The notes under the pieces were generated by a model. It ran no database searches. It saw only the letters and a list, made by a program, of their open reading frames with translations, and was not told the origin of the DNA. Made by a program: the position numbers and the translations under genes. From contig JAWWNJ010000095.1 in NCBI GenBank assembly GCA_037176885.1, forward strand, positions 186,001-250,000: 64,000 nucleotides of DNA, given 5' to 3'. The first letter of the stretch is position 1. Each line of letters starts with the position of its first letter. Below are positions 1-64,000 of this stretch, in pieces. The stretch is from Favolaschia claudopus. Taxonomy: Eukaryota > Basidiomycota > Agaricomycetes > Agaricales > Mycenaceae.

Positions 1-2182
1 CGACCGGTAAAATGCCTCGTAAGGCGTTCGACCTCCTAATGCTTTCGTAGATGTTCTATTCTTCAACCATACTGCGTGCTTTAACGCTTCTCCCCATAGA
101 TTTGACGGTAATTTTGCGGCGTGCAACAACGCACGAACTTTCTCAAGTAACGTTCGATTGAGTCTCTCGGCGACTCCGTTGTGCTCGGGGGTATCGTGAA
201 CGGTTAGGCGGCGTCGGATACCTCTCTTGGCAAGGTATTTATCGAATTTATGACTCTTGTACTCGCCGCCATTGTCAGAATGAAGAACTTTAATTTTTAT
301 TCCCCGTTCCGTCTCCCATCTCGCATCAACGTCTTCAAAAGCATCCTGTGTCTCGTCCTTTGTATGCATCAAGACAGCCACTGTATAGCGCGAAGCTTCG
401 TCCGTAAACGAGCTATAATATCGCTTGTGTTGCGGGGTCTCGACCGTGGCCGGTCCCCACACATCCGACGTTCCCTGCCGCCGTGCGCTCTGTTGATTTC
501 GAAATTGATTTCCGAGTCATCCTGCCGTGCAGGCATGACTTGCATTCCTCTGCAGTAGGTCCATTCTCTTCAAGCTCAATCCCGTCCACCAATTTATTCT
601 TGACTAACTTCTCAGCAGTTTCGACGGGAATATGTCCTAGGAGCCGGTGAAGCTCCTCAGGAGTCGTAACGAGCGGCCCATCCGAAGCTGCATTCGCATA
701 TACGCCTGTGACCGGCACCGCAACAGTGTAAAGTCCGCACACAAGTGGGATCGCGCCAATGCGTTGGTGTTTGGCGTCAAATATTCGGCACTCGTTTTCG
801 CGGAATTGTATGGCGTAGCCGGCGCGTGCAATGCGCCCGATGGATATAAGTGTGGGGCCGAGTTTAGGTACGTGCAAGACGTCCTTCACGAGGACTCTTG
901 TCGACCGCGTCGGTCCATTCGGAACCTGTACGTGCATGTCTCCCATTCCAATGGCGTCCAATTGCTGATTATTCGCTGCAGTAATTCCTCGCCGGGTAAT
1001 GGTTCGATAATTCGTTAAACGGTGTCGTGAGGGTGTCATATGGATTGATGCGCCCGAGTCGTAAATGTCGAGCGCTTCGGCGGGGGCAGTGGCGTATGCG
1101 GCTTCAGAGGTGAGTGATGTCTTCACCGAGTGTTCATCAATCCCATTGTCTCTGACATCGTCGACATCTTCTTCGTCGCTGTCTGACGCGTCCAGTAATT
1201 CTGGTAAGTCCGCAAATTCGTCCTCCTCCTCCTCTTCATCCATCTCATCAAATTCTATCTCATCCTCCAACCCGTCCGTCGCTGCCATCCATGCGGCATC
1301 AAAGTCGCGCTCTGTCTTGGCGCTATTCGCTTGGCTTCGGCCCTTCCTATGCGGGCTCTGCCCTTCTCTTCCTCCTCCTTTAGCCCAACATTCCTTTGCT
1401 ATATGTCCCTTCTTATGACAATTGTAGCATTCCATCATCTTCTTCGACTTAAACTTGCCGCCGTTCCCGTAGAACGCAGCTTCCTTCTCGCCCTTCAATG
1501 TAGGTTTAGCCGCTTTCCTGTCGGCTTCATCACTGATGCCTTGAAGCACAGTGTCGGGATCGAGTGTTTTGCCAAGAAGTGTGGCGGCACCCGTAAGTGC
1601 CGAAAGGTATGTTTCGTAGGACGCGGGGAGCGATCCTAGAACGATTGCGACGAAATTGTCGTCTCCTGGGTCGGCGCTCATCGCTACGAGCTCCGCTCGG
1701 ATCGTCCTTAATTTATCTAGGTGCGCCTTTACATCGCCACCTTCTGCACAACGCTCGTCTTGGAGCTTGCGCCTCAAATCCACCGTAACCATCTTCGACT
1801 TCTTCTCATATTCATCCTTAACCTTTGTCCACATCCCCTTCGCCGTTGCTTCCCCCTTAACCTTTAAGAACAACGAATCCGGCAACACCGTAGCAAGTCC
1901 TTGCTTGATGATAGCCTGCTCCGATCTCCAGATCCGTCGACGTGCAAGGTACACGTCATTTGCTTTGATTTCGTCCGCCGTTGGTGCTTTTGGGTCAATG
2001 AATACCGGGGCATCCGGTGCGGCGGCGATAAGCTCGAAGTGCTCACTGAGTCCGGCGGCGTCGAGAGCAAACAAGAAGCGGTCTCGAAAGAAGACCCAGT
2101 TTGTGCCGTCGGATTTACAAGCGGGGAGTTTAGCGAAGTACTCGCCGAGTTTAGCGGTAGAAGAGAACGTGTTTGTAGACAT
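1..2182 (-). pseudogene. copia Gag-Pol polyprotein, frameshifted and truncated by the window
   Basis: The first frame gives 589 residues from the ATG at 2182. Residues about 1-230 resemble the copia-type Gag (UBN2) domain. A CCHC knuckle (CYNCHKKGHIAKEC) lies at 252-265. An acidic stretch follows at about 303-350. The aspartic-protease motif DSGAS is at 375-379 and a GAG-pre-integrase motif HRLLGH at 512-517. The integrase core then continues in a different frame from about position 475 to 1. There the first Asp occurs in DVWGP, the second in HSDNGGEY and the Glu in NGVAERLN, in the expected D-D-E order. The switch near 469-475 fits one extra base. Mutation, sequencing error or natural decay cannot be told apart here. 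Confidence 0.9.
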
Positions 2183-2249
2183 TTTCTTGTGTGTGTGATT
2201 TTTGTTATGGTATTCGTTTAAGGTTTAAAGCGCGGGGGCCAATAACCTG

Positions 2250-2425
2250 TAGAAAACTTTGTGTAGTAGTGGGTGGTTCACTCGATCGTAGGGTAAAAAT
2301 TCTGTATCTCTATTCGACGAAATACTGGGGTATATATACCCGTAAGAACAATGTAATATACAACTATAAATAATAGTAGGTAAGCACAATAAGAAACTAG
2401 CGACAATGGACAAGAGTCCCATTGT
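2250..2425 (-). repeat. probable 5' LTR of the copia element
   Basis: The stretch between the Gag start and the pheromone gene's 3' flank is non-coding. On the coding strand it contains a TATA-like GGGTATATATACCCC and ends in CTACA, just before a G/C-rich stretch that could be the primer-binding site. Only one LTR lies in the window, so the TG...CA ends cannot be proved by comparison. Coordinates are therefore estimates. Confidence 0.4.
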
Positions 2426-2698
2426 TCTCCAATCGGCTGTGCGTATCCACGCTACGAGCCTGTGCGTAACCTGTGCGTATCCGTAACCAAGTGCCACAAG
2501 CCTGTGCGCCTTGATACGGCTTGATTCCTTCCAACAAATATATGACTTTGGGATGAGGGATGGGTCGCGTATTGCGACGATGCGGCGGATGAGACGAAGG
2601 GTTGGGTGGGGGGTGTCTGTGCGATGTCAAGTCAGTACAAAGCTTGAGGGAGATCGAGGAAGATGATACACGCACCTCGAAAGACCTCATAGAGTAAC

Positions 2699-2869
2699 TC
2701 ATGCGATAATGCACGACCCGCATGACCCCGTACCCCTGTCAAAATCGACGCCAGGCTCGATCTTGGGAAGCTCTTCGTCGCTTGCGACTGACACGGTCTG
2801 TTGGGCGGGAAAAGAGGAGATGTAGGCGACTGACCGCACGGTGGAGAGGATGGCGGAGAATGCGTCCAT
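2699..2869 (-). CDS. mating pheromone precursor 1 (CaaX, CIIA)
   Basis: A 56-residue precursor starts MDAFSAIL and ends GSCGSCIIA. The CIIA C-terminus is a farnesylation (CaaX) signal of the kind seen on basidiomycete a-factor-like pheromones. The family is trimmed at a charged pair upstream; here the candidate is the DR in DFDRGTGSCGSC. The start was chosen at MDAF because both paralogues (20502-20663 and 44973-45134) begin at the same residue and homology stops there. It differs from them by an SVRS-type insertion near residue 12. After the stop, GTGCGT...CACAG looks like a 3'-UTR intron, also present in the other two copies. Such pheromones are recognised by Ste3-type receptors; none was found here. 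Confidence 0.87.
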   Translation of the reverse strand: MDAFSAILSTVRSVAYISSFPAQQTVSVASDEELPKIEPGVDFDRGTGSCGSCIIA

Positions 2870-2979
2870 GGGCCGGAATTCGAGAGGAGGACTTGAGGAT
2901 GTAGGAAGTATAGTATCGAAGAAAACTCTCCGAGTCGTAAAAGATGGATGATGACTTGTGCTTCGAATATGCATTCTGA

Positions 2980-3292
2980 GGGCTGTACTTATACGTTCTT
3001 CGGTCCTAGTCTGAACTCAGCAAACAAAATGAATGCTGAGAAAGCAACCCGCTATCATGACTCGAGTTTTATTGTCTTCGTTGACGGGAATTGCTCAGAA
3101 GTGTGGGCAGGAGGTAAGTAAATGGAGAACACGGCGACTAATCCTCCGAAGAGAAGACAAACAAATCATAGAGAACAGAGTCATTTCCGGGGGCATCGTG
3201 CTTTCATAGACAATAAACGACCTGGCGCGTGAGATTGACCATGGTGGTGGTTGCGAAAAGACAATTAAGAGTCACGCGAGGTCACGCGTCAC
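2980..3292 (-). promoter_or_regulatory. conserved pheromone promoter, copy 1
   Basis: This stretch is similar in order and spacing to the regions upstream of pheromone genes 2 and 3. Seen in sequence: a TATA-like TATAAGTAC (coding strand) near 2983-2991; AGACAAT-core motifs at 3071-3078, 3207-3214 and 3258-3265; a conserved TCATGACTCGA next to the first motif; GTCACGCGTCAC at 3281-3292. ACAAT-type cores fit the binding preference of HMG-box factors, which control pheromone genes in other basidiomycetes. Binding here is an inference. Confidence 0.7.
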
Positions 3293-3640
3293 ATGTTGAG
3301 TGACGAAATGATGCATCATTGATTTATTGATGCCCGTTAAAGTTGGGGATGCGCGCTTGGTCCGGCGGTTCTCCGATGGGCAACTGTCGAAGGTGGATGG
3401 GGTCTACCTTATTTATCCGGAAGGCGCGCACACGTGACTCCATGTTGCACCGCGCGTCACCAAGAGCCTGAGGAATCAAATATGCGACGGCGCGCGCGGG
3501 TTGATTTCCTACTCTTTCATACTCAAGGTCGATCACATCATATCTCCCGTAGGACTCACAACGAAAGATCGAGTGTATTATGTTTGAATAAGTACAGTGC
3601 GTGTATAAAATTAACTTCCTAGCATTATTTATGTATGAAC
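3293..3640. other. intergenic spacer
   Basis: This lies between the pheromone 1 promoter and the 3' end of the asparagine synthetase gene. No gene or repeat was recognised in it. Confidence 0.6.
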
Positions 3641-6222
3641 TCAAAATCTGAACGTCGGAATCCCGAACCTCTCCTGCAGCACAATAAAGCTAAGCACTCC
3701 GAGCAAGATCCTAGCCCTCTCATCTATGGCTCCACTCTCATAAAAGCTGGGCCGTTCCAGATAATCGTCCAGTGTCTTGCGTATATACGGCCAATGCAGG
3801 AATCCCACCCTTTCGACATTCTCTTTAGTTAGTCGGCGACTAAGATGCCTCTGCAAAGGACCAAGTCCCTGAACAGCTGTTGGCCTCGGAGGTGGGTTAT
3901 ACGCAGCCTTCTTTCGAGTATAGATTTCTTCCGTCACGAAGGGTTTTACTGCCTGACGAAGAATCCATTTCTCATCGAATGTCCAAGTGCCAGGCTTCGT
4001 TCCCCGGATAGGCATTATTTTGAGTGATCTGTAAAGTGCGAAGTGATTAAAATTTGTGCTGAAAGCATGACGAAAGCAAAGGGAACGCACGGAGGAAGTG
4101 TATTCACATATTCTATCAGATGATGATCAAGATGAGAAACACGATTCTCCACCGCGTTGGCCATATCTGCGCGATCGCCCACTTGGTTGAGTATGATCCT
4201 TCCCAAGAACGTCTTGGCTGTCATATACTAAGCAATGAAAGAATTTCCAGTAAGCAATCTTGACATCATACAGAACGCCCCTATACATACCAATGCAATA
4301 TTCAAGCTATGCCACGTTCCAGACACACTATTCTGGCGAACGCGCGCATCGATCCCTTCCACAATGGCCCTCGCGATCTCCGGCTCTCCCGTAACCTCAA
4401 CTACCTCCGGCTTGAACGTCTCCCCATAAAACGGAATCAGCGTCGCCGTAACATGATGTGAGCTGATCTTTATGAGCCTCGAATCAGCTACTTCAACATT
4501 CACGCTCGAAAAAGCTCCGGCACTAGCCGAACGCTCCTGGTCCTCGAGCATCGCAAGACGTTCGGAATCGGACGGCAAAGCTATCCCGAGCGCAGCAGAC
4601 GCAGGATCAGGTCTTCGTAGATAGTCCAATGGGAACCAGCTGTATCCGCCAAAAATCTCGTCGGCGCCTTCTCCCGATAGCGCTACCTACGGCAAGTAAA
4701 ATTCAATTGTGAGCAGGCATCGAATTAGAATATTGAATTGGGAGCGTACTTTGAATCCGTTGGCTCTCACTGCTTTCGAAAGCAGCATTTTTCCCGCACC
4801 GTGAAAAGTCGCATTCACCATCTCGGAGTGATATACCGATTGTTCGAATACATCAACCAAGGCCGATTCGGTCGCCTCGACAAGTTTTGCATCCGCTCCG
4901 AGGTGTGCCGCTGTACGCAGCGCAATAGGAGATTCATCAGTTTTGTCGTCCTCTACAAGCAGTGTGAGCAGCGCAACCAGAGAAACGCTGAACCGTTGGA
5001 TTTACCTATATAAGTTAATGTGAAGGTGGTAATCTTTGCATTGGGATCTGTCTGGCGCAAGAGATGCGTTGCAATTCCTGCCACGGCAGAACTGTCGATG
5101 CCGCCGCTCAAATACACCGCCAAAGGTACATCGGATCTATGGAACGGAATAAGTAATAATCAGATTTTTGTTCCTATCGAAAGCAGATGAAGATTCTCGT
5201 ACCGAAGTCGGAGCCGTACAGATTCGACCATCAGTCTCCGGACGTTAGCAACAGCTGTTTCAACTGTCGAAGTGAAAGGGGCATCTGCTGCAGGATACGA
5301 CATATCCCAGTAGCTGAAAATCCAAAAATGAGGAAAGCAAATCAGGGTATGTAGGTCACAGCATACCGTTCCGTTCGAATATAGCCAGAAGCACTGCACA
5401 GAGCGAAATACCCCGCAGCCAGCTAAAAATATAGAAAATAAGAAAACCTTCGAGCTTAATCTGCAAAAGCAGTACCTTCTGTACGCCCTTGAATACGGTC
5501 CGTTCATCGCTCACTTCGCCATTGTGCATGATGCTGTCGATATCCCATTCTGCCTTCCATCCAAACCCAACGAATGCTTTGATCTCGCTCGCAAACAAGA
5601 TGCGCCCCTGCGAGACGGTGTAGTAGAGCGGCTTGATCCCCAATCTGTCTCTGGCCGCAAACAGAAACCGGCGTTTGACATCGTACAACACGAACGCAAA
5701 TTCTCCGCGCAGATGAAACAAAAGGTTGATTCCGTCGCGTTTGTACCTTTATCAGAAATGAAATGGTGAACAAAAAATCAGATAAATGTCAAGCTCGAAA
5801 ATTAAATTCCGAGAACTGACAACTGCACGACAAGTTCCGAGTCCGACTTGGTCTTGAAGACATGTCCCTTGCTCTCCAATTCCGCACGAATGCGCTCGTG
5901 GTCGTACAGCTCTCCAGTCACGACGCAGTGGATCAGCTGGTCTTCGTCTGACAAGGGCTGCTGACCCGTCGCAAGATCGATAATGGACAATCGTACATGG
6001 CCAAGCCCTAAAATGAAGGAAGAAGGAAGTTCAGAAGACCATATATGCGATGCGATATGCACGATTCGTACCAACACGGACGTCGGGAGAGACGTAAATA
6101 CCACGGGAATCGGGGCCGCGATGCTTTATGGCTTCGAGTGAAACCTCGAGCTCGTTTGTGAGGGCAGCGGAGGTTGGCCTTGACACTGAGTCCGGATGGA
6201 AGACACATGTGAGGCCGCACAT
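3641..6222 (-). CDS. asparagine synthetase (glutamine-hydrolysing)
   Basis: The enzyme makes asparagine from aspartate, glutamine and ATP in the cytosol. Translation starts MCGLTCVF at 6222. Removal of Met would expose Cys2, the glutaminase nucleophile, which fixes the start. The class II amidotransferase domain follows in several exons (KHRGPDSRGIYV, GLGHVRLSIIDLATGQQPL, GEFAFVLYD, ARDRLGIKPLYY). The synthetase half has the ATP-pyrophosphatase loop SGGIDSSAV near 5090-5115 and ALSGEGADEIFGGYSWFP near 4650. The C-terminus has MANAVENRVSHLDHHLIE and FDEKWILRQAVKPFV and ends GIPTFRF. Domain order and rough length match fungal AsnB-type enzymes. About nine short introns are inferred. It could be a paralogue with a special role, since such genes are sometimes multicopy in Agaricomycetes. 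Confidence 0.93.
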
Positions 6223-8219
6223 TATTCTGAGAAGTGGAATACGGAGCGGGAGAAGAGTGGGTTGGCTTTATAGGCGGGGAGAGAAGGTACTCCGAGTGAC
6301 CAGGAGGTGGTAGTTCAGAAACGGAGTGGATGACGGAGCTTAAAAGGTAAGGCGGTGGCTAAGCTTTCCAAGTATCGGTTTGCTTCAAACGAGCCCGATT
6401 AGCGAGGTCTGAACCCTTAAGGACAAGACAAAAATCATTAGCTTGTTCCAGTTCCTCCACTCCGAACGGAAGCCGTATTCGAAACGCCGCATCTTCGTGA
6501 CTTGTTGCCTTGAACAGAAGATCATGCTTTTGTTGAACGGAAAAAAAAGCCATCTTGCTGAATGAACCATAGAAATTGAAAGCCAGCGGAACCATCCTGA
6601 CAAAGAAACGAGTCAAGTCGAAAATCAAAAGCAGGAAATAGTGGCCCACATCTCCAACAATCGTAGATTGAGATTTCCCGACCGCGCTTTGAATTCATTC
6701 TCCGACCCGGGCGGAAGAGCGAGCGCCTTGTCAGAGGTCGGTGTTGCGATCAATCGAATAAGCATACTCCTTACGAGTTAAATCATACTTGGAAGAAAGC
6801 AACGCGACACGGTCCTTGGATTGCTAGCTGAGCTATGGCGAGAACAGCAACTGAACGTCGGCAAATATGATGAAGTCGAGCTTGTCCGTTGCAGATCATA
6901 GCACACATAAGTGTGTCGAGCCCGCATATAATCAGGGAAGAAATAGGCTGCGCTCTATGATAGGAATAGATTGATAATACAGTTCATCGCGACGACAACA
7001 TGAGCGTTACCGATTTCGGCCGTCAAAGTCGAAGATTGGCGATATCGATGTAAAAGTATCGTAGGCGGGACGTTCGCGTACTTGGCAGACGGTTGTTCTG
7101 CGCATGCATCGGAGCAAGCAAGCTTTTTCGAGTTGGTATTTCAGCGTTGCCACTATCTTGACAAAATAGAATTTATGGCAGCCCTCACCGATGTCGCAAT
7201 ACGCAGCCGTATCATTCGGTAACACGTCCAAATTGAGACCAGATACCTAATACAGTGAGCGAGAGGTGTGCGCCATATACTGGCTGCAACTTTCCGATGA
7301 AAACGTCCCTCTTTGTGGCGGTTCGGCGAAGCTCGCGTTTGACCGTAACGAGCTATTCGCCCGACAAATCCTTTTTCTGTGATCAAACAAGTCAGTGGAA
7401 GGGTTCAAATCGGCCGCAAAACAGCACCTCCGAACCAACCGGATAATCGAGTCGCGACAAAGCATTTACCACTACATTGTGTTTCTCTCCTTCCTTTCTC
7501 CTTTGCGACTGGTAAGCCGAAGAGGTGTCCAATGGGGCTCAATATTCGGCGGAGAAAACATACAGAATTGACAATGTCATCCTGTGATGTGCTCGAAAGC
7601 TAGGAGGAGACGCTAGTGTGCATTGTACTCCTTGGAAATGGACTCCGAGTCGGGGACGGGCTTGAGAATCCGAGAATGCTAGCCACAGCCACTGCTAAGA
7701 TGCATAATAGGCGGTCCGATTTTGCTGTTAGTACTGTATATGGTAAGACAGGATCCTGGCTAGGTAACTCGCCAACCTCAGGCTCAATTCAAGCCGAGAT
7801 TTCCGCCCATCCGACTCGCCGAGTGGGTGCCACCGTAGTTTTGTGTTCAGCGGGCCAAGGAAGACGCCGGTCACCGCCAGCGGCCACTTCTTGAGTTAGG
7901 CAGCAAATTAGCGACCAAGTATATGCGAGAAAGAGAGGGTTTGGGAGTCGAGCCATCTTCAAGTCGGCCATGGGTGTGGGAGAAGCGAAGAGAACCACGC
8001 ACACGTGGTTACGGCATATCACGTCCACAGCCACAAACAGGTTCAAAACACGCGTCTCATTCCATCTGCAAATCGATGATACTGCGGTTCCCAAGCCCAA
8101 CTGAATCAATCTTCTATTCCTCTCTGAGCTGAGGAACAACCTCAATCCAACCTGAAGTACTGTATTTGTATAAATTAATGTTAATTACTTGAGTAAAGCG
8201 AACTTCTCCGAGATCCTCC
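6223..8219. other. intergenic region, no gene recognised
   Basis: Upstream region of the asparagine synthetase gene and downstream of the protease gene. A minus-strand stretch at 6359-6600 keeps two overlapping open frames behind a good acceptor (TTTGTCAG), so a small or relic exon is possible, but no family was recognised. The remainder has only short frames in all directions. Confidence 0.5.
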
Positions 8220-9694
8220 TCAAAACCCATTCGGTGAGAACCCAATTTGCAAAGCGTCCATATCCCAAGCAGTGTAGTAGTGTTTGAACACACTGAGTCC
8301 TACGAGATTCAAGTTAGGCTGATCCGCCACATTGATCAACGTCTGGCAAATATCCGGCTTGTCGGCGAAGGGCCCGACGCTGAGCTCTGAGCTCGGGAGG
8401 GTCAAGTTGAAGGGCTCGCGACCTGAAACTGAAGTCCCGGGGAAGGTGATATCAATCTCAGCTGGGAGCGAGGGGATGCGGTCGCAGGCGATTCCAAATG
8501 TTCCAGGCACGTCTTCGTTGGGCACGATGTCGGGCGAGATCATACCATAAATCTCCTACGGTTCAAATTCCGAAATACAGTCAAAGGGGAGATGAGATCT
8601 AGTGACATACCAATGCGATGTCCTTGGCGAAAAGCATGTTAGATGTGCCCTGAGATCAGATGAGCAAGGAGACTCCGAATATCCCACAATTTCACAAACC
8701 GTGTCGAAAATCACGGGGAAAGACGTGTTAAGCACGCTAGAGGTCTTGCCATTGACCGCAACGCCCAAAGACTGCAATACCCATTCATCACCCTTAACTA
8801 CAGGAGAGAATACCAAAGGACTTTTGAACTTTGTTCTGTCTACGCCTCCCATAGTGAGCTCTCCCTCCCCGCCTTTATCGTGAGGAGTGAATAGCATGCC
8901 AAACAGCGACCGTGGCGCTTTCGCAGCCTGGAAAAACGGCGATCCCGGACTCATCCCCATAATGCCATCGAACGGAACATCGAGAGGGATGGGTTTCGAG
9001 TCCGTAATCAAAAACATCTCGTGCTTGTGTGCGGTCAAGCCCACGACGGAAACAGTTTCCGTGATGAGATTGACAGTCAGGTTGAAGGTGCCGTTGACGG
9101 GAGGAGGCGTGACGCCGAACGCAGTACCGAAAGTGAACGTGGTGGATTTGTTTTGGTCGGCGAATGTGCTGGACGCGGATGCGTTGAATTGGCGTTGGTT
9201 GATGCACGCAGCTCCGCATGCAGTCCCTAAGGCCGAATTGGTTCAAGGTTGGGACGAAAAGAAGTAAACTCACCCGGTATTTCGAGAGCGGAGCTGCCCG
9301 TGTCGAAGACTATGGTTCGTTTGAGATTCAGAATGATAGCATTTCATAGCTCAAGTGTTGATACTTACTGACGGTGAACGTCTGAGGCGGAGTTCCAACT
9401 AAGAACAAATTTCAACCTCGGAGAATTGGCGCTCGAACTGACAAACGTACCTGAGATATTACCGAACCATTGAAGGTCAGTTCCATTGAAGAAATCGAGC
9501 AGCCTTTCGCTAGTAGGACCCTTGACCGAATTAGATTGAGGCCGCGGTCGATACCGGTTCCCAAATTTATATTTCGTTGTGGAAATGAGCGAAACTCGTT
9601 TGTTTGAGTGGGGTATAGGATTGCCAATGGATAGCGCCGTAGTTGTTGCCGCGAGGATGAAGAAGAGTATCAGAGACGAGGTGGTACCAGCCAT
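8220..9694 (-). CDS. secreted pepsin-like aspartic protease (family A1)
   Basis: The product starts with a hydrophobic signal peptide (MAGTTSSLILFFILAATTTALS) at 9694. It then shows the A1 fold landmarks. GTPPQTFTV precedes the first active-site motif VFDTGSSALEIPG near 9280-9320. The flap and body carry FDGIMGMSPGSPFF and SPVVKGDEWVLQSLGVAVNG. The second active site reads VIFDT/GTSNMLFAKDIAL, interrupted by an intron between FDT and GTS (donor GTTTGT near 8700). The last exon runs from about 8550 to the stop after FSPNGF. Several N-glycosylation sequons (NGT, NIS, NLT) fit secretion. Length, about 400 residues, is usual for secreted basidiomycete acid proteases. Both catalytic Asp are present, so activity is plausible. 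Confidence 0.9.
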
Positions 9695-10623
9695 GGCGGA
9701 AATGAATGTGGTTTAACTTCCTGGTTGAGTCCGCGCTTCAGCTTTTTAAATCATTCTAGACCCATACACAGCTCATATTTTGCTCCACCTTCCAGCATTG
9801 AGAAGACCGTAAGATCGCGGAGGTGTACGAAGCGATACCGTTCGCGGAATTTTCAAGATACCCGGGCCCCAGTAGCCAGAGACTTTCAATGAGAATCATC
9901 CAGCGAGGAGGAAAAGTTTATTTTATGTCGTTGGAAGGGCGACTTGAAACTTCTTGGTTCGCGCAGGGACCGCTTCTTGCGAGCCATAGTTAGCCTGAGA
10001 TCTCGCGTTGAGCAACGGTATTGGGTGGCTGGACAGTTTTGGCGGACCCGGGTAACATTACTCGAAAGCGGTGTCCGAATGTATGGCCTCCTCGCTTCAA
10101 GTTGCGACGATACTTGTATCCCGTCTTCGACGATCAACTGTTAGTGGTCACACTGTATACTTATGAGGTTGGAGGATGGATGGCTTGCCCGAGAACAAAA
10201 AAAATCACCTCATATGTGAAGGAAAGCTCGAAAAGGTGATGTCAAAGTAAAAGAGCGAATGGTGTAGATTTCCAAGGAGCCTGAAAGCACATGTAAGTAG
10301 ATAGCTTTTACTGTTCCACAATTGAGACTAAACCCAAAGCGTACAGGGGTTGTAACGAACACCAGAGGAACAGTATACCAAAGACACGTGCACTATATGC
10401 GGTGCCCGCCAAAGAGATATGTGAGATGCAGCAGTAGAATGTACAGATGAACGAGGTAGATCCGGAGAGGTATGAGCATAGTATGTACAAATGTGAGTGC
10501 GAACCCGCCCGCGTGGCGCTGGGCGACCATCAGCGGGGTGGGGCTAATCAAATGCAAAATGGAGCGTGAGGAGGGAGCTTGAGAGGATGCTATAAGTGTG
10601 TGTGTAGATGTCGCGCCTGCTAG
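9695..10623. other. intergenic region, no gene recognised
   Basis: Protease promoter side and 3' flank of the AAA ATPase gene. Only short frames without recognisable similarity were found. Confidence 0.55.
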
Positions 10624-13600
10624 TCATAACCAGCTGGAGCCGCGCCAATCGCTGGTCTGGGGCGGAATATAGTTTGCCCACTGGGATTGTCCGTGGCGTC
10701 CTGGTGCCATCGCCCACGCAGAGACGCGGCGAACAGGGCGAGGAGAGCGATAGGCTTCGTCAAGATCGTCATCATAGTCGCTTTCCGATCCCTCGCTGTC
10801 ACTGGCGGTAGCTGCGGGAGCCTCAGGCGGGACGGCATCCGCTGACGCTGACGGAGTTGTTTCTGCAGCAGGGGTTACCGACGCCGACGCAGCGTCTGCA
10901 TTCGAAGCCACGACATTGGTGGGAGATGCTCCATCAGCAGGAGCGGTGGGAGTGGCACCTGCAGATGAAGATTCGGGGGCTGCAGATTCGGGTGTAGCTG
11001 CGTTGGATGCAGCAGCAGCCTCAGGTGCGGGCGGCGCTACATTCGAGGATCCGTCGACCGTTGTTGCAGCTGAGGACGGAGCCACTGCCGGAGTAGTCGT
11101 TGCAGTCGACGCGGGGGTAGTCGCAGGCACTGCAGGTGTCGAAGCCGTCGGTACTGCAAGCACCGTACTCGTCGGTACTACAGGCATTGTACTTGAGGGC
11201 ACGGCAGCCACCGTACTCGTCGCCAGCGCAGTCGTGCTCGCCGGCACTGCAGCCGTCGATGTCGGCACCTGTCCCATAGCCGCCATCTGCGCTTTGGCCT
11301 TCTCGGCCTCCTCCTTCTCCTTCTTCAGCTTCGCAGCCTCCGCCTCCTTCTTCTCCTTGCGCTTCTTCTCCCGCTATGACATCCCAGTCAGCCCTGCATT
11401 CGTCGGTGTAGAATGGCAGAATACGCACCTCAGCCTTCTCCTTCGTCTCCCTAGCCTCCTTCTCCTTGCGCAGCCGCTCACGCATCTCCCTCTCCGCAAC
11501 GACCCACGCCGCCGCCTCCGCCGCCGCAGCTTCAGGTCGCGACTTGTTTTTGAGCAGGTCTAGACATAACAATCCATCACATCAGCACAGACGTCCGAAT
11601 ATCACAATCGATAACGCGAAACGCGACGAGGAGGCGAGATGATGCGATAAAACCATGATCATCACCGCTCCTGATCATCAGAGTAACTACGCAGCACATG
11701 GACGACGACGACAAGACAACGACGACAGACGATAACAAGAAACTAGGACAAGAGAGCAGGGAGAATAAGAAGAAAAGACACGTACATCCCTGAAGCGCCG
11801 CAACGCTAAACTCCCCCTCGGGCACCGAATCCGCAAACCGCTTCGCAAGTTCCGCGAGCGTCTTCCCATCGAGCGGGCGCGCCGAATGCTGCGCCGCGAC
11901 AATCTCCGGTGCCACCGGCGGAGGCATATACGCCTTATTCGAGCTCCCGAACTGCGGCAGAGCAGGCGTCGTCTCCTTCGCAGCGAATTTCTTTGCCTCC
12001 CCGCTGCGTCCTCCCGCGCTCTTACTCGACCCAGAAGCCGACGACGTGAGCGTGCTGGTGGACCAGAGCGAGGATGTCGAGGCGGAGCGTAAGGAGGTCG
12101 GCGTGCCCGGGAGGTCAATGTCGCCTTCGCCGTCGTCGAGCGGGATGTCGCCCTCGTCAGAGCTGGGGAAGAAGTTGCGGAAGAGCGCCTCCGCCTGCCA
12201 CTTGCTGGCGTTCTTGAATTCCACCCAGACGTCCATGCGGCCGGGGCGGGAGAGCGCACTAGATAACAGTTCATTCAGCGTGGATTCACAGTGGGTCACG
12301 AAGGCATTCACCTGTCTAGCTTCTCGAGGTGATTCGTGGTGCTGAGACCAAGTCAGTATCGTTACGACGCGATGCAGCTAGCAGACCACTCACGCGAACA
12401 GTATTCTACCCTCCGCAGCAGCAACACCATCCAACGCATTCAGCAAGCCACTCAAACTGAGTGTATTGAGCTCGCTCATCGTGTCGCGTTCCCGGAACTG
12501 CGTACCATGTATCAGCTGCGCAGTCAGACTTTTAGGACGCATCGTCTGGTCGTACCTTATCGCGCGAACGCCGCTTTGTCTCGGATCCCTCCCCAGACGA
12601 TCCCTCGCCGTCCATACGAGACACAGACCTCGTAAAAGCCGCGTCGAGATCTTCCAGAAGCAGTATCGCACCCTACGCAACACACATCAGCAAGCATCCT
12701 CCATAAAAGTACAGAAGGAAGCACTCTCGCACCTTCGGCACCCGCCCCATAAGACTCATCAACACCGTATCGCTAATCCACGCACTCGACAGCGAGACGA
12801 CGTAGATGTCGAGCATCAGCTACACAGCAATCAGACGATATAGAGTTCGGGAGGAAAATGAGAAAACACACCTCCCCCGCAATCGCATGTATGAGCGAGC
12901 TCTTTCCCGAGCCCGGTACGCCATGCAGCAAGTACCCCCGTCGGAACGGGATGCCGCGGTCGTTGTACCACTACAGATGTCAGAATTCGGTGAGTACATG
13001 TCGCGTCAAAGGCAAACCAAGCGAGAAAGGGATGCAAGAGAAAGAAAGAGAGAACGCCGACGGTGAGACAGAACCTCCGTCTGTATACAAACTTGGACAT
13101 CGCTTGGACTTTTGTTTGCCGAAAATCCACGACATATACGGAAAACGAAGGTGAAATGAGGCGAAGGCAAGGGGACAGGCATCTCCACGTTCACGTTCAC
13201 AGCCCCGGTCTTTTTCTCCACACCACCGCCACCACCGAAGCTCTCCGTCTCCCCTCTTCTGCTTTCCCAGCAACATCCTCCAAGCCGCACCACAATGCAG
13301 CCCGACATACTTGAAAACAAAAGACTCTGACCGAGCAGGATGGAGTGATACAGGCCGCACCATACCGCACCTCAGCAAGCCGTCAGCTAGTACCGCCGCC
13401 GGCCGAGCTCGAAAGAAGACACCCTTTCCACCTCTCGTCTACGGATCCAAAGCAAAACGTGGACCAGATTGTCTCTTTGGAGACTAATAGCCCCCTTTCC
13501 ACCCGCGCGTGCCCCTTGTCGTCCCCATTCTCTTCTTCCGCTAGGAAACGCCGCTCGAAGCTATAGACCTCAAGACGGATCGACAGCAGCACGCATCGAG

Positions 13601-16339
13601 CAAGAGACGACGAGGAGAGATCGGCGAGCAACGACAAGACTCCAAAAGAGACTGAGCGAGCCACAACGCATCGAGATTCTCTCTCTCGACGGACTTGTCC
13701 CGGTCAGCCCCACACCCCTCACCGGCAACACCTGATTGACCGATGCCTCCAGGCAAACCACGCCGTGGACCACTCCACCCTTGTCGTCCCCGTTCTCATT
13801 CCTCGAGGCTCCTGCGCAAACACACAAGCAAACCGCCGCCGCCCGCAGTCATAAACTCAAGGCGGGTCGACACCAGCACGCATCAAGCAAGGGACGAAAA
13901 GGATAGGTGCGCGCGCAGGACGGTTGGACCATATAGCCATAGACCGCCAACACATCGACATCCTCTCCCCGACAGACTCGTGCCCTCACCGGCACCACCT
14001 GATTCGCCGACAAGCCATCCACGCCGACCATCCATTCATCCATCCCCCTCCCGAACAAGCACCTCTCCCTATCCGCATCGCACAAAATACACGAAGACGA
14101 AGAAACCCACCTTCTCACTCCCCAAAAAATCCCTCGCGTCGCCCAACAGCATCTCCTTCACCCCGGGGTCGAGCACGATGCTCCCGAGCGGGCGCTTGTG
14201 CCGCGAGTCCGCCCAGCGCCAGGTGCCGTGCGGGTCGGCGAAGAAGATCTGCGAGTGCGTCAGCGCGAAGCGACCGGAAGATGAAGGTACGGAGTGAGAG
14301 GAAATGAGGCACGGGAGGGGAGGAGCGGAGGACATGAGGGAGGAAATGAGTAGGCAAGTGAGCGAATGGGTGGAGAGGAAAACGAGTAGAAGAGAAGGGG
14401 AAGCGGGGGGAAGGCCCAAGACCCACCTGGATTCTATGCACCGCCTCCGCCTCGTACTCCCTCTTCGCCTGTAGAACTAACGCTTTGAGAATGGTGTTCG
14501 AGCGGGCGATGACGCTGCGAATGATCGTCAGTATAGGGAACGGAAGGCATGGGAAAAGGATGAGGAAGAGGACAAGAGAGAAACAACGAGAAAGACAATG
14601 GGAAGGAAGAAAGAGAAGGGAGAAAAGAGATGAGAAAGACAGCACCACGAGAAGAGTGAAGTACATATATCCTCCTTCTTTCGCATTCTCGTCGCCTCCC
14701 ACGCACTCCATCCACCCATTCACAGCCCTATGACTCATCCACGTCCGACGAGCCACACCCACACCACACCTCCCCCCTCTCTCCTCATCCTCGTCCTCGT
14801 CCCCAGATCCGCGCCCTCTCCCCGTCTTCTCCGCCACATCGGCCCGCACGCGGATATCGCAGGCAGCTACCAGCACGCACACATCCTCCTCAATCTCCAC
14901 GAGGACGCAGAGGCGAAGAGACCGGGAAAGAAAGAAAGAAGAAGCAGGTAGAACAAGCCACGACCACAAAGCGAACCCCGTCCCCTCCCCAATTCCGATT
15001 CAATGGCGCAATCCCAGACCAGCAAAGGATGCAGTTATCCAGCTGACCCTCGTTGCGAGACGAGGTACTCCTGCCTCTGAAAGACGACGAAAAGCCGAAG
15101 ACGCGACTGGGAGAAGGGAGAGCAGGTGGGGAGAAGTGAGAAGTGAAAGCCGCCGCGAGCGTGTACGATACTATCGTTCCGAGACGAGTTACGCCTCCGC
15201 TTCCGCCGTCGCCGGCGACATGGCAAGCACGACGGATGCAGGATGCAGAAAGTCAAAGAACGAGACACCATCGTCGATCGATCAACGATCAACCCTCCCG
15301 CGAATCGATAGACTCAGCCAAGGCATAGCCTGCACGAGCACGAACTCGAGACAGACAACCTCCGACACACAACAAGACAGGGCAGGAACAAAAAAAAAAC
15401 GCGAAACCCAATCCATTCCGCCGCAAAAACCCACAAAAACCCACCCCGCACCCTCACTTACCTAACACTCAACACCTCCCCCTCTCCTCCACCACTTCCT
15501 CCCCTTGCCCCACCACCACCCCTTCCTCCTCCCCCACCTAAATTACCGCCCCAAAAGCTGCTGTTATTGGATGAAGAGGGAGGTGAGCCGCGCGAGCGCC
15601 TTACGCGCAGCCAGTGGCCGCGCCAGTAGATTGTGTGTGTGGAGTCGAAGGTGGGTTGAAAGATTACGCGGGTCTTTGAGGAGGGGGCTGTGGGGAAGGT
15701 GAGTATTGGAAGAGACAAGGGAGGGGGTGGAAGGAAGGAGAAAATATAGATAGATGGAGGAACGAGAAAAGGACGGGTAGAGAAAGAAGGTAGTGAGGAA
15801 GAGCAGAACACTCACCACCCCCTTCACCAACACCCCCGCCCTCCAGGCCCTCCCCCTGGGCCCCCGCCGCTGCCGAGAACCCCATCAACTCCGCCTCGAC
15901 CTCGTCCTCCTCCCAGGCCTGTGCGCCTGCGTGCGCCGCGCGGGTGGTGGTCTCGAATTCGCGGGAGCGCTGCCATTCGGGGCTGTGATGCGTGGACGTG
16001 TCAGCGTGTCGTGTATGATATATAGTGGTGAGAAGGGGAGGAAAGGAAGGACCCACCGCCGCGAAAGCCACAACATCAGCCAATCATACGGATGGTCCTC
16101 CTCAGAGAAGTGCGCCGTTAGGAAGAACGCTGCGCTCGTCGTTAGCATACATCTATCTACACCGAAGGCAGGAAGGATGAGGAAGGAGGGGGGGACGTAC
16201 AATTAACAAAATGACTCCACGCCGAGCTGCTCATCCTCCTCGCGGTCTCGACCGTCCCACCGATAACGACGAGCTTCATCCCGTCCACCATCGAGCCCCC
16301 ACTCACGAAGGGCTGCACGAGGGATTTTAGGGCATCCAT
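10624..16339 (-). CDS. BCS1-like AAA ATPase
   Basis: The family includes the mitochondrial inner-membrane chaperone that inserts the Rieske protein into complex III. Agaricomycetes carry many BCS1-like copies of unknown role. The start at 16339 opens [17 protein letters not shown], followed by the BCS1_N region ([42 protein letters not shown]). The AAA core has Walker [11 protein letters not shown] near 12900, Walker [12 protein letters not shown] near 12650, TTNHLEKLD near 12320 and [15 protein letters not shown] near 12250. A charged Lys/Glu-rich segment at 11290-11560 precedes a roughly 200-residue Ala/Thr/Ser/Pro-rich tail ending SDWRGSSWL. Introns are very long for this genome: about 940 bp (14523-15461) and 1,140 bp (12971-14110). 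The exon joins restore the conserved motifs in frame. The low-complexity tail is unusual for true Bcs1 and points to a divergent paralogue. Confidence 0.9.
13510..14040. repeat. two-copy direct repeat inside an AAA ATPase intron
   Basis: Two diverged units of about 270 bp lie head to tail. Shared marks are CTTGTCGTCCCC (about 13516 and 13781), CAGCACGCATC followed by AGCAAG (about 13585 and 13875), and CTCACCGGCA with CACCTGATT (about 13718 and 13990). They fall entirely in the intron 12971-14110, so duplication explains much of its length. Confidence 0.65.
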
Positions 16340-17866
16340 CGGTCGTTTCTTCCTTTAAATTGGGCTTCGTCCTGTGCTTGGGATTCAAGATGGAGGATGC
16401 GGGTGGGTGGTAGAGGGATGGAAGAGGAAGAGATGCTGTATATATGGTTATGATTATGTATCTGTGGGCGCAGCTGAGCAAAGCTGTTGAGCGCTGAGCT
16501 ATAACGTGCGCTTGCGTATGCACAGTGCACACAGACGCGTGTATGTGGGCGTCTGTCAGAGTCACGTCGACTCCTCCGAGTCTTCACCGAGTCTTCTGCC
16601 GATCGCGCGTCTATTGGATGGACACTGTCGGCGCCGTCCTCGCCGTCGTCGATATGGGCAGAACGCAAGAAGAACGAGTCGCGCTCGTCGTCGGTGCCAG
16701 CAAGACGCGTGTCCACAGCGATGACACGAAGAACCCTCAGAGTCATGACTCTTCTGATTCCGCGGCTCCGGCTCGCCGGCGTCTAGACTACGTAAATAGC
16801 AACTCCCATATCGGGCACCGGCCGCAGCGGGCCGTCCGGATACCCGTTCCGCTGACTGTTGAAATTGAGATTCCCGTCCGTCTTTTCACAGCACTGACTC
16901 GTTTAAACGCCACTGCGGGTTAACTGAAGGGTGATCAAATCGATTCCTCCCTGGTCTCTACCGTTTTTTTTGCATCTAAATCTCGATGCATCCCAAGTTG
17001 AACAAATTAAACTTCGTGCAGTGGGAGTATCGCCGAGTCCGTGTGCTTCTTTGAGTGTGGTTCTCCAATTTAGACAGACGGAGATACTATTCTTCGATAC
17101 TCTTCAAACTTCCATACTCCCATGTCCACCTCACGGAGATACTCTTAAAGCAGGGTTCTCCGCGCAATCTCCCTTCCATTCTTCTTCGAGTTCCATTCTT
17201 TCGCATAGTATAGCTCATGCATGGCATGACATGCGAGTTGGTCACTCAAATCCGCGTCAGGACCCGCATTGCATACAGTCACCCCTCATCATGAGGATAC
17301 GATCCCAGTCATCCGTGCGTGCGTCTCCCATTCCGAATACTGCATGATTCCATGGCCACACCTCAAATATTTGCTGCCCCTGCTCTGACATCTCCACCCA
17401 CGTATTATTAATACAGTAATTCCATCCACAAATATACCCCCTTCAACCAACCTTCAACCCCTTCTCCTCCTCCTCTTTCTTCTTCTTCAACTTCCACCCC
17501 TGGACTCCGGACTCCGGAGATCGCTTGTTCGAAGCAAGCCCTTGCCATTTCTTGTCCTCAGAATGGAACTTCATCTTTTTCAAGTTGTTCAATTATTCCT
17601 TTCTGCTTATCCTACTGTAGGATTCCGAATGTTCGAATTTGCTTTCAAGTTTCGACTTTCTTTTTCATGATTTTACTTCTCCTTGCGATTAATCGTACTT
17701 CCAGTTCCCGACTTCTACCATTCGCAATCTGCATTGGATATGATTGGGCTGTGATTTTCGTTGCTCGGCGTAATAATTGTGGATCAAGTCAATCAATTCA
17801 AAAAACATGCAAATTCCATACGACTGTACAAATCACATTCTTCGTGGATCATTCACTGGAATTCGG
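16340..17866. other. intergenic region with a PI-PLC exon relic
   Basis: This is the promoter side of the AAA ATPase gene and 3' flank of MYND gene 1, both on the minus strand. Apart from the relic at 17700-17757, no gene was recognised. A C/T-rich stretch lies near 17440-17500. Confidence 0.55.
17700..17757 (+). pseudogene. relic of the last exon of a PI-PLC X-domain gene
   Basis: After an acceptor-like ACTTCCAG the sequence reads VPDFYHSQSA...MIGL stop. This matches the end of the PI-PLC gene at 24150-24199 (LLDFYHSQPELVKAVIGL). Weak similarity continues past the stop codon. No upstream exons are visible, so only a fragment remains, lying tail to tail with MYND gene 1. Confidence 0.65.
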
Positions 17867-19554
17867 TTACGGTGAATCGAAAGTTACACGGGTCTCGGAC
17901 AAATTGAAGACTCGATTGTCATTTTCCCATACACGGAGTGGAGCTCCCCAAAAAAGCGCCCTGCAATACACCGTCAGCAAAATGGTGCGCTGAACTGAGA
18001 ACCTCAAACGAGAATAAACAACTTGAAACACGCACGGTCGATGTAAACTATCATAGTCCTGCACCATCTGCAGATCAAGCACCTGCTTTTTCAAAACCTC
18101 AGTCTCGACCTCATACTCCCTCACCATCTGCGCAACAATCGTGTCCGGCGTAACACCCCTCTTATCCTGCATACGGTCCAACGAAAAAAAGACGCACAGC
18201 GAATGCGCCATCTCGCCGACTCGATTGACATCCCCCGCCCTCATCGCCTCCTCCCGAACTTCCCGGAATTTAAAGTGCGCGTACGTGTCGGGGCCGAAAT
18301 TGAACCTGGTCGGTTCGTTGTCGGCGTTCCAGAGGTAGTAGTCGACAGTGGGGTTGAGGTTGAGCAGGGTGACCTGGTTAACGAGGGGGATGCTGCGCCT
18401 GAAACCGTCGATGGGCAGACCAATGTGAGGCCGGGAAGATGAACCGTGAGTGGGATGCTCGACAGATGCAGAGACTATATCAAAAGTGAGAGTCTTCCCG
18501 CATATCGCTTTGTGGTGACCGTTCCAGTCCGCCCGCTGGCACTCTCTATAAAAATAATATGTTGAACATTGAGGGCAGTCACATAATAATAGAAACCAAC
18601 CGAGAACAGTACGGAACAGACCGCTCAATCTTGGCACACCTCGTACATCGGGAAAATCGGACAGAGGGCTTGGGAGCGGTCTTACCACAGCCTGCATATG
18701 AGCAGCTGTCCAGCTGTTCGCGATACATATCCATCGCACCGGCCTTTTCCTCCTTCATGCGAGCCTTCGCTGCCTTGAAACCTACAACTTCGATCAATTC
18801 CGGCCGAGGTGATGCACGTTGCGGCTTTTGGTCTGGCTTTTGAACGTCGAGGGGAGGGGCTTCCTTTTCGAAGAAGGATCGCATTGTAAAATGGACAACT
18901 AGAGCTGACAGCGCTTCGTGTTAGTCCACGATGGCGGCAGGCACCAAGGTGGAACACACAGATCAACTTCGTTCGCATAAGCAGGACAGTGGCGAGAGTA
19001 ATTCTCTCTTCATCCGTCTGACTCGACAACTTCTGAAGCCCAGAGAACGCATCCCAAGCAGCATTTGGGACGGATTTCGGCTCGCTCGGGATGAACGACG
19101 CATCTTCGAGCATGACGGACTTGAGAAGGGACAGAAAAGCTTTCCCATCCCGAGACAGGGACATCAGGCGTATCTCGGGGCAGTACGCTCGGGCGACGTG
19201 AAGATTCCGAGCTTTGGAGCAAACGGCGGCCAGGGCACCAAGAATATGCTTGCCCCGCTCATCCGCCCCGGCCAGCATCCATTTGTTTTCGAAATCGTCG
19301 TCAGCAAAGTGATCGAGGGCTTCGCATGTTAGACCGCGCTGGATCGTGCAGGTGCTGCTGACAAAAGTCTGATAATCTTCAAGCTTGTCTTTGAGGCCAT
19401 TCTGAGAGTCCCGCAACGCTTCCAGCTCGGTATTGAAGCAAAGGGCGGGGCTATTGGGTTGAGCAAAGTTACTGTCAATGAAGACTTCCCAGTCGGCATT
19501 CCATTTGAGTGGATCGTTGCGCGCGTCTTTGGGAAGGGGAAACAGAATCGTCAT
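17867..19554 (-). CDS. MYND-type zinc finger protein 1
   Basis: MYND fingers are protein-interaction modules; this uncharacterised family is common in Agaricomycetes. The start MTILFPLPKDARNDPLKWNAD aligns with the paralogue at 39953 (MRILLPLPQDALNDPVRWNAE), which fixes it. A helical N-terminal half (LGALAAVCSKARNLHVARAYCPEIR) leads to the finger: CSYAGCGKTAPKPSVRFSRCTRC then YCSRECQRADWNGHHKAIC, with an intron inside YCS-R/E. The C-terminal half includes HIGLPIDGFRRSIPLVNQV and VTPDTIVAQMVREYE, and ends in an exon PLFWGAPLRVW-like segment up to TFDSP. A further intron (donor GTGTGT near 18970) replaces about 15 residues coded in the paralogue. Four exons are inferred. No DNA-binding or SET domain was seen, and function is unknown. 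Confidence 0.87.
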
Positions 19555-20098
19555 GGGAGTTCAGAACAGGAGGAGCAGGTCACGCTGTCATATCAGATCA
19601 CTGACATGGGGCACTAGCGCGGTAATTACTAAGGTTAGGGTTAGTCTACTCGGAAGCTCTGGCTACGCCAGCTCAAACCTTCAAATTTAATCTGACAACG
19701 CTCAGCAGGACTGTAAAAAGCTCAGACCTTACCGTCTCGAGCTGCGACGACACCCGAATCCTCCTCTGCTTGTCCGGTTTTTCGTTGTGGTCTCCGTTGG
19801 GTCTCCGTCCGAGTCGGCATCATTCGACCGCTGTTCATTTCTTGAGATGGAGATTTTCCGTTTGAGAATGTTGCTTCTCAAATTGTAGATTCCGGTAGCT
19901 CACTAAATACACTCATGGGAAGCAGTAGCTTCTACCCATGTGCCCATGGATCTAATACTTTCGTAGGAACTACGAAAAGAAACACATTGAAACTAGCGGC
20001 ATCTGCTGTGAAGTGGTTGCCGTACTGATCTGTTCGTGATCGATCAAGGTCAGAATTAGTCGGCATTAGCGGCAAATATTTTGACTGTTGGTCACGAT
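19555..20098. other. divergent spacer between MYND 1 and pheromone 2
   Basis: No gene recognised. It separates the divergently transcribed MYND gene 1 and pheromone gene 2 and should hold the MYND gene promoter. Confidence 0.55.
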
Positions 20099-20395
20099 GT
20101 GACGCGTCACTTCCTGATTGTCTTCCGCAACCACCACCATCTCACGACGCCTGATACCTTATTGTCTTGTAAAAACACGATGCTCTCGGCTATGACTATC
20201 TTACTCTGGTTCTTTTGTCTCCGTCTCGGAAAGATACCCGCCGTGTTCTCCATTTACCTCCAATTTCACCTACCGCAGCGATTTCGGCACACGAAGACAA
20301 TAAACTTCGAGTCATGATAGCGCCCAGCTTTCCCAGCTTTCATTGTGCTGCTCAATGTGGGCAGCGCCGAAGAACGTATAAGTACGGCGCTCAGA
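20099..20395 (+). promoter_or_regulatory. conserved pheromone promoter, copy 2
   Basis: From distal to proximal: palindrome GTGACGCGTCAC at 20099-20110; AAGACAAT (as ATTGTCTT) at 20117-20124 and 20161-20168; AAGACAAT at 20294-20301 beside TCGAGTCATGATAG; TATA-like TATAAGTAC near 20389. The start codon lies about 110 bases further on. Spacing of the three motifs (44 and 133 bases) nearly equals that of copy 3 (45 and 136). Confidence 0.72.
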
Positions 20396-20501
20396 ATGCA
20401 CATTCGAAGCACAAGTCATCACCCATCTTCTCCCCCCTTCGAAGATTCCTTCGATACTACTTCACGCAGCCCCACATCTCCCTCTCCAATCACCTGCACT
20501 C

Positions 20502-20663
20502 ATGGACGCATTCTCTACCATTCTCTCTACCGTCGCCTACATCTCCTCTTTCCCCGTCCAACGGACCGCCTCGGTCGCAGGCGACGAGGAGCTTCCTAAA
20601 ATCGAGCCCGGTGTCGATTTCGACAAGGGCACGGGGTCTTGTGGGTCGTGCGTTATTGCATGA
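20502..20663 (+). CDS. mating pheromone precursor 2 (CaaX, CVIA)
   Basis: A 53-residue precursor begins MDAFSTILSTVAYISS and ends DFDKGTGSCGSCVIA. The C-terminal CVIA is a CaaX signal. It shares nearly every residue with precursor 3 (44973-45134). The usual charged processing pair is DK rather than DR. The start is the only in-frame ATG shared by all three copies. A conserved GTACGT...CGCACAG segment 18 bases after the stop looks like a 3'-UTR intron. Similarity to copy 3 continues to about 20975, so the duplication included at least 0.9 kb. Complete conserved promoter and intact frame make this, with gene 1, a likely active copy. Confidence 0.88.
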   Translation: MDAFSTILSTVAYISSFPVQRTASVAGDEELPKIEPGVDFDKGTGSCGSCVIA

Positions 20664-21117
20664 GTGTTTTTATGACTGCGGTACGTCACTTTCCTCCTTG
20701 CTTTGCCCTCCGTCAAGCTATATACTGACTTCTTCGCGATCGCACAGATCTCGAGTCTCCTTCAGCATCGTTACGATTGACGGCCCATCCCACATCCCAT
20801 ATCCATATACCATTCATTCCGCATACCCGCAGACTGTATCTATACGCCTCTCACGACATGTTCGTCGCTATCATGATCTCCCTTTACATCCGGACTTTTA
20901 TCATTCACCTATACGGTTGACCGTTGTCGCTCCTTCGTCCTCGATGTACCATATGTATCGACCATCCATTCCTTAGCTACCTACTATTTTTTTGTATAGC
21001 CCGGTGCCTCTGTACTGCACATCGAGATTTCTCTGTGCAATTCCGCTTCATTTTTTGAGACCCATTTGTTGCAATTGATGGCAGATCAAAATGCGCTGTC
21101 ATCACGCTGACGCCCTC

Positions 21118-22585
21118 ATCAGTAAAACTACACATTCGTCTTTGACGTCTTTGGCATCTTGTACAAGACGCGAAAGACGTCTAAGACGGATTTTGGGCCA
21201 AGACGGACGTCTTTCACTAAGTAGATCCATTTGTCTTAGGGAAGACATCCGTCTTGGACAAGACCTCAAAGACACACGAAGTCTTGCACAAGTACTTGAC
21301 CAAGACTTCCAAGATGACCCGAAAGACGTGAATTCCAGCGCAAAGATAGGTCAAAATGAGATATATTACTACTAGTTACAACACACAACACATTCAGATA
21401 CAGACATCACTACCGCTACGGGGGCTCACCTCAGGCGGCATGCCACGCGCCGGGACGAGAGCGAACGGGGGTAGGGGAGGACCAGGAAGGTGGTAATGAG
21501 GTACGGGACGGCGGATTGCGCAGCGGGGCAAAGGCGATTGTAGACGACGGGTACTGGCATCCATAGACTGGCAGGGGACTTGGGGAAATCTTGATGCGGG
21601 ATCCATAGCCGTGCGCGAGCACCGACATGATGTAGGGGCGGGATGGTGGGGGAGAACAATGGTTATGTTGCGAAGACACGACGGAAGCGTGCGTTGTGGA
21701 GCTACGGTTTGAGTGAGTACGGGAAGGGGAAGAGACCGAGAAAACCAATGCTGACCTGCAAACCAGTCTTGAGGCTACGAGCCAAAAGCAACGACTCAAT
21801 TGCACAATTTGACGACTGTCGAACGTCTTGGACGTTGGGAAGTTGAGGGTCTTGAGGACTTGAGAGCACTTGAAGGACTTGCGGCGTTGAAGACAACCTG
21901 AGCTTGAGAGTCTTGACAGGTATGGAGAATAAACAGTGGAAAAGACTTGGCGGAGGTTTCTCGAGGGATCTTGTAGCTCAGTTACTTGAGCGCCGGTACG
22001 GCGACACTTGAGGAGAGGCGCAAAGGAAGTAAAAGCATTGCAGGGGTGCTTGCGGTGAGCTAGCTTGATGTATTTGTCGAAGGAAGCATGCGCGAGCAGA
22101 GGAGAGCTTTCGCAGCGGCGGACAGGGTGCAAATGTGGGGGGACAGAGCTGGGGAGAGGCGGAGAATGTGGTGGGAGAAGGCAAGAGGCAACGAACCATT
22201 TGATCTCGTTGCCACGTCATGCCATCTGTCACGCGTAGTCACGGGCTTCGTAATAGCCATCAGTCGGAGTTCGAATGACTTGTCGCTTTTCACAACAATC
22301 TCGCCACCTATCCCTCCGCAAGGAGGAGAGCTCGGTGCACTCTTTCTCTTGTATTCGTTCGCAAAACTGTGCAGAAGTGCTGTAATGAACTCTACTGTGA
22401 AAATGAACCCACTAGATCTTGCCTCCATCGCCAAGACATCCGAGTGCTTGCAAGACCTGATCCCAAGACAAAGATTGTGAAAGATGCAATTCCAAAGACG
22501 AAAGACGATCCCGGCAAGACAAAGATGGCCAAAGACATATTTGAAAGACGTAAGATGCCAAAGACACTTGTGTAGTTTTACTGAT
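21118..22585. mobile_element. non-autonomous inverted-repeat DNA element (MITE-like, 1.47 kb)
   Basis: Both ends carry ATCAGTAAAACTACACA in inverted orientation (from 21118 and up to 22585). Inward of these lie arrays of degenerate AAGAC/GTCTT words, which form imperfect subterminal repeats at 21130-21330 and 22430-22570. No transposase frame lies between the ends. A clear target duplication was not found (flanks ACGCCCTC and GCTTCTCT). The right end stops 19 bases before the ATG of the PI-PLC gene; the left end lies 454 bases beyond the pheromone 2 stop codon. Confidence 0.8.
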
Positions 22586-22604
22586 GCTTCTCTTGCGGAG
22601 AACC

Positions 22605-24199
22605 ATGACCTCGTCGAGGACGCTGCGCCAACATCTCGCCGACAGCGCCCTCGCAGAGATTCTAGAGCGCGCTGCACCTATCCTCGGTCTGTACTTCCCC
22701 ATTCTCCTCAGCGCCTCGGCTGAATTTAGCCACGTTTGTTGAAGGCCGTGTTGATGAAGACGGCGAATCTGTATTGTCATCCCCGACTTCCAACTGGATG
22801 TCGAAGATATCAGATGAAACTAGACTTGTTGATATGAATATACCAGGAACTCACGACGCTGCAACCTGTAAGCATGCAGTTTTTCGATTCGGGTCGCTGG
22901 ATTTTCTGCTGGATCTTCTCGAAATTGTAACAAGGGGACTATTCGGCAGCCAGACAAGCTGAACTCATCAAGTACACCGGTCCGTACGTGCTTACAGTGT
23001 TGTCATTGGGGCGAAGCAGGTGAGCTGAAGGTCATTGACAGAATGCGCGATTCGGTATTCTTTCGCTGCCAGGAGCGATCTCTCCTACGATCCCTCAACG
23101 ACGGCATCCGTATGTTCGATCTCAGGTTAGGTTATAATCCTGGAAACGATACGATTGGATTCTATCACGGTGAATCTTCACCTCTGTCGCTTTCTTATTC
23201 CTTCTCCAAGAATCCAAGAAGACTGAATCATGGTTCATAGGGACAGCACTTCTCGGACCCACGACGACGCTACAAGACGTCCTGTACGGGCTGTACAACT
23301 GGCTCACTGCGCACCCATCCGAAACGATCCTTGTATCTATCAATCAGGAGGCGGGCTCGAACACACCGTACGACAAGAAATTCGAGGAGATCCTGTTTGC
23401 GACGCTCAATAACGAGATTGGGAAGAAATTTTGGTTGCCTGTGATGGGCGAGGTGAGTTCAGATTCCACAAGACAAGAAGCTTTTTCGAGTTATCTCGAT
23501 TTTTCTGCGTAGTTGGGCACCCTCGGCGCCGCGCGAGGCAAAGTCATTCTACTTCAACGTTTCACATATCAGTTCCTCTCTTCTCCGGGACCCGCTAACC
23601 CCTTTGGCATTCATCTCGACGCGGAGCAGTGGACGCCTAATGGTGGGGATATCAAGCTCGTCTATAATAAGGAGCCCAAGAGAGTCGCGTATATTCAGGT
23701 ACTCATACTTGCCTGATTGCCAGCTATCCATTCAACTCATTGATCTTGCCGAAGGACACGTTCATGCCCCTCGTCCCACCCCACTCCACCGCCGACGCCA
23801 ACATCTCCTCCAAATTCGAAGCAGTTACGGGACATCTTACGAAGGCAATGAACGCCACGACCGCCGATACAAATAATGATGCCGAAGAAGCGCTGTATAT
23901 CTGCTTCGCAAGCGCTCACAAAAACGCCGACAAAATTACACCGAACGTATGGACGGTGTTTATGTTCATCTGCACGTCTCTCCCTGCTGAGTTTGCCTGG
24001 TAGATTATCGCTTTGGGAGACGCGTCGACGACGGGGATGAACGAACGCTTGCTTCCGTGGGTCAAGGAGCATAAGGGGAAGCGGCTTGGTGTCCTACGTA
24101 AGTTGGTTTGATAGTTGTGTGGTTTGCTTCTTACTCTTTCCAGTTCTCGACTTCTACCACTCGCAGCCAGAGTTGGTGAAGGCTGTTATTGGGCTATGA
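22605..24199 (+). CDS. PI-PLC X-domain phosphodiesterase
   Basis: The protein resembles phosphatidylinositol-specific phospholipase C X-domain proteins, which cleave phosphoinositide head groups. I chose the ATG at 22605 (MTSSRTLRQHLADSALAEIL). A 43-base intron (22687-22729) joins it in frame to ATFVEGRVDEDGE. The next conserved motif, LVDMNIPGTHDAATWDYSA, carries the first catalytic His and is split by an intron after AAT. Then come RSLNDGIRMFDLRLGY and GFYHG with the second His region, VLYGLYNWLTAHPSETILVS, and a C-terminal DFYHSQPELVKAVIGL. No signal peptide was recognised. About seven introns are inferred. The inverted-repeat element ends only 19 bases before the start codon, so the native promoter has been displaced or replaced. 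The family is also found as bacterial-type secreted enzymes, so substrate is not certain. Confidence 0.86.
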
Positions 24200-24552
24200 T
24201 CTGTTGTTTCGAATGAATTCAAGAAAGCGTAGTCATACAACAATGAAAATTCCAAAACCCCAAAGATCTCCGAGTTAGTCTGGCTTGCCGGACCCCATAA
24301 GGTTGTTCCGAACCTAAGAGCTGCAGCCGTCCCAACTACTCTTCAGAATGCGACGAGCGAGGAAACAAAAATCGACGGATGTGGGGTTACGACCATGACA
24401 GTGTAGACTGCTCAATAATCGGACTCTCGGAGGCCTGATTCAGCGAAACTATATAACGTGCTGTGCTTCAGCCTTAGAACCTTTCGGCGACATAGGGAAT
24501 GGAGAGTCCTGTCAATATGGATTCAGAATGATATCAACGAAAAAATGGCCAG

Positions 24553-26248
24553 TCAACGACTCACAAAGCCATGGGATTGGGCTGTGGAAGAGGCGGAGGT
24601 CTGTTCAAGCCTAAAGATACTCGGAGCTTGCGAAAATCTCAACGACGTTCCGTGGTGCTCCAGGTCGTCAACTGAGGTTCTTGAACGAGAGTTGAGCCTG
24701 GAACACGTGAAAACACAATCAGCATAGGAATTGATGGTGAAATCAACCATACATTGCCAGCATTGACCAAACATACACGCCTGAGAGAGGCATATCCGCG
24801 ATGAAATTGGTGCTCGTCTCCTGAATGATCAAGTAAAGTATTTCGTTTGAGAAAGTGACCATTTTTGATTGACAACATCAGGCGCACAGGGATGGTTAGG
24901 AAAAGGATGACGTCCAACAACGCGGTGAGGGCTGTAAGAGCGCCAGTTTCGAGGGTCACTTGTACACGGGTGAGTGTTGCGCGAATGGTCGTTCACATGT
25001 CCGACTCACGACGAATGATTCGATTGAGCTGACTGTCAATCCCGCCAATGAGACCTGCCTTACGCGAATACTAGCGCTGTTGTCAGAACAAATCGAAGGG
25101 TAACCCGACGCCAGAGAAAGACCGTACCAAAGCATAACTCAATCCGAGCGCAATGATGACATCGCAGGTCGCGCTCAGAGAAAGCCACACAGTCGCCGTT
25201 GTGGTGAAAGTGGGAAAGTCGCGGAACTGGGGGTGTAGAAGCACTTTGACGAACATAGTCATCCCAGCGGCTGTCAATGGAAGGACTCATTCAATATCAG
25301 ATGTAAAACATTGCCTATGATCAAACGCACCGAACGAGCCAAGTGAGAACAGCATGATGATGCCAGGCAGGACGAGGGATCCGGTGATAACTATTCGGTT
25401 CAATTGCTCAGTTGGATGGTTCCACAGTGTCGTGGTATTTACCCTTGACGCGCCAACCGGAGAAAATCTGAATTGGCGCGGAGATGAGGGACTGTTCGAT
25501 ATTAGGGGATTCCAAATCGGACGAGGTGAATACGTGAACACTTGCGATAAGGAGCGATTCTCATTATATCAATCAATGACTGATAGCTCGCGTTGAGAGC
25601 AAATGCTCACCTCCCGGTAACACTGGAAAGGAATGATAAGAAGAGTTCAAGATGACCCTCGGATCCCTAGACCAGTGAACACTCGATCACTCACGCTTGG
25701 GCGCGAATATTTTAGCTGCTTCAGTACCTGGAATAAATTAATCAGGCCAAGTCTACTGGCAAACATTTTCCACCGACCAGCGTCAATGATCAACGGTTGG
25801 TAGACAATAGCGCACTGTACGACGATAACTGCCGTTTCAGCCAGCAACAGGTAAGACATCTGCGGTGAAAATGAACTGAGATGCAGGAGAGGGAGAGATT
25901 TGACAAACGAGGCATTTGATGAATCTTGCGTCCCTGTAGTTCAGATGGGGTAAGCAACCGGAGTGGTGGCCATTGAATATACGAGTAATACTTTTTATAA
26001 GTGACGAAATATCTGATCGTCTACCGCTGGGGTCAAAAACGCCTTTCGAGACCAACGAATGAGGCGTACTTGTGTCACTACGCTCTGCGGGATGTTGGGT
26101 CGGCCCTGAAAACAGGCCCGTATACATGTGACTCACTCCATAGATCATAAGGTTCAAGAAGATGCCTTGTTGAATGCCGGTGAATATCACTCTCGAGGGA
26201 AGGAAGAAAAAACTTACCGATGAGGAAGGGGCCATATTGGCCTGCCAT
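24553..26248 (-). CDS. DUF6534 multi-pass membrane protein A
   Basis: DUF6534 proteins are seven-helix membrane proteins of unknown function, expanded in Agaricomycetes. The start reads MAGQYGPFLIG, then exon 2 IFLNLMIYG, the family's first helix. Later exons give MSYLLLAETAVIVVQCAIVYQPLI, SAPIQIFSGWRVK, ITGSLVLPGIIMLFSLGSFGA, TATVWLSLSATCDVIIALGLSYAL and the C-terminal hallmark TNFIADMPLSGVYVWSMLAM/LNSR, split by an intron. The tail ends HGFVSR. Eight or more short introns are inferred; exon 3 (about 25870-26100) is the least certain. A Ste3 receptor was considered because of the pheromone genes nearby, but these motifs belong to DUF6534. Confidence 0.82.
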
Positions 26249-27439
26249 GGGAATGTCGAGAGTCGAAGAATCGACCGAAGGAAGAAGATCGAAGCTGATC
26301 GCGCAGGAAGCAGAGTTGCGCTCGACGCTCGTAGCACACTGCACAGGGATCCCGAGATCGGGCAGAGCACACCTTCGGCGCGAGTTGCTTGCTTATATAT
26401 ACCCTAGATCCAAATGCACCCGGTTGCGGGTGCACTGTAACCTACTGTAACAGATGGTCATCATGATTCTTTCGAGCTTGGATTTTCCCAGCATCAATCT
26501 TCGTATGTATGGCGGGAGGAAACGGCGGCGTACGTGGAGATTGGGAAGTACGACTGTGCACCGCATATCCCCTTCGTAACTTGTGAAAGCAGCCTGAGGA
26601 GTCGTGGGTCTGTTGGATGAAGGATAAATCCAGGCGATTCAAGGAATGTGGATAAGACCATGTACTGAATTGCGATAGTTCGGGGACTCGGACTCAGACA
26701 GAGGGCCTGAGAGATGAACAAAGCATCAGATTCAATTAGCCTTTCAGCTAGCACTGCGAAGAAGGAAGGTTATAAGGCATACCAAGCACTTGCACGCATG
26801 CAACACCCGATCTTGAATTTAATCCTGTTTGTAAGTAGATTGGGTTGGTCTAGGAACGCAGTGCTTCTCAGCCCTGAGCCACAGATGTGAACTGAAGAGG
26901 AGAGGCGTATCGACAGCCGATGAGTAGAGAGTGCATTACTCTTACTCGGAATCCGAGGGCCCGCCACAGAAGCTCGGGAAATCTGTCGGACGCTGTCGGA
27001 GGCGCTCTTCTCCGACTCGGGCGGCGATTTCTGACTCCTGATAATCTAGCCTGATAATCTACGTTGATGGCCGTGCAGCGGGGGTTGAAAATCCTGATGC
27101 GCTGGTCCAGTCCGTCACAAAAGGTCACTAACGCCTTAAATTCCATCTAAGTCGAGAACATCGATTTCTGTGAGTTTCCCTCAGTGCGTGAGCTCAAAAT
27201 TGAACCTGAAGTTCGCGAATTCAATTTCGGTGCAACGTTCAAGAGGGAAATTAAACAACTTGAACAAGCACAACCTGAGCCTCCGAGTCTATATCGGCAA
27301 GTCTTGAGGTACTGGAGTCTACTGGTTAATCTGAAGACCACGAAAGAAACTGTTCTCGTCGGATGGCCAAAATCTTCACCAAGTACTACTAAAGTTCATA
27401 CAATTGGGCAGCATTCATTGACAATAGAGCCTTTGCGGT

Positions 27440-27464
27440 GAGCCGCCACGCGAACTGGCGGCTC
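27440..27464. repeat. perfect 9-bp hairpin
   Basis: GAGCCGCCA and TGGCGGCTC flank a seven-base loop (CGCGAAC). No poly-T follows and no gene ends here, so no transcription role is shown. Confidence 0.75.
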
Positions 27465-27941
27465 GTGCCACACAACGACTACTGACGCTACTGGGCCAAG
27501 TTAGCCACCTTGAGATGTCCTTCATAACAGCTGCTCAGGGTGGCTTACTCGAGACCAGGTGCTTAGTGGGTCGTGAGAAAAATTAGCCGCCAGTGGCTAC
27601 CGCAAAGGCTCTAATATGAGGTCGCAGGACTTGGGACTTGAGGATGCTTAGTACGTACTTTTGATACCTAAACCTCGCTCTCCTGACGTCAATATGTTGT
27701 TTCGTTGATTTTTGAGCTCGAGAAGTTGAACGAAAGAAGAAATTCACCTCGAAACTCACCTCCATCCCTGGAAGGCGGACGATCTGGTTGGTGATGGTCA
27801 GTGAGCGCACGTCGAGACGTCATGTAGTAAGGATTTTGAATTGAAGGGGGACCTTCTTTGGAATCACAATCAGCCGAAGTTGAACAAGACAAGAGATTCA
27901 AGTTGAAACTTGCTTGCAAATAGCCTCCTCGGCGGAAGACG

Positions 27942-27962
27942 ATATATATATATATATATATA
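27942..27962. repeat. (TA)n microsatellite
   Basis: An uninterrupted alternating A/T run of 21 bases. Confidence 0.97.
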
Positions 27963-30900
27963 CGGTCTTGTCAATCGGCGCACATTGGTTTGTGTATTCG
28001 ATGCTGAATTGGTCGATTGGGTGAGTCGAAGTTCGAATTCAACACAAGCAAGTCCAACACAATAAGAAGTTGAACAAGAACACTCACAATAAGTATGCCC
28101 CGCTCGCCGGAAGCCAACATATACAGTCATCATCAGTCAGGGGAAGATATACAGTATTCGACGTCTAGCGTTGAACCAACGAATAAGTTGAACTTGGACT
28201 TGACAATTGATTCAGAGACAGAAACTTCCTCAGAGGATAACGCACTCACTGGACTCGGAAGACAATCCTGATGGTCAAAGGTAGCGGTAATGAGCACCAG
28301 CCCGAGGTATACACGCGGGTGTTAAGTGGTTCAGAGGGTGTGTAATAGAGGTCATGGTTCATAGGTTAAAATTGAATTTAACTTTCGGTCCTGTCTCGCA
28401 GCCGCAAACCTCTGCCAACAATCAACGACATGTCCTATGAGCAATTGGGAGTTAGTGAGATTAATATACACTATTGCAAAGACATGTACCTGAGACAACA
28501 TATATAGTCTAGACTTGCGGCGCAAGCGGCGAGAGAAATTCTTTGAGTTGTTAGGCACTCAGTTGTTGACGCCGGTACAGGGGAGACTTAGCCTCGCAGC
28601 GGCTTGAACCTTTTAAAAGAGGTTGATATCAAGCCAGAAATTAGGCATGGAGGGATAGAATTCAAGGACTCACCAAGCAGATGTCCCGCTCTCGGGACCG
28701 AGGTGACTACTCGGGACGTCAATACATACGAGTAGTTTCGAAGGCAAAAGCTTAGACCGAGAATAATTTGAGGCTGGTGCCATGTATGGTCGAGATCAAA
28801 ACAAATTGAAGACGATCCACCAAATGTTCCCGCTCACCAGACATTGATGAGATACTTAGTTGAAAACATGGCGCCACTGTTTGGGCAAGGACTCGGATAT
28901 TAGAGATAAGGTTGCCGAACCTTTTGAACATCCAGAGTTGGTTGATAATTCGGTGTATGCTTCCCATATTTTTCTAAAAATGTTTTGAAATCCCCCCCGT
29001 ATCAAACTCAATTAGAGGCGGAGGCGTAGAACGAAGAAAGCACAGTCACAGTGTGACGTAACCATCTGAGCTCATCCTTCATATTTGCAACGGCGGCCTG
29101 CATCCAGGGCCTTTGCTCTGCGACCTAAATTTCCTCCAGCCTTCTATCCCAAGCTATTTCGTTCCAAGATGAGTTCAAACAAAATTTAAAAAACTTCTCA
29201 ATTTTTCACTTCCTTTGCGCGAACGTCGCCATTTCTTGCCAGATTCTCCGGTTTTCATCAAAACCTCGATTTGAATACTAGGATTGAGCGGCGGTGAAAA
29301 AATCAACATGAGTTGCATTCAGTCTGAGGTGCCGAGTGGTGTGGTGAGTGCTCGCCGGCACTTCATGCGAGTTCTCACCTGACCTTTGTACAGTACCATT
29401 CAATCACCCACAATTGTCATAAATATTTGTATTCAGCTACACGGTACAACACGGTATGTAGACATTCGATTCTGGTGAGGACCTCCGCAACCCAATTCAC
29501 AAACGATATCGGCTTGATAACGTACCTGGCAAACCAAAGATCTATACCGATTCGCTCCCACTTGGATTGTCACATCTGTACGCTGCAGGAGTTAGAGCTC
29601 GCATTAGAGGATTGGTCGAGTCGAAGGCAATTTACCCGGGGTTTCCGCAGGCGGAGCGTTCGAGGAAAACAATAAATAAATGCCGTTTGAATCTTCACTG
29701 GCCTATAGTCGTTCAGCCAGGCTCAGATCATGCAGAGGTCGCAGTGGGCGGATACCCGTGTATCGAGGCAGTCGACGTCGTGGGCCGGGGCAGTGTGTGG
29801 GTAGTGAATGCGGCGGTCGTGTACCACTGAGCGCAGCGAGCAGGGCGGAAGCGGATAGCGGCGGTATGAAAGTGTACGGGATCAAATTTGAAGCGCAGGC
29901 GGCGACAAGGGATGGTCGGTGAAGACGACATTGGCTCAGACTACAGTGTCCGAGCATCAGTGCTGCGTGAGAGAAAGCAGAAGAGGTGCGGGCTGAGAGG
30001 TGACAATCTCCGGAAGAAAGTGCGCCGGCGGAGGTGAGGAACTGAGGAACGAGTTAGCATCCAGTTGTAAGGAGCGGGAGGAAAAAGAGGAAGTGGGAGG
30101 GAGAACGTTAACATATGAGGGGAGAGAATGGGAGGCGAAACGAATGGGGAGGGGAAGGAGGGTAGAAGATTTTGAGGGAGGCGGTCAAAGATTACAAAGT
30201 AATGCCGCACCAACTACCACGCCTCCCCATCGAGACCAGGACTATCATCGTTGCTACACCAGAAGCCGCAAGTACCCACTGCGTTGCGATATACAACAAG
30301 GTTCCTACTGTCGTTAATGTTATTGAAGCAAATAGATTGACAAGGTTCCTCACACACTTCGCAGGCTCTCATAGCACCCTAGGTGGAGGGCTGGGACACG
30401 GCACAAGGATTCAGTGACGCGATGTGGTTCATCGCTCTACGTTAGAGTCGCTTTGGATGCAAACAACCAAATTAGCATGCGGTGCGGATGTCGTGTACGG
30501 TGTCGAGCAGAATCAGCAGATTTCGCGCGATCCCACTCCAATCTTGCGAAATGCACGTCAGAGCACGCGTATTAGCATTGCAGAAGGGTCATACTTACCA
30601 GTATTTGAAGACAGAGGAGGGTTGCCGCCGCCGTCGGTGGATGGTCGATGATAGTGGAACAGAGCAACGCGCCGTCCCAGACCCGTAACGCTAGTCTGGA
30701 TGCGTGACAGTTGGGATCAAGCGGCTTGGGCCGGGATCAATGCACGGCAGACCAACAGGAGCACCAGATTGTCTATCTACTGATTATCTTTCTCTGATCT
30801 ATGGCCGACATGTCCGACAGCCTTCTGTGGCGAGGCTTCGCTGTCTCCGCGTTCGTCCGAGTAAGAGTAATGCACTCTACACTCACAGCCGATGGGGCCA

Positions 30901-32254
30901 CTGGCACCTCGGGGAGAAGGGGGAGATCTGTCGTACCGCGGTGGCATTCGGAGAGTGGAAGGAAGGGATCAGCATCGGAAGATCTGAGATGATTGCAGAT
31001 GAGCGCCGAACTTTGATGCCAAAATCCACACTAGGAATTACCGGAGGAGGGAGAGAACGGCTAGGGAGCAAGGTCGCAGCAGCCGAGCTCTCGCGATCGC
31101 ACCTCGACAAATTAACGAAGAGGAGGCAACAAAACACGTGACTCAACGCGCTCCCACCCGTCGTCCAAACACACGTAAACACTCCCTAGTCAATGACTCG
31201 GACGAAGGCGAGTCACCGAAGTGCCCTCGTCCGCAAGCGCGGGGGAAGCAAAAAGCTATAGCACCGGCTTGTCTCGATCAAGCGACCTCCGGATTGCCCA
31301 CTGTCCACAAGTTGTGTATATGAGACCGGCGCACTCCCATCTGTGCTACGACGCTGTTGATTCTTGAATGAAGTGGCTGGACAGTCGGGTAGGGTAAGGC
31401 AGTGAGGATGGCTTCGAAAAGACAAGGGATGGGAGCTAGAGTTATTGACCATGCTGTGGAAGCAGAATTTACGCCGGACAATCATGGACTCGGAGTCGCA
31501 GCGAGCTGTCACAGTCAGATGGAGCGCAAAACTTGACCGTCGTAACCAGGTGAGAGAATTAAAGAGTCAACACCCAAGGGAGCATCCAGAAGAATATGTA
31601 AGAGTCGTCGTCGCCCAGAAACAGTCAGAAACGGCCAGACGGCCACAAGCAAGATGCAGCTCGATGGTCTTGTGCAAATAAAATGAACACTTCTGCTCGA
31701 AGTCGATGCATGTTGGCAAATCGAGGCAGGCATGAATTATCGGCGGTCTGAAGACTGTGGGAACCCGCTCGCAACGTTTCGCCGCGCAGTAGTCCATTGA
31801 TGTAGAGAATTGGAAAATAGTGGAAAATCCATGTGCATCTGCCAGTGAGTCGAGCGAGCCCTAAGCTGGAGGAGCCCCTAGACCAAAAATCGGGGAGAAC
31901 TGTCTGAGGAAGAGCAAAGCACTCTATACAGCGACTGACATCGCCAGTTTGTTTGAAGCAGCGCCCACTGTATAATTTTCTTTGGGGATGATGGCAGTAT
32001 GAAACAAAGCTGGGCATGTCACGCTGTCACACTTGTGACCCGCCTCGAGCACGTTCCACACGGCGACGACGACACCGGCGGCGTTGACGACGACGACACC
32101 GACGACTGCTTCTGCTGCTGCTCTCGGACTATCTAGACATCAAACCTCATCTCCTGCTCGCCCTCTCACTCTATCAACGGTCCTGCATCATCCCCAGCAA
32201 AATTTGCCTTACATCGCGCCACCCACCTCGTCATTCTAGCCGCTGACGACACGC

Positions 32255-33922
32255 ATGCTACACTTCCCCTCCGTACTCCAAAATGGGCCGGGCAGCGGCA
32301 GCGGCGTCCCTCGGCGCACCGACAGCCTCAACGCGACGCAGCAAGCCGCCAAGACGCCCTCCAACCCCATCTTCCTCACCATCGAGCAGGAGCTGCACGA
32401 TGCGAGGCGGGTGAGCTCTCACGGCCAGGAAGAGGACTTGCGGTCGGCGTTGAATATGGTGATCAATAGGGTGACGGAGTTGGTGGGTCCGCTTTCTCTT
32501 CCTTCGTTTTTAAAATGCTGAAATTGATATTGATACCAAACTTTTTCTGACGAAACGCAGTCCTCACTTCTAAGCGAAGCCTACAAAAGCAAAGCAGAGC
32601 TCGAACTGCAGCTGAATGTAGCGAAATCAAACCTCCAGCTCGTCATCGCGAACAACGAGATGCTCGAGGAGGCGCTCAAGTCGGGGAACGGGGGGCGCGC
32701 CTCGGTTGGGTGGCGACGCTCCAATGGCCCCAACGCGGAACGCCACGTGTCGCTCGAATCGCAGCAGCACAGTCCCGCGAGTAACGACTCCCCCACGGAC
32801 GGCTCCTCCTCCTCCTCAAACTCGAGCTTCTTCAAGACGTTTTTCAATGGCACAACGCGGCCTACGACGCCGACGCAGCATTTCACGTCCCCGAGCCTGC
32901 CGTCGCTGCATACGGGGGGGCATGATCTAGACGATCAAGCGGCGTTGAGCGCTGCGCGCGCGGCGGCGGACAAGGCGCGCCAAGACGCCGAGCGCGAGCG
33001 GCAGCTTGCAATACGGGAGCGGAAGGCGGCGGACCAGGCACGGGCTTTGGCGGCGTCTGCGGCTAGGGAGAAAGTCGCGTTGGAGGCGGAGCTGGAGAGT
33101 CTTAGCCAGGCGCTGTTTGAGGAGGCGAATAAGATGGTGGCGAGTGAGAGGAAGAGAAGGGCGGAGGCGGAGGGGGAGGTGGTAAGGTTGAGGGCGTTTG
33201 AGGCGGAGGTGGTTAGGGCGCGGAGGGTGTTGGTGGAGGAGGGGGAGGAGTTGCGGGAGGCGAGGGAGGAGAGGGAGGCGTTGAGGAGGGCGTTGAGGGT
33301 TGTGGAGGGGGAGAATGTGGAGTTGAGGAGTGCGTCGAGGATGGGGATGCATTCGTCGCAGTCGAGTTTGGATCTTGCTGAGGGGGGAAGAGAAGAGGGG
33401 AGGGAGCATAGGTTGACGAGGAGTAGGTCAAGTTCGCAGGTGGGGACGAAGAGTCCGGTCAGGTCGCCTGAGGGGTCGCCGTTATCCTCCCCGCATATCC
33501 CCCCACCCCCGTCGACATCCTCACCGCACATTCCCGCGCGTGCGCCCCCACCCTCCACGAAGCAAGAGGGGGAGGAGAAGCATGAGGAGGGACAAGAAGA
33601 TGAAGAGCCGATAACGTTCGCACCGACCGGTCTCGGGCTCCGCTCTGGCGGGGACGACACAGACGAGGATGGCGATGCAAGGCCGACGCCGAGGCGGGGG
33701 GCCCTGACAGATCTACCAGCGACAGAAGTGGAAGAAGAAGCAGCGGTGGCGTCGTCTGCATGGGGGACAGCGCCGCGACTGTTATCCGTTGAGGCGACGA
33801 ACCCCCCAGTGGAGAAAGAGAAGGTGGATTCGGATTCAAGAGCGAGCTCGCCGGGGCTGTCGCCGCCGCCGACGGCTGTGGCGCCTGTGGCGGGGGAACC
33901 TTGGGCGGGGGTGGGGGTGTGA
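32255..33922 (+). CDS. SEC2: Sec2-type Rab guanine nucleotide exchange factor
   Basis: Sec2 activates the Rab GTPase Sec4 on secretory vesicles and so drives polarised exocytosis. Exon 1 (32255-32482) ends at VTEL and exon 2 (32561-33922) continues SSLLSEAYKSKAELELQL; the 78-base intron is GT-AG and keeps the frame. A long coiled coil rich in Ala, Glu and Arg covers roughly residues 170-310 and contains LEAELESLSQALFEEANKMV, which matches the Rab-binding core of Sec2/Rabin8 proteins. Ser-rich linkers flank the coil, and the C-terminal part is Pro/Ser/Glu-rich and low in complexity. The total of about 529 residues fits fungal Sec2. The frame is GC-rich, which opens long but meaningless antisense frames. 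Confidence 0.86.
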
Positions 33923-34459
33923 GTATGGGTCAGTGTGAGGTGGGATTCGAGGGTGAGGGGCGGGGGAGGGAGGCCGCCGTGCCTCGACGTACGCCAAGAT
34001 AAAGAGAAGGAGGCCGTTATGCCTCTGCTCTTGTCTTCGGTCGGTGTAGATACGCCCTACCCTCACTCTGCTTTCGAGGTACGTCGGGCATCCCGCATCC
34101 CGCCGTCGTATCTTCCGTACTACGTCTCCTCTCGTCGTCGCACTCTTTACTGTCTACGCTATCGCATACTTATATCTCTTCCATTCTCCGAGTCTTCGCG
34201 TCCTACTGTTTTCGATGGTGTGACTACTACATACGGACGTTTTTTTACATATCCTCTGCATTTCATGACACGACTCGTATTGATATACCGCATCGTCTCC
34301 ATACATACATATCAAAGAGATCTGGAATCTGACCTTCATGCCTGCAAGGGCCACTGTTTGCCAGCAAGAAAACTGAGATCGGACCTTTCGGCCGATACCC
34401 ACCAGCGATCCGGAGATCCTGGAAATCACGATGACATTCGCCGCAGCCCTTTCCTCGCC

Positions 34460-37400
34460 ATGTCTGACGACGAGGAACGACCCGGCGACCTCAACGCGAA
34501 TCCCACCAAGAAGAGGCGCGTTCAGCGAGCGTGCGATGCGTGTCGCAGGAAAAAGCGTCCGTATCTCAAAATCTCAAGGTTTACTTCGCTGATATCTTGT
34601 TAGGAGCATGTAAGGCTGCCTCCACATTCTGTATGGTGGCGTTGAGTTCCGATCTCTCTCAGGCGACGGGCTACGCAGGGCGGAGAAGAAATGCACGAAC
34701 TGCGTCGAAAGCGGAGTAGCGTGTACGTTTGCCGGGGCGTTGGCGAAGCGCCGGAGGTTAGTCCGTTTAGTCTGCGCTTCTATAGCATAAATCTCTGGTG
34801 CTTTCAGCTATGTCGAGGCTTTGGAGGCGAGGCTGGAGTTGACGGAGCAGTTGTTGAGGAAGGTGTGTCGTTAGAAAGTAGGATCTTTTCTCATTGACGA
34901 TCTCGACGACGCGTGTATAGGTATCACAAAGAGATTCGCCAAACTCTGCAGAATCCTCCTCGAGCCCGGGTACTAGTAGCAGCTCCCGCTGGAGCCCCAA
35001 ATCCCCCGTCCTCCAAAACAAGTCACTGAACAGCGCAAACGCCATACACCAAAGCACGCAAAGCGACCTCGTCGTCTCCACCGCCTCCGGGAGCACCTCC
35101 CCGAGCGTCATGCTCGCCGCCCTCAACATCCGCTCCATGAACACCGCCGCGCCCGCGCCGCACGGGGACGACCTCGCGCACGTCGAGCTCGTCGAGGAGA
35201 TGGGGCACCTCACGCTGAATCAGGTGCGGAATCGCTTCCAGGGAAAGAGCAGCGAGGCGATGCTGGTGAAGGCGGCCGTGCAGATGCGGGAGGGGTACGA
35301 GGAGAGGGATATGCCGTGGACCGGGAGGAGGATGCATTATTGGACGTATAATCCTGTGAGTGTGTTGTTTGGTTTGTGGGCGGTTTTAGGTTATCCTCGA
35401 GCTCATTGTTATCATGTATATTGATGGCAGTTCCACGACCGCATCCCCCCGGCTCCCGACACCCCACCGACGTTCCCACCCCCGGACCTCCTCGCCGACC
35501 TCACGTCCTGCTACTTCACACACAAAAACATATACTTCCCCGTCCTCCACCGCCCCACCTTCGAGCGCGCGCTCGCCTCGGGCCTGCACCTGCGCGATAG
35601 CGCATTCGGCGCAGTCGTTCTGCTGGTATGCGCCATCGGCGCGCGGTTCTCCGACGATCCTAGGCTGAATCGGGATGAGAAGGAAGAGCCGCTGAGGCGG
35701 GGATGGGAGTTTTTCGACCAGGTGCCGTTTGGGCTGGATCATATCTTCGAGACGCCCGGGATACATTTGTTGCAGTATTATTGTGTGCGTCCGTTCGCTT
35801 TCATTTCCTTTTCTTTCTTCTTCAGATAGTGATTCATTCATCATCGATTTTGCTTCCTTCCAGCTCGCAGTGGCATTCTTGGAAAACACCACCCCCGCTG
35901 CGGCGTGGTCGCTCATCGGTATCGGCCTGCGCATCGCACAGGACGTCGGCGCGCATAGGCATAGTAATGATGGCCCGCCGAGTGTGGATTCGGAGCTTTG
36001 GAAGAGGGCGTTTTGGGTGCTGGTGTCGTATGATAGGCAGGTTAGTATGGCGTTGGGGAGGAGTTGTGCTACGCAGTATGAGGAGTACGTCATTTCCTCG
36101 TTATATAATCTTGAGTATTATTTCGCTGATTGTTGCGCTATTGTGGATTTACAGCGTAGACGCCCAATTCCCCATCGAATGCGACGACGAGTATTTCGAA
36201 AACGCGGACGATCCGAGTCAGGCTTTCGTCCAGCCTCCGGGAAAGCCGAGCTTGATTACGTTTTTCAATTGTTATTTGAGACTGAATAATGTGTTGGCGT
36301 TTGGGTTGAAGATGTTGGTGGGTGTCTCCACGTTTCTTCTTCTTCCAAATAAACCCAACTCATTGATGAAAACTTCTTCCTGACGCAGTACTCACTCAAC
36401 AAAACGAAACGACTGCTCGCGTACCGGGACCCGGCGTGGGAGGAACATATCGTCGCGGAGATCGATTCGGCGTTGAATGGGTGGTTGGATGGGATCCCAG
36501 CGCACTTGAGACAGGAACGATTTTCTGCTGCCACCGATTCCTCCTCCGATTCTCCTCCAGTATGTTTCACCATGTCTTAAATTTTACTCTTCCTCAATCA
36601 GGTAATCCTATTGCGCAGACAGAGGAACAAGCGAGGGAACGGGAACGGGAAGACTTCTTCTTCGACCAGTCTGTGCTGCTTTACTGCAGCTATTATAATG
36701 TGCAGATGAGTATACATCGACCTTTCATACCGACGATTAGGAAGGGGGAGCCGACGGTGTGTGTCGTTCTTTGCGGTCAATAGATTAATCGCGTTGTTCA
36801 TCTTTCTTTCGATGTAGTCCTTGCCTTCTTTGGCGATCTGCACGAACGCTGCGAGGTCGTGTAGCCACGTTGCTGAGATATCACGGTTGAGGAAGGGGGA
36901 TGTGCCGGTCTCGGTGATTATCGTGCGTCTTCGCTTTCTTTCCTATTCTTTCGCTCTTCTCGTATAATAATCGTTGTTCCGTCTGTTGCTCTTTTGCATG
37001 AACAGAACTCCGTGTTTACGAGCGGCGTGATTCTTCTACTGAATATCTGGAGCGGAAAACGCACCGGGTTACCGCCGCATTTGAATAGTGCGATTTCGGA
37101 GGTGCAGATGTGTATGGCCACGATGAAGAATTGTGAGAAGATGTACATGTTTCTCTCTTTCGTTTCTCCAGGAACAGTAACTCATTGTGTGCTTCCTAGG
37201 TGGCAGACGGCTGGCATATTCTAGTACGTTTCCTGCATCCAATATGTTTCATTTGCTGATGTAGGAATCTAGCGATCTCCTCGAAGCCCTCGCCGCCATC
37301 GGTGAAGTTCCCCTCCCGGCCGCTGACTCAACAACAGCGTACCCACTCCCTCATTCTTTTCCGCTTCCTGCCACGCAGCCCAAAAACAAACGTCCGCGGG

Positions 37401-38023
37401 AAGAATCGCAGGAACCAGAACATCCTCCGCCGCCCTCCGCCCCTCAACCCGTGCACTATCCCCCGTCGGACGACGGGTTCTCACTGCCGACGTATACAGC
37501 GGATCTAGGGAAGTTGCCGGTGTTTTATTCGAGGTCGCCGCCGCCCATAGCGAGTAAGAGTACGTGGTACCCGACTCAAGCGGCGTCGCCACTGGGGCGG
37601 CCCGAATTTGTTGTTGGGGGTGGCGCTGAGGCGGTGGGGAACGGAACTGGTCATTCGCTTGATGCGAGTGTGGGTAGTGTGTTCAGTGAGGAGTCGTTGT
37701 TTACTTCTGGTGTCGCGGGCGGTGCTGTTGGGGGCGGTGCTGGGTATCCGTTTGGCTTTGGCTTTGATTTTCCTGGGCTGCCGAACGGTGGAGGTGTAGC
37801 GGATGGTGGTGGCGTTGGAATGGCTGGGGATGGCATGAATATTGGGAGCGATGTTATGGCGATGTGGGCGAATACGCCAGCGAGCTTTGAGTACGTGTTT
37901 GTCTGCTCGATTGGATTGATGTGTGCTGACTACAATACTTGAAGGGTCGGTGATTGGGGGATATACTTGAACCTGATGAGCGACTTGAATGGCGGGATGG
38001 ATGGTCCTGTGCCGTCGATGTGA
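34460..38023 (+). CDS. Zn2Cys6 fungal transcription factor
   Basis: The protein starts MSDDEERPGDLNANPTKKRR and carries an N-terminal Zn2Cys6 cluster, a coiled-coil dimerisation segment (YVEALEARLELTEQLLRKV) and the fungal-specific regulatory domain. The cluster spacing C-x2-C-x6-C-x9-C-x2-C-x6-C is complete only if a six-base exon, 34604-34609, is used; it supplies most of the third-Cys region. Regulatory-domain motifs include FPVLHRPTFERAL, AAWSLIGIGLRIAQDVGAHR, ELWKRAFWVLVSYDRQ and QFPIECDDEYFE. The Gly-rich C-terminus ends in a small exon, DWGIYLNLMSDLNGG...VPSM. Around ten introns are inferred. It ends 86 bases before the convergent deaminase gene. Target genes cannot be read from the sequence; control of that neighbour is only a guess. 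Confidence 0.9.
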
Positions 38024-38109
38024 TGGTGAAAGTGAAGGTTGATTCTACAATAGACATACAATACGTTTCTTATCGCTGCTTTGAATTCCCGCCTTGTTTC
38101 TGCATAACG

Positions 38110-39230
38110 CTAACCGACTACAGACTCCATGTCTGAATACGCGTTTAGAGCCAGCTGCCCGCCGAGATGCGCGTACAAGACGTTCCCGCTCGAAATCTCG
38201 CCACGTCGAATCATGTCTATCATCCCCGCCAGACTCTTGCCCTCATAGACGGGGTCGGTGATGAATGCATCCATCGACGCACCGTACTTGATCGCCTCTA
38301 TCGTTTGCTTGTCGGGGATCCCGTAGCACCCCGCGTGGTAGCGTTCATCCAGGATAACATCCTCGTCCTTGATATCCTCCTCCGTCAATCCAATTTTCAC
38401 AGCAGTGAAACGCGCTATCCTGAGCACCTGCGCGCGCGTCTCAGCAGGCTTCGCAGAGGCGTCGATGCCGATGACTTTCCGCTTCCTCCCACCCATCTTT
38501 TCGAGGACCTTGAATCCCGCGATCATCCCAGCTTGTGTTGAGCCGGTCACGGCACATACGATGACAGTATCGAAAAACACGTCAAGTTGCTTTTCCTGTT
38601 CTGCCACCTCGAATGCCCAACGAGCGAATCCGAGCCCGCCGAGTGGGTGGTCGCTCGCGCCGGCGGGGATGTAGTAGGGTTTTCCGCCGGCGGCGAGGAC
38701 TTCGTCGGTGAGGGAGGCGGCGGTGGGTTTGTGTTCGATGCCGAAGGTGGAGGGGTCGAGGCGCGGGTGGGCGCCCATCAGGCGGGACAGTTGGAGGTTA
38801 CCGACTTTGGCATAGACGGGGTCGGTCCATTCGACCCAGTGTTCTTGCACGAGTTTGGCCTGAAACGTTTTCGTACATTCAGTTTATTGAATCTAAAACT
38901 ACTTTAACTTATTCAGACACTTGCCTTGAGACCATATTTAGCAGCGACGGCGGCGACTTGACGGGTGTGATTACTTTGCACGCCACCGATGGAGACGAGA
39001 GTGTCGCAGGACTGTGATAAAGCGTCTGCGAGGAGGTATTCTAGTTTCCTAGTCTTGTTGCCGCCGAACGCGAGGGCGGAGTTACAGTCTTCTCGTTTTG
39101 CCCAGATTTTGACCTTGCCCCCTAGATCGGCGGTCATGCGATCGAGAAGATGGATTGGGGATGGTCCAAAGAGCAGAGGCTCGCGAGGGATCTCGGAAAA
39201 TGGCGCTGGGAGAGGGTTCATTTCGGCCAC
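38110..39230 (-). CDS. acdS: 1-aminocyclopropane-1-carboxylate (ACC) deaminase-like enzyme
   Basis: This PLP enzyme family includes ACC deaminase, which turns the ethylene precursor ACC into 2-oxobutyrate and ammonia, and the related D-cysteine desulfhydrase. The sequence starts [20 protein letters not shown]. It has [22 protein letters not shown], in which the Lys of GGNKTRK is the expected PLP-binding residue. [15 protein letters not shown] follows, with the typical Ser/Asn-His. Exon 2 has [14 protein letters not shown] and [22 protein letters not shown] and ends MESVVG. About 351 residues agrees with the family. The intron at 38860-38924 begins GCAAGT, a GC-AG intron; reading through would stop three codons later. 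Which of the two activities applies needs substrate-specific residues to be compared. Confidence 0.9.
38860..38924 (-). other. GC-AG intron in the ACC deaminase-like gene
   Basis: On the coding strand the exon ends CTCAAG and the intron starts GCAAGTG and ends TTTCAG. Splicing joins YGLK to AKLVQEHW in frame. No GT donor nearby gives the conserved protein. Confidence 0.85.
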
Positions 39231-39952
39231 TTTGAGCTGCTACAAAATCTTAAGTTTCGAGTCGACTGACTCCTGAGAGGAAGAACGCCCCTTATCTAGC
39301 AGCGGAGGCTGTCGGAATATTCATTGTTCCCCGTCGCCGCCGGTGGATGCTCTCATCGCCGTCGTGGAAGTGTCGGGGATCGGGATCGACGTCCGGAAGA
39401 GACGGCCCGGATTATGTAACCGTCGGCATTGATGCGAACACGCAGCTACACGCAGTCGTGTCAACGTGACACGCGTGACATCTTCTGCTTTCTACAGCCA
39501 TGCAAGGGGGAACAAAGATAAGAAAAAGACACATCACGTACAAAAGTTTTTTTTCGAGGGTCGGCCGACCCCTCCCCCCATCCCACCGTGGGAAACTAGC
39601 TTATATAAGTGTCAATCCCACCGATTTCCGGGATTTTTTGGCGGGAGGCTCTTCTGCTAGTTTATTTCTGCATTCCCCGGCCTTTTCATTGCGAAAGGTG
39701 GACGGGGGAGCGAGGAAGAAATTTGGCTAGTGACGACATCATCTGACATGTGTGAGAAATTACTTCGTTTGGAGTGGCAGTCCATGCCATAACACCTCTT
39801 ATCAACCCCGATATAGGAATAATCTTTTGGCCTCAAACTCAACGAGGGCTGAGCCTCGCACTTAGCGGACTTTGTATTCGTGTTCAGCACAAAAAATAGT
39901 ACCAAAAGAGACCCTGTTTCAGAAAACCGCGAATTTGGCCCCCCTTGCAGCC
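39231..39952. other. divergent promoter region
   Basis: Spacer between the deaminase-like gene (minus) and MYND gene 2 (plus). A possible TATA-like CTTATATAAG lies near 39600. Nothing else was recognised. Confidence 0.5.
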
Positions 39953-41596
39953 ATGAGAATCCTGCTCCCTCTCCCGCAAGACGCGCTGAATGATCCAGTG
40001 CGATGGAACGCAGAATGGGACCGCCTACTCAGCGGACCGTATGCTCTCCCTGACGGTCCTTCCCGCTGCTTCGAAGAGGCACTTCGAGATATGAGCGACG
40101 TAGAGATTCAGAATTCCCTCAAGAATTACCCTTTTCTGCTCAGCAATACTTGTGCGGTCCAGCGCAATCTAAGCTACGAGGCTCTCTCTCACTTCTCTCG
40201 TGATGACTTTGAGCGGAAATGGATGCGCGCGAGTTCCGACATCCGCGCACAGCATATTCTGGGTGCAATCGGCGCCGTTTGCTCCAAGGCGCGGAATTTG
40301 CACGACGCCCGCGCTTACTGCCCCGAAATCAGGCTTCTCCGCTTGAAACTGGACGGGAAGGTGTTCCTTAATCTTCTCAAGTCCGTGATGGTGGAGGACG
40401 CTTCGTTTATTCCGAGCGATTATAAATCCGTCCCGAACAAAAGCTGGGATACTTGGGCTGCAAAGCAGACGGAAGAGAACAATTCGGAGGAAGAGAAACT
40501 TGCTCTCGCAAAGATACTTCTTCTGCGTGCAAAGCTTATCTGTGAGAATCTCGTCCTCGTTCACGAATGTAAATTAACCCGAGCTCCAGCCCATGTTGTC
40601 CACTTCACCATGCGATCTTTCTTTGGCGAGGAACCTCCCGCTCTCACTGTACAAAGAGCAATTCATAAGCCGAAATTCTCCTCTGAGCCTACACCGGAGA
40701 TGGTAGCTATTCTCGGCTACGATGCAGCGAAGGCTCGCATGAAGCAAGAGATAGCCGGGATAAAGGACCGTCATCGCGAGCGCGTGGACATCTGCTCGTA
40801 CCTAGGCTGCACAAAAGTTGCTCCTAACCCATCCGTGCGATTTTCTCGATGCCCGACTTGTTTCGATGATATGGAGCGGCCAGTTCGTTATTGCTCCCAG
40901 TGCGTTTGGTCTCCCTCATGAAACATGTGTATAACGTTCTGACGATTCAATCAAGAGCTTGCCAGCGGGAGGACTGGGAGGCAGGACATCGGGAATTATG
41001 CGGAAGACCTCTCGACTTTGACACGGTCTCTCGACTCGTCGACCATCCCGTCCACAGCCACGCCTCGAGACCGCGCATCGGGCTCCCCATTAACGGTTTC
41101 AAACGCTCCATCGAACTCTCCAATCAAGTAACGAAACTCAATCTCCAGCCTATCGCGGACTATTACCTCATCAATAAAGACAAGGAAGATATCCAGTGGG
41201 ACTACGGGGCGGGGACGTATCGCCAGACGGCGTTTCGCGCAGTGCGCGAGGCGGCGATGACGACCGGGAGCGCGCAACATGTTGCGACTATGGCGCATTT
41301 CCTCTGTCTTTCGTTTGCGGGTCCGAATGCGCAGAATGAGACGGGGGTGAGTCCGAAGACGATTGTGGCGCAGCTGGGGAGGGAGTTTAGGATGAACAAT
41401 GTGAGGGAGCTGGTGCTTCAGGCGCAGAGCGACCAGCAGGCGGACCCTTTGCGAAGACCGTATGATCTATTGCTTGCTGAGGATGAGACACGCTGCTGAT
41501 ACGATTTCCAGACCACTCTTTGGGGACGCCCCGCTCGATGTGTGGGAGGCCGATAATCAGCAATATAATTGGTCTCAGATAGTTATAACCTTTTGA
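39953..41596 (+). CDS. MYND-type zinc finger protein 2
   Basis: A paralogue of the protein at 17867-19554 along its whole length. The start MRILLPLPQDALNDPVRWNAE aligns with that copy, so an ATG 27 codons upstream was not used. Exon 1 runs to about 40898 and ends in the finger CSYLGCTKVAPNPSVRFSRCPTC...YCS. An intron (GTGCGT...TCAAG) joins it to QACQREDWEAGHRELCG, completing the zinc ligands. Exon 2 carries IGLPINGFKRSIELSNQV and VSPKTIVAQLGREF. A second intron starts GTATGA near 41460. It leads to a final exon PLFGDAPLDVWEADNQQY, ending TF at 41596. Exon positions agree with the paralogue apart from its one extra intron. Function is unknown; the finger suggests protein binding. Confidence 0.87.
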
Positions 41597-41945
41597 TTAG
41601 TTTTCGACCTTGGATCGCGCTCAACAAGGCCGGAACTGTATTGTCGCACTGTAGTTGTACGATTATCTTCATCCCTCATCTGTTTGCTTTCTTGTAACGA
41701 CAATGGTACTTCGCGCCGCTCCCAATCTATGCCAATTATGTTCTCTGCCACAGGATGTGCTCGACAATTCAGAGAAATGTAATAACACCGCATGCCAACT
41801 AATTATAAGGGCGTTATCTTACCGGCAAATAAGCAATGATACATCGCCCTGCGCGTCGCTTCAAATTCAAAATTGACCCAATTCAGTTGGGAAGTGGCGA
41901 AAGAGGTGAGCCATAGCTGTAATATATAGAATGAAGTACACGAAC
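41597..41945. other. 3' flank of MYND gene 2
   Basis: No gene recognised. The last 30-40 bases resemble the flank beyond 44373 in inverted orientation, so the neighbouring element may extend outward by that much. Confidence 0.5.
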
Positions 41946-44373
41946 CTAGCCATATAAAATTACAAACTAAACTTACGACTCTAGCCAATCGTTCGGCTAT
42001 GTAGTGGCTGGGTAGGGTAGCCGATAGGCTTATTAAGCCTGTCTCCGGCGTCGTCCACCGGGCCCTCCGTAAGAATATTTGCTCACCACCGTCGGATAAC
42101 TTGACGGCGGGAATGGCTGTCGATCAATTGCGTCGCGATCGCACCGAGCGGGCGAACAGGAAGTAATCTCCGTGGTGTAACATATATGTGATGACTGTCG
42201 AGGCTGTGTGTCATTTTTTCCTCAAAAGGATCACGATTGATCGCTTGGACCGCTTCGGCGAAATTCAAAACGCTCCCTAGGCGGCTTGCGAGGACAGCTT
42301 TCTACACCATATGCCAATGGAACACGAGCCCGGTAAGCTTTAAGATAGTCACGGGCCGCTTGAATGCTCAAACGGGTTGACGGGGTGTTGATCTCCCGTT
42401 GACGGATGCTTGAAAACAATCACTGTGGCTCCGGATGCTTTCATCCCAGATAGGTTTTATGAATGCTTGTAAATACACAACAATTATGCAATAGCAGCCT
42501 CCACTGTGGCGAGGACATCAGTCTTCTACTTACTTGGTACATTCTTGTACATGGTCAGAAAGCATACTCCAGAGGCTCACCCCAGCCGGAATTGATCTCG
42601 ATAGGAAGCCCACAGCGGAACAAGTGTCAAATAATGCCGCATGATTCAGGAACGACAATCCTACGTCGAAATCACCAATCTCTCGCACTCACCATGTGGG
42701 TCTCTCGCACTCACCATGCTCTCACGGGTCAAATGTAAAACTGTTTTCCAGATGTTCCACTGCTTCGTTCGATGCAATATTATGTATATATCTAACTGTG
42801 GTGCTAATGTTGCCTAGAGTGGAATATGGAGTGGTTGGGAGCGGATTTGGAGGCAGTATTCACGTTCGAAAATTTGTCCATTTTCAATCATTATCCGAGT
42901 GTAAACCGCCGCCTGTAGCCCGAATAGTCAGGGAAACAATAAAAGTAATTGCTGAACTCAATAAAGGGAGGCTATACTCTCCTACTCCACTCAAGCTATT
43001 TACCTACCAGGTACATATCTACAACGGAAGGGAAAGTTACGATCCTATGAGGACCTTGTTCAACATCTCGAAACTTTGGGTCCCAAAATATTCTCAATCT
43101 CGATTAATTGTAATAAAATGCTCAATAAATCGTATATAATCTAGATCATCGCGTCCAAAATTTCCAGAGTGACCGTGTGTATAATGCGTGCATACGACCA
43201 CGAATCACTCATCTCTTCCTAAATCGGGTCGATTTCGGACGTTGCCGATGGGCGCCTGACCGGCGCTAAAGGTGTGACCTTTGTGACAACTCGCCTCTCT
43301 CAGTCGCCCCCACGGGTACCGGCATGGAATCTTCCACTGCACTCTCTAATGGTCTACTTGAACTTAATTCTCGCCACTTTGGATGTGCTACCCGGCTTTC
43401 TCTTCCTCAATCTCACTGTGAAGCACCAGACTCAGCATCGAGGTTGTCTGATTTTCTGGCCGCTAGATTCAGTTTGGAGAAACCTTCCGGGTGACTTGGC
43501 GTTCTAATGGGTCCTGGCTACTTGATCCCGGAGCTTTTTTGGCTCTATAATCCTCAGAATAGATCAGCATTTACGGTACAAGCCTGGAATGTGACACTCA
43601 ACTTGAATGTTCACTCCGATTCTGTTTACCGTTCAGCGAGTGTAGGAGCAATCAAACGAAGTAGGCAGACAATATATACACGCTTAACAGCTGAGTACTC
43701 GCCTTTCTGTTGTCAACAGCTCATTTCGGGGTTCAAATGCTTTGAAGAACTGAGCCATGCTGTGTCTCTGTGACTGCGGTGAGCAATGCTTTCTTCTCTT
43801 CACATTATAAAGCTTGACGAGTAGCCGTCAAGTTTGCGCAGCTTCTGTCATTCTCTAATGCGGAGCATTGCTGGGAAGTACCGATTTTCCTTTTTGGAAT
43901 ATTGATGCAGGATTGATAAACTTCAGTCGCCAACCTTATACCTTACTCTTCAGGAGCTTAGTATAATGTGCTTGGACAGTGAAGTTTAATTTTTGATTGA
44001 GTCTCGGAGCTCACTGTCGTAGACGACGCCGACCACGATTTGATCAATGTTGATGGCAGCGTGCGTCGAGTCGCGAATGTGCCGTTACCACATCACCGAT
44101 GACCTCTTGGCACCGTTTCGTATCGTGCCGTCAATTTCGACAAGATTTGCGGTTGTATCGGGTTGGTATCGGCTAAACGTGCTTGACGGCACAACTATGA
44201 AGGGTCTCCGGCTTTCTTGGCAGGCAACGACATGGGAACACTGTGTGGCCGACCGGTGGGCTTAATATGGGCGACGGGTCGTAGCCGACGGAGCGGACAA
44301 GAGACTAATTCATACGACTCTAGCCATAGGTTGGCTAGAGTCGTAAGTTTAGTTTGTAATTTTATATGGCTAG
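41946..44373. mobile_element. 2.4-kb DNA element with 43-bp perfect inverted repeats
   Basis: The arms at 41946-41988 and 44331-44373 are exact reverse complements over 43 bases, beginning CTAGCCATATAAAATTAC. Weaker inverted similarity extends about 30-40 bases outward and some tens of bases inward, so the true ends may lie outside these limits. At the right inner edge, 44313-44345 forms a second perfect hairpin (14-bp arms). No transposase was recognised inside; the longest frames are short and unsupported, so it is probably non-autonomous. No clear target duplication was seen. It lies 599 bases downstream of the pheromone 3 stop codon. Confidence 0.8.
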
Positions 44374-44972
44374 CTACGTGCACACAGTCTATTTCCTACA
44401 ACCAGGGGTGAAGAGGTTGAGCTATAAATGAACAAAGACAAATCAAGTATAGGCGGAGCGTGGTCTAGTAGTATCTGTACAAGCGCACCATCCGCGAGTT
44501 TTAGATGCGGAGTCGTCAGGGTGTGCTTGATCTGAGACAACAAGACAGAGCTCATTGAAGCGGGACTCAAAACCTGCGGGTGAAACTCGCGACAAATTCA
44601 CAGAGAAATCTCGATGTTCAATACAGCGGCTCCAGGCTATACAGTTACTATATGACAGTAGCTAAACTTAAGATAGGCAATGGATGGTCGATACAGATCG
44701 AGGATGAAGGAGTGACAACGGTCAACCGTAGGTGCATGATGAAAGTCCGGATGCAAAGGAAGATAGCGACGGACATGTCGTGAGAGGCGTATGGATACAG
44801 TCTGCGGGTATGCGGAATGAATGGTATATGGAATATGGGATGTGGGATGGGTCGTGAATCGTGACGATGTTGACGGGACCCTTGAAATCTGTGCGATCGC
44901 GAAGAAGTCAATATACAGCTTGATGGAGGGCAAAGCAAGGAAGGAACTGACGTACCGCAGTCATAAAGATGC

Positions 44973-45134
44973 TCATGCAACAACACACGACCCACACGAC
45001 CCCGTACCCCTGTCAAAATCGACACCGGGCTCGATTTTAGGAAGCTCCTCGCCGCCGGCAACCGAGGCGGTCTGTTGGACGGGGAAGGAGGAGATGTAGG
45101 CGACGGTAGAGAGAATGGTGGAGAATGCGTCCAT
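44973..45134 (-). CDS. mating pheromone precursor 3 (CaaX, CVVA), cut off from its promoter
   Basis: A 53-residue precursor begins MDAFSTILSTVAYISS and ends DFDRGTGSCGSCVVA, with CVVA as the CaaX signal. It is a close relative of precursor 2, including the flanks: the apparent 3'-UTR intron and the sequence to about 44640. The frame is undamaged, but 103 bases upstream of the ATG the homology to gene 2 breaks at the 6-base duplication 45238-45243, where an 11.8-kb transposon begins. The missing promoter is found beyond the transposon at 57087-57383. The gene has therefore probably lost normal expression unless the transposon end supplies a promoter. The intact frame suggests a recent event. 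Confidence 0.87.
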   Translation of the reverse strand: MDAFSTILSTVAYISSFPVQQTASVAGGEELPKIEPGVDFDRGTGSCGSCVVA

Positions 45135-45237
45135 GAGTGCGGGTGATTGGAGAGGAAGATGTGGGGCTGCGTGAAGTAGTATCGAAGGAATCTTCGAAGG
45201 GGGGGAGAAGATGGGTGACTTTAGGCTTCGAACGAGC

Positions 45238-45243
45238 GTTGTG
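45238..45243. repeat. target-site duplication GTTGTG, left copy
   Basis: It matches 57081-57086 exactly. Joining the flanks through one copy gives a sequence that aligns with the intact pheromone 2 upstream region, with only a one-base gap. Confidence 0.75.
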
Positions 45244-45284
45244 TTTGGTGGCCCATACCGGACAAAATACAGGAAATTATTTCC

Positions 45285-45500
45285 ATCCCCGGTAATCACT
45301 GCCCATCCCCATCAATCCCTAGCCATCCTCATCTGTCACCGGCCATCCTTGTCCATCCTTCCTTGTCCCAGCACATCCCTGTCTAGTCCTCACTCATCCT
45401 CGCTTGTCCCAGTCTGTCATTATGGTAGCCTAATGACATCCCGATCAATCCTCAGTTTCCTCGTCATCATCTGTCCTCAGGCATCCTAAGACATCCCAGC
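45285..45500. repeat. left subterminal short-word array
   Basis: Degenerate repeats of CATCC, GTCCC and CATCCTCATC words; the right end holds the inverted counterpart (GGATGAGGAT words at 56810-57030). Confidence 0.75.
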
Positions 45501-48500
45501 ACATCCCATATTTCGTTGCTTTTCGTTTGCGAAGCCCACTCTTAGGCATTCTAAGCCATCTTGGCCTTGCCATCGAATAAAACAAAAGTTTCTCCCAAGT
45601 TTCTCCTGACTTCGATCTCCGGCACCAATGTTGTGATGTACCGAGCTCGGCATTACATGCCGATGCCGATTTGATTCCATCGCAGATTTCATCACATTTT
45701 CTGGGACGCCTACGGCAGGGGTTTCAGACTTCGAAAAATGCCTGCTAGAGGCTTTTACAGCCGCTACAAATAGAGTATTGTATGTTCAAACCCCCAAGAG
45801 CTGCGAAGAGAGTTGGCCATCTGTCAAACCAACTTCAAGCCTATGCGGCAGTGTGCAGCTCTGAGACGCAACTCAGTACTAAGAAAGATTGACAGAAGTA
45901 GTACCGCGATTTGATTCCTTCAGAAGGCACGCACCTCTCTAGACTAGCGGCTTCACAGTTCGAAGAAACGGCAATGATGATTTTATTAAAGTTGTTGAAT
46001 CCACAATTCGAGAGCTGGGAGATCTTTCGCAGAGAGAGTGCCTTCAACTTGACCCGAACAGAACAAAATAGATTGGGCTGAACACTCGAGTCAGATTATT
46101 CGGATTCAAGGAGCCAAACACACCGTCTTGTCTCTAAACAAACTCGCTTTCTCGACACTTTGCGTGGCCTGCACTGTCTCCACTCCAAATTGGTTTTGAC
46201 ATTCGAGGTCGCGGTGCGGCGGATTCGTCCTGATGTCCAATCGGCGTCCCCGGTGCAAGTTCGGTAAAAGTTTTAATTCGGCTCTGAACGCATTCAAAGC
46301 CGATTCCATCTGTGCCAAAATCGCACGCCGACTGGTTACTCGGGAGAATATCAACTCGTCAGCCCTCCTTCCGTTCCGTAACTCAGTATCAATACAGTTA
46401 CATCGACTGTTACCGGATTGCGTCCGGAATTGGCCACTGCCTTCAATATACCCCAGACAGGAGTCGAATCAGTAAAATCAGCGCCTGTCCTTGTACAACT
46501 CCTGACCGTAAGCCGAAACAGATTTTGTGTCGCAGTCCTAAGTTTTGGACGGATGTAACCTGAAGTAGGCATGCATTCAGACCTACCTTGCTTAACCTTG
46601 GCCTCAATTATATACAAGGGGTGGTTAATTGTCCCTGAAATGAACATTGATCGGAAGCTCCTTTTTCCAGTAGGTGTGTATTGATATCCATGGCCTTTCC
46701 TCGATTTCAAATCTTATTTTCTTGCGGGGACAGCCTCGACGCGGAGAAGTTGAACCGTGGGAAAGTAGTTTGATCACATCAACGTGTACATCGTCGCCTT
46801 TCAAAATTCAACAAGAACCCTTGCTGCGCTAAAATAGCGGCAGACTTTTTCCCTTGGCGTGTGGTAGTCAATTTTTGACATTAAGCTACTAGTTAGAGTG
46901 GAACCCGGAGCTTTCATCGAAGAGACAGAAATTGCGGGGAAACTCCGAGTCTTGAAACAGGCAAGGCGATATCGAGTATGCAGTAAAGATTCGGAACTAT
47001 TATATGTATCCCAGAAGATGAAGGAGTAGAATTTCTTGGAGAATTAGCAGGAGTTGGAGAGAACTGTAAGTAGAGCCGAGTTGGGAATCGGTTTACTCTA
47101 CATGATGGTCCTCGATCGTACCTTGAAATCAGTTCGAAATCCAGGTAAGTAAGCGGCGGTGAGCTTTTGAGTTCAGACACCGGATGAGATTTGGCAGAAT
47201 GTTCTGAAGGGACAGCTACTCTCTCAGTATTTTCTGTATACTCGTTGCTACCGTTCACTGCTTTTGCGTTACCGGCACAATCGAGACGATTTGAACCGTG
47301 TAAAAGTTTGGTTGATCACATCCCTTGACCCAACCTCGACTTTCAAATATTCATTCCCGGCTTGCATACGTTTGTGGCTACCGCAATCAGAAGCCTCAGC
47401 CGATTACAGCCGCCGCACGCGGAGAAATTAATCCACATTCCACTTACAGTAATATGTTGCAGCAGAGATGTGGGTGAGGCGAGAAAGTTGATTGACTAAA
47501 TACTACCCGCAGTTTAGATACAGACATAGGATCCCGTTTTCCTCGATCATCGCACGCTGACGTGATGATTCTCACCGCGAGACGGCAATGGTGACTGGGC
47601 GGAGGAAGCGGCGGGTGATGGATGCTTGAATGTGCCCGTTTGTAGTGGGTAGAAGCGGGCGTCTGGTGAGTCGAGGATTGATTGATTTTGGTGATGGTGA
47701 GTTGCCGACATCGAATTAGATAGGTGTGGGGGTCCCGAGGCTGTCTCAGAGCTTGTATGGGCGGGTGAGAGGCACGGTGTAACGCTGACACTTGAATATA
47801 TCGACAGAAGTGCTAAATATAGCGCAGCAGAGAATCTACCACCAAAATATATATATAACACAATCAACCAACACACACAACACTACAACACAAATATCTC
47901 AACAAGATACACTCAAATGTCTCTCGAAGAGTTCGTGGGGTTCGATCCGAAATCCAGATGTCACAGTGACGAGGATATAAGTCGACTTGCAAGTAAGAAC
48001 CTTGCACAAAACACGCTCTCACACACCGTAGATGGAAGTGATTCCGTCCGCGGACCTTTCCTTAAAATAGGAACTATAAAACGGTAGGATACAAGATACC
48101 AACAAAGTTGAATATCAGGGCGAGATTGAAACAATGACCACAGACAGTTTCCGCGGCAGACTGTACAATTCTTATAGCGCCAGTTACGCTACAGACCTGA
48201 ACCTCCAAGTTCCAGGAACCTTTGACACTCCTTTATATAGCACAAGTCTTTAGGCGAGGACTAGTCAGATCTCTTCAGGTTATACGCCAGCAGTTCCAAC
48301 GCAATGCTTTAGCAGATGGACAGTTCCACTCTTCTTCAGACTCAGGGAGATACTAGTTCACTCTTGAGCACACGTATCTTCACAATGAGATAGACAGTCC
48401 GCGGGCAGTAGAGGCAGGCAGTTCCTCACACACTAAGGCCACGACAAAGCTACTCGAAAGCAAAGCCTCCGCGGGTGAACACTCTCGAAACAATGCTTAA

Positions 48501-50990
48501 GATTCACACTTGACTTGAACTCCAACACAATTTCTATTAAGACAAACGAGTAGACAATATCTTTATATATGCCTCTACGTTGCTGCCTGAGTTCACCAAC
48601 GCTGTCCAATAGACTGAGCGCGATGTCCTCCTGCTCAACGAGAAATACAGGTCCTTTTATACTAATGCCAAGAAATACATCACATAAATAGTACAGAGTA
48701 AGCAATGTCGATCCAATTGAGTAGAGAGATGGTATATTGGTATTTGGGTGTCCCGGAGGACCTTCGGCAGCCTCTTGGCTTGTCGATCCAACGGTAGAAA
48801 GTCAGCAGTTATGACTCCCACGGTTGAATCACTGTATTGTGGAAGCCCGCGGAACACCATCATTGGTGATCCCGTCAATCCGTCACTTGCGGCAACCCTT
48901 CCGATGGTGCCATCAACGCCTCTACTAACTCCTAAGACTATTCTTGGGACATTCCAATTCACTCGCGATTTCACGGACCCGTCTGTTGTCCAATTTATCA
49001 AGCCACCAAGTCATCCGCGCTGACTCCAATATAGAAATAGATTTCTAATGAAGTTGCCGCACCTGTTCGGCTTCCGCATCACACATCATCACTCCTGTCA
49101 AAGACCTCATGTCTTGCCATAACTCTGCCTTCTGATCCTGGCACCGGCATCTCCTGTATGAGATCCCTTTCCGCTGTTCCAGCCGTCTATTTATAGTCGG
49201 CAGCCCGCGGCATCTGTCCCTTGACTGATTAGCCGCCGCGGCGCCTTCTATATCCTGGTAGACCTTCGTCTAAGTCCATAGTACACAAAGTACTTGACTC
49301 TTCGTCACTCTATCTGAGGGTTCTGTTATGGAACAGATCCATAGTACTGCAGTAGGCTTTATTAATATAATACCTTTCTCCTGTAGTGGGTTTTACGGTC
49401 AACAGCTCGGAGCTCACTTTGACCCTCCTTAGTGTCACCAACAGAGGTACTGACTTCCTATTGATAGTCGAGTAAGACTATAGTCGTGGCGGGTAGTTGG
49501 GTTGTTTAGGGCCGCACTTGACTTAAAATAGCCAGATATAACGCGCAAAAATGGCCAGTCGTTACAACGGTATCTTTGCTATTCCTCCTTGTTATAAGTG
49601 CTAACTGGTTCGGTCTGGATAACTCTAGATGGAAAACAGTGGCGTTGGGGGACGAGGGCGGAAATGGAACTAACCTTGTTTTTCCAGCCAATGCTACCCC
49701 ATCCCGCGCTTTGTTCTCGCCGCTGCGTGCTCGCTGGGCCTGACCAAAGACCCATGAACACGTGTTGGTTCAGCTCGGTTTACCTGCGGCGGTTCTTGAT
49801 TGATACTCCTTTTGTCCGACGTTCTTCATATTTTGATATTCTAATGGTCGGGATTCAATGGCGCGGATGCTACAGCGTCGAGTTTCCGAGGGAGTGGGCG
49901 GGATAATTGGCGCTTGTTGTGAACATATAGCCTGGAAAATCAAGTGATTTCTTGTATATCCTGGATCAGAAGAAATACTTATTTGTGGCATCGCATAAGG
50001 TGCGCAATCTCACTGTCACCGCTCGCTCTCCTGCATCGCGATGTCCACCTACATAGAGCTACCTTTCAGCCCCCGGTAGCATCGGATAACACGCCAGATT
50101 CTTATTGTTTGACTCGGTTTCATCAAGAAATCAACTCGTAGATTTCTCCGCGACCCCAAACGGAAGAAGATGACATATCTCACCTTTCGACGAAGACCAC
50201 CGCGGGCGCCTCGTGTCGATGGATACGGTAGGGCCTTAAAAAGGGGTAAATCCCCTGGATAGCGGTGAGCTGGGACAGGCGAGTCGAAACAAGTGTAGTT
50301 ACGCTGTGTCAGGGGAACCCCCGCTTCACTCCCTCCGGCTCCGGCCCCGGACTCCGTTTCTCCGGCCCCCGGCTCCGTTCTTCTGGCTTCCGGACCCCCG
50401 GCCTCCGCTCCTCCGCCCCGGACCTCCGACTGGGACCGCGCCTGCGATCAAGCTCGTGATTACTGTCGGGCCAACCGTTCCCGAGGCATGTGATAGTTGT
50501 AGGGACTATATAGCTAGACTCCTGACGTGGGAGAATCCATTCCTGTCTTCTCTTTGGATTCTCCCTCGTCAGGTTAGTGCCTGTACTATTGTAGCGTACT
50601 TCTATTTATCTTTGGATTCTCCCTCGTCAGGACTCTTGAGTTATCTCGGGCCTCGGGGTTGCCCTTACACGCTGCACATGATCAAACAACATGAAAGGAA
50701 CAGAATAGAGAACTTACTTCAAGTCGAATAGCTAAGATCTTGAAGGTCGGGGACGCTATGGCGACACTGTTAGCCGGTCCTGTGAATACTCGTCAATCCA
50801 ACACCAAGCAGACTTTCCGTAAGTAATCTTCTCTTCGATGGACGAGATGAACACACACAGATAGCAATACTATGCTCAACATAAATCATAGCAAACTAGG
50901 TGTGTGAGATAGTAGGCCTACTGTTGTTATATCAGGTTTCTTGACACAATTGACACAAACCTACCTTTTCAACCATAGTCAAGGCAGGCC
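45501..50990. other. internal region of the outer transposon, no gene recognised
   Basis: About 5.5 kb without a convincing gene. Two related segments of about 60 bases (46752-46815 and 47288-47352) share GTTGAACCGTG-like and TTGATCACATC words. CCGCGG-type words recur between 48047 and 48845. A C/T/G-rich stretch, with repeated CTCCGG, lies at 50325-50440. Minus-strand frames at 48433-48705 and 48657-49001 could be retrotransposon debris but show no diagnostic motif. Confidence 0.5.
50521..50631. repeat. foldback and direct repeat of an 18-mer
   Basis: CCTGACGTGGGAGAATCC (50521-50538) pairs with GGATTCTCCCTCGTCAGG (50556-50573) with one mismatch across a 17-base loop. The latter 18-mer recurs exactly at 50614-50631. 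Confidence 0.88.
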
Positions 50991-50998
50991 CGAAAGCG
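50991..50998. repeat. target-site duplication CGAAAGCG, left copy
   Basis: Identical to 56679-56686. An 8-bp duplication is the size reported for Zisupton/KDZ transposons. Confidence 0.88.
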
Positions 50999-51397
50999 GA
51001 GTAATATGCCCGCCGGTGGAAAGTTCATTGGCGGCCACCATTGGCCGCTGTTGTATCTTGGTGGACGTTGTCGGACGTCAAGAGATGTTGTTGGACAACG
51101 GCTCCCACAGTACGGCAAGATAAGATACTGATATCCGTTGACATCCGGCAATCTCCACTGGCGATCATCGGCCCATAATTCTCTTGTCATCCACCAACAT
51201 CCACCATTATCCACTGGCTTTCATTGAACTTTACTGGCGGCCAAGCTACACGTTTTCTATAATTCCATCCAGGCTAGTCATCTGAGGTACTGCCCATATG
51301 GCCAACGGGCTTCAATGGCCGTCGCTGGCGCCCATAAAATCCCAGCCATCTTCGAGCGAAAACTCAGTTACTTCACCACTTTCCCCCCACTTCTGCT

Positions 51398-53403
51398 ATG
51401 TCTCAAGACGTCCCCGCAATCACCAGCGCACCTTTTCATAAGAAGCTTAAGGCTGAGCTTCAGATCATTGCATCTGAGATGGGCTTGAATTCTAATGCTA
51501 CCGTCCCGAACCTTCGCAAAGCAATTCAAGAGCACCTGCGCACGCATGCGGAATTGGCCGACAACCCGAAGTATCTCACTCTCTTCGCACAGCGCACTGG
51601 CGCGGCTCCTCCTGCTCGAACCTCTGCGGACAAAGCCAATGAAGAGGCATTGCAGGAGCCTATTGTTCCCGAGACGGTCACCGGGTGCGCAAATTTATTC
51701 CTTATATCTCTCTTTCATGAACGGGGGCTGATGGCACGAATGAAGCGCTAATCGCACTCTGATCGAGCGCAAGATCAAGACCGATCCGCCAGCCCAATTT
51801 TCGAGACTCTCTCTCGAGGACGGCGCGGCTCATCAGCGCAAATCGGTAGATGAAACGCTCGAGCAGGGTGCGTGAGGGGTCTCCTCCATTTTCCTATTTA
51901 ACTGTCTGTCAGATTCCGAGTCGGGATCGGATTCCGAGTCTGTTGCGAGTCGTCCCGCAACTCCCGTTCGCCAGGAACAAGACAAGAAGGCTCCGGCGCA
52001 TGAGCAGAAGAAAGCAGTTCATGCTGCTCTTCCTGGTGCGAGGTGTCTCCTCTCATTTAACTTGATGATCGCTGAATATATTCAAGAGGTCATTCGAGTC
52101 AATTTTTTTGACATGAATCGACCTCAGGCACGGCCGCATGAGGTCCCCGTTCTTAGTCGCGACGTGAACATCGCGACACTTGCAGCCCAAACGGGCGGCG
52201 TTGAGTACGTCGCCTCCCTCAAGGAACTCCTTCCCGTGGCGTTTGCAAATGATTCCCCCGTGAAAGGTATGTAAGCTTTTTGACTGTTATCTGTCATATA
52301 CTGACCGTGCTGTTATACAGAGCGCGCGGGGAGAATCTATCGTCCCAATGTTCGCCGCGACGCCTCCCCACACAATGTTGGGAAGGTGGAAGCTATTCTC
52401 GACGGGGTCTCTCGCCCACTCAACATTCCCGAGCTTAATGCTTATACCCTTCGCGACGAGGGCGGGAGTCTTTTCTGTGACCTTTATATGTCCACCTCTG
52501 ACGGTGTAGAACATTCTGATGAGACTGCGCCGGTCGGCGGTAATGAGACTTCCGCGGTATGAATATCATTGACTACACCATTCATCTCGTTTACGCTTGC
52601 TCAGGATCAACGTCTCACATTCACTGGGGCAGGCAGCGATATTCCTCTTGCAATCGCGAGGGATCGCGCCGTCCACAATCCCAGTGTCGGTGACACTTTA
52701 GACGCTTTCGTCGTGTTCCTCCATGCGTTCCTGAAGGAATCTATTCCCGAACTCCCCGACGCGGGTCATGTGTGGCCTCGTGCAAAGTATATTAGCACGA
52801 TGCTTCTGCGCCACTTACTTGAGGTAAAGGTTATGACGGTTTTGACTGCTTGGAGTCGTCCAACTGGCGGTTACCTTGTTCCGCACGGTAAGTTCTTTTT
52901 CTTGTGATTCACTACGTCGACTTATATTCCTATACATAGGTCATGGTGAATTCTCCGGGATGAGATTCACCAAGGACGAAGTTCTGCTTACCATCAACAT
53001 CAAGAGCTCGAGCTCGAGCAACGATAACCTTCTTTTTGCTCCAGACAACCTCGCGCCGTGGCCGAGAGCGAAGGAATGGTACGAGAGCGGCGGTAAAACT
53101 CACAAGGATTCGTTTGACAGAATGACGACGTCCAAGTTCAAGAAGGGCCTCAAGCAGCGCCTCGATGGTTCGGATCATCCTCAGTCCAGCGCCAGCAGGA
53201 ACCGTCGCCGCAGCCCTTCGCCGTCTGCCGCCGAGGGCTCCTCGCGTAAACATAGGCGCTCAGTCAGTGTTTCTAGTGACGATTCGGTGGACTTGAAGCG
53301 TCGCTCCAAGAAGAAGGGGGCTTCGAAGAAGCGGCGGGGGCGCTCCATCACTTCGGAGAATTTGGACGACAATGTCCCTTTGCACTTGGGGTATAGCTAT
53401 TAG
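51398..53403 (+). CDS. KDZ-element accessory protein with SAP-like N-terminus
   Basis: The product begins MSQDVPAITSAPFHKKLKAEL. Residues about 13-45 (LQIIASEMGLNSNATVPNLRKAIQEHL) resemble a SAP motif, a small DNA-binding helix-turn-helix. Five or six introns are inferred, most of them GT-AG and in frame; exon 2 (near 51750-51860) is uncertain. Middle exons include VEYVASLKELLPVAF, RAGRIYRPNVRRDASPH and HVWPRAKYISTMLLRHLL. The C-terminus is strongly basic with Ser/Arg and Lys runs (RNRRRSPSPS, RSKKKGASKKRRGR), like a nuclear-localisation or nucleic-acid-binding tail. It lies between the left transposon end and the transposase, on the same strand, so it probably belongs to the element. No enzymatic motif was seen and its role is unknown. 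Confidence 0.75.
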
Positions 53404-53557
53404 TTTACATGTTGTTTGCATTCATAAATTCGAGTACTTGCCATTTGCGCGCACATAATGTTTACGCGGCTCAGTCTAAGAATCAAAAACGGTACACACA
53501 GCACTGCAAACAAAGACACAGCCCTTAGGCATCTTGTTCTTAACCTTCACCACGAAG

Positions 53558-55763
53558 ATGCCGCCAACTGTGAGCGATCTGGTTCTTGTCCTCCAATTGT
53601 TTCTTCCTGCCGGACTCTCCATCGAGAAAGCCTTCTACCTAATCGGTGTCATCATATCGATTTATCCTTTGCTTCGTCTCCACATCAATCAAAGGCGACA
53701 GCCTCACCAGCCGGCACGTACTGCGTGGACGAAAACAATTCTGACGCTTCTCAAGGCCGCGTTCAAATCTGACAGTGACGAGGATGACTTGGTGTGGGCT
53801 ACAGGAATGGATTTCACGCCAGACGACTTCGCACAACGTATCTGCGACGACCTCGAGCCTCTGTATAACATGCTCGGTCTCAACCCGCAGAACCTGGCTG
53901 CACAATCTCCTGGCCTGCTATTTCCAACTCCACGACGTATCCTCTGTACCTCCAGACTTTCCTGCGCATTCTGCCCAGTTGCAGACTTGAATATCATCCC
54001 GACGCTTCGCCGACGTGTTGATAATCAGACAGTTTGGATTCTCGACGAATCCTTTTGCTGGGTCCAAGCAGATCTTGTAATCGCCCACTGCGCGACATGT
54101 CGCGCGGATTATTTCCCCGATCGCATTACCTACAAGGATGCGAACGGGCGGCGCCGCCAGAAATTGGAGTTATCTACCGATTTTCTGCGCATCTCGAAAC
54201 ACGGGATCTGGGCCCACAAAAAAAATCGCCCTTTTCCAAGAACACGCTGTTCATCGATTGCATGCCGGGTGGTCAAATTTGGCAGAATTGATCAACGACT
54301 TCACGGGAACGCAGAGAAAGCTCACCTATCGGCAATCGCAACGGCTCTTTGTTGAACATTTTTCCCGCCGTCTCCTTCATTTCCACAAACGGGACAACTT
54401 CTCCTGCGATGCACACCCCAGTACAAAATTGCTGGCAGAGGCAGTTCGGAGAGAGATCGGGGTCAATGGCGGTTTTTTAGAATCCGCGATGGCACATGGC
54501 TGCACGAATTGTACACATCTCAAACGCTATCGATCCGATCTTGCTGCTGAAGGAGCGAATTTCGGAGATGCACAGGGCGTGGCAGGAGTGGAAGCGGATG
54601 GTGGATCTGTACGCCCTTTGATTTCATTTTAGCCCGTACAAACTAACTTCCCCGATGAAAGAACGCCAACGCACCTGATGTAGGTGAAAATCCTTTCGAT
54701 CCGCCTGCACAACAAGATGCGCCGCCGGCCGGGCAGCCGCGAGGATATGTTCGGTTAGCGGTCATGGACGGAAAAAACATACCGCATCAGGTGCGTTAAG
54801 ATCGAGGCTACTGCACGGTCGCTGATTTTGTTTTGTTGTGCTAAATAGAAATGTGCACTTGACCAATGCGAGAGACCTCTCGTCAATTACAAAAATGGTC
54901 GTTTTTGTGAAGCGCATCTCAATTTGCAAGATGTTTGCGGTATCGTTCCTTGCGGGCTCCCCGTTCAGAGTCCTGGTGCTCTCACTTGTGCGACGGAATC
55001 TCACATTCAATGGCACCGGGATTACAGCTCCCGTTTTGCTCGCCTGTCATTTCCAGGAGTGCGTCGGGTCATTCGCCGACAACAGGAGCATAGCGCGAGC
55101 AACGGACAACACGGACCCACACTTGAAGTCGCCCTTCCCCCCCTCGGCGACACTCCGGGAAATCAGGTGGTACACACCTTCAAAGCAAAGTCAACATATT
55201 GCTTGCAGACAGTTCAGTGGGCTTGCGGTTATCCAGTGGGATGGGGCAAATGTTACCGCTCGGAGAGCTCACCTCAGGTCTTGGGCATTCTCAACCGCAT
55301 CTGGGCAAATTTCCCGAACTTCAAACCAAGCTTCGTTGCATACGACGACGCCTGCAATCTGCTGCGCCACATTATCACTCAGAATCCCAACGATCCGTGG
55401 ATTGTCACGACCAAGTTCATCGTAGACGCCTGGCATTACATCAACCATCGCGCTACCGACGTTCTTTGCCGTTTGTGGTGCAATCCCGCACCCAAGAACG
55501 GCTCTCAACCAGATCTCGTGCTAGTTGAAGAGGATTCTAATGGGATTCAGCATGAAACCCGGGCGTTTAATACGGAGACAGCGGAGCAGCTGAACTCGTG
55601 GCTCAGTGGCTTTGAGTCGCAACTTCGACACATGTCCGACGTCAACTATGACTTCTATGTTCACGTTCTACTGATGATTTACGCAGAGCGGGTCGATAAA
55701 CATGTCGCAGCCAAGAATTTGCAGTTGAGCGAGGAATTCTGGGCGGAGGCTACTGGGGAATAG
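53558..55763 (+). pseudogene. KDZ transposase with CxC5/CxC6-like cysteine cluster, frameshifted
   Basis: The frame opens at the ATG 53558 (MPPTVSDLVLVLQLF). It contains paired-Cys segments (CAFCP; HCATCRADYFPDRITY) like the CxC5 cluster associated with KDZ transposases. The frame breaks in a run of eight A at 54218-54225. It resumes one base on as IALFQEHAVHRLHAGW...LINDFTGTQRKLTYRQ. An intron near 54790-54845 is followed by a CxC6-like cluster (CALDQCERPL, FCEAHLNLQDVCG) and the catalytic half. Key catalytic-half segments are TFKAKSTYCLQTVQWACGYPVGW and FVAYDDACNLLRHI, with an Asp-Asp in the position typical of KDZ. It ends FWAEATGE. The break is a +1 shift (or one A too many), and a homopolymer error in the assembly is as likely as real loss of function. 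Confidence 0.85.
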
Positions 55764-56384
55764 TAGATATTTCACAACTAGTTAGATCTCGATTGTAAGC
55801 ATCGACAGATTGTTTGGATGATTAGGACTGAATATTAGGAGTATATTTAGGCGGACAGTCATTTTCCTTTTTTGCATTCTGGACATACAGAGAACATATG
55901 ATGAGTCTAAGAAGCCGTATATATCTGGCATTCTCTCATGATGGACGCGACACAGAAACAAAACATGTGACCGTATCGACCTTTTCGTCCCTCTAAAACT
56001 CTGGTGATGAACCGAGACAAAAACTTTTGAATGTCTAGTCTAAGCGTACCTCGATGGTATTTCCAACTTCTGGCTTCCCTGATCGAGCAGTTCACAATAT
56101 ACAGCGAAAAATAAACATCTCTTTCCTAATTGGGGAACTGGTTGAAACACCGGGTGTTTATCGAGATTCTGATGATAATTCTCCTCAAGAGCTCGAGGAT
56201 AGTAATATTGTGCTTATAACAGTCTACATTGCAAGTGTACGCTTCCCTGAAGTCGTACTTTGCATGTTACTGAGCAAATGATCCGCATTGATATTACTTG
56301 ATCATGAACTTAATATTATTAGTATACAAGCAAACACTTTGCTAGATCCCATTGGCAGCCATACAGTTTTCCTTTTTTCAAAGC
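55764..56384. other. 3' region of the KDZ element
   Basis: A/T-rich stretch between the transposase stop and the right subterminal array. No gene recognised. Confidence 0.55.
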
Positions 56385-56640
56385 CATTGAAGTTCATTGT
56401 ACTCCAGTGATATCCACTGGAATGCACTGGGTCTTGGCTGTACGGGAAGCCAATGAATTCCATTGCATTGCACCGGAGTACAGTAAAAGACGGCGAGTTT
56501 CAATGGCTCAGCGGCAACTTACGAGCCAGTGAACTCCACTGGAGAACGTCGACTTCCACTGGCTGCATTCAGTCCATTGTAGTCCATTGAACTCCATTGA
56601 TTCGGCAAATGCGGTCCAGTGGTAAACAGTGCCGAACGGT
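56385..56640. repeat. right subterminal array of the KDZ element
   Basis: Degenerate copies of CCACTGGA, CCATTGAA and TCCATTG words; similar words occur at the left end (51020-51340). Confidence 0.75.
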
Positions 56641-56678
56641 GCCGAACAATGCCGTTTCCACTGCCGCGTATATTACTG

Positions 56679-56686
56679 CGAAAGCG
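56679..56686. repeat. target-site duplication CGAAAGCG, right copy
   Basis: Identical to 50991-50998. Confidence 0.88.
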
Positions 56687-56809
56687 CGGCATGGAATGCC
56701 GAGGATCGCCGGGAGGTGATTGAGGTCCACTTCCGGCGATCAGCGCTCGAAACAACGGCATACTTATGCCGCTTATGGGCATGCCGCGTATCAATGACAG
56801 CTCATGAGG

Positions 56810-57030
56810 ATGATCTGGGATGTGTTAGGACAGGTTCTGTCCTCAAACTCTCCCCTTTTAGCTTGTTTTGGGTTTCACCGAGTCGTCATTAGGACAGGTC
56901 CCAAGGTAGTCCCAAGTCATCCTAGGGATGAGCAGAGATTGGTGAGGATATTGTCAGGTTCGATGAGGATCGGGTGGGATTAGCGAGGATTGACGAGGAT
57001 GAACTGGGATGATCGATGACGAGCTAGGAT
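56810..57030. repeat. right subterminal array of the outer transposon
   Basis: GATGAGGAT, GGGATGA and GATTGACGAGGAT words, the inverted counterpart of the array at 45285-45500. Confidence 0.75.
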
Positions 57031-57080
57031 GGGCAGTCACAACCAAAACCATTTATTTTTGTCCGATGGCGGCCTTCATA

Positions 57081-57086
57081 GTTGTG
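57081..57086. repeat. target-site duplication GTTGTG, right copy
   Basis: Exact match to 45238-45243; beyond it the pheromone promoter resumes. Confidence 0.75.
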
Positions 57087-57383
57087 AGAGTCCTACTTAT
57101 ACATTCTTCGGCGTTGCCCACATGTAGCAGCACAATGAAAGCTGAGGAAGCAGCACGCTATCATGACTCGAAGTTCATTGTCTTCGTGTGCGGAAATCGC
57201 TGCGGTAGGTGAGATTGGAGGTAAGTAAACGGAGAACACGGCGGGTAGTTTTCCGTAACGAAGACAAAAAAACCAGCGTGATGGTCATAGCCGAGAGCGG
57301 CGTGTTTTTTCCAAGACAATAAAGGTATCAGGCGTCGTGAGATGGTGGTGGTTGCAGAAGACAATTAGGAAGTGACGCGTCAC
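57087..57383 (-). promoter_or_regulatory. orphaned pheromone 3 promoter
   Basis: Homologous to the upstream regions of pheromone genes 1 and 2, reading leftward. A TATA-like TATAAGTAG (coding strand) lies near 57094-57102. AAGACAAT-type motifs are at 57177-57184, 57313-57320 and 57358-57365, and GTGACGCGTCAC is at 57372-57383. Its own gene is now 12 kb away (44973-45134). It points into the right end of the transposon, opposite to the transposase strand. Confidence 0.75.
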
Positions 57384-59099
57384 ACCGTGACCAACAACGA
57401 TCTCATCATTGATGCGACTCCAAATTGGGTTCCGCTTGGACCGTCAGTAGACCATCGTGGCGTATGGCGGCATCAGCATCTCCCGCGCACAAAAAAAGAT
57501 CACGAGCGGAAGAACTCTCCCCCGCTAATCTATTTGCTGCCGCATGCCGTGCAACGGCACTGTTGGAGTTTGAAAGTCGCCTGGCTTATCGGTACACCGC
57601 GTGAAGTATATCTATATATCTGTGTATCGCAAGTGAGTGACCAAAAAGAGTCCTTTATGTTTTGTCTGAAGAAAAATGAACCAAAAACGAACCCACAATC
57701 ACCACGACACAACTGGTGGCTTGCTTCGGTTCATCAAGAGCTGATGATCCAGAATTGATTGGTTGACAAGAACATGCAACAGCTGCTACAATATATAGCG
57801 GGTTCCTTGGGAGTAAGCATCGACAGCGGAGTTCACAATTTGAATGAAATCGGGAGTCCAGTGATTTTATCTGAGAAATTCGCGGACCCGATCAGGTCTC
57901 TGCCTTCGAGTATGTATCTCAGACGGAATCTCCTCTTGGTTTCTTTCTGTCACATCTTTCCCAGACCTTGAGTATGATTTTCTGTTGAACTCCGCGGCTT
58001 GAACTCAGCTCGAAAATTCCAGCTGTCGAGCGCGAGTTCAGAATCTCTGCAATCGCGTCGTGATCGGACCATCGACAGCCACTGAGCTCTCCAGATCCCT
58101 TCGAAAGAATAGAACGCCACCAGCCGTTCTTCCACCTGACAAGGACAGCATCGGCTTAACGCCCGCCAGGCGTATATAGCACATGGTGCATCAAAATGCC
58201 GCTTTATCGTCTTATCTTCGACACCTCTCTCTGAGGCCGCATCGGCAGTTTCGGTCAATCTCAGGACTTGGTCCAACCACTCTTCCCTCATCAACAACCA
58301 CTTCATCCATTTACCCATGACCAGCCATTCATTCGCTCCCGGGCCGATGCTGATCGGTGAGATTCAGTTCCTCGCCCTGGCAGTGAACAATAATTGTCTA
58401 CTCATCCTGAATTCAACTAGGTCTCTTTCTGAGTCTTATGATCTACGGAGTAAGCTCATTTACAGCTCATCAACATTCTTTCTTTGAATCTCTTCCACGT
58501 AGAGCGTAGTTACACAGGTACATTTTGTGCCGCCTGGCCGATATCTGTTTTAGAAGTCTCGTATGCTGATTCCCCACTCAGATGGTCCGATATTTTGTCA
58601 CCTATAAAAGGTGCGTCTCGTCTCGTAAAATTACCATCAGCGCGAATGCTTACACAAATGAGCAGAGATTCGACCTTTCTCAAATGTCTTGTGCGTGAAC
58701 TTTCTTTCCAATCACACTGATACAGCTGAGCTAGTGTCTATGGCCCCAGATGACATACCTCCTGATTGCTCAAACCGCGACTATTGTTATGCAGTGTGGA
58801 ATAATATATCAGCCGTTGATTGTTGACTCTAGTTGGGTTGTTAATATTTCTGCAGGAATTCACTGACAGTCTGGCTTCGTTATCAATATAGAAACAGAGG
58901 CCGACAACGGAGTTACCCCGAAGCGTGAGTTTTCTGAAGCCATACTTTCTCCAGTCGTAGATTCTGACTGGAATTTAGTGATACCGTCAGGCGAGTCTAG
59001 TTCAGGTTTCTCATGGAAAGCAGACATTCATTTGCGTGTCTTCAGAAGCGATACTGATCGTAGGAGCACAAATTTGGTTCGATAACAGTATCTTACCTC
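57384..59099. other. intergenic region, no gene recognised
   Basis: The stretch between the orphaned promoter and DUF6534 copy B. Several short stretches look like exon ends with GT/AG neighbours (for example near 57910 and 58520) but no family emerged. The missing 5' half of DUF6534 copy B was not found here. Confidence 0.45.
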
Positions 59100-60087
59100 T
59101 TTGGATAGACTTTGGTAGCTACTCCGATTCAGCTCTTCTCCGGCTGGAGAATTAGCGGTATATTTTACTATTTTATCTTTTACCTGCAGAGTCAATCTGA
59201 GACAGTCATACTTAGTTATCACTGGATCATCCGTCTTGCCTGGAATAATCACATTACTCTCGCTCAGCTCTTTCGGTGCGTTGTACCAAGCCGCATCAAA
59301 TTTATAGTGAATACGGTCATGGAATTGAATTTCTAGGGAGCGGGATAAACATGGCTGTTCTTGTCTTTCGACATCGCCGGTACAGTGAGTTCCCCGCTCT
59401 TACTGCACCGGCCGTTGTTTGGCTCTCCTTGAGTGCGGCTTGCGATGTGGTTATAGCGCTTGGATTGAGTCACGCTTTGGTATGCTCTTTCTCCCTGTTT
59501 AAATCCTGCTTCCCGACGCTTAATTTTCACGCCGCTTTTAGTACACGCGTAAACAGGGTCTTCTTGGTGGAATAGATACTCACCTTAACCGAATCATTCG
59601 CCGTGAGGCTCACATTCGAATCAAATCCCCCCAATGGCTGACCATGGACCAGTGACCCTTGAAACTGGCTCTTTGACGGCCTTTACAGCCTTGCTGGATG
59701 TGATCCTTTGCACTGCGATTCCGGTCCGTGCCGTTATCCCTGTAAAAACGACGCAATATATATGGGATCAATTTCTAGCTTACCAGCACGAATTTCATCG
59801 CGGATCTTCCCCTCTCGGGAGTCTATACTTGGTCCATGCTTGCAATGTATGGTCCACCTTTGACAACGGACCAATTTAACCATTCTCTCTGTCTAATTTA
59901 CAGGCTCAACTCTCGTCCACGAACGATCGACGAACTAGATCCTCCAACACAATTGAGATTTTCACAGGCTCCGAGTATCTTTAGGATCGAGCAGCCCTCT
60001 TTTGCTGCAACTTCGCGAAGTTCCGAGGCAGACTCTGTAAACCATCCGTTGTCGTTTCTTTTCAACAGTCTGAATTCAGATCTCTAG
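59100..60087 (+). pseudogene. DUF6534 membrane protein B, 5' part missing
   Basis: A paralogue of the gene at 24553-26248, recognisable only from its middle onward. The visible exons read TLVATPIQLFSGWRI, ITGSSVLPGIITLLSLSSFGA, APAVVWLSLSAACDVVIALGLSHAL, ETGSLTAFTALLDVILCTAIP, TSTNFIADLPLSGVYTWSMLAM and LNSRPRTIDELDPPTQLRFSQAPSIF, ending NSLNSDL. Introns fall at the same places as in copy A. The helices coded by the first exons of copy A (GPFLIG, LMIYG, AETAVIVV) were not seen upstream. It is therefore either truncated or has a very diverged N-terminus. It is transcribed away from the orphaned pheromone promoter. Confidence 0.72.
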
Positions 60088-60675
60088 GAGCCGCCGATAC
60101 GTATGACATCGAATTTGAAGGATCGTCCCAAATCCGAACCGCACAATGCCGTTGCCGTGCCCTAAAACTCACTGAATTATGACTACTCTGCCTGTTTGCT
60201 TGTACACCAGTAATTACAGTTACCCCAGATCACTATTCTTACTCTCCGTTGAGTCTGTATCCAGTCAACCAATTTGCAACCAATCTTTCGAACATCTCCG
60301 AGATGGCCGAAGCGCATCGGGAATCGCCGAGCGAACATTTACACTTACACGTGACCGGGCTTGACTCTCGGCTTGAGCTTGGCGGAGAGGCTCAGGCCAA
60401 GGGTTCTACTCACTGTACCGTACAGTAAGTTGTAAATCAGAAACAGCTATCATGATTCTTGTCCCTACTCTCCTTGCATTTCAAAATCAAAATCATACCG
60501 TAACACTGTTTGGTGTCTACTGTACATAAACTGAACGAAGGTTGCGTGGCATTCTAGACAATCCATTTCCGAAATTCGAATCATCGATCGTTCTCTGCCT
60601 CCCAATCACGCTTACATTTCCTTCTTTCTTTCTCCCCGCCCACAAACCTCCTCTTCCCCCTCCGCTCTTCAATAT
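60088..60675. other. convergent intergenic spacer
   Basis: Lies between the 3' ends of DUF6534 copy B and the dehydrogenase gene. No gene recognised; a C/T-rich stretch at about 60600-60670 is next to the dehydrogenase stop. Confidence 0.55.
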
Positions 60676-62228
60676 TCAAACAATCCCCTCCTCCCTCTCG
60701 ATCTCCTCCCGCCCCCTACACCACCGCTCCCACTCCCCCTTATCCAACGACGCCCGAATCGTCTCCGCAGGCCACCACTCCCCCCAACTCGTCAAGAAAA
60801 TGCGGTCCGTGTCTTCCGGAAAATCTGAACGCGTGAACGCGGCGAGAATGGATGCGGCGCCTGAAAGAGGGAGGGCAAGTCAGTTAACGCATTTCATACA
60901 TTCATTGAAGCAGAGCCATTCAAGGTGAGTGAACCGGAGAACGCCTTTTCATTTGAGCAGTTGAGATAGGCAATGTCGTGGAAGGCGAGTGAACGAGAAA
61001 AACGCGATTCGGCGAACCGAACGAAGATGTTACGCTGTTCGTATTCATCGAACGAGAAATGCACTCACCCTCCGAAACACTCTTCGCATCCTTCATCACC
61101 TCGGGCGGCAGGTTATTCTTGCTCATCGCGTCGGGCATGCCGCGGCTGAGCCCCGTGTCGGGGATGAGGCCGGGCGAGACGGCTACGACGGTGCACTGGA
61201 GGTAGAGTGGGGTTAGTTGAAGTAAGATAAGAAGGGAGGGAGGAAGCAGGAAGAGAGGAAAGAGGAAGCAGGAAGAGAGAAGAGAAGGAGAAGAAAGAAA
61301 AGGAAATGAGACGAAGAAAGGAGGGAATGGAAGTAAGAAACGAAGGAAGATATGAAGCAAAAGCAAGAAACCGATGGAAAAGAAAGGCAAGAAAGAAGCT
61401 TGCACACCTTCCCCGTGAGCTCGCGCCGCCACCAATGTGCGCCGTAGAGCGCTGCGAGCTTGGATGCGGGGTAGACTGTCATGGGGGCGGCGCCGGAGTT
61501 TGCGAGGAGGATGGTGGAGAGGGTGCCTGCGAGCGAGGTATTTGATTAGTGGTGGGAAAGGGATGGGGAGAATGGGAGGGAGGAGGAAAAGGACGCACTG
61601 GGATCCTTGACCATGTTGACGGCGCCGGAGGAGACGAATACGAGCCGCGAGGCGGAGGCGGCAAGTTTATCGCGGAGGAGGTGGACGAGGTAGTGTTGTG
61701 CTGCATGCGTATCATGAATCTGTGAATTGCGATACAAAGCGAGAAGAAATACACGCGAATGAAAGACTCACACAAATGATTAACCACATACGTCTCACAC
61801 CACTTCGACCCATTCGGCCCCAGCCCCTCTGCCGCATGCGACCTCGCGGCGTTCAGCATCAAATAATCGATCCCCTCGCTCGGCGCATTCCCACCTCCTT
61901 CTCCTTCTCCAAGCTTCTTAAGCACCTGCCCCGCAAACGTCTTGACCGTGCGCAAATCCGACAACTCCAGCGGCAGGAGCGTGAGCGTGTGCTGGGACTT
62001 GTCGTACTGGACGCGGTTGTACGCGGCTTGGGTGGTGGGGACGTCGCGCACGCCGAGGATGAATTTGTAGGGCTGGGGTTGGGCGAGGAGGTGTTTGATT
62101 ACTTCGAAGCCCTAGATCGGCGTTATGATGAGCGGATTGAGGTGAGTTAGCGGGTGAGAAGAGCATCGGAGACGCACGAGTCCGGACGAAGCGCCTGTTG
62201 CTACGATGGTTTTCGCGATGGAGGCCAT
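60676..62228 (-). CDS. short-chain dehydrogenase/reductase
   Basis: A Rossmann-fold NAD(P)-dependent oxidoreductase. The start MASIAKTIVATGASSGL at 62228 joins across an intron (GTGCGT...ATCTAG) to GFEVIKHLLAQ, giving the TGxxxGxG cofactor motif TGASSGLG. LELSDLRTVKTF and MLNAARSH (in place of NNAG) follow. Then come the serine-bearing strand RLVFVSSGAVNMV and the active-site YPASK (YxxxK) near 61475. VVAVSPGLIPDTGLSRG fits the usual PG motif. The last exon gives FLTSWGEWWPAETIRASL and ends EREEGIV. Six exons are inferred; the intron at about 61200-61400 is almost wholly purine on the plus strand. It resembles the WWOX/protochlorophyllide-reductase-like SDRs; substrate is unknown. Confidence 0.88.
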
Positions 62229-63735
62229 TTCGTCGGTGGGAGGCAGGGAGGGTAACGAGGGGGTTTATATGTTAAGTTATCCGAATCTGAGCGTCAGAGC
62301 TTTGTCGAGATGCGGCTGAGCTTCCGAGATGAATCGGTGCTGAATAAGATGGGTCGCTGAGTTGTCGCTGAGTAAGGCGGCAAGATGGCGTGGGAGAGGA
62401 CGCGCGTACACCCGAGGTGAGGACGCAAAGAACAACGGGCGTGGTCCGTGATGGCTGCGCCAATCGCTTTGGTCGTGCGAAGATAGGGGAGGGTTGGGGG
62501 AGAGAAGGAGGAGGAGATTTGTTCATGTTGATCGCCAAAGCTTTGATGACGTCGCACCGGTCCGGAGTTTACCGAATGCCGAGTTGAATTTCGGCGACTT
62601 CGGCGATGTTTGACAAGAAGCTGCTCAAAAATTCACATTCGTTCCTGCAATCGAACGAAGGGTTGAACATTCCCATGAGCGGATAATTTCCAGATAAAAA
62701 GGAGCCTTCATCACTTTGCCACCGATAATTTAGACTGTTCGAACGATAGTGGACCAGAGGCGGACATATAGACTACAATGTTCAATCTTTGAGATTTCTT
62801 TCGGCGTGCGAGATCCAGCGCGGAAGAGTGATGGTGGCCCTGAGATGGAGTATGATTTCTGTGCAGAAATGGGTGAAATGGCCACAGTCCATCCAGAAAA
62901 TGTTTACCCAAGTTTATCCGCAAAGCTGCGATGATGCGCGCCGGTCTGGATGCAAAATTGAATTTCGGCGATCTCGGCGATATTCAACATCAAGCCACAC
63001 AGGCTTCGAACTTTAATTTCACAAGCAAACTCTACCTTGTATCCAGTTAACGTTGTCAGTGGCTCTGGACAAAAATATTCCCTGATGGTGAATCGTGATA
63101 CTTACATGCACAATTCATCCCCGAATCGAACGAGGGGCCGAAGGGTTCCGATTAGCGGATACGTCCCAGACGCACACGAGCTGATTACTTTCGGACCGAT
63201 TATTTTTAGAGTTGAGAAGATGGTAAATTAACACTGGGCAACAATACTTACGATGTTCGATCTTGATAACTCTCCGTAACTTCACCTTCGGCGTTCTCAA
63301 CACATGCGGATAGAGATGGCGCGTATTAGAGATGGCCTTGAGACGGGGGATAGTTTCTCTACAGATGTATGTGGAATAGGGGGAGTCCAGTGACATGAAG
63401 TCTGTGTACATTGGGGAAGGAAGAGGGGTCGACTTTGAGACAAGATACCGCGCGATTGACATGGACCCCATCATTATGTCCCAAAATAAAATCATGGTCA
63501 AACTGAGAAGAATTTCTTCATAATGAGTACTCTCTGTCAATATAGTCGCAGCGTTTTCTGAATGCAAGTGCTTAGGCTTTGAAGTGTCTTGGTTAATGTT
63601 CTGTGTGAACGAGCAGACAGTGAAGTTATTACGCACGATAGATCTCATAGTCTCAGAAAAATTAAAGCACACACACATATATATCGCATTGTACCGCGCT
63701 ACAAGAAATACAAGGACTGATGTTCTGGTTAGAGT
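62229..63735. other. intergenic region with duplicated, degenerate segments
   Basis: Two related stretches of about 290 bases (about 62640-62900 and 63110-63390) share words such as AATCGAACGA, TAGCGGATA/GAGCGGATA, GGCGTGCGAG/GGCGTTCTCA and TTTCTGTGCAGA/TTTCTCTACAGA. A minus-strand frame of 187 codons (63115-63678) covers the second copy but has no recognised domain. They may be relics of one tandemly duplicated gene. Confidence 0.5.
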
Positions 63736-64000
63736 TTATTCAGTCTTCAACTTCCCCGTCTCCTCGATGCTAACTGGATTGCTGACATACTGGCCAAGAA
63801 GAATAGGCGCTTCATCGAACGAAATGTCAGTTGGGGCCTTCCAAAATCAAAGAACACGCACCGATGGAAACGTATTCTACAACATTGATACCCAGATCCC
63901 CAACCAAACACCCAAGCGCCACTTCCTCGTTGTCGAAAAAATCCGCCAAACTGGCGCCTAATCCCGACACTGCTCCAACAGTCTCAATCAAATCGCCAAC
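63736..64000 (-). CDS. 3' end of an unrecognised gene (cut by window end)
   Basis: Two exons on the minus strand can be joined: 63862-64000 (open to the edge) and 63736-63809, with a 52-base intron starting GTGCGT and ending GAAG. The joined C-terminus reads DLIETVGAVSGLGASLADFF, NEEVALGCLVGDLGINVVEYV and PILLGQYVSNPVSIEETG, ending KLKTE. It is rich in Gly, Val and acidic residues. Clean splice sites and protein-like composition support a gene, but no family was recognised, and the 5' part is outside the window. Confidence 0.5.

Follow-up and report, generated by a model that had tools for sequence, protein, structure and literature searches.

Nested transposable elements separate a pheromone precursor gene from its promoter in Favolaschia claudopus

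Results

The window, i.e. the 64-kb stretch of Favolaschia claudopus contig C95 that was analysed, carries gene 1 (2699–2869, minus strand), a pheromone precursor gene of the 56-aa form, gene 2 (20502–20663, plus strand) and gene 3 (44973–45134, minus strand), whose frame is intact, as claimed earlier from the sequence alone, and encodes 53 aa with an MDAF start and a CVVA CaaX end. The six other precursors that were found are 87–94% identical to that of gene 3, and all seven measure 53–56 aa, start with MDAF and end in a CaaX box (CVVA, CVIA or CIIA). An EE pair lies 20 residues ahead of the CaaX cysteine, while the distance from a second, charged pair (DR in genes 1 and 3 of C95, DK in the five others) to this cysteine is 8 residues, below the range of about 11–13 aa given in PMC8305134. 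Genes 1 and 3 do not differ in the 22 residues that terminate with the CaaX cysteine (EELPKIEPGVDFDRGTGSCGSC); in gene 2, K replaces R inside this stretch and D replaces G immediately ahead of it. Three contigs encode near-identical precursors, which are distinguished by the K/R and one F/S difference; the R in genes 1 and 3 of C95, as against K in the other five, is a point in favour of the sequence-only reading that the pheromone set had been changed.

Two precursor copies lie in an inverted segmental duplication together with neighbour genes. The gene pieces next to gene 3 (39872–41499, plus strand) have a weak MYND finger match (E 0.016, below cut-off) and a paralogue adjoining gene 2 (~17643–19590). 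The divergent neighbour on the other side, past the separated promoter boxes (58357–60021, plus strand), and a DUF6534-like gene adjoining gene 2 (24556–26403, minus strand) are paralogues, the DUF6534-like match coming from a Pfam scan of the gene 2-side copy only (E 8e-06, 27.3 bits, just below the cut-off of 28.2).

Gene 1 has its TATA-like box and two AAGACAAT boxes in place, and gene 2 its TATA-like box, three AAGACAAT boxes and a palindrome. In all six other precursor genes, TATAAGTA is positioned at −122 to −125 and a AAGACAAT box at −205 to −209. Conversely, none of the exact strings TATAAGTA, AAGACAAT and GTGACGCGTCAC occurs within 620 bp upstream of the present ATG of gene 3. Similarity to gene 2 (85.6% over 44595–45243) ends after a native remnant of 103 bp (45135–45237, minus strand) at a GTTGTG hexamer (45238–45243), and picks up again (87.7% over 57082–57396) at a second, identical hexamer (57081–57086), as the earlier reading had described. 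Beyond the second hexamer, the TATA-like box (57094–57101, minus strand; −124 in the empty-site view) is followed by the upstream boxes (57177–57383, minus strand), with AAGACAAT at 57177, 57313 and 57358 and the palindrome GTGACGCGTCAC at 57372–57383, all of them where they had been reported. These elements now lie approximately 12 kb from the ATG, the separation being 11.8 kb. The insertion site had likewise been correctly placed between TATA-like box and ATG, and is located a few bases 3′ of the former; the statement that collapsing the hexamers leaves a line-up with gene 2 with one gap had to be given up, as several small gaps are present. A fungal TATA box sits some 25–35 bp or more before the transcription start, and duplicates behind one promoter type tend toward co-regulation.

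A search for an uninterrupted locus identified two alleles in the same assembly, C83:898762–900097 and C167:127570–128894, in which both flanks abut and are collinear. Identity to C95 is 88.9% on the gene side and 89.2% on the upstream side for the C83 allele, and 86.4% and 88.6%, respectively, for the C167 allele, while the insertion point is represented by a single CACAAT on C83 and a single CACAAC on C167. Since this assembly contains two copies of the empty site, the split of gene 3 goes beyond chance, and the insertion between this gene and its promoter is confirmed. Both alleles also lack a second insertion, an element of approximately 2.5 kb with terminal inverted repeats (41908–44410), located approximately 560 bp past the stop codon of gene 3.

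Three haplotypes seem to be present in the assembly. Probes from contig C1 (L006–L008, selected from the five loci L004–L008, which had come in by chance) found full-length copies on other contigs as well, with three places for L006, three among 41 matches for L008 and two for L007. The loose sequence pattern that had brought in the C1 loci gave 266 and 226 matches, as compared to 306 and 327 in controls. According to the published description, 86.8% of the BUSCO set is duplicated and the read depth across the whole assembly is 20.47x (PMC10905254). The alternative that the three loci are paralogues on a single haplotype is less likely, given the C1 copies on other contigs and the duplicated BUSCO set.

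The insert as a whole (45244–57080; 11,837 bp) has the ends TTTGGTGGCCCATACCGGACAAAAT...ATTTTTGTCCGATGGCGGCCTTCATA, which form an imperfect terminal inverted repeat (local score 37; the highest score among 500 shuffles was 27), and this outer element, here called E1, amounts to 4,356 bp (~4.36 kb) without the two elements nested in it and the duplications that flank them. Thirteen E1 places were put into a duplication test, in which 6-bp duplications were present at 12 of the 12 other copies readable at both ends, the thirteenth (C138) showing its right end only. The 12 sister copies span 3.3–7.3 kb, and those at C26, C50 and C124, which are readable at both nesting points, carry neither nested element. 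Provided that the paired end matches belong together, there are longer relatives on C59 (13.5 kb) and C196 (17.3 kb), and the 7 kb read in the middle of the C59 relative yielded no match to a transposase. No E1 transposase was detected in ten scanned frames (six in the shell, two across the border between shell and long terminal repeat (LTR), and two in the LTR), where just two sub-threshold matches were obtained at E≤0.1 (DUF7183, 0.069; UL95, 0.063); E1 was therefore filed as non-autonomous. It resembles the large, MITE-like non-autonomous DNA transposons in its terminal inverted repeat, its fixed 6-bp duplication and the lack of a coding family among the matches found. E1 is possibly hAT6-like; PMC12730594 refers to hAT elements that have a 6-bp duplication.

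The first nested element is the solo LTR of a giant LTR retrotransposon (47778–49566; 1,789 bp, TGTAAC...GTTACA), bounded by ACGG duplications at 47774–47777 and 49567–49570. The 39 other scored places are 95–98% identical to it, and eight same-strand LTR pairs 14.9–16.3 kb apart were present among the 40 scored places of 453 candidates. The second, DNA transposon B (50999–56678, plus strand; 5,680 bp), has the terminal inverted repeat AGTAATAT... and is flanked by the 8-bp duplication CGAAAGCG (50991–50998 and 56679–56686). Ten plus-strand frames of element B were scanned at E≤1 and yielded the KDZ-associated cysteine clusters CxC6 (1.3e-14) and CxC5 (7.3e-06; 26.6 bits, just below the cut-off of 26.9), together with two further weak and unrelated matches. 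Element B shares with the KDZ (Kyakuja-Dileera-Zisupton) transposons an 8-bp duplication, which PMC12730594 gives for Zisupton and a Dileera family, and the CxC5 and CxC6 clusters, whose Pfam names refer to KDZ transposases; unlike them, it has no detected KDZ transposase domain in the frames scanned, and its KDZ membership is therefore not proved. A near-identical copy lies at C23:1986991–1992578 (100%, rounded, over 5.4 kb), with no E1 match beside it among the matches listed.

The insert had been described as an 11.8-kb transposon. That it is a transposed insert with a target-site duplication holds; it consists, however, of three nested elements, and a single transposon was rejected on account of the shorter sister copies and the three copies that skip both blocks. 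An LTR element as the outer unit was also rejected, as 45200–57100 contains no direct repeats of ≥40 bp and the ends of E1 are inverted.

A search with 120 STE3 proteins (tblastn, E≤0.01), run without a positive control, gave no match in the window or in 66 loci. Thirty frames from the window, scanned against Pfam, likewise returned no STE3, and a hydrophobicity scan of the window revealed no frame recognisable as a receptor. Two F. claudopus STE3 proteins, which are among the 120 listed, lie on another contig, apparently C26.

Discussion

In the course of events that we propose, E1, a DNA transposon without detected coding capacity, landed on the C95 haplotype immediately 3′ of the TATA box of gene 3, 104–109 bp ahead of the ATG, as the duplicated GTTGTG shows. 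The nesting itself reveals that E1 then received the solo LTR of a retrotransposon and a KDZ-associated transposon in its interior; both would have arrived after E1 had reached the site, as suggested by their absence from the three sister copies readable at both points. As the TATA and upstream boxes are now approximately 12 kb from the ATG, gene 3 most likely lacks normal, regulated transcription and is likely silenced. The effect on pheromone output would probably be small, because genes 1 and 2, whose promoter boxes are in place, encode the C-terminal stretch of gene 3 in identical and nearly identical form, respectively, and because two other haplotypes hold uninterrupted alleles. This explanation as a whole (E1 insertion, later nesting, probable loss of regulated transcription and a small effect on output) is considered the best available, with a probability of roughly 80%.

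The frame of gene 3 is undecayed, with three silent and two replacement changes private to the C95 copy among the six genes compared, and either a recent event or continued expression of the gene may therefore be involved. The E1 end could offer gene 3 a replacement start, and the gene-facing end contains an A/T-rich stretch, CCTGTATTTTG (read by eye). That the insertion rewired the gene, such that a promoter in E1 or the nest now drives it, perhaps constitutively, would be consistent with both observations. However, this is judged unlikely, given that the 620 bp next to the ATG contain no TATAAGTA or AAGACAAT box and that a brief period of neutral drift accounts equally well for an intact frame with this small number of changes.

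Similarly improbable is the proposal that the entire 11.8 kb arrived in a single step as a composite, with E1 already bearing the LTR and element B. It agrees with the single 6-bp duplication that bounds the whole nest and with element-B-like ends near the same spot in the E1 copies at C1 and C138; these ends, however, are only 72–78% alike, and the only copies readable at both points (C26, C50 and C124) lack both elements. Furthermore, the near-identical copy on C23 without a listed E1 match argues for a recent, separate landing of element B.

The sequence-only reading had further suggested that, through the split, the C95 nucleus would have a changed pheromone repertoire and hence possibly a changed mating specificity. 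The cluster does hold precursor-type genes, and those with R are confined to C95 among the seven found. Against this, gene 1 repeats the C-terminal stretch of gene 3, almost the same stretch is encoded by all three haplotypes, and the window gave no STE3 match, the two F. claudopus STE3 proteins being on another contig. The proposed change of repertoire is thus regarded as very improbable, and on these sequence comparisons a change in mating specificity from the split of gene 3 is unlikely. Finally, an assembly artefact, in the form of a chimeric contig or a haplotype switch at the junctions, is conceivable in an assembly containing several similar haplotypes (PMC10905254), yet it can practically be dismissed, since an exact 6-bp duplication and element ends common to 12 other insertions are not expected from a chimera.

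Among the closest known systems are the pheromone-like peptide precursor (phl) genes of Agaricus bisporus, as described in PMC8305134. Common to both systems are short precursors (44–54 aa in A. bisporus) with an MD.F start and a CaaX end, several gene copies, alleles with alike mature peptides and a location apart from STE3 receptors; additionally, three of the four phl genes flank a TE-rich island. The systems differ in that F. claudopus has two copies in an inverted segmental duplication and one copy rendered promoterless by a TE, and in that its genes are known from sequence, whereas at least three of the four phl genes are known to be expressed. The predicted F. claudopus peptide after DR/DK is also shorter, at 8 aa as against mature peptides of 11–13 aa. 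A literature search, mostly outside subscription journals, listed no paper on this locus, nor one in which a TE had separated promoter and coding sequence of a pheromone gene in a mushroom.

The C95 allele thus represents an ordinary TE insertion that is well documented, the empty-site controls being part of the same assembly. A broader and decidedly tentative proposal, which we consider doubtful, is that in the invasive F. claudopus, of which strain CIRM-BRFM 2984 was sequenced, with three haplotypes and near-identical clusters without a nearby receptor, pheromone identity may have been freed from mating-type selection, so that TEs would dismantle pheromone genes haplotype by haplotype, gene 3 of C95 being the first to lose its promoter, via an undescribed DNA-transposon family with 6-bp duplications. 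The finding draws attention to a published genome in which three haplotypes seem to be present, and to a pheromone cluster possibly without a mating-type role. It furthermore provides a pheromone gene allele that a natural event has cleanly separated from its promoter, and for which two uninterrupted alleles in the same strain serve as internal controls, and allele-specific expression could show which upstream sequence a mushroom pheromone gene needs.

Interruption of gene 3 and its uninterrupted alleles

The pheromone precursor gene 3 of contig C95 retains an intact 53-aa frame (44973-45134, minus strand), and its comparison with gene 2 (20502-20663) revealed that the two sequences are alike over 44595-45243, and then again from 57082 to 57396. 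The hexamer GTTGTG is present at both edges of the interruption (45238-45243 and 57081-57086), the first copy being located 103 bp from the ATG of gene 3, so the coordinates agree with the sequence-only reading that 11.8 kb between the two hexamers breaks the similarity at this point. The far side of the insert carries TATAAGTA, three AAGACAAT boxes and the palindrome GTGACGCGTCAC, all of which, searched for as strings, are absent from the 620 bp presently upstream of the gene 3 ATG.

Each flank of the insert was run against the whole assembly (264.6 Mb, 460 contigs), in which the window covers C95:186001-250000, and the flanks were found to abut at two more loci, C83:898762-900097 and C167:127570-128894. 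Similarity between these loci and the window extends over several kilobases on both sides, with the upstream flank displaying 89.2% (C83) and 88.6% (C167) identity over 3.4-3.5 kb and the gene-side flank 88.9% and 86.4% over 0.63-0.65 kb. The exception is a stretch of approximately 3.3 kb beyond gene 3 (about 41281-44604), which is missing at both loci and within which falls an inverted-repeat element of approximately 2.5 kb (41908-44410), about 560 bp past the stop codon of gene 3. When six sequences were aligned, the insertion point read CTCACAACGCTCGTTCGAAG in the joined C95 sequence, CTCACAACGCTCGTCCGAAG in C167 and CTCACAATGCTCGTCCGAAG in C83; because C83 and C167 are continuous across this point, the empty state is considered ancestral, and the 6-bp duplication is attributed to the insertion. 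The observed interruption is thus confirmed and strengthened, and the proposed mechanism, separation of gene 3 from its promoter by transposition, is right.

The published genome of CIRM-BRFM 2984 was derived from fruit body tissue, sequenced with PacBio to a read depth of 20.47x and assembled with Falcon into 461 contigs totalling 264.58 Mb; 86.8% of BUSCO genes are duplicated, and the main text of that report mentions neither ploidy nor mating genes (PMC10905254). The pheromone locus is present on three contigs (C95, C83 and C167), while probes from contig C1 identified three full-length places for L006 and L008 and two for L007, at 93-96% identity. Based on these four loci, the simplest reading would be three haplotypes of, arithmetically, ~88 Mb each.

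Composition of the insert

The insert had been viewed as a single 11.8-kb transposon, which proved wrong: it consists of an outer element, E1 (45244-57080), with two nested blocks that are skipped by the sister E1 copies readable there (C26, C50 and C124). Subtraction of these blocks leaves an E1 of 4,356 bp. Both E1 ends were readable at 12 other places, and an exact 6-bp duplication, each with its own sequence, was observed in all 12, the copies measuring 3.3-7.3 kb by the coordinates of both ends; a thirteenth place (on C138), with the right end only, is outside this count. The terminal inverted repeats are imperfect (score 37 versus 27 for the best of 500 shuffles), and a scan of the frames within E1 found no coding family.

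The first nested block is a solo LTR of 1.79 kb (47778-49566) with a 4-bp duplication, ACGG. Since eight same-strand pairs of this LTR lie 14.9-16.3 kb apart among 40 scored places (of 453 candidates), it probably derives from a giant LTR retrotransposon measuring roughly 18 kb. The second, element B (50999-56678), has an 8-bp duplication, CGAAAGCG, and inverted ends beginning AGTAATAT, and is 100% identical (rounded) to a copy on C23 over 5.4 kb. Its frames encode two cysteine clusters that are linked with KDZ transposases, CxC6 (1.3e-14) and CxC5 (7.3e-06, just under the cut-off); the scanned frames yielded no transposase domain. Two other E1 copies (L038 on C1 and L041 on C138) contain relatives of element B at about the same position, hinting at a preferred target. 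Additionally, a Copia-type gag-pol fragment (Retrotran_gag_2, 4.7e-25) is located at the left edge of the window (413-2182).

Promoter layout and cluster arrangement

The TATA box is positioned at -124 for gene 3 if the empty site is considered, and the same string occurs at -122 to -125 in all six other precursor genes, as does a AAGACAAT box at -205 to -209. Some genes are without the palindrome or one of two additional AAGACAAT boxes (near -338 to -343 and near -382 to -396): the palindrome is absent from both C83 gene 3 and C95 gene 1, together with the distal box in the former and the middle box in the latter. The insertion duplicated positions -104 to -109 and has therefore parted the TATA box from the likely start region. 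Judged from this layout, gene 3 on C95 would be silent. Its frame is without decay: in a comparison of six genes, two replacement changes (D28G and K42R) and three silent ones are private to it.

Genes 2 and 3 are situated in an inverted segmental duplication (17643-26403 and 39872-60021), each flanked by a weak-MYND-finger gene on one side and a DUF6534-like membrane-protein gene on the other. Gene 1 (2699-2869) was detected on no contig other than C95. The left neighbourhood of this gene (3506-9500) is also present on C83 and C167, arranged and oriented differently with respect to gene 2, which suggests an inversion. In the protein search, no more than one of the seven precursor genes was met as an annotated protein, namely the C83 gene 3 allele (C83:899614-899769; P0001, R3P38DRAFT_3217100), of 88 aa with extra residues preceding MDAF.

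Predicted peptides and mating specificity

Genes 1 and 3 of C95 have in common a 22-residue stretch, EELPKIEPGVDFDRGTGSCGSC, that runs to the CaaX cysteine, while in the other five genes K replaces the R of this sequence and C167 gene 2 additionally has S for F. The R, at codon 42 of C95 gene 3 and also in gene 1, lies at a possible processing site directly before GTGSCGSC; its presence in both genes could reflect gene conversion between them or shared descent. Under the processing scheme in PMC8305134, the DR/DK pair might act as the cleavage site, which would release the same GTGSCGSC from all seven genes, although DK is outside the dipeptide list of that paper and an 8-residue peptide is short for the scheme.

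The suggestion that the insertion altered mating specificity is unsupported, as gene 1 repeats the 22 residues of gene 3 and the other five genes are near-identical; going by the predicted peptides, specificity is probably unchanged. Searches with 120 STE3 proteins as queries, run without a positive control, detected no STE3 receptor in the window or in 66 loci. Of these 120, listed from a total of 610, two belong to F. claudopus; both are on a contig of 2,085,158 bases, which matches C26 in length, and the genome may encode further receptors. The C95 cluster resembles the pheromone-like genes of Agaricus bisporus, which PMC8305134 describes as receptor-free, with alleles specifying alike peptides.

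If K and R were processed differently, genes 1 and 3 of C95 would stand apart. The insertion allele of gene 3 is of an ordinary kind for a TE-rich genome, yet it brings its own controls.
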